Below are positions 1 through 51,282 of a stretch of 51,282 nt of DNA, piece after piece. Location: NCBI GenBank assembly GCA_029258725.1, contig JAPDKE010000046.1:1-51282 (forward strand). Reading direction: 5' to 3'. This stretch comes from a bacterium (GTDB lineage Bacteria > Hydrothermota > UBA3072 > JAPDKE01). The position numbers and the translations under genes are program-made. The notes beneath the pieces are model-generated. The model was not told the origin of the DNA. It ran no database searches and worked only from the letters and a program-made list of their open reading frames with translations. Numbering within the stretch: the first letter of the stretch is position 1; the number at the start of each line of letters is the position of its first letter.

Positions 1-2
1 AC

Positions 3-569
3 ACCACTGCTGCTGGTGATACGGACACACTCTGGTTGAGGATGCCCAATCTTCTGTATGCGAGTGAGAAGGAGACCACGATTGCTGTTGGAGAGGAGAT
101 TACGGTTGCTCTTGATACCTTTTATCTCTGGGCTGACAGTTTAGCCTGGCTAACCCCTGATACTCTCATATACGTTACACCCTATGGAGAGGATACTCTC
201 TGGCTGCCTGAGGATTCAAATGTCTTCTACTTAGAGGTTGCATGTCTTGCTGATGAGGATATAGACAACAATGTGATGATGATTCCTGAGGGGATCTCTG
301 AAAAAGAGACCCCTCGTGTAAAGTGGGTATGTGGCGGAAATGTGATTTCGGATGAGTTTACAGGGAGGCTTTCTCTTCCCAGGGAGTGTAATGTTACCAT
401 CGCAATCTACAATGTCGCTGGCAGAGAGGTTTACAGAGAAGATATGGAAATGAGAAGAGGAATAAACGAAGTAAGGATAGATGTGGAGGTGCTCATACCA
501 GGAACTTACTTTTACATAATAAGGGCGCTGGGGAGAGAGACGAAAGGAAGATTTTTAAAAATACGCTAA
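3..569 (+). CDS. 3' end of a secreted protein with a T9SS-type C-terminal sorting domain (partial)
   Basis: The reading frame is open to the left edge of the window, so this is the C-terminal part of a larger protein; the first possible internal start (TTG at 36) is probably not real. The last ~75 residues form a compact beta-rich tail with the pattern NVTIAIYNVAGREV ... G-x-N-E-V ... L-I-P-G-T-Y-F-Y ... G-R-F-L-K-I-R at the extreme C terminus. This is the usual shape of Por-secretion-system (T9SS type A) sorting domains. The upstream part is acidic and rich in beta-strand residues, as in extracellular Ig-like modules. By inference the protein is exported and possibly cell-surface attached. 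No catalytic part is visible. The large exported gene at the right edge of the window is a candidate for a similar tail, but its 3' end is not seen. Confidence 0.75.
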   Translation, partial: TTAAGDTDTLWLRMPNLLYASEKETTIAVGEEITVALDTFYLWADSLAWLTPDTLIYVTPYGEDTLWLPEDSNVFYLEVACLADEDIDNNVMMIPEGISEKETPRVKWVCGGNVISDEFTGRLSLPRECNVTIAIYNVAGREVYREDMEMRRGINEVRIDVEVLIPGTYFYIIRALGRETKGRFLKIR

Positions 570-573
570 GGGT

Positions 574-641
574 CGCCCGGTCTTTTTACCCGAGATGGAA
601 AAGGGGAACAGCCATGCTCCTTTCTGCTTTTATTCCGGGCG
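574..641. other. Inverted repeat between convergent genes, possible structured RNA or terminator
   Basis: CGCCCGG at 574-580 pairs with CCGGGCG at 635-641. Inside it, 600-606 can pair with 617-623 around a 10-nt loop, giving a two-level hairpin. It lies just after the stop of the gene ending at 569 and before the 3' end of recO on the other strand. There is no clean U-tract directly after the outer stem on either strand. It could be a bidirectional terminator or a small structured RNA; I do not recognise a known RNA family in it. Confidence 0.3.
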
Positions 642-701
642 GGAGATTCAGGTTTTAAGAATTGTTAGAAGAGAGAAAAGCTGGATACCAGCGAGAGGAA
701 A

Positions 702-1337
702 TCAGTCAATATCCCCATGTATCTGAATATCACGCAAAGGCACAGATTTCAACCCTGCGTATTTTTTTCCATAATCCACAATCTTTCTTTCAATTATTTT
801 TCTCCCTTTGGATGAAAGGGAGTTCCAGGTGGAGAATACACCTGAAGACAGTTCCTTCAATATCTTTCTTTCATCCCCTTCAAGATTTATCTCCTTATTG
901 TGCAACATTCCAACACCAAGGTTGTGATAGAGGGAGAGAAGGAAGTAAAAGAGCGCCCCCTTTTCTCTTTTCAACAATCTCAATGCAGTTAAAAACAGAT
1001 TGTAAATCCTTTCATCCCTTCCGTGAACCGTATCCTTCACAGCAGCCACCATAAAAGATGCAGCCCAGAACCTTTCAAGATTCTCTTTCAACTCCTCCAT
1101 CCCATCAAGAAGGGTTGCATCGGATACATACTGGACATCCCTCCTTTCGCTTGAGTAAATCACAAACTCGCTCACACACAGAAAATCCAGTGCACCACCA
1201 AACCTGCTTCCAGGTCTTCTCGCTCCCTTTGCCACGGCACTTATCCTTCCAAGACGCCGTGTGAATAAATCAAGCATGAGACTCGTTTCCCTCAATTCCT
1301 TCCGGCCCAGGACCACCCCGTCTGTCTTGACTATCAT
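702..1337 (-). CDS. recO: DNA repair protein RecO
   Basis: RecO helps load RecA at single-strand gaps in the RecFOR pathway. The N terminus (MIVKTDGVVLGRKELRETS ... LDLFTRRLGRISAVAKGARRPGSRFGGAL) is the typical OB-fold domain with the K-G-x-R-R segment. The helical C-terminal domain follows. At 211 residues it is somewhat short for the family (usually ~230-250), and the four-cysteine zinc motif found in many RecO proteins is absent; the only cysteine is near residue 54. The gene is last in the phoH-ybeY-type operon, and its start overlaps the mgtE stop by 4 nt. recO at the end of a phoH/ybeY/CorC cluster is a common bacterial arrangement, which supports the call. Confidence 0.9.
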   Translation of the reverse strand: MIVKTDGVVLGRKELRETSLMLDLFTRRLGRISAVAKGARRPGSRFGGALDFLCVSEFVIYSSERRDVQYVSDATLLDGMEELKENLERFWAASFMVAAVKDTVHGRDERIYNLFLTALRLLKREKGALFYFLLSLYHNLGVGMLHNKEINLEGDERKILKELSSGVFSTWNSLSSKGRKIIERKIVDYGKKYAGLKSVPLRDIQIHGDID

Positions 1338-2632
1338 AAGAAAATCCTCACAAGACCAAAAAGAGTGAAGTATCCAAAGATATCAGTTATTGCGGTTATT
1401 ATTATGTTTGAACCAAGTGCCGGATCAAGACCAAACTGCTTTAAAAGAATGGGAATAAGAACACCAACCGCAGCCCCGGTCAGAAAGTTGAGTCCTATGC
1501 TCAGCCACACAATCAAACCAAACACAGGATTTCCGCCCAGGAGATACGCGTTAATCGCAACAAAAACACCAACGGCAATACTGAGAAGCAAACTCACACC
1601 GCATTTTTTTAAGAGGATGGGAACTGCATCCCTCACAGTTATCTCTCCCATCGCAATCGCCCTTACAACAATGGTCAGGGTCTGGATTGCAACATTTCCT
1701 CCCATTCCTGCAACAACGGGCATGAATGCGGCTGCTATTGCATAGTGACCTATCACATCCCTGAAAAGACTCACAACAACCGAAGCAATGGTTGCGGTTA
1801 TGAGATTTATATAAAGCCATGGAAGTCTCAAAAGGAAAGAACGGATGGGAGGTGTGAATGCTCCCTCTCTTACGTCGAGTCCTCCAAAGTGGAGCATGTC
1901 TTCCGTTGCCTCTTCCTCAATAACATCCACGATATCGTCAACCGTAACAACTCCTCTTATCCTTCCGTATGAATCAACAACCGGTATCTCAAGCAAATCA
2001 TACTTTGCAACCTTCCTTGCAACCTCCTCCTGGTCCTCAAGCAGGTGTGCAGTAACAGGTTCCCTCTTTATCTTTTTTATCCTGGTCTTCGGGTCTGAGA
2101 GAATCAAATCATGCAGTGTAACCCATCCTTTAAGTTTCCCATCCCTGTCCACGACATAAACATAATTGAAATCCTCAAGTTTCTTCTCCCTCAAAATCTT
2201 TACAGCCCTCCCAACCGTAACATTTTCGGGAACTGCAGGAAAATCCGGTCTCATCAATCCACCTGCAGTTGCAGGTGGATAGGAAAGGAGGGGTTCTATT
2301 TTTTCCCTTTCCTCTATAAGCCCGACAACCTTCTCCCTCTCCCTTGAGGGAAGTTCCTCGACCAGGTCAACAGCATCGTCTATATCCATCTCGGAAGCAA
2401 GTTCCGAGATTTCTCTCTCTGAAAGACATTTCAGAATCAGATGAAGGGAATAGTCGTCAAGTTCAAGGATTGTATCCGCCGCCTTGTCAACATCAAGCAG
2501 TTTGAAAATCTCTATCTTTTTATCCCCGTCCGCATGGGAGATTATGCGTGCAATGTCAGATGGGTGGAGGGATTCAAGTTCTTTTTTTGCCTCCTTATAC
2601 CTTCCCTCCTCAATGAGTTTCAAAACCCTCAT
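1334..2632 (-). CDS. mgtE: Magnesium transporter MgtE
   Basis: MgtE is an inner-membrane Mg2+ channel gated by its own cytoplasmic domains. The 432-residue protein shows the family order: an N-terminal helical superhelix domain (about residues 1-125), a CBS pair (about 130-250, containing GGLMRPDFPAV and GVVTVDDIVDVIEEEATED), a linker helix, then five membrane segments. The segment FMPVVAGMGGNVAIQTLT carries the conserved P-x-x-x-G-M-G-G-N-x-x-x-Q pore/TM2 signature. The length is normal. Its start overlaps the stop of the YitT-family gene by 4 nt and its stop overlaps recO by 4 nt, so it is translationally coupled. Two CNNM/CorC-type proteins are encoded just upstream in the same operon, making this a divalent-cation-rich cluster. 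Confidence 0.93.
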   Translation of the reverse strand: MRVLKLIEEGRYKEAKKELESLHPSDIARIISHADGDKKIEIFKLLDVDKAADTILELDDYSLHLILKCLSEREISELASEMDIDDAVDLVEELPSREREKVVGLIEEREKIEPLLSYPPATAGGLMRPDFPAVPENVTVGRAVKILREKKLEDFNYVYVVDRDGKLKGWVTLHDLILSDPKTRIKKIKREPVTAHLLEDQEEVARKVAKYDLLEIPVVDSYGRIRGVVTVDDIVDVIEEEATEDMLHFGGLDVREGAFTPPIRSFLLRLPWLYINLITATIASVVVSLFRDVIGHYAIAAAFMPVVAGMGGNVAIQTLTIVVRAIAMGEITVRDAVPILLKKCGVSLLLSIAVGVFVAINAYLLGGNPVFGLIVWLSIGLNFLTGAAVGVLIPILLKQFGLDPALGSNIIITAITDIFGYFTLFGLVRIFL

Positions 2633-3474
2633 TCTTTCCTCCTGGGAAATCCTTTGCCAAGAACCTCGTGAACGTCTGATATTACAATGAATGCCTCAGG
2701 GTCTTCCTCCTCAACTATCTCCTTTATTCTCTCCTCCTGTCTCCTGTGAATCACACAGAATATAACCCCCCTCCTCTCCTGCGTGAACATCCCCTTACCC
2801 TCAAGCAGAGTGGCTCCTCTTTTTAATTCTTTCATTATCCTCTCCCCTATCTTCTTCTCCCTATTGGTGAATATGTAAACCGCCTTTGCATAATCCCTTC
2901 CTTCCAGAATTATATCTATCATCTTGGATGAGATGAAAAGGGCAATGTAACCCAGGAGGGCAAGTTCGTATGTCCTGAAGGTCCAGGCAGAAAGTAAGAT
3001 AACAAAAGAATCTATTATGAGTATGGATACCCCGGTTGAGAGTCCGGTGTACCTGTTCATTATTCTTCCAAGAATGTCCGTTCCTCCAGTACTTCCCTTC
3101 CCCTTGAGAACAAACCCGAGCCCTGCACCAAGAAGCATTCCCCCATAAACCGAGGCAATAACGGAGTTTTCAGTTATCGCCCCCATGTGAAGGACGCGCT
3201 GGAAAAATTCAGGAAAAAGGGAAAGAAGCACTGTTCCAAGGATGGTCTTCAATCCAAAATCTATCCCGAGAACCCTCACACCCCATAAGAAAATGGGAAC
3301 ATTCAGGGCAAAATAGCTCACACCAAAAGGAACCTTTAAGGTATGATAGAGCACAATGGAAACCCCGCTCACACCACCGGGACTTATCCTGAAGGGAATA
3401 AGAAAAAGAACATAACCCAGGGAGGCAATTGCACTCCCTCCGGCAAGAAAGAGAATGTCCTTCAAAATCTTCAT
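2629..3474 (-). CDS. YitT-family (DUF161/DUF2179) membrane protein
   Basis: The protein has 281 residues. The N-terminal ~200 residues contain five or six membrane segments with the family's glycine-rich signatures: FLIPFRISPGGVSGVSIVL near residues 25-45, and GLGFVLKGKGSTGGTDILG near 115-135. The C-terminal ~80 residues form the soluble DUF2179 domain (AVYIFTNREKKIGERIMKEL ... GVIFCVIHRRQEERIKEIV ... AFIVISDVHEVLGKGF). YitT proteins are widespread inner-membrane proteins of uncertain function, proposed as transporters. Both ends overlap neighbouring genes by 4 nt, so it is fully embedded in the operon. Family assignment is firm; the biochemical role is not known. Confidence 0.88.
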   Translation of the reverse strand: MKILKDILFLAGGSAIASLGYVLFLIPFRISPGGVSGVSIVLYHTLKVPFGVSYFALNVPIFLWGVRVLGIDFGLKTILGTVLLSLFPEFFQRVLHMGAITENSVIASVYGGMLLGAGLGFVLKGKGSTGGTDILGRIMNRYTGLSTGVSILIIDSFVILLSAWTFRTYELALLGYIALFISSKMIDIILEGRDYAKAVYIFTNREKKIGERIMKELKRGATLLEGKGMFTQERRGVIFCVIHRRQEERIKEIVEEEDPEAFIVISDVHEVLGKGFPRRKE

Positions 3475-4628
3475 TCCACCTTTACCTTTTTTATCCTTTT
3501 TTCTGATGCGTCCAGAACGGTGAATTTTATCCCCCCTATTTCTATGGTTTCACCCTCATCCGGTATCCTTCCAGTATGCTCCATTATCAAACCTGCAACC
3601 GTTCCCTTCCCGGGCAGTTCCTTTTCAACAAGTTTTTCAAGGTCCTCAACCTTGAACTCACCGCTTATTATGTACTCTCCTTTCTTCAGCAACCTTGGAT
3701 GCTCCGCCATCTCACTCACTATCTCGGTTATTATATCCTCCATCGTGACTATCCCGGCAGTCCCTCCATACTCGTCAATTACAACCGCCATCCTGTTTAT
3801 ATCGTCCTTCAATTCAAGCAAAACCTCCTCACACGTCTTATCCTCGGGAACAAACTTCACGGGCTTGAGGTAGGAGAGCACACTCTTCCCATTTCCATAA
3901 AGAATATCAAGTATATTAACTACTCCTATCACATTGTCAATACTTCCATCGTAAACCGGAAACCTGGTGTGCCCCGTTTTTTTAACCACTTCCTTCAGTT
4001 CCTCAAGACTTATATCCTTCTCAACAGCCTTTATCCTCACCCGTGGAACCATAACGTCCCTAACAGGTCTTGACACTATCTCCATCACCTCCTCTATCAT
4101 TCTCAGGGCCTCAGGTGAAAGTCCCCCTTCAAGTTCAGCCTCCTTGAGTGCAACCACCATCTCCCTTTTGGAAAATCTTTCCCTGTCAGGGGAGGTCCTG
4201 AAAATGGCAAGAAAAATCCTTGAAAGTCCGTAGGTGAGGAAGATTATGGGATAGAGGAGGAAGTAGAAGAAGTAAAGAACCCTTGAATTTGTTACCGCAA
4301 CCCTTTCCGGAAACCTTAAAGTAAGACTCTTGGGGATGGTCTCACCGAACACAAGAAGAATAACAGTTGAAAGGACAATGGATAAGAATGGCTCTTTCAC
4401 CAGCCTGTGGAAAAGAAGGGAGAATGAAATTATGGAAAGGTTCGTTCCCACGAGGACAGCAGGAAGGAATATCTCAGGATGGAAGTAGAGTTCCTTTGCA
4501 AATCCGTATTTTCTGCTGCGCCTTGAAAGATAGAATATCCTGGATGCCCTGGAGGCGACCAGTGCCATCTCGGTGGATGTAAAGAAGGCGGTGAGAAGCA
4601 AAAAGAAAAGGAGCCCTATGAGTATCAT
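3471..4628 (-). CDS. CNNM/CorC/HlyC-family transmembrane protein with CBS pair (second copy)
   Basis: The family's domains appear in order in 385 residues: an N-terminal DUF21/CNNM membrane domain (about 1-170) with the signature FGETIPKSLTLRFPE; a CBS pair (about 190-305) including the start VRDVMVPRVRIKAV; and a C-terminal CorC_HlyC domain (about 315-385). The motif DEYGGTAGIVTMEDIITEIV is highly conserved in the family. Members are linked to Mg2+/Co2+ efflux or homeostasis. It sits directly after a paralogue of the same architecture, with 4-nt overlaps on both sides. Consecutive paralogues of unequal sequence suggest an old duplication rather than a recent one. Substrate is inferred from family and from the nearby mgtE. 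Confidence 0.9.
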   Translation of the reverse strand: MILIGLLFFLLLTAFFTSTEMALVASRASRIFYLSRRSRKYGFAKELYFHPEIFLPAVLVGTNLSIISFSLLFHRLVKEPFLSIVLSTVILLVFGETIPKSLTLRFPERVAVTNSRVLYFFYFLLYPIIFLTYGLSRIFLAIFRTSPDRERFSKREMVVALKEAELEGGLSPEALRMIEEVMEIVSRPVRDVMVPRVRIKAVEKDISLEELKEVVKKTGHTRFPVYDGSIDNVIGVVNILDILYGNGKSVLSYLKPVKFVPEDKTCEEVLLELKDDINRMAVVIDEYGGTAGIVTMEDIITEIVSEMAEHPRLLKKGEYIISGEFKVEDLEKLVEKELPGKGTVAGLIMEHTGRIPDEGETIEIGGIKFTVLDASEKRIKKVKVE

Positions 4629-5773
4629 CTCTTTGTCACCTTCACCTTTTCTATCTTCCTTCCCCTCACACTCTCTATGGTAAATATGAGTTCGTGATAG
4701 GAGTAGGTTTCTCCTTCCCTGGGGACCCTTCCAAGCAAAGAGTAAATGAGTCCTGCAACCGTGTTGTAGTCACCCCTGGGTAGTTCTATTCCCAGGAGTT
4801 CCTCAAGTTCCTTTATCTCCATCTCGCCATCCACCAGGTATCCATCGGGCAGAACCTGATAGAGTGTCTCCCAGGAGTACTTTCCAAGTGCCTCGGCAAA
4901 AAGGTCCTCCATCTGAACAAGCCCCTCTGTTCCACCGTATTCATCCACAACCACCGCACATTTTTCCCTTTTTCTGTGGAAGAGTTCCAGAATTTCCCTT
5001 GAGGATGCCTCCTCAGGAATAAATATTGCAGGTTTCATAACGTCCTTAACAGTCTTTCCTCCGGATGCAAATATGTCCTTTGCATGGAGAATCCCAACAA
5101 CATTATCCCTCGTTCCACGGTAAACAAGAGCCCTTTCCGTTCTTGCCCTCCTTATGGTCTCAAGTGCCTGGTCAACGGATGCGTTTTCAGGAACAAACAG
5201 GATATTAACCCTCGGGACCATAAGGTCCCTTGCCTTTTTCTCAACAAGGGAAAGTATCCCCTTGAAAAGAACTGCCTCTGTCTCCCTCACAACCCCTCTC
5301 TCCTTCCCCATCTCAACAAGCATCTCTATGTCCTTCAGCGTAATCTTTTCCTTCCTTCCCCCCTTTATCCTTCCCTGCATGATATTTATAAGCCATGAAA
5401 CAGGGAAAAGAACAAAGTGAACCGGGAGAAGCAGGGGGGAGGAGAAGAGGGAAAATCTTTCAGCATGGTAAACTGCTATCATCTTCGGGGTTATCTCACC
5501 TGCTATAAGGATAATGAAGGTTATAATGAAGGTCTGGTAAAGGAAGGAGAGTTTGATTGCGTCCTCAAAATATGTGGAAAAAGCAATGTTTACGAATGTA
5601 TTTGCGAGTATGATTGATATGAGGAGAACCGATGGATTGCGTGTTATTAATCCGAGTATTTTCCCGATTTTTCCCTTCCTTGAAAGAAAGAGTATTCTCC
5701 ATGAGGGGAGTGAAAATATTGCGGTTTCTGATGCGGAGAAGAAGAAGGAAAGTAAGAGAAACAGGAATATCAT
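4625..5773 (-). CDS. CNNM/CorC/HlyC-family transmembrane protein with CBS pair (first copy)
   Basis: This 382-residue paralogue has the same layout: a DUF21/CNNM membrane domain (about 1-165, with ITPKMIAVYHAERFS), a CBS pair starting at ARDLMVPRVNILFV, then the strongly conserved VVVDEYGGTEGLVQMEDLFAEALG and a CorC_HlyC C-terminal domain ending near VRGRKIEKVKVTKR. It follows ybeY with a 4-nt overlap and is followed by the second copy with a 4-nt overlap. In many bacteria a CorC-type gene follows ybeY, so this copy probably holds the ancestral position. The likely role is divalent cation handling at the inner membrane, by family inference. Confidence 0.9.
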   Translation of the reverse strand: MIFLFLLLSFFFSASETAIFSLPSWRILFLSRKGKIGKILGLITRNPSVLLISIILANTFVNIAFSTYFEDAIKLSFLYQTFIITFIILIAGEITPKMIAVYHAERFSLFSSPLLLPVHFVLFPVSWLINIMQGRIKGGRKEKITLKDIEMLVEMGKERGVVRETEAVLFKGILSLVEKKARDLMVPRVNILFVPENASVDQALETIRRARTERALVYRGTRDNVVGILHAKDIFASGGKTVKDVMKPAIFIPEEASSREILELFHRKREKCAVVVDEYGGTEGLVQMEDLFAEALGKYSWETLYQVLPDGYLVDGEMEIKELEELLGIELPRGDYNTVAGLIYSLLGRVPREGETYSYHELIFTIESVRGRKIEKVKVTKR

Positions 5774-6162
5774 AGTTTTGAGAGATAGTACCTTTCCTTC
5801 TCCCTCATCTTTTTCCTCTCCTCCTCGGTCCTGTCCCCGTATCCTGCAAGATGGAGGACACCATGTGCGGTTAAAAGCAAAAGTTCTTCTTCAAGTGTCT
5901 GTCCGTATTGGGCTGCCTGTCTTTTTGCAGTATCAATGGATATGTAAATATCACCTATTATTCCATGTTCGTGGATGGGAAATGCTATAACATCCGTTGG
6001 TCTGTCCCTTCCGAGATACCTTTTATTGAGTTCCCTTATTTCTCTATCCCCAACAAATGTAATGCTCACCTCCCCATCCAGTCCCTCTTCCTGGAGGATG
6101 AGTTTTGCAAGGCGCTCTACCTTTCTTTTCCCGCGGGAGAGATTATTCACCCAGACCTTCAT
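5770..6162 (-). CDS. ybeY: Endoribonuclease YbeY (rRNA maturation), unusual third metal-ligand position
   Basis: YbeY is a single-strand endoribonuclease that helps 16S rRNA 3'-end maturation and ribosome quality control. The 130-residue protein has the expected core: V-G-D-x-E-I-R-E-L-N-x-x-Y-L-G-R-D-R-P-T-D-V-x-x-F, then GDIYISIDTAKRQA, then the metal site. The family motif is H-G-x-L-H-L-x-G-Y-D-H. Here it reads HGVLHLAGYGDRTEEE, so the position of the third histidine is aspartate with arginine after it. I checked the codons on the minus strand and see no frameshift. The start overlaps the 7TM-HD gene by 20 nt. Operon context (phoH, HD protein, CorC, recO) is classic for ybeY. Confidence 0.93.
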   Translation of the reverse strand: MKVWVNNLSRGKRKVERLAKLILQEEGLDGEVSITFVGDREIRELNKRYLGRDRPTDVIAFPIHEHGIIGDIYISIDTAKRQAAQYGQTLEEELLLLTAHGVLHLAGYGDRTEEERKKMREKERYYLSKL

Positions 6163-8071
6163 AGTCTATCCGCTCATGTCTTGAACCGCAGAGGAAGGGA
6201 TAAAATACCTCTTTTATCTTCTCTATATCCTTTAAAGATAATCCTGAATTGTCCATCTGATGGTCCTTTACTTTTTCATCAACAATTTTTTCTATCAACG
6301 CCTTTATTTTTTCAGGTGCTGGTTCCTCAAGGCTCCTTGCCGCAGCCTCAACAGAATCAGCAAGCATGACAACTGCGGATTCCCGGGATGATGGAACTGG
6401 TCCAGGATACCTGAACTCCTTCTCATCCACTTCCCCATTCTCTCTTTTCTCCTTCTCATAAAATGCCCTTATCAGGGTTGTTCCATGGTGCTCTCTTATT
6501 ATCCGGATTATCTCCTCGGGGAGCCTTTCCTTCCTTGCAAGTTCAACCCCATCCTTTACATGGGATTTGAGAATGATTGCGGAGGTCCTGGGAGAAAGTC
6601 TGTCGTGTGGATTTCTTCCGGTTGAATTTTCAATGAAGAACTCCGGTCTTTTTATCTTACCTATGTCGTGATAATATCCTCCAACCCTTGCAAGGAGGGA
6701 ATTTGCTCCTATTGCCTCACATGCTGCCTCTGCAAGAGCACCAACTATAAGGGAATGATTGAATGTTCCAGGTGCCTCCATTGCAAGCCTTCTCAAAATT
6801 GGACGGTTCAGGTCTGAAAGTTCAAGGTAGGTGAGGTTGGTTGTGAGATGGAACAATCTTTCAAAAACAGGTAAAAATCCAAGTGTGAGCAAAACAGAAC
6901 CAAGGGTATTGAGGACGCAGAACCCTGAAGCCTTCAGAATTTCCAAAACCCTCATTCCCCTTACGAGTTCCACGGATACCATGGAAATAAGGAGGATAAA
7001 AAATATCACTATTCCGGAATAGTAGAACTCTGCCCTGTGCCTCAATTTTCTTACTTCTATTCCTCCACCTATTCCGGTGAGGGTGAGAATGAAGGGAATG
7101 TAGGAGCGGAGACCTGTGAAGAGAAGAAGGGACATGGAGAGGAAGAGGGAGCCTATTATCCCGAGTTCAAAATCGGAAAGGAGTGTTAAAGTAAGACCTG
7201 CAAATCCAAGTGGAAGAATGTAAAAGGCAAAGGGATTGTCAAGCAGGGTTGTTATCCTTGCAATGAAAAGAATTATCAAGGATACGAAGAATATGAGGAG
7301 AATATGCCTGAGGGAGTCCAGAATTTCTTTTTTCTTGAAGTAGAGATAGAAGTAGAGGAAGGAAACAAGGAATATAAGATAGAGAAACTTCCCTGCGTAT
7401 ACCTTTATCTCCCTTTTCCCCCTCCTCGCCTCCTCAAGGGACCTGAGTTTCTCCTCCACCTCCTCGGTGACAACATCGTGTGCCCTTATTATCATCTCGC
7501 CTTTAAGAACCCTTCCCTTGTAGGGAGAAACCTTATCACCTGCCTCCTTCCTCCTTCTTTCGGTCTCAACCAGGTCAACCCTGAGGTTTGGTGTGAGCAT
7601 GTAAAAAAGGGTGTCTATCTTGGGGTCTTTTATCTCTGAAAGCCTGCGTTTTGCCTCTGAAAGTGTAAGGATACTGTCCTTATCAACCATGTATTCTCTT
7701 GAATCCCTCTTTACAACCACCTTTCTCCCGTAGAATGGTGGTATCTCATCCTTTGTTTCAAGAACTCCCTTTGACAGGACCGAGATTATCTTCTTCCTTT
7801 CCTTTTCCGGGAATTTTTTAAGGTACTCCATTATCTCCTCATCTATTCCCGTGTAAACAAGAACAGGTGGAACAAGCATGTATGCCCTTTCCTTTTCAAG
7901 GGCATACTGTTCCTGTGGCTTTTTCACGTAAAAATCACATGGAGCAATTATATCCCTCGGGGCGATATCGCCTTTCTTCAGGTTAAACCGATATCCTGTT
8001 CTCGGTGTTAATAAAAGCACAGAAAGGGAAAATAATACCCCGTACAGGGCTCTCAGGCTCCAGTACCTCAC
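6143..8071 (-). CDS. 7TM-HD membrane phosphohydrolase (PgpH-like, probable c-di-AMP phosphodiesterase)
   Basis: The protein has 642 residues. It shows an N-terminal membrane anchor, an exported 7TMR-HDED domain (about residues 30-215), a block of about seven membrane segments (about 225-415), and a cytoplasmic HD domain (about 435-600). The HD-domain motifs are FNHSLIVGALAEAA, then YYHDIGKIKRPEFFIEN (HD pair), then H-V-K-D-G-V-E-L-A and EHHGTTLIRAFY. This is the architecture of PgpH, which degrades cyclic di-AMP, and the gene commonly lies between phoH and ybeY, as here. It overlaps phoH by 4 nt and ybeY by 20 nt. No diadenylate cyclase gene is seen in the window. Activity is inferred from the family. 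Confidence 0.9.
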   Translation of the reverse strand: MRYWSLRALYGVLFSLSVLLLTPRTGYRFNLKKGDIAPRDIIAPCDFYVKKPQEQYALEKERAYMLVPPVLVYTGIDEEIMEYLKKFPEKERKKIISVLSKGVLETKDEIPPFYGRKVVVKRDSREYMVDKDSILTLSEAKRRLSEIKDPKIDTLFYMLTPNLRVDLVETERRRKEAGDKVSPYKGRVLKGEMIIRAHDVVTEEVEEKLRSLEEARRGKREIKVYAGKFLYLIFLVSFLYFYLYFKKKEILDSLRHILLIFFVSLIILFIARITTLLDNPFAFYILPLGFAGLTLTLLSDFELGIIGSLFLSMSLLLFTGLRSYIPFILTLTGIGGGIEVRKLRHRAEFYYSGIVIFFILLISMVSVELVRGMRVLEILKASGFCVLNTLGSVLLTLGFLPVFERLFHLTTNLTYLELSDLNRPILRRLAMEAPGTFNHSLIVGALAEAACEAIGANSLLARVGGYYHDIGKIKRPEFFIENSTGRNPHDRLSPRTSAIILKSHVKDGVELARKERLPEEIIRIIREHHGTTLIRAFYEKEKRENGEVDEKEFRYPGPVPSSRESAVVMLADSVEAAARSLEEPAPEKIKALIEKIVDEKVKDHQMDNSGLSLKDIEKIKEVFYPFLCGSRHERIDYEGLGE

Positions 8072-8988
8072 TCTCCCCCCTCAAACCTCTCGTATGCCTG
8101 AACTATCTTTTTTACAAGTTTGTGCCTTACAACATCCCTTTCAGTGAGATATATGAATTCAACCTCGTCTATTCCGTGAAGAATACGCTGAACCTCTACA
8201 AGACCGGATGGCGTTCCAGGAGGGAGGTCTATCTGGGTTATATCTCCTGTGACAACAGCCTTTGAATTTTCTCCTATTCGGGTGAGCAACATCTTCATCT
8301 GGAGGTGGGTTGTGTTCTGTGCCTCATCAAGGATGATGAATGCATCGTTTAAGGTTCTTCCACGCATAAATGCGAGTGGTGCAATTTCAATCACACCTGT
8401 ATCAAGATATCTTTTTATCCTGTCTCCCGGGAGCATGTCGTAAAGGGCATCGTAAAGAGGTCTAAGATACGGGTCAACCTTTTCCTTAAAGTTTCCGGGA
8501 AGGTATCCAAGGCTCTCTCCTGCCTCAACAGCAGGTCTTGTCAGGATTATTCTCCCATATCTTCTTGAAAGCAGTCCCTCAACCGCCTTTGCAACTGCAA
8601 GATAGGTTTTTCCGGTTCCTGCAGGACCTATTGAGAACACAACCAGTGCACGTTCTATTGCCTCTATGTACTTACGCTGCCCCTCACTCCGGGGGAAAAT
8701 CTTCTTTTTAGGGGTTATTATAACGTGTTCCTCATCGTGGACTGTGACTCCAAGGATGTATTCAATTCTTTCTCTGTTAAGCCCGGAGCGCCTTGCAGCC
8801 TCAATGAGTTCCTCCATCACCTTCTTTGACTCAATAACGTGACTCTCATCTCCGCTCAGGATAAGGGTATCACCGCGCACAACAAGCCTTATCCCGAGCC
8901 TCTCCTCAAGGAGTTTCAGGTTTTCGTCATTTGCTCCGAGCAAATTTACAGGGGATAATCCTTTAAGGGGGATTTCCTCTTTAACCAT
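8068..8988 (-). CDS. phoH: PhoH-family ATPase
   Basis: This PhoH-like P-loop ATPase has 306 residues. An N-terminal KH-like segment (about 10-75) precedes the ATPase domain. Walker A is GPAGTGKTYLAV near residue 117, and Walker B is the FIILDEAQNTTHLQMKMLLTRIG stretch near 215. The sensor-like VVTGDITQIDLP follows. The family is linked to RNA metabolism and typically lies immediately upstream of the PgpH-ybeY pair, as here. The start ATG at 8988 has no purine-rich ribosome site directly upstream; instead a GC-rich hairpin lies 7-30 nt in front of it. It is separated from the LysM gene by 39 nt and overlaps the next gene by 4 nt. Confidence 0.95.
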   Translation of the reverse strand: MVKEEIPLKGLSPVNLLGANDENLKLLEERLGIRLVVRGDTLILSGDESHVIESKKVMEELIEAARRSGLNRERIEYILGVTVHDEEHVIITPKKKIFPRSEGQRKYIEAIERALVVFSIGPAGTGKTYLAVAKAVEGLLSRRYGRIILTRPAVEAGESLGYLPGNFKEKVDPYLRPLYDALYDMLPGDRIKRYLDTGVIEIAPLAFMRGRTLNDAFIILDEAQNTTHLQMKMLLTRIGENSKAVVTGDITQIDLPPGTPSGLVEVQRILHGIDEVEFIYLTERDVVRHKLVKKIVQAYERFEGGE

Positions 8989-8995
8989 ACTGAGA

Positions 8996-9018
8996 GGGGA
9001 GCCCTGCCCGGGCCCCCC
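8996..9018 (-). promoter_or_regulatory. GC-rich hairpin in front of phoH
   Basis: GGGG-A-GCCC (8996-9004) pairs with GGGC-C-CCCC (9010-9018) around a 5-nt loop, with one mismatch. It fills most of the gap between the LysM gene stop and the phoH start. On the minus strand there is no U-run after it, so it is not a standard terminator. It may limit phoH translation, stabilise an upstream mRNA end, or act as a processing site between the abundant envelope genes and phoH. Confidence 0.4.
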
Positions 9019-9027
9019 TTATAACCT

Positions 9028-9459
9028 TTATGGTCTTGGTATCCTGAGCTTCCAGCCGGGATATATAAGGTTTGGGTCCTTGATAAGGTGTTTGTTTGCG
9101 TTGTATATATCTCTCCATCTTCTGTAATTCCCGTGCCCATAAACCTCAGGATACTCCGCAAGTTTGGAGAGCCAGTCTCCAGGCTTCACCACATACCAGC
9201 TTCTCTCTTCAAGTTCCTGTTTGAGACGCTCAATCTCTGCCCTGAGTTCCTCAATCTTCTTCTCTAGTTCAGCAACCTCACTCCTGAGTGCCTCTGCCTG
9301 GGACCTGAGGTTGTCAACCTCTCCCTTGAGGGTCGCCTCTTCCTGAGTGTACTTCTCAATCAGTGCCTGTGCCTCATCAAATGTCTTCGGGGTCTCATCC
9401 TCCTGGGCGTAGAGAGCGAAAACAAAGAGTGGGAGCATTAAAAGCACAAACCTCTTCAT
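9028..9459 (-). CDS. Secreted coiled-coil protein with C-terminal LysM domain
   Basis: The 143-residue protein begins with a signal peptide (MKRFVLLMLPLFVFALYAQ, probable cleavage after residue ~18). A long heptad-rich coiled coil follows (about residues 25-88, rich in E, L and K). The C terminus is a LysM-like domain, WYVVKPGDWLSKLAEYPEVYG ... WRDIYNANKHLIKDPNLIYPGWKLRIPRP, which would bind peptidoglycan. A good ribosome site (GGGAGGA) precedes the start. It lies between a coiled-coil lipoprotein gene and phoH. By inference it bridges the envelope: LysM on the cell wall, coiled coil as partner-binding spacer, perhaps pairing with the lipoprotein encoded just upstream. Confidence 0.85.
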   Translation of the reverse strand: MKRFVLLMLPLFVFALYAQEDETPKTFDEAQALIEKYTQEEATLKGEVDNLRSQAEALRSEVAELEKKIEELRAEIERLKQELEERSWYVVKPGDWLSKLAEYPEVYGHGNYRRWRDIYNANKHLIKDPNLIYPGWKLRIPRP

Positions 9460-9470
9460 TCCATCCTCCC

Positions 9471-9716
9471 TTATTTAAGTTTTTCCTCAAGTTCAAGCTT
9501 TTCCTGCTCAAGCTTCTTCAACTCCTCCTGGAGCTGCTCCTTCTCCTGGGTCAGTTTCTGAATCTCCTCCTCAAGGCTCTTCTTTTCACCCTGGAGGACC
9601 TCAACAGCCTTCTTCTTGGTCTCCAGCTCCTCAAGCTGTTCCTTGGTAGGCTTTTTGGGACCACACCCTGCAATAAGACCCAGCAGGGCAAGCCCTATCA
9701 CGAACCTCTTCCACAT
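9471..9716 (-). CDS. Small coiled-coil lipoprotein
   Basis: The start is placed at the ATG at 9716, which has a strong ribosome site (AAAGGAGGTGAAT). A longer frame upstream would run through the promoter. The 81-residue protein starts MWKRFVIGLALLGLIAGC, a lipoprotein signal with lipobox LIAGC, so the mature lipoprotein begins at Cys18. The remainder is almost entirely a charged heptad coiled coil (E/K/L-rich). It resembles Lpp-like or YbgF-like spacer lipoproteins in style but is not clearly homologous. It is the first gene of the minus-strand operon, and the LysM coiled-coil protein is encoded 11 nt downstream. An envelope-tethering role is inferred. Confidence 0.8.
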   Translation of the reverse strand: MWKRFVIGLALLGLIAGCGPKKPTKEQLEELETKKKAVEVLQGEKKSLEEEIQKLTQEKEQLQEELKKLEQEKLELEEKLK

Positions 9717-9741
9717 ATTCACCTCCTTTGGCTTTTTCCAG

Positions 9742-9770
9742 AATATAAAAAATTTGAGCAGGAATGTCAA
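9742..9770 (-). promoter_or_regulatory. Sigma-70-type promoter of the lipoprotein/LysM/phoH operon
   Basis: On the minus strand TTGACA (9770-9765), a 17-nt spacer and TATATT (9747-9742). This is a near-perfect consensus with optimal spacing. It predicts a transcript starting about 20 nt upstream of the lipoprotein start, leaving room for the visible ribosome-binding site. Confidence 0.8.
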
Positions 9771-9808
9771 GGGGTGAAAAAGGCTCCTGTGACTGGTGTG
9801 TGATCTGT

Positions 9809-9825
9809 CCAGGGATAGTCCCTGG
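9809..9825. promoter_or_regulatory. Palindrome between divergent promoters, possible operator
   Basis: CCAGGGA-TAG-TCCCTGG is a perfect 7-bp inverted repeat with a 3-nt centre. It sits about 40 nt from each of two divergent promoters (9742-9770 minus, 9862-9890 plus). This is a plausible repressor or activator site. No dedicated regulator gene is adjacent. Confidence 0.35.
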
Positions 9826-9861
9826 CATTCATTTTCGTGCCTTCATCCATAAAGACCTGAC

Positions 9862-9890
9862 TTGACTTTTTGCTGTTTTGTTTTTATCAT
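9862..9890 (+). promoter_or_regulatory. Sigma-70-type promoter giving a probable leaderless transcript
   Basis: TTGACT at 9862-9867, 17-nt spacer, TATCAT at 9885-9890. The ATG of the CBS-pair gene is at 9897, 6 nt after the -10, so transcription should begin at or beside the start codon. No ribosome-binding site is present. Confidence 0.75.
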
Positions 9891-9896
9891 TAAAAT

Positions 9897-10310
9897 ATGA
9901 AGGTGAGAGAGTTCATGGAAGAGACAGGGGTTACACTGAGGAGAAACCAGAGCCTCAAGGAGGCGGCAAGGATATTTGTGGAGGAGGGGAGGCACATTCT
10001 CCCGGTGGTGGATGAGGATGGGAACTTCATAGGGATTGTGAGGAAGATGGACCTCATATGGCCCTTCATTCCCTACTATGAAGGAGAACCCCTCAATCCA
10101 GGTTCCCTCTCGGACGAGGATGCAAGGCTCTATCTTGTTGAGGATGTTATGGAATGGGATGTTCCCACGGTTTCCCCGGAAGACGATCTGGCAAAGGCAG
10201 CAGCACTGCTTGGAAGGGAAGGGTTTGAGAGTATCCCCGTGGTTGAAGAAGGAAAGTTTGTTGGAATAATAACAGCAACGGCAATCTGTCGTGCATTCTT
10301 CTTCCCCTGA
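9897..10310 (+). CDS. Tandem CBS-domain protein
   Basis: The protein has 137 residues and consists of two CBS domains only. CBS1 covers about residues 1-60 (VREFMEETGVTLRRNQSLKEAARIFVEEGRHILPVVDEDG ... GIVRKMDL). CBS2 covers about 80-135 (VEDVMEWDVPTVSPEDDLAKAAALLGREGFESIPVVEEGKFVGIITATAI). Such stand-alone pairs bind adenine nucleotides and often regulate partner proteins; the partner is unknown. It is the first gene of a small operon with trmI and slyD, and its end overlaps the trmI start by 20 nt. The start follows the promoter directly with no ribosome site, so the mRNA is probably leaderless. Confidence 0.85.
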   Translation: MKVREFMEETGVTLRRNQSLKEAARIFVEEGRHILPVVDEDGNFIGIVRKMDLIWPFIPYYEGEPLNPGSLSDEDARLYLVEDVMEWDVPTVSPEDDLAKAAALLGREGFESIPVVEEGKFVGIITATAICRAFFFP

Positions 10311-11082
10311 TTATTTGAAAGAGGGAGATTCCTTTATCCTCTATCATCCCGAAGGAAACTTCCTTTTATTTTATTCCCCAGGTAAAAAATTCCATACCCA
10401 TCTTGGAGAGGTTGTATTTTCTGAAAAAATTTCCTATGGAGACCCTGTTGTATCCTCAAAGGGAGAGACATTTTACATTCTCCATCCCAACATGGTTGAC
10501 CTTTCCATGAAGGTTAAGAGAAAGACAACCATAATATATCCCAAGGAGGCGGGACTTATCCTGCTTGAACTTGGAGTGAAATGCGGGGCGGTGGTTGGTG
10601 AGGTCGGGACAGGAAGCGGGGCACTTACATTTATCCTTGCCTCTGTTGTGGGAAAGGAAGGGAAGGTTTACACATTTGAAAGAAGAAAGGAGTTCCTTGA
10701 AAATGCAAGGGAGAATCTTAAAAGGTACGGGGACTTCCCCTGGGTTGAGTGGGTTGAGAGGGATGTTGAGGTTGAGGGATTTGGGATAACAGGTCTTGAT
10801 GCTCTTTTTTTAGATGTTCCCGAACCATGGAGACTCGTTTCCCATGCCTTTGAGGCATTAAAAGGGGGAAGAACCCTTGGTTCCCTGAGCCCCAATCTTG
10901 AGCAGGTTAAACTCACCCATGAGGCGATGAAAAAGGAGGGGTTCACGAGGCTCAGGGTTTATGAAGTCCTCCAGCGTGAAATCATGATAAGACCGGAGGG
11001 GACAAGACCCCGGGAGAGGGGAATTCTCCATACAGGGTATCTCCTCTTCGGCGAAAAAACCAACAAAAAGGAGCCATTATGA
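10291..11082 (+). CDS. trmI: tRNA (adenine-N1)-methyltransferase, TrmI type
   Basis: It would form m1A at position 58 in the T-loop of tRNAs, using SAM. The 263-residue protein has an N-terminal beta domain (about 10-75, with ...THLGEVVFSEKISYGDPVVSSKGETFYILHPN) and a Rossmann methyltransferase domain. SAM-binding motif I is GEVGTGSGALTFILA near residue 107. LDALFLDVPEPWR near 165 is the motif IV region (D-x-P) typical of TrmI, followed by GRTLGSLSPNLEQV. The start used is GTG at 10291, inside the CBS gene; a TTG at 10315 is also possible. No clear ribosome site is visible for either, which suggests translational coupling. The C-terminal stop overlaps the slyD start by 4 nt. Confidence 0.9.
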   Translation: MHSSSPDYLKEGDSFILYHPEGNFLLFYSPGKKFHTHLGEVVFSEKISYGDPVVSSKGETFYILHPNMVDLSMKVKRKTTIIYPKEAGLILLELGVKCGAVVGEVGTGSGALTFILASVVGKEGKVYTFERRKEFLENARENLKRYGDFPWVEWVERDVEVEGFGITGLDALFLDVPEPWRLVSHAFEALKGGRTLGSLSPNLEQVKLTHEAMKKEGFTRLRVYEVLQREIMIRPEGTRPRERGILHTGYLLFGEKTNKKEPL

Positions 11083-11522
11083 ACATCACAAAGGACTGCC
11101 TTGTGGTTATTGATTACATCCTCATGGACGAGGATGGAAATGTGATTGAGTCAACCTATGAGAAGGAGCCGTATTCCTACGTTCACGGGCACAACGAGAT
11201 AATAAAAGGGGTTGAGCGCGCACTTGAAGGACACGAGCCCGGGGATGAGATAGAGATAGAACTTGAACCCGGTGATGCATTTGGAGAATATGACCCGGGA
11301 CTTGTTGAGATGGTTGACAGGGCATTCTTCCCCGAGGATGCGGAACTTGAGCCAGGAACAGAGTATATAATGCAGGACAGGGAGGGGAGACTTATTCCCT
11401 TTACCATCAAAAAAATTGAGGGGAATGAGGTTTACTGCGACTTCAATCACCCCCTCGCAGGAAAGAAGGTAAAATTTAAAATAACAGTGAGGGAGGTAAG
11501 ACAGCTCAATCCAGAGCCATAA
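11079..11522 (+). CDS. slyD: FKBP-type peptidyl-prolyl isomerase, SlyD family
   Basis: This 147-residue protein has the FKBP core interrupted by the insert-in-flap (IF) chaperone domain. Key segments are VVIDYILMDEDGNVIEST, the GHNEIIKGVERALEGHEPGDEIEIELEPGDAFGEYD flap, and CDFNHPLAGKKVKFKITVREVR, all hallmarks of SlyD. It lacks the long histidine- and cysteine-rich metal-binding C-terminal tail of the E. coli protein, which is common outside proteobacteria. The likely role is folding chaperone and prolyl isomerase in the cytoplasm; no signal peptide is seen. It is the last gene of the CBS-trmI-slyD group and overlaps trmI by 4 nt. Confidence 0.92.
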   Translation: MNITKDCLVVIDYILMDEDGNVIESTYEKEPYSYVHGHNEIIKGVERALEGHEPGDEIEIELEPGDAFGEYDPGLVEMVDRAFFPEDAELEPGTEYIMQDREGRLIPFTIKKIEGNEVYCDFNHPLAGKKVKFKITVREVRQLNPEP

Positions 11523-11540
11523 ACCGGATAATTTTTAAAC

Positions 11541-11568
11541 TTGACTTTAATAAAAACCTGGTTAAAAT
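11541..11568 (+). promoter_or_regulatory. Sigma-70-type promoter giving a probable leaderless transcript
   Basis: TTGACT at 11541-11546, 16-nt spacer, TAAAAT at 11563-11568. The GTG start of the DUF4143 ATPase is at 11575, 6 nt downstream, and no ribosome site lies between. Confidence 0.65.
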
Positions 11569-11574
11569 TGAAGT

Positions 11575-12828
11575 GTGGTGATAAAAAGGTGCCTGCTTCA
11601 TGAGTTGAAAAAGCATCTTTCCAGGAGGGAGATAAGTTTTGTGGTTGGACCCCGTCAGGCGGGGAAGACAACGCTTCTGCTCCTTCTGAAAGATTTTCTG
11701 GAGAAGGAGGGGAAGCGCACGGTATTTTTTAATCTTGATATTGAATCTCATAAGGTGCACTTTAAATCTCAATCATCCTTGCTCAGGAAGATAGAACTGG
11801 AAATAGGGAAAAGGGAAGGATATGTGTTTATAGATGAGATACAGAGGAAGGAAAATGCAGGGGTGTTCCTCAAGGGGTTGTATGATATGGGGCTTCCCTA
11901 CAAGTTTATAGTTTCGGGCTCGGGGAGTGTGGAGTTAAAACAGGAAATATACGAGTCTCTTGCTGGAAGAAAAAGGATTTTTGAACTTACAACCCTTTCT
12001 TTTAAGGAATTTGTGAATTTCAGGACGGATTACAGATATGAGGAAAAAATCCTGGAGTTTTTTGAAGTGGAACCGGAGAGAGGAAGGGAATTGCTGGAAG
12101 AATACCTTGGCTTCGGGGGATATCCCCGTGTTGTGCTGGAGGAGGAGTTTTCAGAGAAACTGTATGAGATGGAGGAAATATACCAGAGTTATATAGAAAA
12201 AGATATAACATGGCTCCTGAGGGTAAAGAAAACGGATGCGTTCAGTAATCTTGTTAAAATCCTTGCTGCGCGTATTGGTTCGGTTTTCAATTACTCACAG
12301 GTTGCATCTTCTCTTGGTCTCTCTTTTCAAACCCTGAAGGAATATCTGTGGTTTCTGGAAAAAACCTTTGTTATTTGCAGGGTTTCTCCTTATTTCAGGA
12401 ATATAGAAAAGGAGATAACCAAGGCACCGGTATTCTATTTTTACGACCTGGGGATGAGAAATTTTGCTCTTGGCGTATTTGGACATCCAGAGGAAAGAGG
12501 ATTTCTTTTTCAGAATTTTGTATTTAACCTTCTGAAACAGTATATACGTGGAACGCCCTTCCGTATCTGTTACTGGAGAACGGCAAATGGAGCAGAGGTG
12601 GATTTTGTGATAGACACGGGAAGAAGCCCATTGCCTGTTGAGGTGAAATATCAGAGGATGAAGACTCCGGGTATAACCAGGTCTCTCAGGAGTTTTATAA
12701 AGCACTATAAACCAGAAAAGGCATTCGTGGTGAATCTTGACCTGGAGAGCAGGATTGAGGTGGAGAATACCACAGTATATATATTGCCTTACTATCGCCT
12801 TCTTGAAAATCCTTTTTTTGATACCTAA
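11575..12828 (+). CDS. AAA-family ATPase with DUF4143 domain
   Basis: The protein has 417 residues. The N-terminal AAA_14 ATPase domain (about 15-150) has Walker A VVGPRQAGKTTLLLLL and Walker B GYVFIDEIQRKENAG, followed by GSGSVELKQEIYESLAGRKRIFELTTLSFKEF, typical of this family. The DUF4143 part (about 200-380) ends in a restriction-fold-like segment, CYWRTANGAEVDFVID ... LPVEVKYQRMK. These proteins are common mobile accessory ATPases of unknown function, often patchily distributed. The start is GTG at 11575 (a second GTG follows immediately). It stands alone behind its own promoter. It opens a stretch (to ~14770) that looks more AT-rich than its neighbours, which is compatible with acquisition by transfer. 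Confidence 0.88.
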   Translation: MVIKRCLLHELKKHLSRREISFVVGPRQAGKTTLLLLLKDFLEKEGKRTVFFNLDIESHKVHFKSQSSLLRKIELEIGKREGYVFIDEIQRKENAGVFLKGLYDMGLPYKFIVSGSGSVELKQEIYESLAGRKRIFELTTLSFKEFVNFRTDYRYEEKILEFFEVEPERGRELLEEYLGFGGYPRVVLEEEFSEKLYEMEEIYQSYIEKDITWLLRVKKTDAFSNLVKILAARIGSVFNYSQVASSLGLSFQTLKEYLWFLEKTFVICRVSPYFRNIEKEITKAPVFYFYDLGMRNFALGVFGHPEERGFLFQNFVFNLLKQYIRGTPFRICYWRTANGAEVDFVIDTGRSPLPVEVKYQRMKTPGITRSLRSFIKHYKPEKAFVVNLDLESRIEVENTTVYILPYYRLLENPFFDT

Positions 12829-12913
12829 TCCCAAATGGGTTTTTTGTCAAAAAATGTCTGATATTAGAGCTACCGTTTTTAATAAGATTTTTGATTTTCA
12901 TGTGCGCCTGCTG

Positions 12914-12942
12914 TTGACAGAAGGGTGTTTGGGAGTTATTAT
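12914..12942 (+). promoter_or_regulatory. Sigma-70-type promoter of the protease gene
   Basis: TTGACA at 12914-12919, 17-nt spacer, TATTAT at 12937-12942. The predicted start of transcription lies about 18 nt before the ATG at 12967, leaving room for the ribosome site GGAGGGA. The preceding intergenic stretch (12829-12913) holds only a short CCCA-AA-TGGG hairpin with a T-run, a weak terminator candidate for the ATPase gene. Confidence 0.7.
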
Positions 12943-12966
12943 TTAATAAACATGGAGGGATAGAAG

Positions 12967-13911
12967 ATGAATAGAGAAAAAGCTTTACGGGTAAAAAATG
13001 CCCTTTCACAAGAAATACTTTTTCGGCCGGGTAATATTATAAAAACCGCAATGATTCCGGAGGGTTGGGATGTGGGGAGGGTTGTGGAAGAGGAGGAGCC
13101 TGTAAACGGTGTAGGGCTGATATATCAGAAAGGTACTTACGGTATTAAAATTTTTCTTGAGAAAAAAATAAAAATAAACACAGATGTAATTGCGGAATAT
13201 TTTGGGGTCCTTTCACATGAGATAAAGATAGAATGTATTGGTCGAATAGAATTCTTTTTCAACACCACTGCCAGGCATCGACCAGCTTTTCCGGGAGTCT
13301 CCATTGGACATCCGAGCATAACCGCAGGGACCTTTGGATGTCTGGTAGAGGATGACAGCGGTATTTATATATTAAGTAATAACCACGTCCTGGCGAATTT
13401 GAATAGAGCCTGTCGTGGTGATCCAATTTTACAGCCTGGGCCAGCAGATGGAGGAAAAATGGAAGACCAGATTGCAGAACTTACGGACTATGTACCTATA
13501 GATGTTCAGGGGATAAATTATGTAGATGCCGCCATAGCACAACCCCTGGATTATTCTGATGTTTTACCCGATATTCCATTTATAGGAAAAGTGAATGGAA
13601 TTACGCATGCTTTAATAGGAAAAAGAGTGGCAAAATACGGAAGAAGCACTGGATTTAGTGTGGGCAAAATCACAGCAAGGAATGTAGATATAAAAGTAAT
13701 GTTTAATGGGGTCCCCGTGTGGTTTTCAGACCAGATAGAAATCCGGGCGAGAGGAGAAATATTTTCTGCCCCGGGTGATTCAGGTGCCTTAGTGGTAGAA
13801 TATGATACACGGAGAGCTGTGGGAGTGTTATTTGCGGGAACAGGCAGGGGAGTCTCCTTTGCGAATCCTATCAGTGAGGTTTTAACCACTCTGGGGGTGA
13901 ATATCCTGTGA
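12967..13911 (+). CDS. Trypsin-like serine protease with N-terminal GVG-type domain
   Basis: The 314-residue protein has two parts. Residues ~1-100 form a small domain with PVNGVGLIYQKGTYGIKIFLEKK ... HEIKIECIGRIEFF. Residues ~110-314 form a chymotrypsin-fold protease with a complete triad: His140 in SNNHVLA, Asp187 in YVDAAIA, and Ser272 in APGDSGALVVE. The layout resembles bacterial/plant NAL1-like serine proteases. No signal peptide is seen, so it may act in the cytoplasm or be exported by another route. The next gene, overlapping by 4 nt, encodes a small protein that resembles the N-terminal domain alone. The start has a ribosome site (GGAGGGA) and its own promoter. Substrate unknown. Confidence 0.82.
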   Translation: MNREKALRVKNALSQEILFRPGNIIKTAMIPEGWDVGRVVEEEEPVNGVGLIYQKGTYGIKIFLEKKIKINTDVIAEYFGVLSHEIKIECIGRIEFFFNTTARHRPAFPGVSIGHPSITAGTFGCLVEDDSGIYILSNNHVLANLNRACRGDPILQPGPADGGKMEDQIAELTDYVPIDVQGINYVDAAIAQPLDYSDVLPDIPFIGKVNGITHALIGKRVAKYGRSTGFSVGKITARNVDIKVMFNGVPVWFSDQIEIRARGEIFSAPGDSGALVVEYDTRRAVGVLFAGTGRGVSFANPISEVLTTLGVNIL

Positions 13912-14117
13912 ATATCATGGAGGCAAGAGAAAAAATAAAGAAAAAGATAGAAAAATATCCAGAGGTTAACGGTGTGGGAATAAAAGAGGAGGATAACGAA
14001 CAGATCATAGTGGTATACCTTTCTTCAGAAAACAAATCTGTTAGAGAGAAGATCCCTCAGACAATAGAGGGAATAAAAATAAAAATAGAAGTGGTGGGAG
14101 AAATAAAACCGCTGTGA
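13908..14117 (+). CDS. Small stand-alone homologue of the protease N-terminal domain
   Basis: This encodes 69 residues: an N-terminal helix (AREKIKKKIEKYPE), then VNGVGIKEEDNEQIIVVYLSS and GIKIKIEVVGEIKPL. The pattern V-N-G-V-G-(I/L), followed by a beta strand ending in a charged turn and a final I-K-I-E-x-x-G-x-I strand, matches residues ~45-97 of the protease encoded immediately upstream (VNGVGLIYQ ... IKIECIGRIE). The start is GTG at 13908, overlapping the protease stop, or ATG at 13917; a G-rich ribosome site (GGGGGTGA) precedes both. By inference it could bind or inhibit the protease as a separate prodomain-like partner. No function is established. Confidence 0.7.
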   Translation: MNIMEAREKIKKKIEKYPEVNGVGIKEEDNEQIIVVYLSSENKSVREKIPQTIEGIKIKIEVVGEIKPL

Positions 14118-14132
14118 ATCTTCGTAAAAACC

Positions 14133-14161
14133 TTGACAGACCTGCAATATAAATGTATATT
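14133..14161 (+). promoter_or_regulatory. Sigma-70-type promoter of the 14243 gene
   Basis: TTGACA at 14133-14138, 17-nt spacer, TATATT at 14156-14161: full consensus hexamers apart from one base. The predicted leader is about 75 nt long and ends in the ribosome site AAGGAGGTG before the ATG at 14243. Confidence 0.75.
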
Positions 14162-14242
14162 TAGGCAGGGAATTTTTACATTAAGGATGAAAACGGTTAC
14201 TGGAGGGAGGATGAGATAGGCCCATAAAGAAGGAGGTGCCCT

Positions 14243-14770
14243 ATGCTTTTATTATTATTGCTTTCTCAAACAGGAATTGAGGAGTATTTTCCTCTCAATG
14301 TTGGAAATAAATGGGTATACCAGGTATATGTTCCTGTTTTAGAGCCTCATTTTTCCTTTGATTCTATGGTAGTGGTTGATAGAAAGGCATTTAAAGGAGA
14401 AGAATTCTATAAGGTGCTTTGGGGAGGAAGAACTTACTGGTTTTCTTACCATAATAATGAGCTCAGAGTATATCCATCCTCTGATTCTTTAAGAGGCAAT
14501 ATTCCCTTTGATACCTCTGATTATGATGTATGGCTTAAACTCCCTCTCGAATCTGGAAATGTTTTTTCTTACACGAAGAAAAATAAGTATAAAATTGTAT
14601 GCAGGGTATCAACGGAGAAAAATCTTTATACAGCAGGGGGAGAATTTAAGAATTGTATCAGGGTTTCAACCATGATGGGAGACATGTGGTTTGTAAAAGG
14701 TATCGGCGTTATTAAAATGAAAATGTCCCCATTTGATATAGAAATAGTAAGGTGGAATATTTCGGATTGA
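14243..14770 (+). CDS. Exported protein of unknown function
   Basis: This encodes 175 residues. The very short N-terminal hydrophobic stretch (MLLLLLLSQTG) may be a signal sequence, although it lacks positive charge. The mature part begins IEEYFPLNVGNKWVYQVY, an opening common in exported proteins of this kind of genome, and is rich in aromatic and beta-forming residues (WGGRTYWFSY, DVWLKLPLESGNVFSYT, VRVSTMMGDMWFVKGIGVIKMK). The start has a strong ribosome site (AAGGAGGTG) and its own promoter. It stands alone. I do not recognise the family; a periplasmic or outer-membrane-facing location is the best guess. Confidence 0.65.
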   Translation: MLLLLLLSQTGIEEYFPLNVGNKWVYQVYVPVLEPHFSFDSMVVVDRKAFKGEEFYKVLWGGRTYWFSYHNNELRVYPSSDSLRGNIPFDTSDYDVWLKLPLESGNVFSYTKKNKYKIVCRVSTEKNLYTAGGEFKNCIRVSTMMGDMWFVKGIGVIKMKMSPFDIEIVRWNISD

Positions 14771-14887
14771 TATAGGTCCTCAAACTTCCCCCAAGGGTTC
14801 TTTGTCAAAAAAGCCAGATTTTTTTACCGTGACAGTCATCCCACATCAAGAGAAAGGAAGCATTTCTGCCATACATGTTTTTTCTTA

Positions 14888-14916
14888 TTGACAGGAGGGG
14901 AAATATAGGATAAATT
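14888..14916 (+). promoter_or_regulatory. Sigma-70-type promoter giving a probable leaderless transcript
   Basis: TTGACA at 14888-14893, 17-nt spacer, TAAATT at 14911-14916. The thioesterase ATG is at 14925, 8 nt after the -10, with no ribosome site between. The upstream intergenic stretch (14771-14887) contains a TTCTTTGTCAAAAAA weak hairpin but no gene. Confidence 0.75.
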
Positions 14917-14924
14917 TTTACCAG

Positions 14925-15317
14925 ATGGAATTCAGGGCAGACGAGAGATGCTTCGCATGCGGCAAGGAAAACGAATGGGGAATAAAACTCTCCTTCAGGA
15001 AGGAGGGAGAGGAAGTTATCGCTTCATTCATACCGCATCCCAACTATCAGGGATACAGTGGGATACTCCACGGTGGAATAATTTCTACTGTCCTTGATGA
15101 GGCAATGTTTTACGCAGTTTACTTCTCCGGGGAAAAGGCAGCAACTGCAGAACTCACGGTGAGATTTAAAAGACCTGTTCCTGTTTCTGGAGAATACCTG
15201 GTTTACGGGAAACTCGAGGAGAAAAAAGGAAGACTGTTAATAGCATCTGCAAGGCTTGTTGATAAAGAGGGGAAGGTATACGCAGAGGCAAGGGGAAAAT
15301 TCCTCCCGGTTCCATGA
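14925..15317 (+). CDS. Hotdog-fold thioesterase (PaaI/YigI-like)
   Basis: The 130-residue protein has a single hotdog domain. It starts with a C-F-A-C-G-K-E-N-x-x-G-I-K-L element often seen in acyl-CoA thioesterases of this group. Then comes the helix segment GYSGILHGGIISTVLDEAMFYAVY with the H-G-G signature and an acidic catalytic-type residue (Asp/Glu) about 9 residues later. ATAELTVRFKRPVPVSGEYLVYGKL is the characteristic strand pair. It would hydrolyse an acyl-CoA; the substrate cannot be told. It is the first gene of a group with recX, mnmE and a FlgO-like protein, overlapping recX by 4 nt. The start sits at the predicted transcription start. Confidence 0.85.
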   Translation: MEFRADERCFACGKENEWGIKLSFRKEGEEVIASFIPHPNYQGYSGILHGGIISTVLDEAMFYAVYFSGEKAATAELTVRFKRPVPVSGEYLVYGKLEEKKGRLLIASARLVDKEGKVYAEARGKFLPVP

Positions 15318-15739
15318 ACCCATTGAGGTACGCAGAGAGACTTCTTTCAATAAGACCAAGAAGTGAAAAAGAGATACGGGAAAGAATGGAGAGGAAGGGA
15401 TATTCCCCCCAGGAGATTGAAAAAACCGTGAACCATTTTAAAAACATCGGGTTGCTGGATGACAGAGAATTTGCAAAATGGTGGTTTGAGGAAAGAAAAG
15501 GAGAAAGGGGGATTTTTGCAATAAAAATGGAACTAAAAAGGAAGGGGGTTTCTGATGAGATAATAGATGAGGTGGTAAGCGGAGATGAGAGAGAGTTCAT
15601 AAAAAAGGCACTGGAAAAGGCAGAAAGAAAATATAAGAATCTTCCTGAGAGGGAAAGAAAAAGAAAGATAAGGGAATATCTTTTGAGAAGAGGGTTCTCC
15701 TGGGATGTAATCCAGGAGGTTACAGAATGGACACCATAG
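15314..15739 (+). CDS. recX: Regulatory protein RecX
   Basis: RecX binds RecA filaments and modulates recombination. The 141-residue protein consists of three helical repeats: AERLLSIRPRSEKEIRERMERKGYSPQEIEKTVNHFKNIGLLDDREFAKWWFEERK, then a second with AIKMELKRKGVSDEIIDEVV, and a third ending REYLLRRGFSWDVIQEVTE. The motif R-x-R-S-x-x-E-I-x-x-x-M/L-x-x-K-G and L-L-D-D-x-x-F-A are RecX signatures. Length is normal. It overlaps the thioesterase by 4 nt and mnmE by 13 nt. No recA is in the window. Confidence 0.92.
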   Translation: MNPLRYAERLLSIRPRSEKEIRERMERKGYSPQEIEKTVNHFKNIGLLDDREFAKWWFEERKGERGIFAIKMELKRKGVSDEIIDEVVSGDEREFIKKALEKAERKYKNLPERERKRKIREYLLRRGFSWDVIQEVTEWTP

Positions 15740-17064
15740 CAGCAATAGCGACACCTCCGGGAAGGGGAGCAATTTCAATGGTGAGGGTTTCAGGGCCCCA
15801 CGCCCTGCAAATTGGAGAGAGGGTATTTAAAGGAAGAAAAAGGATTCGTGATTTTCCACCGGGAACATTCCACCATGGATTTATTCTGGACCCTGACACG
15901 GGAAGGAAACTGGATGAGGTGGTGGTTCTTGTTTACCATGCTCCCCATTCCTTCACTGGTGAGGATATGCTTGAGATAACAACCCATGGGGGATTGATTC
16001 CTGCAAGGAGGGTTCTCAGGGCTCTTATTAAGGCAGGAGCAAGGATGGCAGAACCGGGAGAATTCACAAGGAGGGCAATGCTCAACGGTAAAATGGACCT
16101 CATCCAGGCAGAATCTCTCCTTGATCTTATTGATGCCAAAACAGAGGCATGTGCAGATGTTGCTTTGAAAAACCTCACAGGAGAACTTTCAGAAAGGATT
16201 AAAAAAATAAGGGAAAAACTGCTTGAGGTCTCCATGGAACTTGAACTATCACTCGACTTCACTGACCAGGACCTGATATTTCCTTCCCACGAAAAAATCA
16301 AAAAAACCCTTGAGGAACTTTCACAGGAAATAAAGGAAATGATTGAGAGATGGAACAGGGGAAGGATGCTCATGGAGGGAATGAGAATTGTTATCACCGG
16401 AAAGCCAAACGTTGGAAAATCCACTCTTTTCAACGCCCTCCTCTCAGAAGAAAAGGCAATAGTTACAGAAGAACCGGGAACAACACGGGATGTTCTTGAG
16501 GGATGGATAGAGATAGAGGGATTTCCTGTGAAGGTTTTTGATACCGCAGGACTGAGACCGGCAGAGGGGAAGGTTGAAAAAATAGGGATTGAGCGTGCAA
16601 AAAGGGTGCTGGAAAGTGCAGACCTTGTTCTCTTCGTAGTGGATGGCTCCCAGGAGCTGAGCCAGGAGGATATGGAGATTTATGAGGAAATTAAGGAAAA
16701 ACAGCATCTTATAATAATAAACAAATGCGACCTTGGATGCAGGATAAAGGAATTTCCAGGCGGACTGAGAATCTCCGCCCTCACGCATGAGGGAATGGAG
16801 AGGCTGCATGAGGAAATAAAAAAGTTACTGAATCCTGAGGAATTGGGAGACATTCTCATAACCCATGAAAGACACTACAATGCACTCCGGACGGCTTTGC
16901 AGTATATAGAGGAAGCAGAAAAAGGAGTGGAGGAGGGAAGGGGGGAGGAGCTGATTGCAGAGGATGTGAAGTTCGCAAGGGAAACCCTTTCCTCCCTTGT
17001 GGGTGAAATAACATCAGAGGAGATACTTGATGAAATATTCTCAAACTTCTGCATAGGAAAATAG
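15727..17064 (+). CDS. mnmE: tRNA modification GTPase MnmE
   Basis: MnmE with MnmG modifies the wobble uridine (5-substituted U34) of several tRNAs. The 445-residue protein has the N-terminal tetrahydrofolate-binding domain (MDTIAAIATPPGRGAISMVRVSG...), a central helical domain, and an inserted G domain. Visible motifs are G1 GKPNVGKST near residue 224, G2 region PGTTRDV, G3 DTAG, and G4 NKCD. The protein ends F-C-I-G-K, the conserved C-terminal cysteine motif. Length matches the family. It overlaps recX by 13 nt and is followed after 11 nt by the FlgO-like gene. mnmG is not in the window. Confidence 0.96.
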   Translation: MDTIAAIATPPGRGAISMVRVSGPHALQIGERVFKGRKRIRDFPPGTFHHGFILDPDTGRKLDEVVVLVYHAPHSFTGEDMLEITTHGGLIPARRVLRALIKAGARMAEPGEFTRRAMLNGKMDLIQAESLLDLIDAKTEACADVALKNLTGELSERIKKIREKLLEVSMELELSLDFTDQDLIFPSHEKIKKTLEELSQEIKEMIERWNRGRMLMEGMRIVITGKPNVGKSTLFNALLSEEKAIVTEEPGTTRDVLEGWIEIEGFPVKVFDTAGLRPAEGKVEKIGIERAKRVLESADLVLFVVDGSQELSQEDMEIYEEIKEKQHLIIINKCDLGCRIKEFPGGLRISALTHEGMERLHEEIKKLLNPEELGDILITHERHYNALRTALQYIEEAEKGVEEGRGEELIAEDVKFARETLSSLVGEITSEEILDEIFSNFCIGK

Positions 17065-17075
17065 GGAGGTGGAAA

Positions 17076-17852
17076 ATGATACTCTATGTGTTTTTATGTC
17101 TTCCCTTTGTTAAGCCAACAGATACCCAGAAGGAAATTGAAAATCTGCTTGCCCCTCTTCTCCAGATGCAAACAGAAAAGAAAACCATTGCGGTTTTGGA
17201 ACCTGTCGGCATCCATGGAGAACAGACCGCGCTGGGAGAATTTTTGAGAGAGGAAATGGTGAGTGTTCTCGGAAAGGAAGGAAAGTTTCAGGTTGTTGAA
17301 AGGGAGTTGCTCTCAAAGGTGATGGAGGAGCAGAAACTCTTTTTAACAGGTGCAGTATCGGAATCATCCGCCGTGGAGATAGGAAAACTCACAGGGGCGG
17401 ATTACATCCTCACAGGAACCATAACACCATTCGAGAATTCCTTCCGCCTGAATCTGAGGCTTGTTGAGGTGGAGAGTGGAAGGATAGTGAAGACCATTTC
17501 CGGGGATATATCAAAAAATGATGACCTATGCAAACTCTGGAAGGAGGTAAAGGAGCCCCCGGATACCCCGGAGAGAATTTACCGGGAGGCAATAGAGTAT
17601 CTCAAAAAAGGAAACAGGAATAAAGGATGGGAGCTCCTCAGACGCGCACTTGCAAAATATCCCACATTTAGAAAGGAAAGTCCCGAATTCCTCTTCTTCG
17701 CTGGCGAATATTTATTCTACCATCACCAGCGTGCAAAGGGTATCGAACTTCTCCAGATGGTCATCCGCAAATTTCCCCAGTCCCCCTATGCACGAAGGGC
17801 AAGGGAAATTCTCAAACTCAACAGACCGGGAAGAAAACCCAGAATGAAGTGA
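17076..17852 (+). CDS. FlgO/CsgG-like exported protein with C-terminal TPR-like repeats
   Basis: The 258-residue protein has a short hydrophobic N terminus (MILYVFLCLPFV). The central domain (about 35-165) contains TIAVLEPVGIHGEQTALGEFLREEMVSVL ... FQVVERELLSKVMEEQKLFLTGAVSESSAVEIGKLTGADYILTGTITPFENSFRLNLRLVEVESGRIV. This is the pattern of FlgO and CsgG-related outer-membrane-associated proteins (V-V-E-R, G-K-L-x-G-A-D-x-I-L-x-G). Residues ~170-250 look like one or two TPR helices (YREAIEYLKKGNRNKGWELLRRAL ... GIELLQMVIRKFPQSPYARRAREIL). A role in envelope assembly is inferred. No lipobox is obvious. It has ribosome site GGGAGGTGG and is last in the group. Confidence 0.75.
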   Translation: MILYVFLCLPFVKPTDTQKEIENLLAPLLQMQTEKKTIAVLEPVGIHGEQTALGEFLREEMVSVLGKEGKFQVVERELLSKVMEEQKLFLTGAVSESSAVEIGKLTGADYILTGTITPFENSFRLNLRLVEVESGRIVKTISGDISKNDDLCKLWKEVKEPPDTPERIYREAIEYLKKGNRNKGWELLRRALAKYPTFRKESPEFLFFAGEYLFYHHQRAKGIELLQMVIRKFPQSPYARRAREILKLNRPGRKPRMK

Positions 17853-18036
17853 TGGATGGAGAGAACCCGAACTGTTCCTGTTGAGATTCTAACCCATTGA
17901 CGGTAATGCTGGACAGGAAGAGATTCTCTCTTGAGACGAAACTTTTGATTTTTCCGGAGGCAGGGAGTGTACCAATCTCGGCAGGCTCTCATTCGCCAGA
18001 AGAGCACGGAAAAATCTCAGGGTGACACATGCGTTC

Positions 18037-19263
18037 TCACTTCATGTAAACCTCAACCCTCAGGGTATCGTTCTTAACCCTGAGTATTTTTGGCTTGACT
18101 TCAATCTCTTTCGTGCATTTCCCATCCCACACAAACCCGAGAATATATTCCCCTTCTGGAACATGGGTGAACATGAAGGTTCCATCATGAGGATACCTCA
18201 CATCCATGGTGATCATACCAAGTCTCCTTCTGAAGATAACAGGCACATTTTTAATAAGCAATATCCTGCAGTTTCCTTCATCTATTCTTCCCTCTATCAC
18301 ACCCTTATTTTTTAAACTTTCCGATATCCTCTGGAGCATCCTCTCCTTCCATGGGGAGAAATATCCCAGGGAATCAAACAGCGCTTTTATCCTTTTTTCC
18401 CTTTCCTCATCCCATATCTTCCATTTCATTCCGTATATGCACCACTCTGATGTTTTCTCTGCATAAAAAGCCGAGTCCGGCTCAAATATATCCACGTAAA
18501 AGTCGTAGGGATTTCTGGTTTTAACAACCCATGTTTCCCTGAAGTTGTGCGATGGGACAACCACTGTTATTTCCCTTTCCCTGGGTTTAATAAGGGAGGA
18601 AATTTTGTAAAAGGCCGGGATTGAAAGAAGAGAGGGAAGAAGGAAAAGAAAGTGGAAGGAACGAATGCGCCCTGTTAAGGTATCAAAGAGAACGGGATAG
18701 AAAAGGAAGAATATGAAGGGAATGAGATATGGCATGAAGGGATAGCGATAAAAAGAGGAAAGATGAACCGCTCCCCAGAGGGAGAGAGTGAGTGCAGCAA
18801 GAAAAACGAGAAAAAACAGGTGATTCAGGAACATGATTTTTTTCTTTTCCCGGGGATAGAGGAAGGAAAGGAGGATGAAAAGAAAGATAGGGATTGAGAA
18901 CCTTGGAAATGGAGCAGGAGGCAGTAGGGGGAGGTATAAAAGGGAAGGGGGATGGATGGAGAAAAATAACACGTAGAAAAAGAGCCAGGCAACCACACCA
19001 GAGATTAAAAGGGCAAACCCTGTCCTGAGCCTGAGACGCAGGAGGAGAAAGAAGAAAGGGAGGAGAGTGAGGAGGAGAATGAAAAAGACGGAAAGAAGGG
19101 GGATGAAAAGAAATTTCTTTATCCAGAGATAGTGAATCAGGGAAAAGGGGTAAAACGCACGGGGTCCTATGAAAAGCGGATAAAAAGGAGCAAAGAATCT
19201 GGAGGAAATTAAAAGATATATAAGACTTCCGACCACACCGACAATAAAAACCCATTTTCTCAT
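18037..19263 (-). CDS. Multi-pass membrane protein with soluble C-terminal domain, ECF-linked
   Basis: The protein has 408 residues. The first ~220 are extremely hydrophobic, with about six to seven membrane segments. Residues ~230-408 are soluble and mixed alpha/beta, with MITMDVRYPHDGTFMFTHVPEGEYILGFVWDGK near the C terminus. That last part resembles a small carboxypeptidase-regulatory-like beta sandwich. I do not recognise a named family. The gene starts at an ATG that overlaps the stop of a 59-aa membrane protein, which itself follows an ECF sigma factor gene. This placement makes it a candidate sensor or anti-sigma partner. The 184-nt gap on its 3' side (17853-18036), shared with the convergent FlgO-like gene, holds nothing I can identify. 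Confidence 0.7.
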   Translation of the reverse strand: MRKWVFIVGVVGSLIYLLISSRFFAPFYPLFIGPRAFYPFSLIHYLWIKKFLFIPLLSVFFILLLTLLPFFFLLLRLRLRTGFALLISGVVAWLFFYVLFFSIHPPSLLYLPLLPPAPFPRFSIPIFLFILLSFLYPREKKKIMFLNHLFFLVFLAALTLSLWGAVHLSSFYRYPFMPYLIPFIFFLFYPVLFDTLTGRIRSFHFLFLLPSLLSIPAFYKISSLIKPREREITVVVPSHNFRETWVVKTRNPYDFYVDIFEPDSAFYAEKTSEWCIYGMKWKIWDEEREKRIKALFDSLGYFSPWKERMLQRISESLKNKGVIEGRIDEGNCRILLIKNVPVIFRRRLGMITMDVRYPHDGTFMFTHVPEGEYILGFVWDGKCTKEIEVKPKILRVKNDTLRVEVYMK

Positions 19264-19439
19264 CCTGCACCTCCTTTCAAAAGTGTCTCATAGAGGGATA
19301 AAAAGAGGTTAAAGGAAAAAAACAAAAGAACTGCAAGATACACAAGCAACCCCACAAAGGATGACTTTCTTCTTCTCCTTTCTATCTCCTCATAAGAAAG
19401 TCTGCACCTGAAGGGCTTGAGTTCACTCAGTTCCCTCAT
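19260..19439 (-). CDS. Small single-pass membrane protein between ECF sigma factor and membrane protein
   Basis: This 59-codon frame reads MRELSELKPFRCRLSYEEIERRRRK followed by one strongly hydrophobic segment (SSFVGLLVYLAVLLFFSFNLFLSLY) and a short tail. Its ATG at 19439 lies inside the last codons of the sigma factor gene (17-nt overlap), and its TGA overlaps the ATG of the next gene (ATGA). Such head-to-tail coupling on both sides argues that it is translated. The layout, a charged cytoplasmic N terminus, positive-inside R-rich stretch, and one TM helix, is what a minimal anti-sigma or sigma-tethering protein would look like, but no known anti-sigma motif is visible. Function is inference. 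Confidence 0.65.
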   Translation of the reverse strand: MRELSELKPFRCRLSYEEIERRRRKSSFVGLLVYLAVLLFFSFNLFLSLYETLLKGGAG

Positions 19440-19932
19440 GCATCTCCCTCCATTTTTTCCTGAACATTTCCTTTGCTCTGAATATCCTTGATTTCACGGT
19501 TCCTTCCCTTATTCCCATGATTCTGGATATCTCCTTTATTTCAAACCCCTCAACCACATGCAAAAGAAGAGGAAGTCTGTATTTTGCCGGGATTGAATAA
19601 ACCACACGCTCCACATCCATCCTTCTTTCGTGGGATGGGAAAGAAAGAAGTTCATCAAACTCAGGAAAGGGAGGGGGAGTAAGGGTGGAAAGATAATCCA
19701 AAATGACCCGGGTTGCAAGTCTCCATATCCACCCGTTGAAGTTTCCCTTCCTGTATTTCCCTATCTTCTTCATAACCCTTAAAAATATCTCCTGAACCAT
19801 ATCCTCTGCATCCCGGACATTCCCGCACATCCTCAGGCACATGGAGAATATCCTGTCTTTATAGTGTTCATAAATCTCCTTCATTGCTTCCCTTTCTCCT
19901 TTCTTTGCCCTTTCTATAAGTCTCTCATCCAT
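19423..19932 (-). CDS. ECF-type RNA polymerase sigma factor
   Basis: The protein has about 169 residues in two domains. Sigma region 2 (about 8-75) contains YEHYKDRIFSMCLRMCGNVRDAEDMVQEIFLRVMKKIGKYRKGNFNGWIWRLATRVILDYL. Region 4 (about 105-165) contains IPAKYRLPLLLHVVEGFEIKEISRIMGIREGTVKSRIFRAKEMFRKKW, a helix-turn-helix that reads -35 elements. Regions 1 and 3 are absent, as in ECF sigma factors. The start is ATG at 19932, with GTG at 19935 also possible; the latter shares a base with the lpxC stop TAG. It lies at the end of an envelope-synthesis operon and is followed by two membrane proteins, which suggests control by envelope state. Confidence 0.92.
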   Translation of the reverse strand: MDERLIERAKKGEREAMKEIYEHYKDRIFSMCLRMCGNVRDAEDMVQEIFLRVMKKIGKYRKGNFNGWIWRLATRVILDYLSTLTPPPFPEFDELLSFPSHERRMDVERVVYSIPAKYRLPLLLHVVEGFEIKEISRIMGIREGTVKSRIFRAKEMFRKKWREMHEGTE

Positions 19933-19934
19933 CA

Positions 19935-20729
19935 CTATATTAAACGGAGGAAATCCCTCTCAGGTTCCATAATTTTTTCAAGTGCCCTCATGTGAAACGC
20001 GTGCCCTCCTTTAACCACCACAAAAAACCCGCGGGCATTTTTTGAGAAGAGGTATAAATCCCCTGCAAGGTCAAGGATTTTGTGCCTTGCCGGTTCTGAG
20101 CGGTCCTTAAAATTGAGCGCGCCATCCTCCGTGAATATAAGAACCTGTGTTTCATCCCCTCCCAGGGCGAGTCCTTCCTTTCTCAGTTCCTCCACCCAGG
20201 AAAGAAACGTATATGTTCTTGCACGCATAACAGGTTCAGGATTTTCCATATCAGCAAGATACCAGGCTGGAAAAAGGGGATGGGGATAATCCACTAAGTA
20301 AAAGGCGGAAAATCCAGAAGATGGATAAACAAGAAAAATCCTGTCATCCTCCCTGTAAATTCCTGAAAGTTTTACTATCTCTTTCTCTTTACTCAACTCC
20401 TCAATTCCCGCCTCTTTTATCCTCCGGTAAATCTCCCATCCCCCTCCATCAAGCCCTGGAATCTCTCTTCCCTTCTCAATCCATATCTCACAGCAGTCTA
20501 TCTGGAGAAAAAATAGAACACCAAGCAGATGCTCAACCGTCCATATCTCATCAAGAACAACCCTGTGCCGTGTCTCTCTTATGCATTCCTTCCTTGCTGG
20601 AATTCTTCTGTTTTTTACCCTGAATTCAGTCTCATGTGCAGACGGGGCAATGATTACCCTTGAATGTTCTCCCGTGTGTATTCCCTTCCCCTCAAGAACT
20701 ACCTCTTTTTTTAACGTCCTTTTAAGAAT
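19935..20729 (-). CDS. lpxC: UDP-3-O-acyl-N-acetylglucosamine deacetylase, apparent ATT start
   Basis: LpxC catalyses the committed, zinc-dependent step of lipid A synthesis. The frame encodes 264 residues when read from ATT at 20729: [M]LKRTLKKEVVLEGKGIHTGE, which lines up with the E. coli N terminus (R-T-L-K-R ... G-x-G-L-H-T-G) to within one residue. Zinc ligands are His67 (TVEHLLG), His216 and Asp220 (RHKILD); the general acid/base His243 (GGHAF) is also present, with the same spacing as E. coli H238/D242/H265. No ATG, GTG or TTG occurs between the upstream TGA and His67. The first usual start (TTG at 20396) would remove half the enzyme. GGGAGGG lies 7 nt before the ATT. It overlaps dxs by 19 nt. 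Confidence 0.88.
   Translation of the reverse strand: MLKRTLKKEVVLEGKGIHTGEHSRVIIAPSAHETEFRVKNRRIPARKECIRETRHRVVLDEIWTVEHLLGVLFFLQIDCCEIWIEKGREIPGLDGGGWEIYRRIKEAGIEELSKEKEIVKLSGIYREDDRIFLVYPSSGFSAFYLVDYPHPLFPAWYLADMENPEPVMRARTYTFLSWVEELRKEGLALGGDETQVLIFTEDGALNFKDRSEPARHKILDLAGDLYLFSKNARGFFVVVKGGHAFHMRALEKIMEPERDFLRLI
19941..19968 (-). promoter_or_regulatory. Possible ECF-type promoter of the sigma factor gene
   Basis: On the minus strand GGAACC (19968-19963), 16-nt spacer, CGTTTA (19946-19941), inside the end of lpxC. The arrangement GGAAC-N16-CGT resembles promoters read by ECF sigma factors, which often drive their own genes. The ATG at 19932 would be 8 nt after the -10. Evidence is pattern only. 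Confidence 0.4.
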
Positions 20730-22576
20730 TCCTCAACCCTCCCGGCTATACCATGAGGTGTGAGTCCCAGGACCTCAAGCAATATCTTTCTTGCACCGTG
20801 TTCAATGAACCTGTCAGGAAGCCCTATGCGCAGCAAATCACAGGAGACCTTATTTTCATTGAGCAGTTCCATCACACCACTTCCAAATCCACCCTCAAGG
20901 GTATTCTCCTCAACCGTTATAACCTTCTTTTTCTCCGATGCAAGGGAGAGAATGAGTTCCCTGTCAAGGGGCTTTATAAATCTTGCGTCAACAACGCATG
21001 CATCAATACCCTTTTCCTTTAAAATCTCTGATGCCTCAAGAGAGGGAACAACCATTGAACCCACGGCAAAAATCACGCAGTCCTTTCCATCCCTGAGTAT
21101 CTCCCCTTTCCCTATCTCTATCTCGTGCATCTCCTCAGGCTCAACCCCCAATCCTCTGTCCCTGGGATACCTTAAAGCAATGGGGCCATGATAATTTATT
21201 GCGGTAAGGAGCATGTGTCTAAGATAATTCTCATCCCTCGGAGCCATTAGGACCATCCCTGGAACGAGCCTGAGATATGTCAGGTCGAATACACCGTGGT
21301 GGGTGGGACCATCCTCTCCAACAACCCCTCCCCTGTCTATGGCAAAAACAACATGGAGATTCTGGAGGGCAACATCGTGGATTATCTGGTCAAATGCACG
21401 CTGCAGGAAGGTTGAGTAAATCGCGCATACTGGTATAACCCCTTCGGTTGCAAGCCCTGCTGCAAATGTAACTGCATGCTGTTCAGCAATTCCGACATCG
21501 TAGAATCTTTCAGGAAAGCGCTCCCTGAAAACATCAAGCCCGGTCCCTTCAGGCATTGCTGCGGTTATGGCAACCACCTTATCGTTTCTTTCCGCAATCT
21601 CAACCATTGCCCTTCCAAACACCTTTGAATAGGTTGGTGGTCCCTCCTTCTTTATTGGTTTCCCGGTATCTTTATCATAGGGTCCAAGCCCGTGAAACAG
21701 GGTGGGATTCTCCTCTGCAGGGGGATATCCCTTGCCTTTCTGGGTAACTATGTGAAGCAATTTTGGTCCATGAAGTTCCTTGAGGTCGCGCAAAAGTTCT
21801 ATAAGGTCCTTCAAATCATGCCCGTCAACGGGTCCAAAGTATCTTATCCCGAGTTCCTCAAAGAGAATGGTTGGAACAAAGAGATTCTTTAATCCCTCAA
21901 GGATTTTTCTTGCCGTCTCGCGCGCCTTTTTGCTCAACCCCATGGGTAGATGCCCCAGGAGGTCCCATACATCTGCCTTGAGCCGGTTGTATATCTTTCC
22001 TGACTGAAGTTTCACAAGATACTCCTTCAATCCCCCAACATTTTCCGCGATGGACATCCGGTTGTCGTTGAGGATTATGAGGATATTCTTCTTTAAATGC
22101 CCTATGTTGTTCAGTGCCTCAAGTGCCATTCCCCCTGTTAATGCACCATCCCCTATGATTGCAACCACATGAAAGTCCTCACCATTCTTATCCCTTGCAC
22201 ACGCTATTCCCAGGGCTGCTGAAAGGGAGGTGCTCGCATGTCCTGCGCCAAATGTATCGTAAATACTTTCCTTCCTTGATAAGAACCCGCTTATTCCTCC
22301 CCACTGCCTTAAAGTATGGAATACATCCCTTCGTCCTGTTATGAGTTTGTGTGCATAAGCCTGATGGCTCACATCCCATACGATTTTATCCCTTGGAGGG
22401 TCAAAAACATAGTGAACCGCAAGGGTGAGTTCAACAACACCAAGCCCGGGAGCAACATGCCCACCGTTTTTTGATGTCACATCAATGATTCTTTCCCTTA
22501 TCTCCTTTGCAAGTTCTTTGAGTTCTCTTAAAGATAGTTTTTTCAGGTCCTTTGGTTCGTTTATTTTTTCAAGCAT
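20711..22576 (-). CDS. dxs: 1-deoxy-D-xylulose-5-phosphate synthase
   Basis: DXS joins pyruvate and glyceraldehyde 3-phosphate using thiamine diphosphate, the first step of the MEP isoprenoid pathway. The 621-residue protein shows the N-terminal GGHVAPGLGVVELTLAVHYVFD, the ThDP-binding motif GDGALTGGMALEALNN, the transketolase-like pyrimidine-binding region EQHAVTFAAGLA, VVGEDGPTHHGVFDLTYLRLVPGM, and a C-terminal domain with VTVEENTLEGGFGS. The start is put at ATG 22576 (MLEKINEPKDL) because GAGGTGGGAG lies directly before it. It is separated from DUF212 by 8 nt and overlaps lpxC by 19 nt. Together with the prenyl synthase upstream it supplies isoprenoid precursors for quinones and cell-wall carriers. 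Confidence 0.96.
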   Translation of the reverse strand: MLEKINEPKDLKKLSLRELKELAKEIRERIIDVTSKNGGHVAPGLGVVELTLAVHYVFDPPRDKIVWDVSHQAYAHKLITGRRDVFHTLRQWGGISGFLSRKESIYDTFGAGHASTSLSAALGIACARDKNGEDFHVVAIIGDGALTGGMALEALNNIGHLKKNILIILNDNRMSIAENVGGLKEYLVKLQSGKIYNRLKADVWDLLGHLPMGLSKKARETARKILEGLKNLFVPTILFEELGIRYFGPVDGHDLKDLIELLRDLKELHGPKLLHIVTQKGKGYPPAEENPTLFHGLGPYDKDTGKPIKKEGPPTYSKVFGRAMVEIAERNDKVVAITAAMPEGTGLDVFRERFPERFYDVGIAEQHAVTFAAGLATEGVIPVCAIYSTFLQRAFDQIIHDVALQNLHVVFAIDRGGVVGEDGPTHHGVFDLTYLRLVPGMVLMAPRDENYLRHMLLTAINYHGPIALRYPRDRGLGVEPEEMHEIEIGKGEILRDGKDCVIFAVGSMVVPSLEASEILKEKGIDACVVDARFIKPLDRELILSLASEKKKVITVEENTLEGGFGSGVMELLNENKVSCDLLRIGLPDRFIEHGARKILLEVLGLTPHGIAGRVEEFLKGR

Positions 22577-22584
22577 CTCCCACC

Positions 22585-23013
22585 TCAATAGAAGGCAAGT
22601 CCAAAGAAGAACCCCAGGACTCCACCCATGAACACCTCAAGGGGGGTGTGTCCCAGGAGTTCCCGGAGTTTTATTCTTTCTATTTTCCCGCTCCGGTGGA
22701 ATTCCTCTAATATCTGATTCAGGACCTGTGCCTGTCTTCCTGCAGCCCTTCTCAGTCCCGCAGCCTCGTACATCACGATGAAACTGAAGAAGAGGGTTAC
22801 CGCAAAAATTGTGCTCTCGTATCCCTCTTTGAGCCATACTAAGGTTGATAGTGCAGAAGCCGCTGCCGTATGGGAACTTGGCATCCCTCCCATCTCAACA
22901 AACCTTCTGAAGTTCACCCTGTGCTCGGTGAAGCACGAGATTATAACCTTTATGGACTGGGCAAGCAATCCACTGAGAAAGGGAAGAACTATGAGTTTCC
23001 AGTTATCCCACAT
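22585..23013 (-). CDS. Divergent PAP2-family membrane protein (DUF212)
   Basis: The 142-residue protein has about four membrane segments. It carries GGMPSSHTAAASALSTLV near residue 42 and MYEAAGLRRAAGRQAQVLNQIL near 82, then ELLGHTPLEVFMGGVLG near 118. These correspond to the conserved motifs of DUF212, a group distantly related to acid phosphatase/PAP2 enzymes (SGH-type and R/H motifs). The family's usual Y-D-A-x-G-V-R-R reads Y-E-A-A-G-L-R-R here. A lipid-phosphate phosphatase role, possibly on polyprenyl phosphates, fits its position between a prenyl synthase and dxs but is inference. It shares one base with the prenyl synthase stop. Confidence 0.85.
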   Translation of the reverse strand: MWDNWKLIVLPFLSGLLAQSIKVIISCFTEHRVNFRRFVEMGGMPSSHTAAASALSTLVWLKEGYESTIFAVTLFFSFIVMYEAAGLRRAAGRQAQVLNQILEEFHRSGKIERIKLRELLGHTPLEVFMGGVLGFFFGLAFY

Positions 23014-23894
23014 TACCTGTCCCTCTCAAAAAGAAATTTTGCTATCTCCACAAGAACCTTACCCTTCTTGCCAAGCCTCTCAAAGGAGTTTATCGCAAGA
23101 TGGGTGTACCTCTCTGCCCTTCTCCTTGCCCCATCAAGTCCGTAAACTGCAGGATAGGTTATCTTTCCACTTGTTGCATCCTTCTGCGTCTTTTTCCCGA
23201 CCTTCTTTTCATCCCCAACAACGTCCAGAATATCATCCACTATCTGGAATGCCATGCCCATGTATCCTCCGCCTTTCCTCAACGCCTCTATCTCCTTCTT
23301 CTTTCCTCTTCCAAGAATTCCTCCTATCTCAACCGCTGCAGAGATGAATGCTCCGGTCTTGTGAGAGTGAATGTATCTCAAAAGCCTTGGATCTGGTTCA
23401 AGTTTCTCTCCCTCTATATCCATCACCTGTCCACCTATGATTCCTGAGGTTCCTATTGCACGTGTTAAGACCTCCATTGCCTTTCTCAACACCCCGGGAG
23501 GAACGCGTGTTTTTAACATGAGTTCAAACGCAAAGGAAAAAAGGGCATCCCCTGCAAGGATTGCTATCGCCTCACCAAAAACCTTATGGGAGGTGGGCTT
23601 TCCCCTTCTCATGTCATCGTTATCTATTGCAGGGAGGTCATCGTGAATCAGGGAATAGGTATGAATCAGTTCAAGTGAACAGGCAAAAGGCATGACATCT
23701 TCTTCTTTTTTTCCGCCAACCGCCCTGTATGCGGTGAGGAGCAGAATTGGTCGCAGTCTCTTCCCCCCCGCAAATACACTGTACCTCATGGCCTTATGAA
23801 TTATGGATGGATACGCCCCTTCAGGAGGGAGGTATTTTTCAAGGTACCTGTCTATCTTTTCCTTTTCTTTTTTCAGATATTCCCTTATATCCAT
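23013..23894 (-). CDS. ispA: Polyprenyl diphosphate synthase (farnesyl/geranylgeranyl type)
   Basis: The 293-residue all-helical prenyltransferase condenses IPP with allylic diphosphates. The first aspartate-rich motif is DDLPAIDNDDMRRGKPTSHK (DDxxxxD form, typical of bacterial short-chain enzymes). The second is FQIVDDILDVVGD. GGKRLRPILLL binds diphosphate. The start is placed at ATG 23894 (MDIREYLKKEKEKIDRYL), one base after the xseB stop; a longer frame inside xseB is unlikely. The gene order xseB-ispA-dxs is a classic bacterial arrangement and strongly supports the farnesyl-diphosphate synthase call; exact chain length cannot be told from sequence alone. Confidence 0.92.
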   Translation of the reverse strand: MDIREYLKKEKEKIDRYLEKYLPPEGAYPSIIHKAMRYSVFAGGKRLRPILLLTAYRAVGGKKEEDVMPFACSLELIHTYSLIHDDLPAIDNDDMRRGKPTSHKVFGEAIAILAGDALFSFAFELMLKTRVPPGVLRKAMEVLTRAIGTSGIIGGQVMDIEGEKLEPDPRLLRYIHSHKTGAFISAAVEIGGILGRGKKKEIEALRKGGGYMGMAFQIVDDILDVVGDEKKVGKKTQKDATSGKITYPAVYGLDGARRRAERYTHLAINSFERLGKKGKVLVEIAKFLFERDR

Positions 23895-23895
23895 A

Positions 23896-24138
23896 TCAGA
23901 AGGGAAGTTCTCCTTCCTCTCGCTCTTCAAGTTCCACGGGCTTTGTCTCAAATATCCCCTCTCCCCGCTTTATCAGTTCCTTCACGCGCTCCTCCGCCCG
24001 CGTGAGGGTCTCTTTCAGGTCCTTTACCAGTTTTATTCCCTCCTCAAACAGACTTATCGCCTCCTCAAGAGGTGTATCCTCACTCTCGAGGAGATGCACT
24101 ATCTCCTCAAGTCTCTTTATCGCCCTTTCAAAGTCCAT
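23896..24138 (-). CDS. xseB: Exodeoxyribonuclease VII small subunit
   Basis: XseB is the small helical subunit that caps the XseA nuclease. I start it at ATG 24138 (MDFERAIKRLEEIVHLLESEDTPLEEAISLFEEGIKLVKDL...), giving 80 residues, the family's usual length. The pattern F-E-x-x-x-x-x-L-E-x-I-V-x-x-L-E, P-L-E-E-A-I-x-x-F-E-E-G is diagnostic. This ATG lies 6 nt behind a consensus -10 with no ribosome site, so the mRNA is probably leaderless; a frame extending further upstream would include the promoter. xseA is not in the window. It is the first gene of the minus-strand envelope operon. Confidence 0.9.
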   Translation of the reverse strand: MDFERAIKRLEEIVHLLESEDTPLEEAISLFEEGIKLVKDLKETLTRAEERVKELIKRGEGIFETKPVELEEREEGELPF

Positions 24139-24144
24139 GGGTAA

Positions 24145-24173
24145 AGGATAGTAAAAGTTTTCCATTTTGTCAA
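24145..24173 (-). promoter_or_regulatory. Sigma-70-type promoter of the xseB-ispA-dxs-lpxC operon (leaderless)
   Basis: On the minus strand TTGACA (24173-24168), 17-nt spacer, TATCCT (24150-24145); the xseB ATG follows after 6 nt. The -35 is 18 nt from the -35 of the divergent polX promoter, so the two promoters are back to back. Confidence 0.78.
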
Positions 24174-24191
24174 TGGATGCCCGTCCACTCC

Positions 24192-24220
24192 TTGACACAC
24201 AGAAAGGGCGCTGTTAAAAT
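24192..24220 (+). promoter_or_regulatory. Sigma-70-type promoter of the polX-murA-nadB operon (leaderless)
   Basis: TTGACA at 24192-24197, 17-nt spacer, TAAAAT at 24215-24220. The polX ATG is at 24227, 6 nt downstream, with no ribosome site. Confidence 0.8.
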
Positions 24221-24226
24221 ATAGAC

Positions 24227-25942
24227 ATGAAGAACCTGGAAATTGCAAGGCTGCTTGATGAACTTGCAGATGCACTTGAGTTCCACGGGGAGAACCCCTT
24301 TAAGGTGAGTGCATACCGGAGGGCGGCAAAAATTTTAAGGGATTTCACCGAGGATATTGAGGTATACGCAAAGGAGGGAAGACTCCGGGAAATTCCAGGA
24401 ATAGGGGAGGGGATTGCAAAGAAGATAAAGGAATACCTGGAGACAGGAAAGATAACGAAACACAAGGAGGTCATATCAAAAACACCGAGGGAAATTCTTG
24501 AACTCCTGAAAATTCCATCCCTGGGACCAAAAACCCTTAAACTTGCACATGATAAACTCGGGGTTAAGAATCTTGATGACCTCAAGCGTGTTATAGAGGA
24601 TGGTTCACTTGCACGCCTCCCGGGAATGGGACCCAAGAAGGTTGAGAATACAAAGAAGGGAATAGAACTCTACGAGGGATTTACGGGTGAGGAAAAGAGG
24701 TGGCAACTGGGGCTTGTTATACCGGTCGTCACATCCCTTGTTGAGGAGATTAAGAAATTTCCGGGGGTTAAAAAGGTTGTCCCAGCAGGTTCATATCGCA
24801 GGATGAAGGAAACTGTCGGGGATATTGATATTCTCTGCATAGGAGAACCCGGAGGGGAGATAATCAAAAAATTCACAGAACTTCCCGTGGTTGAGCGTGT
24901 TCTTGCATGTGGTGAGACAAAGGGCTCCATAATAGAAAAAAGCCTAAAAATCCAGATAGACCTGAGGGTTGTTCCTGAACGCTCCTTTGGTGCTGCACTC
25001 CAGTACTTCACGGGGTCAAAGGCACACAACATCAAACTCCGCACCTTGGCAAAGGGAAAGGGATACAAGATAAGCGAATATGGTGTATTTAAGGGAGAGA
25101 AATACATAGCAGGAGAGACGGAGGAGGATGTCTATGCCGTGTTTGGTCTGCCCTGGATACCACCTGAGTTGAGAGAAGACAGGGGGGAGATAGAACTTGC
25201 ACTTGAGGGTAAACTTCCAAGACTGGTTGAATATGACGAAATAAAAGGAGACTTTCATATACATTCAAAATATTCGGATGGTGCAAATACAATTGAGGAG
25301 ATAGCCAAAAAGGCGGAGGAAATGGGGCTTGAATACATAGCAATATGCGACCACTCCAGGTCCCTCAAATATGCAGGAGGGCTTGATATAGACACACTCA
25401 AAAGAAGAAACGAGGAGATTGACAGACTCAACGAGAAATTCAAAATAAAAATTCTCAAGGGAATGGAGGTTGATATATTGCAGGACGGCTCCCTTGACTA
25501 TCCTGACCCGGTCCTTGAGGAACTTGATGTTGTTATTGCCGCGATACACATGGGATTTAAAAAGAATGTTACAGAAAGAATCCTTGCAGCAATGGAAAAC
25601 CCACTCGTTGACATAATAGCGCATCCAACGGGGCGTCTCATATCGGGAAGGGAGGGGTATGATGTTGACCTGGAAAAAATAATGGAGCGTGCAAGGGAAC
25701 TCGGTGTTGCCCTTGAGATAAACGCATACTTTGACCGACTTGACCTTGATGAACACAATTCAAGAAAGGCAAAGGAACTCGGAATAAAACTTGCAATAGG
25801 AACCGATGCACACAATATTGGGATGCTTCAGTATCTGAGACTCGGTGTTGGAATTGCAAGAAGGGCATGGCTCTCTCCCTCTGATCTGCTCAACACCCTT
25901 TCCTGGAAGGAGTACTTAAAGAAAAGAAGGAGAAATGGATAA
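24227..25942 (+). CDS. polX: DNA polymerase/3'-5' exonuclease PolX
   Basis: The 571-residue protein has the bacterial PolX layout. Residues ~1-130 carry helix-hairpin-helix segments ([57 protein letters not shown]). Residues ~140-315 are the nucleotidyltransferase core, with [17 protein letters not shown] supplying the catalytic aspartates (D-I-D) and [27 protein letters not shown] following. Residues ~340-570 are a PHP phosphoesterase domain ([41 protein letters not shown]). It would act in gap-filling base-excision repair with its own exonuclease. The start lies at the predicted transcription start. It overlaps murA by 8 nt. Confidence 0.95.
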
Positions 25943-27197
25943 GTTTGTTATTGAAGGAGGGGTTCCCCTCTGCGGAGAAGTTGAGGTAAACGGAGCAAAG
26001 AACGCAGTTCTTCCCATAATGGCTGCAACTTTACTTGCACATGATGTATTCACGATAAAAAATATCCCCCTTGTAAGGGATGTTTACACGATGAAGAAGG
26101 TTCTTGAAGTCCTGGGGTGCAGGATTGAGATAGATGAGTCCGGGCATGTGATGATAATAGATACAAGAGAGAGAAAGGGCTGGGAGGCCCCCTATGAACT
26201 CGTGAAACAGATGAGGGCGAGTTATTATGTCCTCGGGTCTTTAATGGGAAAGGATAAAAGGGCAAGGGTCTCACTTCCCGGAGGATGTGCGATAGGGGCA
26301 AGACCCGTTGACCTGCACATAAAGGGATTGAGAAGCCTTGGTGCGCGTGTTTCGGTGGTTCACGGATACATTGAGGCAGAGGCGGAAAAACTGAAGGGAA
26401 CGAAGATTATCCTTCTTGGAAGAAAGGGGCCATCGGTTGGTGCAACCATAAACACCATGATGGCCGCATCCCTTGCTGAGGGAGAGACGGTAATAGAGGG
26501 TGCTGCACTTGAGCCTGAGGTTGCATGCGTTGCGGAGTTCATAAATAAGATGGGAGGAAAAGTGGAAAATGCAGGGACACCGGTTATAAAGATAAAGGGG
26601 GTGAAAGAATTACATGGATGCGAGTTTGAGGTCATTCCTGACAGAATTGAAGGGGGAACGTATCTTGTGTGCGGTGCAATGACGGGAGAGATTCTCATTA
26701 AAAATGTCATTCCCGAACATATGAGGGCGGTGATAGAGAAGGTGAAGGAGGCAGGAGCAGAGGTGGAGGAGGGGGAAGACTGGCTGAGGGTGAAAAAGAG
26801 GGAACTGAGGGGAACGGATGTTGATGTTGCCCCCTATCCCGGATTTCCAACCGACATGCAGGCACAGTTCATGGCAGCAATGACCATTGCCGAGGGGCGG
26901 TCAGTTATTACCGAAACCATTTTTGAAAACAGATTCTTACACGTTCCAGAACTCATGCGAATGGGTGCTGATATAAAGATTGAGGGACCGAGTGCCGTTG
27001 TGAGTGGAGTTCCATCTCTTTCCGGGGCCCCTGTCATGGCATCCGACCTCAGGGCATCAGCGGCCCTGGTTCTTGCAGGGCTTGTCGCAGAGGGGAGAAC
27101 AGAGGTTCACAGGGTTTATCATATTGACAGGGGATATGAGCGAATTGTTGAAAAACTCCAGTCACTGGGTGCAAGGATATGGAGGGAGAGAGAATAG
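25935..27197 (+). CDS. murA: UDP-N-acetylglucosamine 1-carboxyvinyltransferase
   Basis: MurA transfers enolpyruvate from PEP to UDP-GlcNAc, the first committed step of peptidoglycan synthesis. The 420-residue protein starts with [18 protein letters not shown], which carries the conserved K-N pair. The catalytic cysteine lies in [19 protein letters not shown], so it is the fosfomycin-sensitive Cys type rather than the Asp type. [18 protein letters not shown] and [17 protein letters not shown] are also standard. Length is normal. It overlaps polX by 8 nt and nadB by 19 nt. A single copy is visible. Confidence 0.97.
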
Positions 27198-28756
27198 AGG
27201 GAGATTTCCTTGTCATAGGTTCAGGACTTGCGGGTCTGAATTTTGCCCTGCGGGTTGCGGATGCAGGGAAGGTTCTGGTCATAACAAAGAAGGAGAGGTC
27301 TGAGACAAATACAAATTACGCACAGGCGGGGATTGCTGCTGCAATAGGGGAGGACGATTCTCCTTCAATCCATTTTCAGGATACAGTGCGTGCTGGTTGC
27401 GGAATATCCAATGAGGAGGCGGTGAGAATAATGGTTGAGGAGGGTCCTTCCTTAGTAATGAGGCTTGTGGAACTCGGGGTTGAATTTACAAAAAAGAAAC
27501 TGCCTGATGGAAGGGAAGTATGGGACCTGTGGAAGGAGGGAGGGCATTCAAGAAGAAGGATACTTCACGCAGGAGATTTTACAGGGCAGCATATAGAAAG
27601 GGTTCTCATAGAGCGGGCAAAGGAGAAAGAAAACATAAAGGTATTTGAGGATTTCATTGCCGTTGAACTCATAGTGGAGGATGGAAGGTGTCTCGGGGCA
27701 TGGGTGTTTGACGAGAAAAGGAGGAAAATAATTCCCTTCATTGCAAGGGTTGTTTTTCTTGCAACAGGAGGGGGTGCACAGGTTTATCTTCACTCAACCA
27801 ATCCTTCCATTGCAACGGGAGACGGGATAAGCATCGCATGGAGGGCAGGAGCCCTCATTGCAAACCTTGAGTTTGTTCAGTTTCATCCAACAAGTGTTTA
27901 TTCAAGAGAAAAAAGGGAGAGGAATTTTCTCATAAGTGAGGCAGTGAGGGGTGAGGGGGCGGTTCTTTTGAATCTTTCAGGAGAGCGGTTCATGGAGAAG
28001 TATGATGAAAGAAAAGAACTTGCTCCCAGGGATGTTGTTGCAAGGGCTATTGATAAGGAATTGAAGGAAAGGGGAGAGGAGTATGTTCTGCTTGACCTTT
28101 CTCCCGTAGGAGAAAAGAAGATAAAGGAGAAATTTCCGAACATATACCGGCACCTGCTTGAAAATTACGGGATAGACATAACCAGAAATCCCATTCCTGT
28201 TGTCCCTGCTGCCCATTATCTCTGTGGTGGGGTTAAAACTGATGTGAATGGAAGGACATCAATAAGAGGGCTTTATGCGGCAGGAGAGGTTGCATGCACC
28301 GGGGTTCATGGGGCAAACAGGCTTGCATCCAACTCCCTGCTTGAGGCTCTTGTTTTCTCCGATAGGGCGGCAAGGGATGCCCTTGAATTTGATGAACCCG
28401 TTCCCCTTGGTTTGAGGTTGAGATTCAGGGAGGGAAAGGAAAGTATAGAGAGAATAGTTCTTGTTCACATGAGGGAGAGGATAAAAAAGACGATGTGTGA
28501 CCTTGTGGGTATTGTGAGAAACGATTACAGGTTATCAAGGGCACTGAGAATACTCAGATTGCTCAATGAGGAAATCTCAGAGATGTTTTCAAGGGTTCCT
28601 GTATCAAGGGATACAATAGAATTGAGGAGTCTTTCGGACCTTGCATATCTCATAACCCTGTGTGCCTCAATGAGGAAGGAATCAAGGGGCCTTCATTACA
28701 ACACTGACCATCCAGAACCCAGGAAAGAATGGGAAAGGGAGACGGTGATAGGATAG
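27179..28756 (+). CDS. nadB: L-aspartate oxidase
   Basis: NadB oxidises aspartate to iminoaspartate using FAD, the first step of de novo NAD synthesis. The 525-residue protein opens with the FAD-binding [15 protein letters not shown]. It has the flavoprotein motif [67 protein letters not shown], and the C-terminal [51 protein letters not shown]. The HSRRR and NSL segments are more typical of NadB than of succinate dehydrogenase. nadA and nadC are not seen in the window. It overlaps murA by 19 nt and lies 10 nt before the macroglobulin gene. Confidence 0.94.
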
Positions 28757-28766
28757 GGGGTGGGAT

Positions 28767-31700
28767 ATGTTTCTCTTTATTGTTGCAGGTCCTTATATTA
28801 TCTCTCTTTCCCCACTCGGGGAGGTAAGGGATAAAAAGCCCCTGATAAGTGTTACTTTCAGTGAGCCCGCTGTTCCACTGGATGTGGTGGAGAGAGAGAT
28901 TGAGAATCCCTTCATTATCCTTCCTCCAGTTCCCGGGCGTGCAAGATGGATGGGAACCAGAACCCTGGTTTTTATCCCGGATACCACCCTCACACCTGCA
29001 ACAAGATACACAGTGATACTCAATCATGAGAAAATAAAGGGATTGAAAAGGGATACATCATGGACATTTGAGACCGAAAGACCGGAGGTCCGGAGGAGTA
29101 TCCCAGCAGATGGAAGCCAGTGGGTTTCTGTAAGATGCACACTTTACGTTGAATTCAACCTTCCGGTTGAACCATCCCGGGTTGCGGAATTTATAAAACT
29201 GTATGCAACCCCTGGATGTCCATCCCGCAATAAATATGTGGATATACCGGAAAAAAGGGGAAGAAAGAGAGAGATATTCTTCTCCCTGAGAAACCCTGAG
29301 GGTCCGGAAAGGAAAAGGTGGAAAGACCCTGAGAGGGTTCTTGTGATAATTCCCGAGGATACTTTTCCTGTTGAATCAGAGATTGAATTGACACTTCTTT
29401 CCGGACTTCCGGCAAAGTTTGGAGAACTGGGGATGGATAAGAAGAGAAGTATAAAATTCAGGACCTACAACCATTTCCGGATTTTGGGTCATTCTCAGGT
29501 TATCCGTCCAGAAGAGGCTCTCTTCATCTCTTTTTCAAATCCGGTTGATGTAAAAAGGGCAAAGAACCACATAGAAATCACACCCCCTGTTGAATTTACT
29601 CCAGGTGGATACCCCACCAGGCTCATGCTCTCCGGAAATTTCCTCCCGAAGCATACCTATCATGTGAACGTAAAACCAGGGCTTCCTGACAGGTGGGGGC
29701 ATCCACTTAAGAATGGGATTGAGTTTGATTTTACGGTTCTTGAATATACTCCCACCATTAACCTGAGGGAGGGAATATGGGTCACGGATAAGCCATTCTT
29801 TCCTGTGAGTGTGAAAAATATCAGGGAACTTGAGGTGTTCTATTCCCTTGTCAGTCCCTACCGGATACCCGGAAAATACACCTTCCGGAGGTTCAGATTT
29901 AAGGACATTCCATATGAGGTAAGGGACACCGTGGGTAAGGAGATAATAAAGATTAAACTCCCTGAAAGCCAGAAGAAGGATACTGTGCTTGATTTGAGAA
30001 AATTTCTTGGGAAAAGAAAGGGGGGACTGGTTCTCATTGAGACAGAAAAGCCCCAGAAGAGGAGGGCTCTCCTTCAGATAAGGGACTTCAACCTGTGCTG
30101 GGGGGAGGGAGTTTGGGGCTCCTGGGTATGGATTACCCGCATGAAGGATGGTTCACCGGTGCCCGGTGTGGATGTTTCTCTCTTTGCCCGGAATGGGAGA
30201 GTGATGAGAAGGGAGAAAACAGACTCTTCAGGTTTTGCAATCCTTCCCCGTGGTGGAGACTACCTTGTTGCGGAGAAAAATACCCATGCGGGAATTCTTG
30301 AAAGAAACGGGTTTGGAAGAAGGCTTTATGCAGGAGTTTCAGGATTTTCTGTAAGAAGGTATAAGCAAGAAAAAATTTATGTTTTTACGGATAGAACGCT
30401 TTACCGTCCTGGAGAAAAAGTGCACCTGAAGGGCGTTGTGAGAAAGTTTTCGGAAAAAGGAATTGAAACTCCCGTGAGGGAGAAAATAAGAATAGAGATT
30501 AAGGGACCTGATAGGAAGAAGGTCTTTGAGGGGAAAAAGAGGTTGAATTCTTATGGTTCCTTTTACTTTGAGATTTCCCTTCCACGGGATGCAAAGACCG
30601 GGGTTTATTCAGGGAGGGTGGAGGCACCGGAGGGATGGGGCTGGTTTTACTTCCGTGTGGAGGAGTATCATCCAAAAAAGGCAGAAGTTGAGATAATTCT
30701 TCCGTCCGATACCCTTATGGAGGGTGATACATGTACATTTTTGGTAAAAGCAGAGTATCTCACAGGAGAACCCGTGAGGGGGGCAGGAGTTGAGTGGAAA
30801 ATATATTCAAAATTTTCCTTCAAACCACCTCCTGAATTCAGGATTTATAAGTTTCCTTCAGGATACTGGAAGGAGGAGGTAATAGCGTCAGGGAAAGGGG
30901 TTATGGACAGTTCAGGTCAGTTTACTGCACATGTGTTCCTGAATCCACCCGCCTGGACTGTCCCGGGAAGGTTAAGGATAGATGTTGTGGTTCACCTTCC
31001 TGAAGGAAGGGATGTTCATCAGGAAAGAAGGGGTTTTCTTGCACCCCGGTCTCCAATTCCGGGGATATGGATACCCAATGCTGCCTGGGAGGTGGGAGAT
31101 ACGGTATGGGGGTTAATTGTTGTCCTTGATTCAGGGGGGAATCCGGTAAAGGGAAGGGAAGCAGAGGTTACCGTATGGAGAAGGAGAGGGAAAGAAAAGA
31201 TAAAACTGAAGGAGATGAGGATACTTACGGATACAATCCCGGTAAGGATGGAATTTGTTCCTGAGGAGAGGGGGAGTTATCTTGTAACCCTTGTTGTGGC
31301 GGGTGATACCGTAAAAAGGTCATTTTATGTTCACACAAAAGGGAGATACCATAAAGTCCACCTTATCCCTCTTTCGGAAGAATGTTCTCCAGGAGATACC
31401 GCGTGTTTTTATCTCTACTTCCCCTTCAAGACCTCCACATGCCTCCTTATTTTTGAAGGAAGAGAACTTTACTGGAGTAAGGTTATAAAGTGTGGCAGAA
31501 GACATGTTTTGAAAATACCGGTTGAAGAGGAACATGCTCCGGGGATATGGATAAGTGCGGTTTCTGTTACCCGGAACTCAAGGGTGGGATATGGAGCCTC
31601 AAGGATAAGGGTGAGACCCGTATCCAGATATCTCTCCTGTAAGATACTTCCCTCCAGGGAGAACTTTTATCCCGGAGAAAGGGCTCAGGTGGAGGTGGAG

Positions 31701-33986
31701 GTGAGGGATGCAGAAGGGAGGGGGGTAAAGGATGCAGAGGTTACCCTCTGGGTGGTGGATGTTGGAAATGTTGAACTTACGGACTATCACCTGAGGGACC
31801 CTGTTAAACTTTTCTATCCCCTTCCACCAGCACCTGAGGCACCTCTCTTTTCCGGAATCAGCATGGAAATGGATGAGAGATGGGTTCCAAACTTTGAGGT
31901 GAAGAAAGATGTGGCAACCAGCGTTTCTGTGGGGAAAAAGGAGGAAAAGATCCGCAAAGAATTCCTCACCCTTGTTTACTATCATCCATCCCTCATAACC
32001 GATGAAGATGGAAAGGTGAGGGTTTCATTCAAACTCCCGGATAACCTCACACGATACAGGATTTTTGTGTTCGTTCACACCCGGGATTCAAAATTCGGGA
32101 CATCCTGGAGGGATGTAACAGTCACTTTGCCCTTTTACATCAACCCTGTTATTCCAAACATAATAAGGGACGGGGACGAATTTTATGGAGGAGTTGTTAT
32201 ACATTCCTCAGTTATTCCTCATGGAAGGGCAGTGGTGGAGGTTGAGGCAGAGGGGGTTACACTCCTGGAGAGGAAGAAAACGGTTGAGGTGAGGAATGGA
32301 ACAGCAAGGGTCTTTTTCAGGATGAAGGCGGGAAAAGAGGATGCGGTTATAAGATTCAGGGCACGGATGGGAAGATACCGGGATGCGGTTGAGAAGAAAA
32401 TAGAAAGAAGGGAACTTCCCCTGGTGGAGACGGTCTCCACCTTCTGGGAGGTTGAGGATTCTGTTCTGGAAAAGATAAAAATTCCAGAAGACCCTGAGGG
32501 TGCGAACCTTGAGATTGAACTTTGTGGAAGTATCCTCTCAGGTGTTGGGGATGGGTTGAGGTATGCGGTAAAACGCTATCCCTACTCCTGCCTTGAGCAG
32601 CTAATATCCCGTGTATTCCCTCTGATTGTGGGGAAGGAGATAATAAAGGAGTTTGACCTTGTGGATATGGATGATGAAAAGATGGACAGAATGATAGAGA
32701 ATGTTCTATCAAAGGTTTCTTTATACCAGGCTCCATCAGGGGGATACAAATATTTTAAAGAAAGCCCGTTCCCATCCCCATACCTCACCGCATACGTTCT
32801 CTATGTATTGAAAAGAGCAGAAGAAAAGGGATACAGGGTGGATAGAGGTTCGGTGAAGCGTGCACTTATTTATCTTGAGTTGATTCTTCAGAAAGAAAAG
32901 GAGATACCGCGGTTTTATCCCGGAGAGGGATTGCTCACCCAGGCCTTTTCTCTCTATGTTCTTGCGCTCTGGGGAAGAAAACACGGGTGGATGTGGGAGG
33001 AACTTTACAGAAGAAGGCGGAAGATTCCCCTTGAGGGAAAAATATATCTTTTAAGGGCAGGGAAAATATTAAGGACAGGAAGGGAGGAGGAACTGCTGAG
33101 GGATATAAAGAATGCACTCAAAATCTCTCCCACAACCGCCCATCTTGAGGAACCGAGAAAAAGGGGATGGACCCTGCCGTCCTCAAGAAAGTTGACCGCG
33201 CTTGCACTAAAGACATTTATTGACCTTGGCAGGGACTATCCCTTCCTTCCCATGCTTGCAAGGTGGCTTGTTGTTGAAAGAAAGAAGGGGCATATATCAC
33301 CCCATCATCTTGCGTTTGTATTTGAGGCACTTGAGGCCTACTGGAGGAAGTATGAGGGGAGGGGGAAACCTGTGGTGGGAGAGGTTGAGGTGAATGGGAA
33401 GGAGGTGATGGATGTTGAGATTTATAAAAAGCCATGGATGGAGGCTGTGTATCTTGCACTGGATACCCTTGAGGGTGATATTTCTGTAAAGATAAAGAGA
33501 AAAGGCCAAGGGAAACTTTACTATCTTTTGAGGATGTTCTATCCCTGGAGAAGACCTGAAAAGCCTGTGGATGCAGGGATTGGTATAAAAAAGAGGATTC
33601 TCACACTGGATGGGGAGGAGCCTGAGGAGATTGAATCTGGCAGGGTCTATGTGGTTGAACTCACGGTTGAGGTTCCGGATGAGAGGGTGTGGGTGGTGAT
33701 AAATGACCCCCTCCCTGCTGGATTTGAGGTTGTTCCACGGTGGTCCAGGATAGAATCAAAGGATGTGAAAAAATGGAGGATGTGGATGAGGCACGAGGTT
33801 TACTTTGACAGGGTTATTGCCTATGCAAGGCATCTTTCAAGGGGAGTTTATGTTCTCCGGTATCCGGTTCGTGCAATAGTTCCTGGAAAATTTTCACTCC
33901 CACCAACCATGGTTCAGGAAATGTATACCCCCTCCGTATTTGGAAGAACGGAGGGGAGGATGATTGAGGTGAAGGAGGGAATATGA
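28767..33986 (+). CDS. Bacterial alpha-2-macroglobulin (thioester-containing)
   Basis: The 1,739-residue exported protein starts with a short hydrophobic leader (MFLFIVAGPYIISL). N-terminal Ig-like macroglobulin (MG) domains follow, including a typical bait-proximal segment VYVFTDRTLYRPGEKVHLKGVVR near residue 540. YYHPSLITDEDGKVRVSFKLPDNLTRYRIFV near 1075 is the standard MG10-like motif. The thioester motif CLEQ is intact (Cys1275 in YPYSCLEQLISRVFP), followed by the alpha-toroid thioester domain and a C-terminal receptor-binding-like domain. Bacterial A2Ms trap foreign proteases in the periplasm. No lipobox is obvious and no pbpC (peptidoglycan glycosyltransferase) partner is adjacent, unlike in many proteobacteria. 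The ribosome site is GGGGGTGGG. Confidence 0.92.
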   Translation: MFLFIVAGPYIISLSPLGEVRDKKPLISVTFSEPAVPLDVVEREIENPFIILPPVPGRARWMGTRTLVFIPDTTLTPATRYTVILNHEKIKGLKRDTSWTFETERPEVRRSIPADGSQWVSVRCTLYVEFNLPVEPSRVAEFIKLYATPGCPSRNKYVDIPEKRGRKREIFFSLRNPEGPERKRWKDPERVLVIIPEDTFPVESEIELTLLSGLPAKFGELGMDKKRSIKFRTYNHFRILGHSQVIRPEEALFISFSNPVDVKRAKNHIEITPPVEFTPGGYPTRLMLSGNFLPKHTYHVNVKPGLPDRWGHPLKNGIEFDFTVLEYTPTINLREGIWVTDKPFFPVSVKNIRELEVFYSLVSPYRIPGKYTFRRFRFKDIPYEVRDTVGKEIIKIKLPESQKKDTVLDLRKFLGKRKGGLVLIETEKPQKRRALLQIRDFNLCWGEGVWGSWVWITRMKDGSPVPGVDVSLFARNGRVMRREKTDSSGFAILPRGGDYLVAEKNTHAGILERNGFGRRLYAGVSGFSVRRYKQEKIYVFTDRTLYRPGEKVHLKGVVRKFSEKGIETPVREKIRIEIKGPDRKKVFEGKKRLNSYGSFYFEISLPRDAKTGVYSGRVEAPEGWGWFYFRVEEYHPKKAEVEIILPSDTLMEGDTCTFLVKAEYLTGEPVRGAGVEWKIYSKFSFKPPPEFRIYKFPSGYWKEEVIASGKGVMDSSGQFTAHVFLNPPAWTVPGRLRIDVVVHLPEGRDVHQERRGFLAPRSPIPGIWIPNAAWEVGDTVWGLIVVLDSGGNPVKGREAEVTVWRRRGKEKIKLKEMRILTDTIPVRMEFVPEERGSYLVTLVVAGDTVKRSFYVHTKGRYHKVHLIPLSEECSPGDTACFYLYFPFKTSTCLLIFEGRELYWSKVIKCGRRHVLKIPVEEEHAPGIWISAVSVTRNSRVGYGASRIRVRPVSRYLSCKILPSRENFYPGERAQVEVEVRDAEGRGVKDAEVTLWVVDVGNVELTDYHLRDPVKLFYPLPPAPEAPLFSGISMEMDERWVPNFEVKKDVATSVSVGKKEEKIRKEFLTLVYYHPSLITDEDGKVRVSFKLPDNLTRYRIFVFVHTRDSKFGTSWRDVTVTLPFYINPVIPNIIRDGDEFYGGVVIHSSVIPHGRAVVEVEAEGVTLLERKKTVEVRNGTARVFFRMKAGKEDAVIRFRARMGRYRDAVEKKIERRELPLVETVSTFWEVEDSVLEKIKIPEDPEGANLEIELCGSILSGVGDGLRYAVKRYPYSCLEQLISRVFPLIVGKEIIKEFDLVDMDDEKMDRMIENVLSKVSLYQAPSGGYKYFKESPFPSPYLTAYVLYVLKRAEEKGYRVDRGSVKRALIYLELILQKEKEIPRFYPGEGLLTQAFSLYVLALWGRKHGWMWEELYRRRRKIPLEGKIYLLRAGKILRTGREEELLRDIKNALKISPTTAHLEEPRKRGWTLPSSRKLTALALKTFIDLGRDYPFLPMLARWLVVERKKGHISPHHLAFVFEALEAYWRKYEGRGKPVVGEVEVNGKEVMDVEIYKKPWMEAVYLALDTLEGDISVKIKRKGQGKLYYLLRMFYPWRRPEKPVDAGIGIKKRILTLDGEEPEEIESGRVYVVELTVEVPDERVWVVINDPLPAGFEVVPRWSRIESKDVKKWRMWMRHEVYFDRVIAYARHLSRGVYVLRYPVRAIVPGKFSLPPTMVQEMYTPSVFGRTEGRMIEVKEGI

Positions 33987-34576
33987 AGAGGGTGTTTTTA
34001 TTTCTCCTCTTTCTTTCATGTGCAACCACCATCCAGAGAGGAGAAACACTCAGGAGAGGAGAGATAGAACTCGGATGCGGGATGTTTGTACATAGGATAG
34101 ATCTGAGTTGTCAGGTGTACGGTTTTTATGGCCTTACTGGAATTACAGATGTGGGAATTTCAGGAGAGGCCATGCTTTTACCAATCCCTGCTTACGGTGG
34201 GTGTTTTATCCAGGGAAGACAAAAAATTCTGAGGTTCAGGGATAAAAATTTTATCGTATCAGGAAAATATGGATATATATGGTCGGACGAAAGGACCTCT
34301 TACTGGCAGTGGGATTTTTTACTTGGAATAAAAAGAATGGATGGATATATGGCGATAGGGGGAGGGATGGTTTACAATCCATGGTTTTTCTATCGATGCA
34401 CATTGGAATCCTGTTACTTTCTTAATTCCCGACCCGTTTATCATGTATATCTCTCGGTGCCCCTAACGAAAAGAATATACGCTATATGGGAACTTTGTTT
34501 TGATACCTCCACCATTTACCCCGGAAGCATGGGTATTTTCTTTTATTATGTGTTTTTTGAAAAGAATAGGGATTGA
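33983..34576 (+). CDS. Lipoprotein of unknown function
   Basis: The 197-residue protein begins MKRVFLFLLFLSCATTIQRGE, a lipoprotein signal with lipobox FLSC (Cys13). The mature part is rich in Gly, Tyr and Trp with alternating hydrophobic residues (YGFYGLTGITDVGISGEAMLLPIPAYGG, WQWDFLLGIKRMDGYMAIGGGMVYNPWFFY). This pattern fits a small outer-membrane beta-barrel or barrel-associated lipoprotein. Its ATG overlaps the macroglobulin stop (ATGA), so it is likely co-translated; a partner role for the macroglobulin is possible. Its 3' end overlaps the convergent unknown gene by 31 nt. No family is recognised. Confidence 0.72.
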   Translation: MKRVFLFLLFLSCATTIQRGETLRRGEIELGCGMFVHRIDLSCQVYGFYGLTGITDVGISGEAMLLPIPAYGGCFIQGRQKILRFRDKNFIVSGKYGYIWSDERTSYWQWDFLLGIKRMDGYMAIGGGMVYNPWFFYRCTLESCYFLNSRPVYHVYLSVPLTKRIYAIWELCFDTSTIYPGSMGIFFYYVFFEKNRD

Positions 34577-35307
34577 TGATAAAAACCTGTACTTCTCATA
34601 GCCTCCTCATCCCTCACCGGGATTGAGTCATACCACAGGCGGAAGTGGATACCTTCAATCTCCCTTCCGGGAGAGGAGGGAAGTTCTTCATAGTTATCCC
34701 ATCCAGGACCATTGTATCTTCTGAAAAGAACTGTGAGTCCGGTTTTTCCGTCCACATAAACCTCTGCAAGTTCATTTTCACTCCACTTTGTTATTCTCAG
34801 GGTTTCGTATTCTTTTTCACCAAGTTTCACCCTGAAGGGACCCTCTATTCTTCCCTTACTCTCATACCTTCTCATAAACTCCCCGCTTGTGTACTCTTCC
34901 CTCATCACGAACTCCTCTCCCTTTCTTATTCTTCTTTTTATCACCTCCTCATCTATCTCCTCCACCACACCCCTTCCGTTTTTATCCTTCCTTATAAAGA
35001 GAAGTCCTCTTTCTCCATGTTCATTCACCTCTGCGTAGTAAAAACTTTCTCCCTCATACTCACCTCCGGGTGTGAACTCCCTGCAGTGAACCTCAAGGCA
35101 CTCCTTTCCGTGAACAACAACAGGACCTGAAACCATGCAGTATGAGATGGAGGTGAGTTTCCTCTCAGGATAGTCATAATCGCACCAGAGGTAGTGATCG
35201 TTTACCTCAAACCTGAAGTAAAAGAAAGGGTCTCCCGTAAGATAGATTTCCTCAATCTTTCCTCCTTCCATTATCTCAATGGAAGGCAGGCTTATCAGTT
35301 TTTCCAT
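34546..35307 (-). CDS. Protein of unknown function
   Basis: This encodes 253 residues with no signal peptide or membrane helix. It is rich in beta strands and charged residues: FFYFRFEVNDHYLWCDYDYPERKLTSISYCMVSGPVVVHGKECLEVHCREFTPGGEYEGESFYYAEVNEHGERGLLFIRKD, then YETLRITKWSENELAEVYVDGKTGLTVLFRRYNG. The latter part resembles LolA/MucB-like or YceI-like beta-sheet repeats only in style. Ribosome site AAAGGAGG precedes the ATG at 35307. It follows an ECF sigma factor and may be its target or modulator. I cannot assign a family. Confidence 0.7.
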   Translation of the reverse strand: MEKLISLPSIEIMEGGKIEEIYLTGDPFFYFRFEVNDHYLWCDYDYPERKLTSISYCMVSGPVVVHGKECLEVHCREFTPGGEYEGESFYYAEVNEHGERGLLFIRKDKNGRGVVEEIDEEVIKRRIRKGEEFVMREEYTSGEFMRRYESKGRIEGPFRVKLGEKEYETLRITKWSENELAEVYVDGKTGLTVLFRRYNGPGWDNYEELPSSPGREIEGIHFRLWYDSIPVRDEEAMRSTGFYHQSLFFSKNT

Positions 35308-35477
35308 ACCAACCTCCTTTTTGTTTTCCTTTCCTTTCTTTTTCCTATCCTGAACCCTCTTTCCCTTCCTCCCCTTGAGGGATGTGAAAGGGAGGAGTAA
35401 AGGTCAATCAGAGAAAAAAGGGAACTTCCAAGGGATGAAGGTGTTTTTATTTTTTTTATTTTCCTGAGATTCTCCAT
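35295..35477 (-). CDS. Doubtful small ORF between ECF sigma factor and unknown gene
   Basis: A 60-codon frame begins at an ATG inside the last codons of the sigma factor gene and ends overlapping the first codons of the 34546-35307 gene. The product is basic (RGGRERGFRIGKRKERKTKRR near the C terminus) with no membrane helix. Its position parallels the 59-aa membrane protein behind the first ECF gene, which is why I list it, but its composition is unremarkable and it may simply be a leader or chance frame. Confidence 0.25.
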   Translation of the reverse strand: MENLRKIKKIKTPSSLGSSLFSLIDLYSSLSHPSRGGRERGFRIGKRKERKTKRRLVWKN

Positions 35478-35914
35478 CTATCCTCCAGAACTTTTTTGAG
35501 TCTCTTTTTTCCCCTGAAGATGTGGGTTTTCACCGTTCCCTCAGGGATGGAAAGAATCCTGCCTATTTCTTTTATACTCAACCCCTCAACATACCTCAGT
35601 TCTATGCAGAGCCTCTCTTTCTCCGGAAGTGATGAGAGGGCAGAGAGAAGGTCCATAATATCGTCTTTTCTTTTTTCAGGTTCTGGTTGGGGATATCCCT
35701 CCTTTTTTCTGTGCCTGTCCACACAGAGATTTCTGGTTATCCTCAGGAGGAATACTCCGGGATTTTCAGGTATTTTCCCCCATCTCCAGAACCTCAGGAA
35801 GACCTCCTGGGTTATATCCTCCGCATCCCACTCGTTCCCGCACCACCGGTATGCCTCCCTGAAGACAACATCCTTCCATCGCAGAAAAATTTCCTCAAAG
35901 GTTTTCCTTTCCAT
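35456..35914 (-). CDS. ECF-type RNA polymerase sigma factor (second)
   Basis: From ATG 35914 the protein has 152 residues: MERKTFEEIFLRWKDVVFREAYRWCGNEWDAEDITQEVFLRFWRWGK (region 2) and LSSLPEKERLCIELRYVEGLSIKEIGRILSIPEGTVKTHIFRGKKRLKKVL (region 4, helix-turn-helix). A slightly longer reading from 35923 or 35929 is possible, but the ATG at 35914 fits the predicted ECF-type promoter best, as it lies just after it. The nearest genes downstream on its strand are the small ORF and the unknown gene at 34546. No clear anti-sigma protein with a membrane helix is adjacent, unlike the first ECF locus. Confidence 0.9.
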   Translation of the reverse strand: MERKTFEEIFLRWKDVVFREAYRWCGNEWDAEDITQEVFLRFWRWGKIPENPGVFLLRITRNLCVDRHRKKEGYPQPEPEKRKDDIMDLLSALSSLPEKERLCIELRYVEGLSIKEIGRILSIPEGTVKTHIFRGKKRLKKVLEDRWRISGK

Positions 35915-35924
35915 CCCCTTCATA

Positions 35925-35953
35925 TACACGATAGAATAACCGGTAAGGTTTCA
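35925..35953 (-). promoter_or_regulatory. Probable ECF-type promoter of the second sigma factor gene
   Basis: On the minus strand TGAAAC (35953-35948), 17-nt spacer, CGTGTA (35930-35925). This is close to the TGAAAC-N16-CGTATA consensus known for Bacillus SigW/SigX-type ECF factors, suggesting autoregulation. It predicts a very short or no leader before ATG 35914. Confidence 0.5.
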
Positions 35954-36141
35954 AAAATCCATAAACCTAATCTGAGGATTTTTGTGGGCAATTTTGGGGA
36001 GTGGGATTATCGCTCTCTGCCACGATTGGGGATAAAACTACGGAGGAATTTTTCCTTCCGGGGGAAGTTTTCTCTGGAAATCCAGGATTCTTTCATCCAC
36101 CAACCCTCATACACCCCTTCCACAAAAACGCTCAATTTAGG
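35954..36141. other. Intergenic stretch without a recognisable gene
   Basis: Between the ECF promoter and the tail remnant. Short open frames exist on the plus strand, but none has a ribosome site, conserved motif or clear coding pattern. It could be a decayed exported-protein gene, given that the following remnant has lost its 5' part. Confidence 0.4.
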
Positions 36142-36248
36142 ATGTTTACACTCAATTTATTCCTCAGGAAGATAAGGCACAGATAAGGCTGGTGGCAGGG
36201 AGAATCGAGGTTGACAGATGGAAAAAATGGGTTACAATAAAGATATAA
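36142..36248 (+). pseudogene. Remnant of the shared C-terminal tail tract
   Basis: The last ~35 codons of the shared tail (VYTQFIPQ-----AQIRLVAGRIEVDRWKKWVTIKI, then stop) are present in frame and almost identical to positions 40827-40933 and 44891-44997. Upstream similarity stops abruptly, and an in-frame TAG precedes it. It is therefore the 3' end of a lost third array member. Its downstream flank is the first copy of the leader cassette, as at the other two tail ends. Confidence 0.85.
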
Positions 36249-36259
36249 GGAGGAAAGGA

Positions 36260-36382
36260 ATGAGAAATTGTAAAGATTTCATGGTTATCCATCTTGCCCC
36301 TTCCTATCCCGAGAGGGAGGAAAAGGAGGAAGGGGTTTTTGTTTTTTTAAAAAACGGGAAAGGAGGATTAGATGAAAAATGA
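36260..36382 (+). CDS. Conserved leader small ORF, copy 1 (attenuator-like cassette)
   Basis: Forty codons starting MRNCKDFMVIHLAPSYPERE, with a strong ribosome site (AAGGAGGAAAGGA). Two further copies of this frame lie at 40945 and 45009. Substitutions between copies change codons but never the frame up to the V-F-V-F-L segment. Codons 13-30 overlap a terminator hairpin, and the stop lies 11 nt inside the next gene. The arrangement suggests a translated leader that affects read-through into the downstream gene. A peptide product may or may not matter. Confidence 0.55.
   Translation: MRNCKDFMVIHLAPSYPEREEKEEGVFVFLKNGKGGLDEK
36297..36348 (+). terminator. Terminator hairpin inside leader cassette 1
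   Basis: CCCCTTCCT (36297-36305) pairs with AGGAAGGGG (36327-36335); an inner TCCC-GAGA-GGGA hairpin sits in the loop, and TTTTTGTTTTTTT follows. This is a good intrinsic terminator, yet the next gene's ATG is only 36 nt downstream and is reached by the leader ORF. Confidence 0.75.
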
Positions 36383-37049
36383 ACAAATTCTTTTTATACT
36401 TTTTCTCTCTTTAATGTTAACTTTCAGAATAATGGCTTTTGAGAATGGAGACATTAGAACAAGCTCGGGTTGGCTTAATGGAGATAACATGGAGTATAAA
36501 AGTATTTTAGAGATGGAGCAGAGATTTCTTTCACGAGGGATAGAGAAAAATTTAAGAAGCAGAGTTTGTGCAGAAGATGCTTTTGCATATAAAAATGAAA
36601 ATGGCGTGAGAAATTCAAATTGGGAAGTGAAAATTGGTATAAAGGGAAGCGAAATCCTTGGATTATACGGAGAGTATCGTTTATACCCGGGATTTGGAAT
36701 ATTTCTGGATTATTACTTCCAGCCCATTCTGGGGCTTCCAATAAACAATATTGAGTTTTGCATTGAAAGAGTATCTACCTACCGAATGTTAGATATAACC
36801 TTACCAACTGTAATCGTAGGTTTTAGAATGCAAAGCCCGTTCCCGTTTCTTTCAAACTGTATAGGAATAAAGTGTTATTATATTATTCCCTGCCTATACG
36901 GATATATCAGCCTGAATCTTAGTTCTTTTGTAAAGATAAGAATAGGAACACACATCTTTCCTATTTTAAGTCCAGAAGGGAGAGGGGGTATTTTCCCATC
37001 GGGTGAAATGATCATGAGTTTTTGGAGTAAAGGATGGAGGATACGATGA
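36372..37049 (+). CDS. Exported, probably beta-barrel protein of unknown function
   Basis: The 225-residue protein has a signal peptide (MKNEQILFILFLSLMLTFRIMAF). The mature part has alternating, aromatic-rich strands: YGEYRLYPGFGIFLDYYFQPILGLPINNIEFCIERVS, TLPTVIVGFRMQSPFPFLSNCIGIKCYYIIPCLYGYISLNLSSFVKIRIGTHIFPI. The pattern fits an outer-membrane barrel. It is paralogous to the next gene over its C-terminal half (F-x-P-x-x-G-L-P-I, R-x-x-S-P, I-G-I-K-x-Y-Y, G-x-x-I-F-P). It lies behind leader cassette 1, and its stop overlaps the next start (ATGA). Confidence 0.7.
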   Translation: MKNEQILFILFLSLMLTFRIMAFENGDIRTSSGWLNGDNMEYKSILEMEQRFLSRGIEKNLRSRVCAEDAFAYKNENGVRNSNWEVKIGIKGSEILGLYGEYRLYPGFGIFLDYYFQPILGLPINNIEFCIERVSTYRMLDITLPTVIVGFRMQSPFPFLSNCIGIKCYYIIPCLYGYISLNLSSFVKIRIGTHIFPILSPEGRGGIFPSGEMIMSFWSKGWRIR

Positions 37050-37603
37050 AAAAAGACATAATCTTTATTATTTTTTTTCTTTTTCCAATTATTGCACAAT
37101 CAGAGAATAAGAGCTTCTCTACGAAGCTTAAATTTACTTATTCTAATGAACCACGAAATAATCTGGATGGCCAGGATATTAGTAAAATGCGAATAGGAAT
37201 AACAGGGGGATTATTACAGACTGGGCAAAACACATTTATTATCCCCTTAGGAATTTACCTGGATTATCAGTTCAGACCCCTCTGGGGATTACCTATAACG
37301 GGATTGGAGTTCTCCTTAATCAGCTATTACGATGACGGCAAAATCACCATACCATTCCCTCACATATATGTGACTTATAGAATCCGATCTCCTGTTAAGG
37401 CTTTATCTTTTTACATAGGGATAAAATTTTATTATTTTCTTCCTTCACTTACAGGATGTGTCCTTTTGAAAATATGGAATCCACTTTACCTGAAAGTAGG
37501 GGCCTCTATTTTTCCTGTAGGAGTGGGGCAACAAGGTGAAGGAGGAGTTTCATTTTGGGGTAATGTAGATTTAGACTTTTTAAAGCAAAGGAAGATGCAA
37601 TGA
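37046..37603 (+). CDS. Exported, probably beta-barrel protein, paralogue of the preceding gene
   Basis: The start is placed at ATG 37046 (MKKDIIFIIFFLFPIIAQSE, a signal peptide), which overlaps the previous stop and has GGAGG before it; a frame from 37034 is less likely. The 185-residue product shares with its neighbour the segments FRPLWGLPITGLEFSL, IYVTYRIRSPVKALSFYIGIKFYYFLPSLTG and VGASIFPVG. The two genes therefore arose by duplication. Location in the outer membrane is inferred from the strand pattern. The stop overlaps the PHP gene start (ATGA). Confidence 0.72.
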   Translation: MKKDIIFIIFFLFPIIAQSENKSFSTKLKFTYSNEPRNNLDGQDISKMRIGITGGLLQTGQNTFIIPLGIYLDYQFRPLWGLPITGLEFSLISYYDDGKITIPFPHIYVTYRIRSPVKALSFYIGIKFYYFLPSLTGCVLLKIWNPLYLKVGASIFPVGVGQQGEGGVSFWGNVDLDFLKQRKMQ

Positions 37604-38418
37604 AGAACTGTATGCTCTTTATCCTTTTTTCGATCACAATAGAAAGTGCAGATAAAGCGGTGCCTATATGGCTTAAAGGCGATATTCATATGCATTCTAC
37701 TTATTCAAAAGGAGCTTGGACCGGGGGTGATGGAACTCCATATCAATTAGCAGAGAGAGCATTAAATCCAGGGGCAATGCAGGCGAAATTGGATTTTATA
37801 GTGATCACAGATTATAATTTTGATTTAGGTAATGGAAATTGGAATAACCTTAATGCTGATTGCGATAGTATTACAAGCACCCACTCCAATTTTTTAGCAA
37901 TAGCAGGAACAGAAGTAGGGAAAGAAGGCATTCCAGAAACTTTCTCGGAAAGAGGACATACAGGAGCGATTTTATTCAGAGACATTCCTTCAGATGTAAG
38001 TGATTGGCATACTTTATCTAATTATGAAATAATTCAACGGATACATAGCTATGGTGGATTAGCCGTAGCAAATCATGCTGGAGGAGTATCTTGGGGACTC
38101 ACTCGGTATGATTTTAATGATGGTGGCGATTGTTCCGAAATAATAGATTGTATAGAAATATATAATGGTATGTGGCAGTTTGATTGTCAAACCGATATGT
38201 ATGGAAATCCATGCGGAGATGCTATAGCTCTCCAAAAATGGGAAGAATTTTTGCTGGAAGGCAAAAGAATAGTTGCGGTAGGTGGGAGTGATTGTCATAC
38301 TTATAATGAAGATGTTCCAGGAAGTAGAGACCCCGATATAAATCCATATGGCACTTGTCAAGAATTTTGTGTAAGTTTTATTCATGGTTTATCTCCTCGG
38401 TTTCAAAGGTTTTTCTGA
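37600..38418 (+). CDS. Exported PHP-domain phosphoesterase, 3' end replaced by an IS element
   Basis: A signal-like N terminus (MKNCMLFILFSITIESADKA) precedes a PHP metal-dependent phosphoesterase domain: GDIHMHSTYSKGAWTGGDGTPYQ, FIVITDYNFD, AIAGTEVGKEG, LAVANHAGG, VAVGGSDCHTY. These are the His/Asp metal ligands in the normal order. Native sequence ends at about codon 250 (DPDINPY); the remaining ~22 codons are read from the left end of the IS element. The original protein was probably longer and may have continued into the tail tract that now lies on the other side of the IS. Substrate unknown; exported PHP enzymes act on phosphate esters or nucleic acids. Confidence 0.78.
   Translation: MKNCMLFILFSITIESADKAVPIWLKGDIHMHSTYSKGAWTGGDGTPYQLAERALNPGAMQAKLDFIVITDYNFDLGNGNWNNLNADCDSITSTHSNFLAIAGTEVGKEGIPETFSERGHTGAILFRDIPSDVSDWHTLSNYEIIQRIHSYGGLAVANHAGGVSWGLTRYDFNDGGDCSEIIDCIEIYNGMWQFDCQTDMYGNPCGDAIALQKWEEFLLEGKRIVAVGGSDCHTYNEDVPGSRDPDINPYGTCQEFCVSFIHGLSPRFQRFF
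38350..38375 (+). repeat. Left terminal inverted repeat of the IS element
   Basis: Begins GGCACTTGTC and ends with AATTTTGTGTAAG (38363-38375). The inner 13 bp are a perfect inverted match to 39686-39698; the outer 13 bp match only partly. Confidence 0.75.
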
Positions 38419-39598
38419 ACATAAGGTGCAGGGTCTGGAGGTGGGCTTTGAACACGGGTTCTGGTTTTTGCCAGGAGTTATTCTGGAGGTTATCCAGGTA
38501 GATATACCATTTAACCCACAGTATTTTTTCTGACTGGAAGTATCCTCCTGAGTTTATTCTGATTTTATCCAGTTCTTTATGCAGGTTCTCAGAGGCATTT
38601 GTGGATTTAATCCTTGCTCTTATCTCTCTCGGAAACTTGGTAAAGGTAAGATAGAGTTCCTGATTTCTCTCAAGTTCCTTTGCAAAGTGTGGATGATCTT
38701 TCCGGATGAGGTCTATTTCCTGAGAAAAAATCTCCTTTGCCTCCTCAAAATTCTCTGCCTTCCCTGCCATTTCTACGATCTCCCTGAACCTTTTATAAAG
38801 TTCCTTTTTAAGTCTGTATTTAGCATTTCTTATAAGGTGAACGATACACAGCTGGTGCATGGATAGAGGAAAGAAGGATTTGATGAGTTTTGAGATGCCC
38901 GGAAAGTTATCCGTAACCCACAGAAGCACCCTTTTTACTCCCCTCTGGGATAGATTTTCAAGCATGATTTTCCATGCCTCCAGGGTTTCATTTCCATAGT
39001 GCAGGTGAGAACCAAGAAAGTTTTTCTTTCCGCTCATGTCTATTCCTGTTGCAGTGATCAGGACTGCCTTCTTGATTTCTCCTTTTTCATTTTTAACATC
39101 CAAAACCTTTGCATCCATGAAGATAACAAGCCAGTCTGAGGCAAGTTCTCTTGAGTTCATTGCCTTGAATTCCTGATACAGGGTTTCTGTGATTTCTTCT
39201 ATTTCTTTCTGAGAATATGGAAGGTTGAGTTCTGAGAGGGCTATTTTCAGTGATTGGATGGAGCGGGATGATAAAAGGAGTGCTTCTACGAGTTTCCGGT
39301 ATTCTTCTGGGAGAGTTCTGGAGTATTTTGGAAGAATGGAAGGGAAGAAGGTAGAGTTTCTTGTTCTGGGAATGGAAAGGATGAGGGGTATGGAGCCTAT
39401 AGAGAAGTTCCTTTTGTAAAAGCCATTCTTTGTATCATCCACCTGTTCGAGATGCATTTCCCTTTCCCTTCTCATAATAGCATTGAGGAGAGATGTGAGA
39501 AGAACCTGGAGTAAACTCTCCGCATGAAAGTCCTTGACCTCATCCATTTCTTCCAGTATCTTTTCAATGATATCTTTTAAGGATTTCTTGTTTTTCAT
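38378..39598 (-). CDS. IS256-family (mutator-type) transposase
   Basis: The 406-residue protein starts at ATG 39598 (MKNKKSLKDIIEKILEE), which has ribosome site AAAGGAGG. A longer frame from 39694 runs through a hairpin and is unlikely. DDE catalytic residues are visible: Asp in DWLVIFMDAKVLDV, Asp in VLLWVTDNFPGISKLI, and Glu in IKSTNASENLHKELDKI, with the C/H-rich LCIVHLIRNAKYRL between them as is usual for this family. The N terminus contains AESLLQVLLTSLLNAIMRREREMHL, also typical. The frame appears intact, so the element may be active. Confidence 0.92.
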   Translation of the reverse strand: MKNKKSLKDIIEKILEEMDEVKDFHAESLLQVLLTSLLNAIMRREREMHLEQVDDTKNGFYKRNFSIGSIPLILSIPRTRNSTFFPSILPKYSRTLPEEYRKLVEALLLSSRSIQSLKIALSELNLPYSQKEIEEITETLYQEFKAMNSRELASDWLVIFMDAKVLDVKNEKGEIKKAVLITATGIDMSGKKNFLGSHLHYGNETLEAWKIMLENLSQRGVKRVLLWVTDNFPGISKLIKSFFPLSMHQLCIVHLIRNAKYRLKKELYKRFREIVEMAGKAENFEEAKEIFSQEIDLIRKDHPHFAKELERNQELYLTFTKFPREIRARIKSTNASENLHKELDKIRINSGGYFQSEKILWVKWYIYLDNLQNNSWQKPEPVFKAHLQTLHLMFRKTFETEEINHE

Positions 39599-39629
39599 TT
39601 TTAACCTCCTTTGTTTTTGTTTTTCTTTC

Positions 39630-39654
39630 CCCCTCTCCTTCCCCAGGAGAGGGG
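39630..39654. other. Hairpin in the transposase leader
   Basis: CCCCTCTCCT (39630-39639) and AGGAGAGGGG (39645-39654) form a perfect 10-bp stem around TCCCC. It lies inside the IS, 30-60 nt upstream of the transposase start. Such hairpins in IS leaders commonly limit transposase expression from outside promoters. Confidence 0.6.
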
Positions 39655-39685
39655 ACTTTCTTTTATATAATACCCTCTCCTCCAT

Positions 39686-39711
39686 CTTACACAAAATTTT
39701 TATAACTCCCC
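39686..39711 (-). repeat. Right terminal inverted repeat of the IS element
   Basis: Complement reads GGGGAGTTATAAA then AATTTTGTGTAAG. The core 13 bp (39686-39698) match the left end perfectly. Genomic sequence identical to 43775 onward begins at the last base of this repeat. Confidence 0.72.
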
Positions 39712-40933
39712 TCTTTCTTCTTCCAATTCTTATTCTCCTTTTCTTCTTTATGAGAAGGGGGACTCTTTATTCAGGATGGATTTTCCGTGGGAGGAATGGG
39801 ATACTGTGGCTCTTTATGCCTATCATCCCTGTGCAGGGGTAAGAGAGGGTGTATGGGAGATAGGGGACATAGAAGAGGAGGGGAAGGTTGGAATATACTA
39901 TGGGGATGAACTTGCTGGATGGGCTGAAGGCTGGGCATATCCTGTGGTTCTTGAGGGGTCTGAGGTTTATGTATTCTGGGAATGGGATGGGGATATTTAC
40001 TGCAATGCAAGGGCTCAGGGCTCCTGGATATTCATGACCTTTGGAGAAAAGATAATCAACACTCAGGAAACAGAGAGGAGCGTTCATGCGGTATTCTCTC
40101 ATGATAAGAAAGAGGTCTATCTTGCCTATCTTGAAGGTGAAGATGTTCCTTACAGGATAAGGTTTAAGAAAATAGACCTTTCTCCTTCTGTTTCCGTTCT
40201 TTCTCCCTCTCTCTATGACCATAACTGCAGGCACTGGAGGATAGGGTATCCTGTGAGGATTTCATGGGAGGTTTATAAATCCATTGCTCCTGTCTGTTCC
40301 TGTGTGGTTTATCTGCACAACCTCAATGCAATTCCCGATGGTGATATAAAGAGGATAGGTGTTGTTCCTGTGAATGATAATACTTCTCCCTTTGATACCC
40401 TTTCTCTTTCCTTTACCTGGGTTCCTGACGAGGATCCTGGAGAGTATGAGATTCTTATAAATGTTTACGATGTTCTTGGAAAGGTTGGAACTGCTACAAG
40501 TGATGAGTTTATTCTTACCGATGAACTTGTTCTCAATTCCTCCTTTGAAGATGGTCTATGTTGCTGGGAAAAACTGGATGGGGTTCCCATGGAGGTGGAG
40601 ACAGGGGCGGTTCATGGGGATTCATGTGTGAAGTTTATTCTTAATGGGGTTGAGGATTATGCATCCCTGAGGCAGGTTGATATTCCTGTTGTCCCAGGTG
40701 AGAGTTACTGGTTATCTGGCTGGATTAAGACTTCCCTTGATGGGGGGAGGGCGAAGATGGACATAAGGGATACTACTGGTTCTTCTTCTCTGTGTGGTAA
40801 TTTAAGGGGAGATAATGAATGGAGATATGTTTACACTCAATTTATTCCTCAGGGTAACAGGGCACAGATAAGGCTGGTGGCAGGGAGAATCGAGGTTGAC
40901 AGATGGAAAAAATGGGTTACAATAAAGATATAA
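39711..40933 (+). repeat. Tail tract, copy A (near-identical to 43775-44997)
   Basis: These 1,223 nt match 43775-44997 without any gap (constant offset 4,064). I noticed only three differences by eye: one giving Gly to Ala (GNRAQ/ANRAQ) and two silent. The match ends exactly at the IS border on the left and continues, less perfectly, into the leader cassette on the right. Such identity points to recent duplication or gene conversion. Confidence 0.92.
39776..40933 (+). pseudogene. 5'-truncated propeller/CBM tail (ORF fragment)
   Basis: A 385-codon open frame starting at an internal methionine (MDFPWEEWDTVALYAYHP). It encodes the C-terminal third of the metallopeptidase described at 41716: part of a propeller-like domain, an Ig-like segment (SPSLYDHNCRHWRIGYPVRISW), and a carbohydrate-binding-like module (LVLNSSFEDGLCCWEKLDG ... 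YWLSGWIKTSLDGGRAKMDI ... RAQIRLVAG). It has no signal peptide and no ribosome site, because its 5' part is cut off at the IS. It is therefore probably not expressed as a useful protein, although it could act as a sequence donor for the intact gene. Confidence 0.85.
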
Positions 40934-40944
40934 GGAGGAAAGGA

Positions 40945-41064
40945 ATGAGAAATTGTAAAGGTTTCATGGTTATCCATCTTACCCCTTCCTGTCCCTTAAG
41001 GGAGGTAAAGGAAGAAGGGGTTTTTGTATTTTTAAAGACGGGAAAGGAAAGGAGGACAAAATGA
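40945..41064 (+). CDS. Conserved leader small ORF, copy 2 (attenuator-like cassette)
   Basis: Thirty-nine codons, MRNCKGFMVIHLTPSCPLRE..., preceded by AAGGAGGAAAGGA. The terminal TGA overlaps the ATG of the next gene (ATGA), so it is coupled to it. It has the same reading frame and length as copy 1 through the VFVFL segment, despite several base changes. Confidence 0.55.
   Translation: MRNCKGFMVIHLTPSCPLREVKEEGVFVFLKTGKERRTK
40982..41032 (+). terminator. Terminator hairpin inside leader cassette 2
   Basis: CCCCTTC (40982-40988) pairs with GAAGGGG (41014-41020), with a perfect TCCCTTAAGGGA palindrome (40992-41003) in the loop and TTTTTGTATTTTT after. The inner palindrome differs from copies 1 and 3 in sequence but keeps its pairing, which supports a folded RNA. 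Confidence 0.7.
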
Positions 41065-41714
41065 TGCATGGATTTTTTCTTTCAGGACTTTTTGTATTAA
41101 GTGCATACGTTGCGCCTGATAAGGAGTATGGGTTAAAAACTCCTTATTCCTTAGGCTCACTATGCGAAAGGGCAACAGCGATAGTGATAGGGGTTGTTAA
41201 ATCTGTAAGGTATGTAAAAGAGTGGGAAAAATGGTCAAAATCATGGGGGGTAAGAAAGATTGTAAATCTCCATGCATTGGAAGATATAAAAAATGAGTGG
41301 AAGGACTCTCTGCTCACTGTTAAAACTCGAACAGATGCAAATTTTTCCCCTTTTGAAACAGTACTTGTGTTTGTTCAGGATACAAGAAAATGGGGGGAAT
41401 TTCATCCCTGGTGGGATAGATGCCCATGGCTGAGAGGAGATACGATGGAGGTGGCAGGATGGCGGTTTGGGAAATATCGAATAGTAAATGATACTCTCAG
41501 ATTTGAGCAATTTGGAATAAAGAAGTTTGGAATACCGCTGGATATTGCTAAAGGGGTTATAAAGGCTGCTATTGAATATCCCCATATTGTGGATGCTAAA
41601 ATAGATACTGTTTATGAAGAGGCTATGGAAATGCTTAAAACAAAAGATGAGGACACCGTACGGCAGTGGGTTTATGGAGAGTTAAGAAAGATAGAGGAAC
41701 TTGTGGAGGAGTAA
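41061..41714 (+). CDS. Exported protein of unknown function
   Basis: The 217-residue protein has a signal peptide (MMHGFFLSGLFVLSAYVAPDKEYG). The body includes CERATAIVIGVVKSVRYVKEW, ETVLVFVQDTRKWGEFHPWWDRCPWLRGDTMEVAGWRFGKYRIV, then a helical C terminus (DAKIDTVYEEAMEMLKTKDEDTVRQWVYGELRKIEELVEE). The first part has the feel of an OB-like or beta-barrel fold, but no family is recognised. It sits between leader cassette 2 and the metallopeptidase gene, ending 1 nt before the metallopeptidase ATG. It could be a chaperone, inhibitor or secretion partner for it. Confidence 0.68.
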   Translation: MMHGFFLSGLFVLSAYVAPDKEYGLKTPYSLGSLCERATAIVIGVVKSVRYVKEWEKWSKSWGVRKIVNLHALEDIKNEWKDSLLTVKTRTDANFSPFETVLVFVQDTRKWGEFHPWWDRCPWLRGDTMEVAGWRFGKYRIVNDTLRFEQFGIKKFGIPLDIAKGVIKAAIEYPHIVDAKIDTVYEEAMEMLKTKDEDTVRQWVYGELRKIEELVEE

Positions 41715-41715
41715 G

Positions 41716-44700
41716 ATGAAGAGGATGGGAAAATTTCTTTTAGTGCCATCGTTGATACTTTTGGTTTTTTGTGACGGTGGAGAATCGTATAAGTTTAACA
41801 ATCGTTGGTGGGAGCAGGGGAGGGTTCTGGTTTATGTAGATACTCTTATCCCCTATAACTGGATTAATGCGATACAGCAGGCAATAGAAACATGGGATAC
41901 GGCTGGTTCGTATTTCAGATTTTATTATCACGGCGCAAGGGCATCAGCATACCGAATATATCTGGATTCCTCCCTTGCTGGAAGCAACATATTGGCAGAA
42001 GTAAGACTCCCAGAGGAAGAGGGTCCTTTTCCGGGGTATGCTTGGGAGATTAGGATTAATCCTGATATTAACTGGAGTGTTGCAGATACTCCCAATCCTG
42101 ATGAATTTGATCTTCAATCGGTTATTCTTCATGAATTGGGTCATTGGCTTTCACTTGGGGATCTTTATTCTGATGGAAATAGAGATGAGGTGATGTATTA
42201 TGCATTCGCTCCTGGGGAGGTAAGAAGAGAGCTTGGAATTAAAGATAAGGAAGGTATTATTGCGATATATGGGGATGCCTACTATGAAAAAGAGTGGCCA
42301 CTTCCTCCTGCCTGGGTAAGAGAAATCCGTTATGTTGCGGATTCACAATTGGTATATATTTTCTGGGAGCGAGTCGATTCGGCAGATGGATACAAAGTAT
42401 ACCTTGGAGGCACCGATGATATTCTTATGGGAAGCGTTATTTATGCAGATATATACTGGGATACATGTGTTCGGATTCCTTATTCAGATTTGGGATATAT
42501 ACCCGATGATGGCGATAGTATTTTATGGGTATGGGTTACGACTTACAAAAAAATTGAGATATCAACTTCTTTATTTGATGATACTACACGGAAATATGAA
42601 AGTGATTTTGATTTTGGTACACCTTTCTATCGCGATAGAAAAGGTCCTGAACCGGTTGAGAGTCTTTATATAGTGGAGGTAAAAGAAAACAGTGTAGTTT
42701 TAGGATGGAAGAATCCATCTTCTTCTGACTTTGCCGGCATACATATTCGTTCCGCCTTGGATGGTTATCCATCTTCCCCCAATGATGGTGAGTATGTATT
42801 CTATGGTAGCTTGGGAGGTCCGGGAGAGAGGGTGACTTATCAGGTAACGGGTCTTCTTCCCTGTACCACCTATTATTTTGCTATTTTTGCATACGACAGC
42901 ATTGGAAATTATGCTCCACCAGGGTTAATCAATGTGAGAACTCTGGCTCTTAATCCTCCTTCTGGTTTAACTGCTTCTCCCCTCTCCCATTCTTCCATCC
43001 GCCTCACCTGGCGGGATAATTCCAGGTATAATACGGGGTATGAGATTGAATATAAGGTTGAAGATGGAGATTGGCAGTTCTTAACCACGGTTTCAGATAT
43101 AGAAGGTTCATCGGGTTCAATGATGAGTCATACGGTTAATAATCTTTCTCCTTCAACCAGGTATTCTTTCAGGGTAAGGGCTTATGATGACGAGGGACAT
43201 TATTCAGGGTGGTCCAATAAGGATTCATGTATAACCCATCCCTATCTTACATCAAGGGAGCCTGATGCATTAAGATTTAACAATTCCAGGAAGGTTGCGG
43301 TTGCACCTGATGGAACCATATGTCTTGTTCATACATGTCATGGGAAGGTATGGTATACCCAGTCCCAGGATGGGGTGAACTGGGAGAAAGAAAAAAAGAT
43401 AGGGGAAGGAATTTATCCAGCAATAGCAGTTGATGATAATGGAACAAGATGGGTGGTCTGGTGGGATAAGAACAAGACCAAAAAGTTGAGGGTTGCATGG
43501 AGTGATGATGGCAGGAGATGGGAAAAGGATTTTCTTTCTCATTCCTTCTTTAACATCTACATTAAAAGGCATCCATCCATTGTCTGGTCTTCCTTGCTGA
43601 GGAAGGTTATTGTTGCTGTGAGGGATAAGAAACAGGAGGCTCATTACCATCGTGAGATAATAACCCTATTTACCTTTGATAAGGAAGACATCTTAAATTC
43701 TATGGTTGATGTTAAGGAAATAGAGGTTGGGTGGACAAGGATTAGTGAAGGGGAACCTGCTGTTGGCTTTATCTCTCTTTCTTCTTCCAATTCTTATTCT
43801 CCTTTTCTTCTTTATGAGAAGGGGGACTCTTTATTCAGGATGGATTTTCCGTGGGAGGAATGGGATACTGTGGCTCTTTATGCCTATCATCCCTGTGCAG
43901 GGGTAAGAGAGGGTGTATGGGAGATAGGGGACATAGAAGAGGAGGGGAAGGTTGGAATATACTATGGGGATGAACTTGCTGGATGGGCTGAAGGCTGGGC
44001 ATATCCTGTGGTTCTTGAGGGGTCTGAGGTTTATGTATTCTGGGAATGGGATGGGGATATTTACTGCAATGCAAGGGCTCAGGGCTCCTGGATATTCATG
44101 ACCTTTGGAGAAAAGATAATCAACACTCAGGAAACAGAGAGGAGCGTTCATGCGGTATTCTCTCATGATAAGAAAGAGGTCTATCTTGCCTATCTTGAAG
44201 GTGAAGATGTTCCTTACAGGATAAGGTTTAAGAAAATAGACCTTTCTCCTTCTGTTTCCGTTCTTTCTCCCTCTCTCTATGACCATAACTGCAGGCACTG
44301 GAGGATAGGGTATCCTGTGAGGATTTCATGGGAGGTTTATAAATCCATTGCTCCTGTCTGTTCCTGTGTGGTTTATCTGCACAACCTCAATGCAATTCCC
44401 GATGGTGATATAAAGAGGATAGGTGTTGTTCCTGTGAATGATAATACTTCTCCCTTTGATACCCTTTCTCTTTCCTTTACCTGGGTTCCTGACGAGGATC
44501 CTGGAGAGTATGAGATTCTTATAAATGTTTACGATGTTCTTGGAAAGGTTGGAACTGCTACAAGTGATGAGTTTATTCTTACCGATGAACTTGTTCTCAA
44601 TTCCTCCTTTGAAGATGGTCTATGTTGCTGGGAAAAACTGGATGGGGTTCCCATGGAGGTGGAGACAGGGGCGGTTCATGGGGATTCATGTGTGAAGTTT

Positions 44701-44997
44701 ATTCTTAATGGGGTTGAGGATTATGCATCCCTGAGGCAGGTTGATATTCCTGTTGTCCCAGGTGAGAGTTACTGGTTATCTGGCTGGATTAAGACTTCCC
44801 TTGATGGGGGGAGGGCGAAGATGGACATAAGGGATACTACTGGTTCTTCTTCTCTGTGTGGTAATTTAAGGGGAGATAACGAATGGAGATATGTTTACAC
44901 TCAATTTATTCCTCAGGCTAACAGGGCACAGATAAGGCTGGTGGCAGGGAGAATCGAGGTTGACAGATGGAAAAAATGGGTTACAATAAAAATATAA
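41716..44997 (+). CDS. M10-type metallopeptidase lipoprotein with FN3, propeller-like and CBM-like domains
   Basis: The 1,093-residue protein starts at ATG 41716 (ribosome site GGAGGAG; an earlier TTG frame is less likely). Signal and lipobox LLVFC give a lipoprotein. Residues ~25-190 are a matrixin-like zinc peptidase: HELGHWLSLGD has His139, Glu140, His143, and Asp149 where matrixins have a third His; Met160 fits the Met-turn. About 320-405 and 410-505 are fibronectin type III domains (PPSGLTASPLSHSSIRLTWRDNS). About 515-800 looks like a sialidase/BNR propeller (YTQSQDGVNWEKEKKIG; AWSDDGRRWEKDF). A CBM-like module (LNSSFEDGLCCWE) ends the protein. It likely degrades an extracellular protein or peptide on a polymer surface. 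The last 1,223 nt duplicate 39711-40933. Confidence 0.85.
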   Translation: MKRMGKFLLVPSLILLVFCDGGESYKFNNRWWEQGRVLVYVDTLIPYNWINAIQQAIETWDTAGSYFRFYYHGARASAYRIYLDSSLAGSNILAEVRLPEEEGPFPGYAWEIRINPDINWSVADTPNPDEFDLQSVILHELGHWLSLGDLYSDGNRDEVMYYAFAPGEVRRELGIKDKEGIIAIYGDAYYEKEWPLPPAWVREIRYVADSQLVYIFWERVDSADGYKVYLGGTDDILMGSVIYADIYWDTCVRIPYSDLGYIPDDGDSILWVWVTTYKKIEISTSLFDDTTRKYESDFDFGTPFYRDRKGPEPVESLYIVEVKENSVVLGWKNPSSSDFAGIHIRSALDGYPSSPNDGEYVFYGSLGGPGERVTYQVTGLLPCTTYYFAIFAYDSIGNYAPPGLINVRTLALNPPSGLTASPLSHSSIRLTWRDNSRYNTGYEIEYKVEDGDWQFLTTVSDIEGSSGSMMSHTVNNLSPSTRYSFRVRAYDDEGHYSGWSNKDSCITHPYLTSREPDALRFNNSRKVAVAPDGTICLVHTCHGKVWYTQSQDGVNWEKEKKIGEGIYPAIAVDDNGTRWVVWWDKNKTKKLRVAWSDDGRRWEKDFLSHSFFNIYIKRHPSIVWSSLLRKVIVAVRDKKQEAHYHREIITLFTFDKEDILNSMVDVKEIEVGWTRISEGEPAVGFISLSSSNSYSPFLLYEKGDSLFRMDFPWEEWDTVALYAYHPCAGVREGVWEIGDIEEEGKVGIYYGDELAGWAEGWAYPVVLEGSEVYVFWEWDGDIYCNARAQGSWIFMTFGEKIINTQETERSVHAVFSHDKKEVYLAYLEGEDVPYRIRFKKIDLSPSVSVLSPSLYDHNCRHWRIGYPVRISWEVYKSIAPVCSCVVYLHNLNAIPDGDIKRIGVVPVNDNTSPFDTLSLSFTWVPDEDPGEYEILINVYDVLGKVGTATSDEFILTDELVLNSSFEDGLCCWEKLDGVPMEVETGAVHGDSCVKFILNGVEDYASLRQVDIPVVPGESYWLSGWIKTSLDGGRAKMDIRDTTGSSSLCGNLRGDNEWRYVYTQFIPQANRAQIRLVAGRIEVDRWKKWVTIKI
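43775..44997 (+). repeat. Tail tract, copy B (inside the metallopeptidase gene)
   Basis: Gap-free match to 39711-40933. The intact gene carries this copy. Base composition of the tract looks higher in GC than the peptidase-encoding first half of the gene, as if the two parts had different histories (impression, not measured). Confidence 0.92.
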
Positions 44998-45008
44998 GGA
45001 GGAAAGGA

Positions 45009-45155
45009 ATGAGAAATTGTAAAGGTTTCATGGTCATCCATCTTACCCCTTCCCCGCCCGAGAGGGAGGAAAAGGAGGAAGGGGTTTTTGTTTTTTTAAG
45101 GCAAAGGAAAGGAGGGAGCGATGGTAATGGTATTTTTGCTTTTATCAGCGGGTGA
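45009..45155 (+). CDS. Conserved leader small ORF, copy 3 (attenuator-like cassette)
   Basis: Forty-eight codons, MRNCKGFMVIHLTPSPPERE..., preceded by AAGGAGGAAAGGA. It overlaps the next gene by 35 nt in another frame. It matches copies 1 and 2 codon by codon through VFVFL and then diverges. Confidence 0.55.
   Translation: MRNCKGFMVIHLTPSPPEREEKEEGVFVFLRQRKGGSDGNGIFAFISG
45046..45097 (+). terminator. Terminator hairpin inside leader cassette 3
   Basis: CCCCTTCC (45046-45053) pairs with GGAAGGGG (45077-45084), followed by TTTTTGTTTTTTT. The next gene's ATG is 36 nt further on. Confidence 0.75.
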
Positions 45156-45792
45156 AGTCAATCAGGATGTGCCTTTGTGGAAGAAGTTGTCTTATAGCAT
45201 TGGGTATTCAGGGGGACTGTGCTGGAGAGGAAAAGATTTGATGCCTTATTGTCCTTATATGTTTTGCTGGGAGTGGCCTTTTTACCATCTTCATTCCATA
45301 GAATTGAGTGCAATATATCCTTTTGGAAATGGGGAAGGGATTGAGGTGGGAGTAGGATATGGGTGGGCAAGGATAGAGGATGCGAAAGGGTGGTTTAAGG
45401 TGGTGTATTTACCCGATGATACTATGAGATTACATGGATGGTTCAGTGCCAATTTACATTCTTTTACTATCACTGTTTCACCATGGAATGATGAAGTCTT
45501 TTTAAAACCTTTTTTGAGTTTATGTGGTGTGTTAGCAAAAGGTTCTGAAAATAGAGGCAGTCTTTGGTTTCCTGTAAATAGGGTTTCTATAGGGTTAGAA
45601 GCCGGGATTACAGGGTTTTATAAGTTTAGACTTTCCAGAGTGATTATTACGCCCTTTTTATCTTTCACTTTTTCATATCTACGTGAGGTCTGGAATGATT
45701 CACCCTGGAATGAATACTGGGAGAAAACTCTTTCTGTGTCTTTAAGTGGTCTATACGGAGGAATCAAAATAAACTTTGGAGGTGTGAGATGA
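45121..45792 (+). CDS. Exported, probably beta-barrel protein of unknown function
   Basis: The 223-residue protein has a short hydrophobic start (MVMVFLLLSAGEVNQDV). The rest is an array of amphipathic strands rich in Trp, Tyr and Gly: LSYSIGYSGGLCWRG, HSIELSAIYPFGNGEGIEVGVGYGWARI, HGWFSANLHSFTITVSPWND, NRVSIGLEAGITGFYKFRLSRVIITPFLSFTFSYL, LSVSLSGLYGGIKINFGGVR. The last strand ends near the C terminus, as in outer-membrane barrels. The start ATG is preceded by GGAGGGAGCG. It lies behind leader cassette 3 and overlaps the lipase gene by 4 nt, as the other small exported proteins do with their large partner genes. Confidence 0.72.
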   Translation: MVMVFLLLSAGEVNQDVPLWKKLSYSIGYSGGLCWRGKDLMPYCPYMFCWEWPFYHLHSIELSAIYPFGNGEGIEVGVGYGWARIEDAKGWFKVVYLPDDTMRLHGWFSANLHSFTITVSPWNDEVFLKPFLSLCGVLAKGSENRGSLWFPVNRVSIGLEAGITGFYKFRLSRVIITPFLSFTFSYLREVWNDSPWNEYWEKTLSVSLSGLYGGIKINFGGVR

Positions 45793-48700
45793 AAAGGGTG
45801 ATTCTTTTTTCCTTTTGTTTGGGTGCGTTAAATCTTTTATCGGCGGATGTCCCTATCATATTTCTTCATGGGAATAAGGCAGAGGCAGTGCCCATAGATA
45901 CAGTCTGGAAGAACGGAGAGATTAAAGAATTTAAAGGCGGTCTTCTCACCTGGTATCCTCTGGATTCTACTGGCTCTCTTGATTATCCCACTGCCATGAC
46001 AAAGATAATAGGTTATCAGGGATATGATTGGGGTGTTAAAGACGATGGTTCACCTGCGATTGACTGCGATATCAATACTGAACTTATGCCTGATCAGGGG
46101 ACAAAGAGGGTGTTTAATTTCTCGTATTATTCTCCTGATGGGGTTTGCGGGGTGATTGGTAATCCTCCTGTTACTGTGAAGTTTTATCATTGTATAGATA
46201 AGCAGGGAAGGCGTGTAGATGGCATAATGGTTCCTCCCTCTCCTTATTGTCCAGAATATGTGCTTGATTCTATTGTAAGGTGGCCCCGGTATGTGAATGG
46301 TATAGAAACTCGTGTTTTAGAATTACCTGCACGCTCTGTGGAAGTATATTGTCCTACAGAACAATCCCTGAAGTATGTTAGAAACTGGCGTAGGGGGCAA
46401 TATGGAAAAAGACTTGCAGAGTTTATAAATAAAGTGCTTGAGGCTACGGGTGCAAGTCAGGTGGACATAGTGGCTCATTGTATGGGAGGACTGGTAACAA
46501 GGGCGGCGATGGCATACTATGGATGCAAGGATAAGATAAGAAAGATACTTATGATATCCACACCTAATTGTGGAGTATCTTCGGGTCCTACACAAGGACT
46601 GGCTTTATCATATTTTGCAGAATGGCCTGAAGATATGTTCTATGGGGAAGGAGCTGAACTTGGAGTAGATAGTAAATGTGAGGTGAGAATTATACCTACA
46701 CCGGTAAAGCCGGGTGTAATAGTAGTGTTAGATTGTGAAGAAAATGTGGACATTACCTTTACAAATTTAAATACAGGCGATGAGAAAGAATGGACTGCAT
46801 GGTTAAATCAGCAAGACTGGGAAGGAAATTCGCAATATAGTATGATAAGAGGAAATAGAAATCCTTACGAGTGTGGTTTGGGTTATGGAGATGGGGTAAT
46901 AGATCCTGACTGGTGTCTCTGTGGACTTGATAATGTGAAATTTAGCCCAATTATATTTGCAAGCCATAGCCATATGGAAGCCAATATTGTGCGTCACTCT
47001 GCTTCTGGTGAATTCTCCCTTACAGAGTGCACCTACACCACCGAATTTATCAAAAAATGGATAATAGATGATGAAGAGATTGTGGGGGGACAACTTGCTG
47101 CTGACCCTATTCTTTCTCATGAAGGGGACATTCACTGGAGAGGAGATAATTATTATGGAAGGGGAGCATCTTTAAGGTTATATCCTCATGTAAATGACTT
47201 TCAGAACATTCTTACTGCCCATGTGGCGATTGTAAGAGAAGTGGAAACAGGATGGGATAAAGTGGAGAAGAGCATAGGAGTTCCTTTATATAAATGTGAA
47301 AATCCTATGGATGCCCTTGTTATTGCTACCAATCCTTTTAGATTTACTGAGGATGACTTTCATGCACAAATATGGTTATACGACATGAACGGCTATATAT
47401 GGGATTATGAAGAGGAGGGAGTTTGCAAAGAAAGATATCTCGTTATAGAGCATGTGGACTCCGCCAAGATTTTACCTGTTCGTCCGAAACCGGGTGAGAT
47501 TGTCCTCACAGGATGGAATGGGCTTACATACCAGATTGATTGGTGGACCAATGATTATGGGGTAAGGAGAGTATATCGCTATTCCACAGATGGGGGAAAC
47601 AGATGGTATGAAATAAATGATGATGGATATGTAGATATTACCAGCCCTGGTATTGTATCCTACACATGGAATGTTTCGCGGATTAATGAGACCACCTCCA
47701 TTGCGAAAGTTAAAGTGGAGTATTATATTGGAAAATTTGCAAAACTTGAGAATGAGACGGATGGATACTTTACTCTCAGGAAGCCTCCTATACACCCTCA
47801 AAGGTGGAACAAGTGGCTTGCAGGGGATGTGAGAGATATAGAGGTGGCAGAGGATGCTCCTAATTATGTTTTTGCGATAGTGGATAATAAACTTTTTAAA
47901 AGCAGTGATTTTGGAAAAACCTGGGAAGAGATACGCAACTTACCCACTGTTGATAAGTATCATCTTGCAGTGAGCAGAGATGGTAAACACATACTTGTTG
48001 GTGTGGAAAATAATGTCTATGGAAAGTATTTAGATGTTTTCTGGAGCTGGAATGGCGGATTTTCTTTCTTTAACATCAGATATTCTGTCCCTGCCAGGTT
48101 TGATGGAGGAGGCAGGCTTGGAGATGTAGAAATAGTTGAAAGAGGTGGAAATTATGAGCTTTATCTGGCATGTCATGTAAGAAAGAGTGATACAGATAGC
48201 GTTTTAATCCTAAAAAGACCGGCTGAAAGCAATGCTTCCTGGGCAATTACTCATGAATTGCGTATGCTTGGAAATTACAGTCTTTCTACTGACTGGGCTC
48301 CTGTGGAAGAAAATTATCTTTATGTGGCTTCAGGTACGGAGCTTTATAAAGTAAGTTTAACCAGCGATGCTCTAAATATGGTATTTTCCACAGGCATTAC
48401 ATTGAAGGATTTACTGGTAATGGAGGATGCTAATGGAGAACCGGTGGTCTATCTTATTATCGGAGATAATGTATGGCATATAAAACCTGCTTTATTAAAG
48501 GATGGAGTACTGGAAAGCAAGAGTGTGATGAAGGGAATAGACAGTGGGGTTTCTCTTCTTTCTCTTGGAGGTTCTTACAATAGGAAAAGAGTGATTACCT
48601 GTTCAGGATGGTATGCATGCGGAGTATATATTCAAAATGTATGGGATAACAACTGGGAGAAGATAACAGCCCGGTGGGGTAGTGCTCCTCAGGTGGTTGA

Positions 48701-51282
48701 GGTGTCTCCTGTGGATGCGTTTTCCAACTCCTGGAATGGCATTTACTATGCGGGAAGGAATGACGGGCTCTATGTGTATAATCCTTTTTATGGACCACCT
48801 GGAGAGATTGCCTTTATTACTCCTTTTGCCGTTTCTCCTGATTCTTTTGGTATTGAATGGAGCGACCTTCACGATGTTATAGGTTACTGGGTTTACTGGG
48901 CAAAGATGAACGAGGATTATAAAGATTCTATGCTCGTTGTGGGGAGAAATAGTGCGGTAATCCACTCTACCGTTGAGAATCTTAAGGTGAAGGTGAAGGT
49001 GTTTAACTGGGAGGGCAGTTCTGAGAAGGAGATAGTTATAAGGAGAATACGTCCCCCTGTTATTGAATTTGCAATGCCTCATGACACTGGCTCAATATGG
49101 TTGAAGATAAAGGACAGGACATCGTTTACAGTGGGATATGAGGTCTGGAGAAAGAAGGACAATGGAGTATGGGAAAAGGTGGGAGACATTCCTTCTGGAA
49201 ACTGGAGCGATATTGAGTATGTTGACGCTGAAATAAGTGGGAATGGGAAATACACATATAAATTAAGACCTGTGATTTCTGAACCTGGGGTTTATGTATT
49301 TGATTCGGATTCTGCTCCCTGCGATTTTATGGTGGCAAATCCTCTGAGTGGCTTTTTTGATCTTTATTCAGGAGGGATTTATCCTGCTTTAGACCTGTGG
49401 ACCACCTCTGACGGTCTTATGCATGTAGTGTATTCAGGTCTGTGGAAACTCTGGCATTCTATATCCAGTGATAATGGAAGAACCTGGAGTAAATCCTTAG
49501 GTGTTTTTCACCCTTACATAATGCATGGGACACTTTTAAAAGACACGCTGTGGTATTTTGGAAAAGTTGGGAGTAATAATGTAATAGCATGGAATGTTCA
49601 GGGTTCATGGAGATGCAGGAAAGCCGAGGCGTATGCCTATTATACTGCGCTTGCTTTTTCTGCAAACAGCCGTTACTTTGGCTCACTTTTCTCCACCTCT
49701 TCTCAGGATGTTCTGTATATAAGTGATAGGTTTTACAATCAGGTCAATTTTGAATGGATAGAAAATATAAGCGGGAATGTAAAAGCGGTGTTGAGTGAGG
49801 ATTCTGTCTTGTATTTCGCAGGGAAAAATGGAGATTTATTCTGGGGAGCAATAGATATAGCGGGGAACTATCGATCCCCTCTGGCGGCTCAGCTTCCTCA
49901 GCAGGATGGGGGATATGTGGACATTTCTCTTTATGCTGACAGCGCAAGGATGGTCTGGATAAATGAAAGTGATAAAAAAGTTTTATATGGTGTTGGGCAT
50001 TACGAGTATAGAGGCACGATAAACACTTTGAGTTATAAAGTAATAGTGGATAATCTACCCTCGATACCTCAGGCAGTGAGAATAAATGGGAAAAATATGG
50101 TTACCTTTGTTCTGCAGGATGGGGGATTATACTTCGCTTACAGTGATAGACCTTTATCTTACTGGTATTATTCTCTGGTAAAAACAGGAGTTCGACCAGA
50201 GATTGGAGCACCTGTGGTTTTAAGCCCGAATGGCAACTATTTCGTTATTCTTTATCTTCCTCAAGGAAGCGATTCTCTGCATGTTTTAAGACTCCTCGCA
50301 AAGCCTGAAATTTCCATTCTTTCTCCCTCTCTCTATGACCATAACTGCAGGCACTGGAGGATAGGATATCCTTTGAGGATTTCATGGGAGGTTTATAAAT
50401 CCATTGCTCCTGTCTGTTCCTGTGTGGTTTATCTGCACAACCTCAATGCAATTCCCGATGGTGATATAAAGAGGATAGGTGTTGTTCCTGTGAAGGATAA
50501 TACTTCTCCCTTTGATACCCTTTCTCTTGCCTTTACCTGGGTTCCTGACGAGAATCCTGGAGAGTATGAGATTCTTATAAATGTTTACGATGCCCTTGGA
50601 AAGGTAGGGACTGCCACAAGTGATGAGTTCATTCTCACTCATGACCTGGTATTCAATCCTTCCTTTGAGGAAGGGCTTTGTTGCTGGGAGAAACTGGATG
50701 GGGTTCCCATGGATATAGATATCGGGGCGGTTCATGGGGATTCATGTGTGAAGTTCATTCTTGATAGTACCACTTACTATGCCTCATTAAGGCAGGTTGA
50801 TATTCCTGTTGTCCCAGGTGAGAGTTACTGGTTATCTGGCTGGATTAAGACTTCCCTTGATGGGGGGAGGGCGAAGATGGACATAAGGGATGGTGCTGGG
50901 GCTTATTCCATGTGTGGTAATTTAAGGGGAGATAATGAATGGAGATATGTTTACACTCAATTTATTCCTCAGGCTAACAGGGCACAGATAAGGCTGGTGG
51001 CACTGGAGTATGCATATGGAAATGTCTGGTGGGACAGGATAAGCCTTGTTAAGGACACACTTCCCCCCAGGGTTCTTGTTCTTTCACCTCAGGAAGGGGA
51101 GAGGTTCATGGTGAATGATAACCTTCATCTTTCCTGGCATACCCATGACGATGGGACCATTGACCACTTTGAGGTTTACTATTCCTTTGATGGGATAAAC
51201 TGGACCGGGATGGCAGTGGTTGAGAAAGACAAAAGGGATACTGTTCTTTCTCTTCCTTCTGTTCCCTCCATTCCCCAGGAGG
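45789..51282 (+). CDS. Large exported lipase-like protein with Cys in the nucleophile elbow (3' end outside window)
   Basis: The frame runs from ATG 45789 (overlapping the previous stop) to the window edge without a stop in the parts I checked, at least 1,831 residues. A signal peptide (MKRVILFSFCLGALNLLSA) is followed by DVPIIFLHGNK, the oxyanion-hole strand of class-2/PGAP1-type lipases. The nucleophile elbow reads DIVAHCMGGLVTRAAMAYYG: Cys231 where Ser is expected, and Ala in place of the first Gly. Later parts hold BNR/propeller-like repeats (LFKSSDFGKTWEEI; SSDNGRTWSKSLG), then the Ig-CBM tail tract (50317-51002), and a further Ig-like segment. The end may carry a sorting domain like the one at the left edge. 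An extracellular esterase or amidase role is inferred. Confidence 0.8.
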   Translation, partial: MKRVILFSFCLGALNLLSADVPIIFLHGNKAEAVPIDTVWKNGEIKEFKGGLLTWYPLDSTGSLDYPTAMTKIIGYQGYDWGVKDDGSPAIDCDINTELMPDQGTKRVFNFSYYSPDGVCGVIGNPPVTVKFYHCIDKQGRRVDGIMVPPSPYCPEYVLDSIVRWPRYVNGIETRVLELPARSVEVYCPTEQSLKYVRNWRRGQYGKRLAEFINKVLEATGASQVDIVAHCMGGLVTRAAMAYYGCKDKIRKILMISTPNCGVSSGPTQGLALSYFAEWPEDMFYGEGAELGVDSKCEVRIIPTPVKPGVIVVLDCEENVDITFTNLNTGDEKEWTAWLNQQDWEGNSQYSMIRGNRNPYECGLGYGDGVIDPDWCLCGLDNVKFSPIIFASHSHMEANIVRHSASGEFSLTECTYTTEFIKKWIIDDEEIVGGQLAADPILSHEGDIHWRGDNYYGRGASLRLYPHVNDFQNILTAHVAIVREVETGWDKVEKSIGVPLYKCENPMDALVIATNPFRFTEDDFHAQIWLYDMNGYIWDYEEEGVCKERYLVIEHVDSAKILPVRPKPGEIVLTGWNGLTYQIDWWTNDYGVRRVYRYSTDGGNRWYEINDDGYVDITSPGIVSYTWNVSRINETTSIAKVKVEYYIGKFAKLENETDGYFTLRKPPIHPQRWNKWLAGDVRDIEVAEDAPNYVFAIVDNKLFKSSDFGKTWEEIRNLPTVDKYHLAVSRDGKHILVGVENNVYGKYLDVFWSWNGGFSFFNIRYSVPARFDGGGRLGDVEIVERGGNYELYLACHVRKSDTDSVLILKRPAESNASWAITHELRMLGNYSLSTDWAPVEENYLYVASGTELYKVSLTSDALNMVFSTGITLKDLLVMEDANGEPVVYLIIGDNVWHIKPALLKDGVLESKSVMKGIDSGVSLLSLGGSYNRKRVITCSGWYACGVYIQNVWDNNWEKITARWGSAPQVVEVSPVDAFSNSWNGIYYAGRNDGLYVYNPFYGPPGEIAFITPFAVSPDSFGIEWSDLHDVIGYWVYWAKMNEDYKDSMLVVGRNSAVIHSTVENLKVKVKVFNWEGSSEKEIVIRRIRPPVIEFAMPHDTGSIWLKIKDRTSFTVGYEVWRKKDNGVWEKVGDIPSGNWSDIEYVDAEISGNGKYTYKLRPVISEPGVYVFDSDSAPCDFMVANPLSGFFDLYSGGIYPALDLWTTSDGLMHVVYSGLWKLWHSISSDNGRTWSKSLGVFHPYIMHGTLLKDTLWYFGKVGSNNVIAWNVQGSWRCRKAEAYAYYTALAFSANSRYFGSLFSTSSQDVLYISDRFYNQVNFEWIENISGNVKAVLSEDSVLYFAGKNGDLFWGAIDIAGNYRSPLAAQLPQQDGGYVDISLYADSARMVWINESDKKVLYGVGHYEYRGTINTLSYKVIVDNLPSIPQAVRINGKNMVTFVLQDGGLYFAYSDRPLSYWYYSLVKTGVRPEIGAPVVLSPNGNYFVILYLPQGSDSLHVLRLLAKPEISILSPSLYDHNCRHWRIGYPLRISWEVYKSIAPVCSCVVYLHNLNAIPDGDIKRIGVVPVKDNTSPFDTLSLAFTWVPDENPGEYEILINVYDALGKVGTATSDEFILTHDLVFNPSFEEGLCCWEKLDGVPMDIDIGAVHGDSCVKFILDSTTYYASLRQVDIPVVPGESYWLSGWIKTSLDGGRAKMDIRDGAGAYSMCGNLRGDNEWRYVYTQFIPQANRAQIRLVALEYAYGNVWWDRISLVKDTLPPRVLVLSPQEGERFMVNDNLHLSWHTHDDGTIDHFEVYYSFDGINWTGMAVVEKDKRDTVLSLPSVPSIPQE
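50317..51002 (+). repeat. Tail tract, copy C (diverged, inside the lipase-like gene)
   Basis: Matches 44261-44946 with no net gap (offset 6,056) but with clustered differences, for example around 50640-50780 and 50890-50915, between long identical runs. After 51002 the sequence departs: this protein continues into an Ig-like region where the other copies end. Mosaic differences suggest gene conversion. Confidence 0.85.

Follow-up and report, generated by a model that had tools for sequence, protein, structure and literature searches.

The window, i.e. the whole 51,282-nucleotide stretch of DNA analysed here, contains three copies of a short cassette in which a small leader ORF lies between a promoter and the next gene and runs through an intrinsic terminator. 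The features of the three copies, and the genes that follow them, are located as follows:

36211..36238, plus strand: promoter of copy 1, TTGACA-N16-TACAAT (11/12 matches; one of the top three promoter-like sites in the scan)
36260..36382, plus strand: leader ORF of copy 1, MRNCKDFMVIHLAPSYPEREEKEEGVFVFLKNGKGGLDEK and stop
36296..36352, plus strand: intrinsic terminator hairpin and U-tract within leader ORF 1 (-21.6 kcal/mol)
36372..37049, plus strand: downstream gene 1, 225 aa, with a signal-peptide-like N-terminus and without Pfam match
40896..40923, plus strand: promoter of copy 2, within the 3' end of the upstream ORF (11/12 matches)
40945..41064, plus strand: leader ORF of copy 2, MRNCKGFMVIHLTPSCPLREVKEEGVFVFLKTGKERRTK and stop, which overlaps the next start as ATGA
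40981..41035, plus strand: intrinsic terminator hairpin and U-tract within leader ORF 2 (-17.3 kcal/mol)
41061..41714, plus strand: downstream gene 2, 217 aa, with a signal-peptide-like N-terminus
41701-44997: matrixin/fn3/CBM gene, after downstream gene 2
44960..44987, plus strand: promoter of copy 3, within the 3' end of a 1098-aa gene (11/12 matches)
45009..45155, plus strand: leader ORF of copy 3, MRNCKGFMVIHLTPSPPEREEKEEGVFVFLRQRKGGSDGNGIFAFISG and stop
45045..45098, plus strand: intrinsic terminator hairpin and U-tract within leader ORF 3 (-22.4 kcal/mol)
45121..45792, plus strand: downstream gene 3, 223 aa, with a signal-peptide-like N-terminus
45789 to the window end: long lipase-like ORF, after downstream gene 3

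The original prediction, made from the window alone, described three copies that share a ribosome site, the start of an ORF, a hairpin within that ORF and an end overlapping the next gene, and this description holds. All three have GGAGG, an ATG, an ORF beginning MRNCK[DG]FMVIHL and an internal hairpin with U-tract, and the coordinates confirm that the leader end overlaps the start of the next gene in 3/3 copies, by 11 nt (start 36372), 4 nt (start 41061) and 35 nt (start 45121). The positions then assigned to the copies (36249-36371, 40934-41060 and 44998-45120) are replaced by those of the ORFs listed above, as the earlier starts marked the first base following the upstream stop (copies 2 and 3) or its equivalent (copy 1); GGAGG begins 11 nt before the leader ATG in each copy. 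Overlooked at that time were both the promoters upstream and the copies outside the window.

It had also been proposed to look in the genome for the ORF motif beside a terminator. In the source genome (2.11 Mb, 53 contigs), searches by DNA, peptide and covariance model gave 11-13 matches each, a family beyond chance, of which 7 copies have an intact ORF and terminator and about 5 are degraded; 2 more intact copies lie on a contig of a relative. The copies of the source genome outside the window are:

C13:10407, C13:6585, C13:9573 and C28:4084, minus strand: four further intact copies
C26:11889: degraded copy, hairpin 3' arm absent
C13:31077: degraded copy, U-tract absent
C25:30662 and C13:5775-5787: degraded copies, stop after 17 codons, then a second promoter
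C47:4792: copy interrupted by the contig end

Common to the intact copies are the ribosome site and, at roughly nt 37-100 of the ORF, the hairpin and its U-tract; their frames comprise 37-71 codons, except in one copy fused in frame with the next gene, and each leader end adjoins or passes the next start codon. The fused copy is C13:10407, where a 252-aa fusion with the downstream exported protein is possible, with an internal start at MMHG (locus L031, 9649-10449, on C13, minus strand). At L031 5579-5803 (C13, minus strand) and C25:30613-30872, a truncated leader is followed by the second promoter and then by a gene beginning MSKHKRDLVIYAVSSSSRKEEKGGKIF, whose first codons match the leader model weakly (E about 0.001-0.002); from this match, the gene is possibly a leader fused into a gene.

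Among 85,000 species genomes a single contig matched, JAPDKB010000018.1 (L057), which is labelled as archaeal and carries the two intact copies at 3880 and 6275. The same two genes as behind window copy 3 follow L057:3880, and positions 1-6649 hold close homologues of window genes and leaders, though the contig is filed under an archaeal MAG; L057 is probably a misbinned contig of a relative. The collection holds no other genomes of the source's genus or order, and in 146 other genomes of the phylum peptide and covariance-model searches yielded no genuine copy. One peptide match among the 147 phylum genomes searched (G035), beside ABC-transporter genes, was rejected as a chance hit, and weak covariance-model matches in G011, G023 and G079 were generic palindromic repeats. 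No copies were found in viral contigs or plasmids, and no Rfam match to the leader up to E = 1 among 4227 families. The cassette is a real, multicopy family limited to this lineage.

In the window copies the hairpin is formed by CCCCTTCC and GGAAGGGG (AGAAGGGG in copy 2) at ORF nt 37-77 and is followed by the U-tract. Five copies of the genome and L057:3880 give -17 to -24 kcal/mol with a U-tract, C13:9573 gives -19.0 kcal/mol with a weaker U-tract, and C13:6585 folds the terminator poorly, with or without ribosome placement. Among 93 promoter-SD-ATG sites examined, only members of this leader family have a strong terminator (below -15 kcal/mol) within 150 nt of the ORF start. The inner stem had been said to change sequence while keeping its pairing, which did not survive the alignment: the CCC/GGG stem is invariant, the tetraloop alone varies (GAGA, TTAA, GAAA), and no two-sided (compensatory) change was found in any terminator pair. 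Whole-leader folding energies are ordinary compared with shuffled sequences (z from +0.1 to -1.8). The SD can pair with the terminator 5' arm at -7 to -12 kcal/mol, less stably than the terminator itself folds, and a candidate SD-sequestering fold, which was derived from these same sequences, has pairs in 97% of cells, no better than shuffles.

All nine intact copies have a leader ORF with SD whose frame spans the terminator and is open through the hairpin. The earlier claim that differences between copies keep the frame is borne out, as nine copies align without a single indel across ORF nt 1-87; the one 3-nt deletion among them is in the U-tract. Even in C26, which has lost the hairpin 3' arm, the frame persists and ends over the next start codon. 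When unconstrained change was simulated in a crude way, the chance that all frames stay open came to 0.03-0.15, so this evidence is modest. Inferred changes in nt 4-81 fall on the three codon positions as 16/17/17, and the codon-level comparison between copies that had been suggested gave pN/pS of 0.54 for codons 2-12 and 0.94 for codons 13-30; the evenness over codon positions means that the peptide sequence is not visibly selected. SD and ATG are retained in all copies, and Cys4 and Phe7 are present in 12/12 aligned copies, Lys5 in 11/12. Judged from the alignment, the conserved trait is an open, indel-free frame through the hairpin; a peptide free of visible selection is expected of an open-frame attenuator but not of a functional peptide. 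Since the copies are recently related and recombine, the conservation may partly reflect inheritance.

A strong sigma-70-type promoter lies just 5' of nearly all copies. TTGACA-N16-TACAAT, with 11/12 matches, is found 49 bases 5' of all three window ATGs, and these are the top three promoter-like sites in a scan of 34.5-51.3 kb. C28 and C26 have a common, different promoter (TTGACA-N17-TTATCC), C13:6585 and C13:9573 have others, and for L057:6275 an own promoter is not visible; the distance to the ATG is nearly equal across copies. In the genome, TTGACA-N30..45-GGAG-N4..10-ATG occurs at 114 sites, compared with 2 for the reversed-pattern control, and the promoter-ATG spacing of the leader is the usual one. 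Hence the leader ORF occupies the normal place of a first gene, and, being the first ORF of its own transcript, it puts the hairpin on the transcript of the downstream gene.

A hydrophobic signal-peptide-like N-terminus was found by a rough N-terminal test in 9/9 distinct downstream genes examined, three of them lipoprotein-like. The same test is passed by 28/64 other first genes, and some of the nine are paralogues, so the association with export is suggestive only; by this test the downstream genes are predicted to encode exported proteins. Families recognised nearby are a matrixin with fn3 and a carbohydrate-binding domain, LVIVD repeats and PD40; the three direct targets in the window have no Pfam match.

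We consider each copy to be a self-contained unit of a promoter and a translation-dependent attenuator of transcription, a reading to which we assign a probability of roughly 0.55, and in which we infer antitermination by translation. Transcription would start about 15 nt 5' of the leader ATG. Without translation of the leader, or with a first ribosome that lags behind, the GC-rich hairpin (nt 37-77) would form and the polymerase would stop in the U-tract, giving an RNA of ~110 nt. A ribosome arriving in time at about codon 9-10 would cover the 5' arm and prevent the hairpin, and the polymerase would go on to transcribe the exported-protein gene, which begins within or next to the end of the leader. 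When the leader is folded with one ribosome placed on it, the terminator stem stays for ribosome positions at codons 1-8; once the ribosome is at codons 9-10, the stem largely disappears in most copies. Ribosomes in E. coli do little to suppress a terminator that lies in the first ~100 bp of a coding region, except where the polymerase pauses (PMC4824070), so readthrough might be low here and the default state may be off. The purpose would probably be to couple costly exported proteins to translation capacity.

The portable, translation-coupled unit of the original prediction is the best-supported reading, for which the cassette's own promoter, the many exported-protein genes and the open frame in nine copies speak; the covarying stem falls away as support. 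With about a dozen copies, the cassette probably lets translation decide the transcription of exported-protein genes. It is possible, at a lower level of confidence, that the dispersed cis-element forms a lineage-specific regulon, in which a promoter and translated-through terminator before exported-protein operons would be tied to translation capacity and would also serve as a constant ‘expression site’ for surface-gene swapping.

The cassette family itself is new, and translated-terminator control is already known from a few other bacteria. In the pyrBI leader of E. coli (pyrL), a closely following ribosome prevents a terminator hairpin inside the leader ORF (PMC5021804, PMC4824070). As there, the intrinsic terminator lies within the leader ORF, and a promoter directly 5' (by sequence; not seen in L057:6275) places leader and terminator on the gene's own transcript. 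In contrast, pyrBI is a single locus with pyrimidine genes and UTP-dependent polymerase pausing, while here many copies precede exported-protein genes; no pyrimidine biosynthesis genes were found downstream of the leaders, which precede genes for exported proteins, lipoproteins and an LVIVD-repeat protein instead. The pil1 and pil3 loci of Streptococcus gallolyticus are similar in having a promoter, an SD, a leader of ~38 aa, a premature terminator, surface-protein genes downstream (here exported by the rough N-terminal test) and more than one locus, and the pil1 surface pili are expressed once the leader frame reaches or passes the terminator (PMC3894217). There, GCAGA repeats switch the frame (phase variation), whereas here 9/9 intact copies are in the open frame; inspection of the leader revealed no slippage-prone short tandem repeats, and the alignment is indel-free over nt 1-87. 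Leaders of the trp/his type share the leader peptide and terminator, but in trp/his the terminator is preceded by a stop codon and competes with an antiterminator, and the leader has runs of regulatory codons; none of these was seen in the intact leaders. Leader ORFs that cross a terminator have been described at a few single loci; with a multicopy family, an uncultured lineage would be seen to use the device as a portable, regulon-wide control, and the nine natural variants of this family are available for testing what an attenuator needs (frame, hairpin) and does not need (peptide sequence).

The strongest competitor, which we hold improbable though clearly worth weighing, is that the hairpin merely ends upstream transcription and that its purine/pyrimidine-rich sequence happens to give an ORF, which was duplicated along with the DNA around it. 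Copies 2 and 3 begin 11 nt after the upstream stop and have 1.2 kb of upstream DNA in common, the stretch from recN to the C28 copy showed no further terminator, the even change of codon positions agrees with it, and the T-poor 3' arm seldom yields stop codons by itself. However, nearly every copy has a promoter after the upstream gene and before the hairpin, which means that transcripts of the downstream gene itself would also be stopped there, and the SD and ATG kept everywhere are of no use to a terminator. Moreover, the upstream neighbour of C13:10407 is divergent, and the copies at 36260 and L057:3880 follow IS debris and a 3'-end fragment, which rules out for these copies that the hairpin is only the terminator of an upstream gene. 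In other copies it could additionally serve the upstream gene, e.g. recN before C28.

The spread of the cassette bears on a second alternative, somewhat less probable again, in which it is mainly a recombination module: constant promoter-leader-signal-peptide DNA would anchor the swapping of surface-protein gene bodies and the attenuator would be passive cargo. Identity between copies is highest at -60 to +180 and falls sharply in the gene body: copy 3 and L057:3880 are 100% identical at 120-180 and 48% at 240-300, and for copy 2 and C13:10407 identity is 100%, then 46%, and further on up to 88%. Copy 3 is a mosaic of copy 2-like sequence and sequence like that of L057:6275, with which it is 98% identical only over nt 25-86, and several copies are decayed. 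From these profiles, the cassette and the signal-peptide start appear to be copied as one module. Yet the full architecture persists in diverged copies with unrelated flanks, and recombination accounts for the spread, not for an open frame retained through the hairpin.

That the ORF encodes a functional small protein, with the hairpin incidental or tuning its ratio to the next gene, we regard as highly improbable, for its proper promoter, SD and start and its constant Cys4, Phe7 and nearly constant Lys5 are set against the even codon-position changes, the pN/pS values above, varied C-termini and a genuine match not found elsewhere in the phylum.

Traces of rearrangement surround the window copies. 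A Mutator-family transposase gene (38378-39694) is followed at 39776-40933 by an ORF of 385 aa that repeats the C-terminal portion of the 1098-aa matrixin/fn3 protein, and the DNA of leaders 2 and 3 is 98.7% identical from -1234 to +110; by this identity, the region 39776-40933 is a partial duplication that brought promoter and leader along. At 37600-38418, an ORF that looks like the beginning of a PHP-type phosphoesterase (GDIHMHSTYSKGAW; no Pfam match) is cut off at the edge of the transposase element. At 35940-36150 of the window and at 4129-4440 of L057, IS-like debris, oppositely oriented, adjoins the 3'-end fragment upstream of the cassette.
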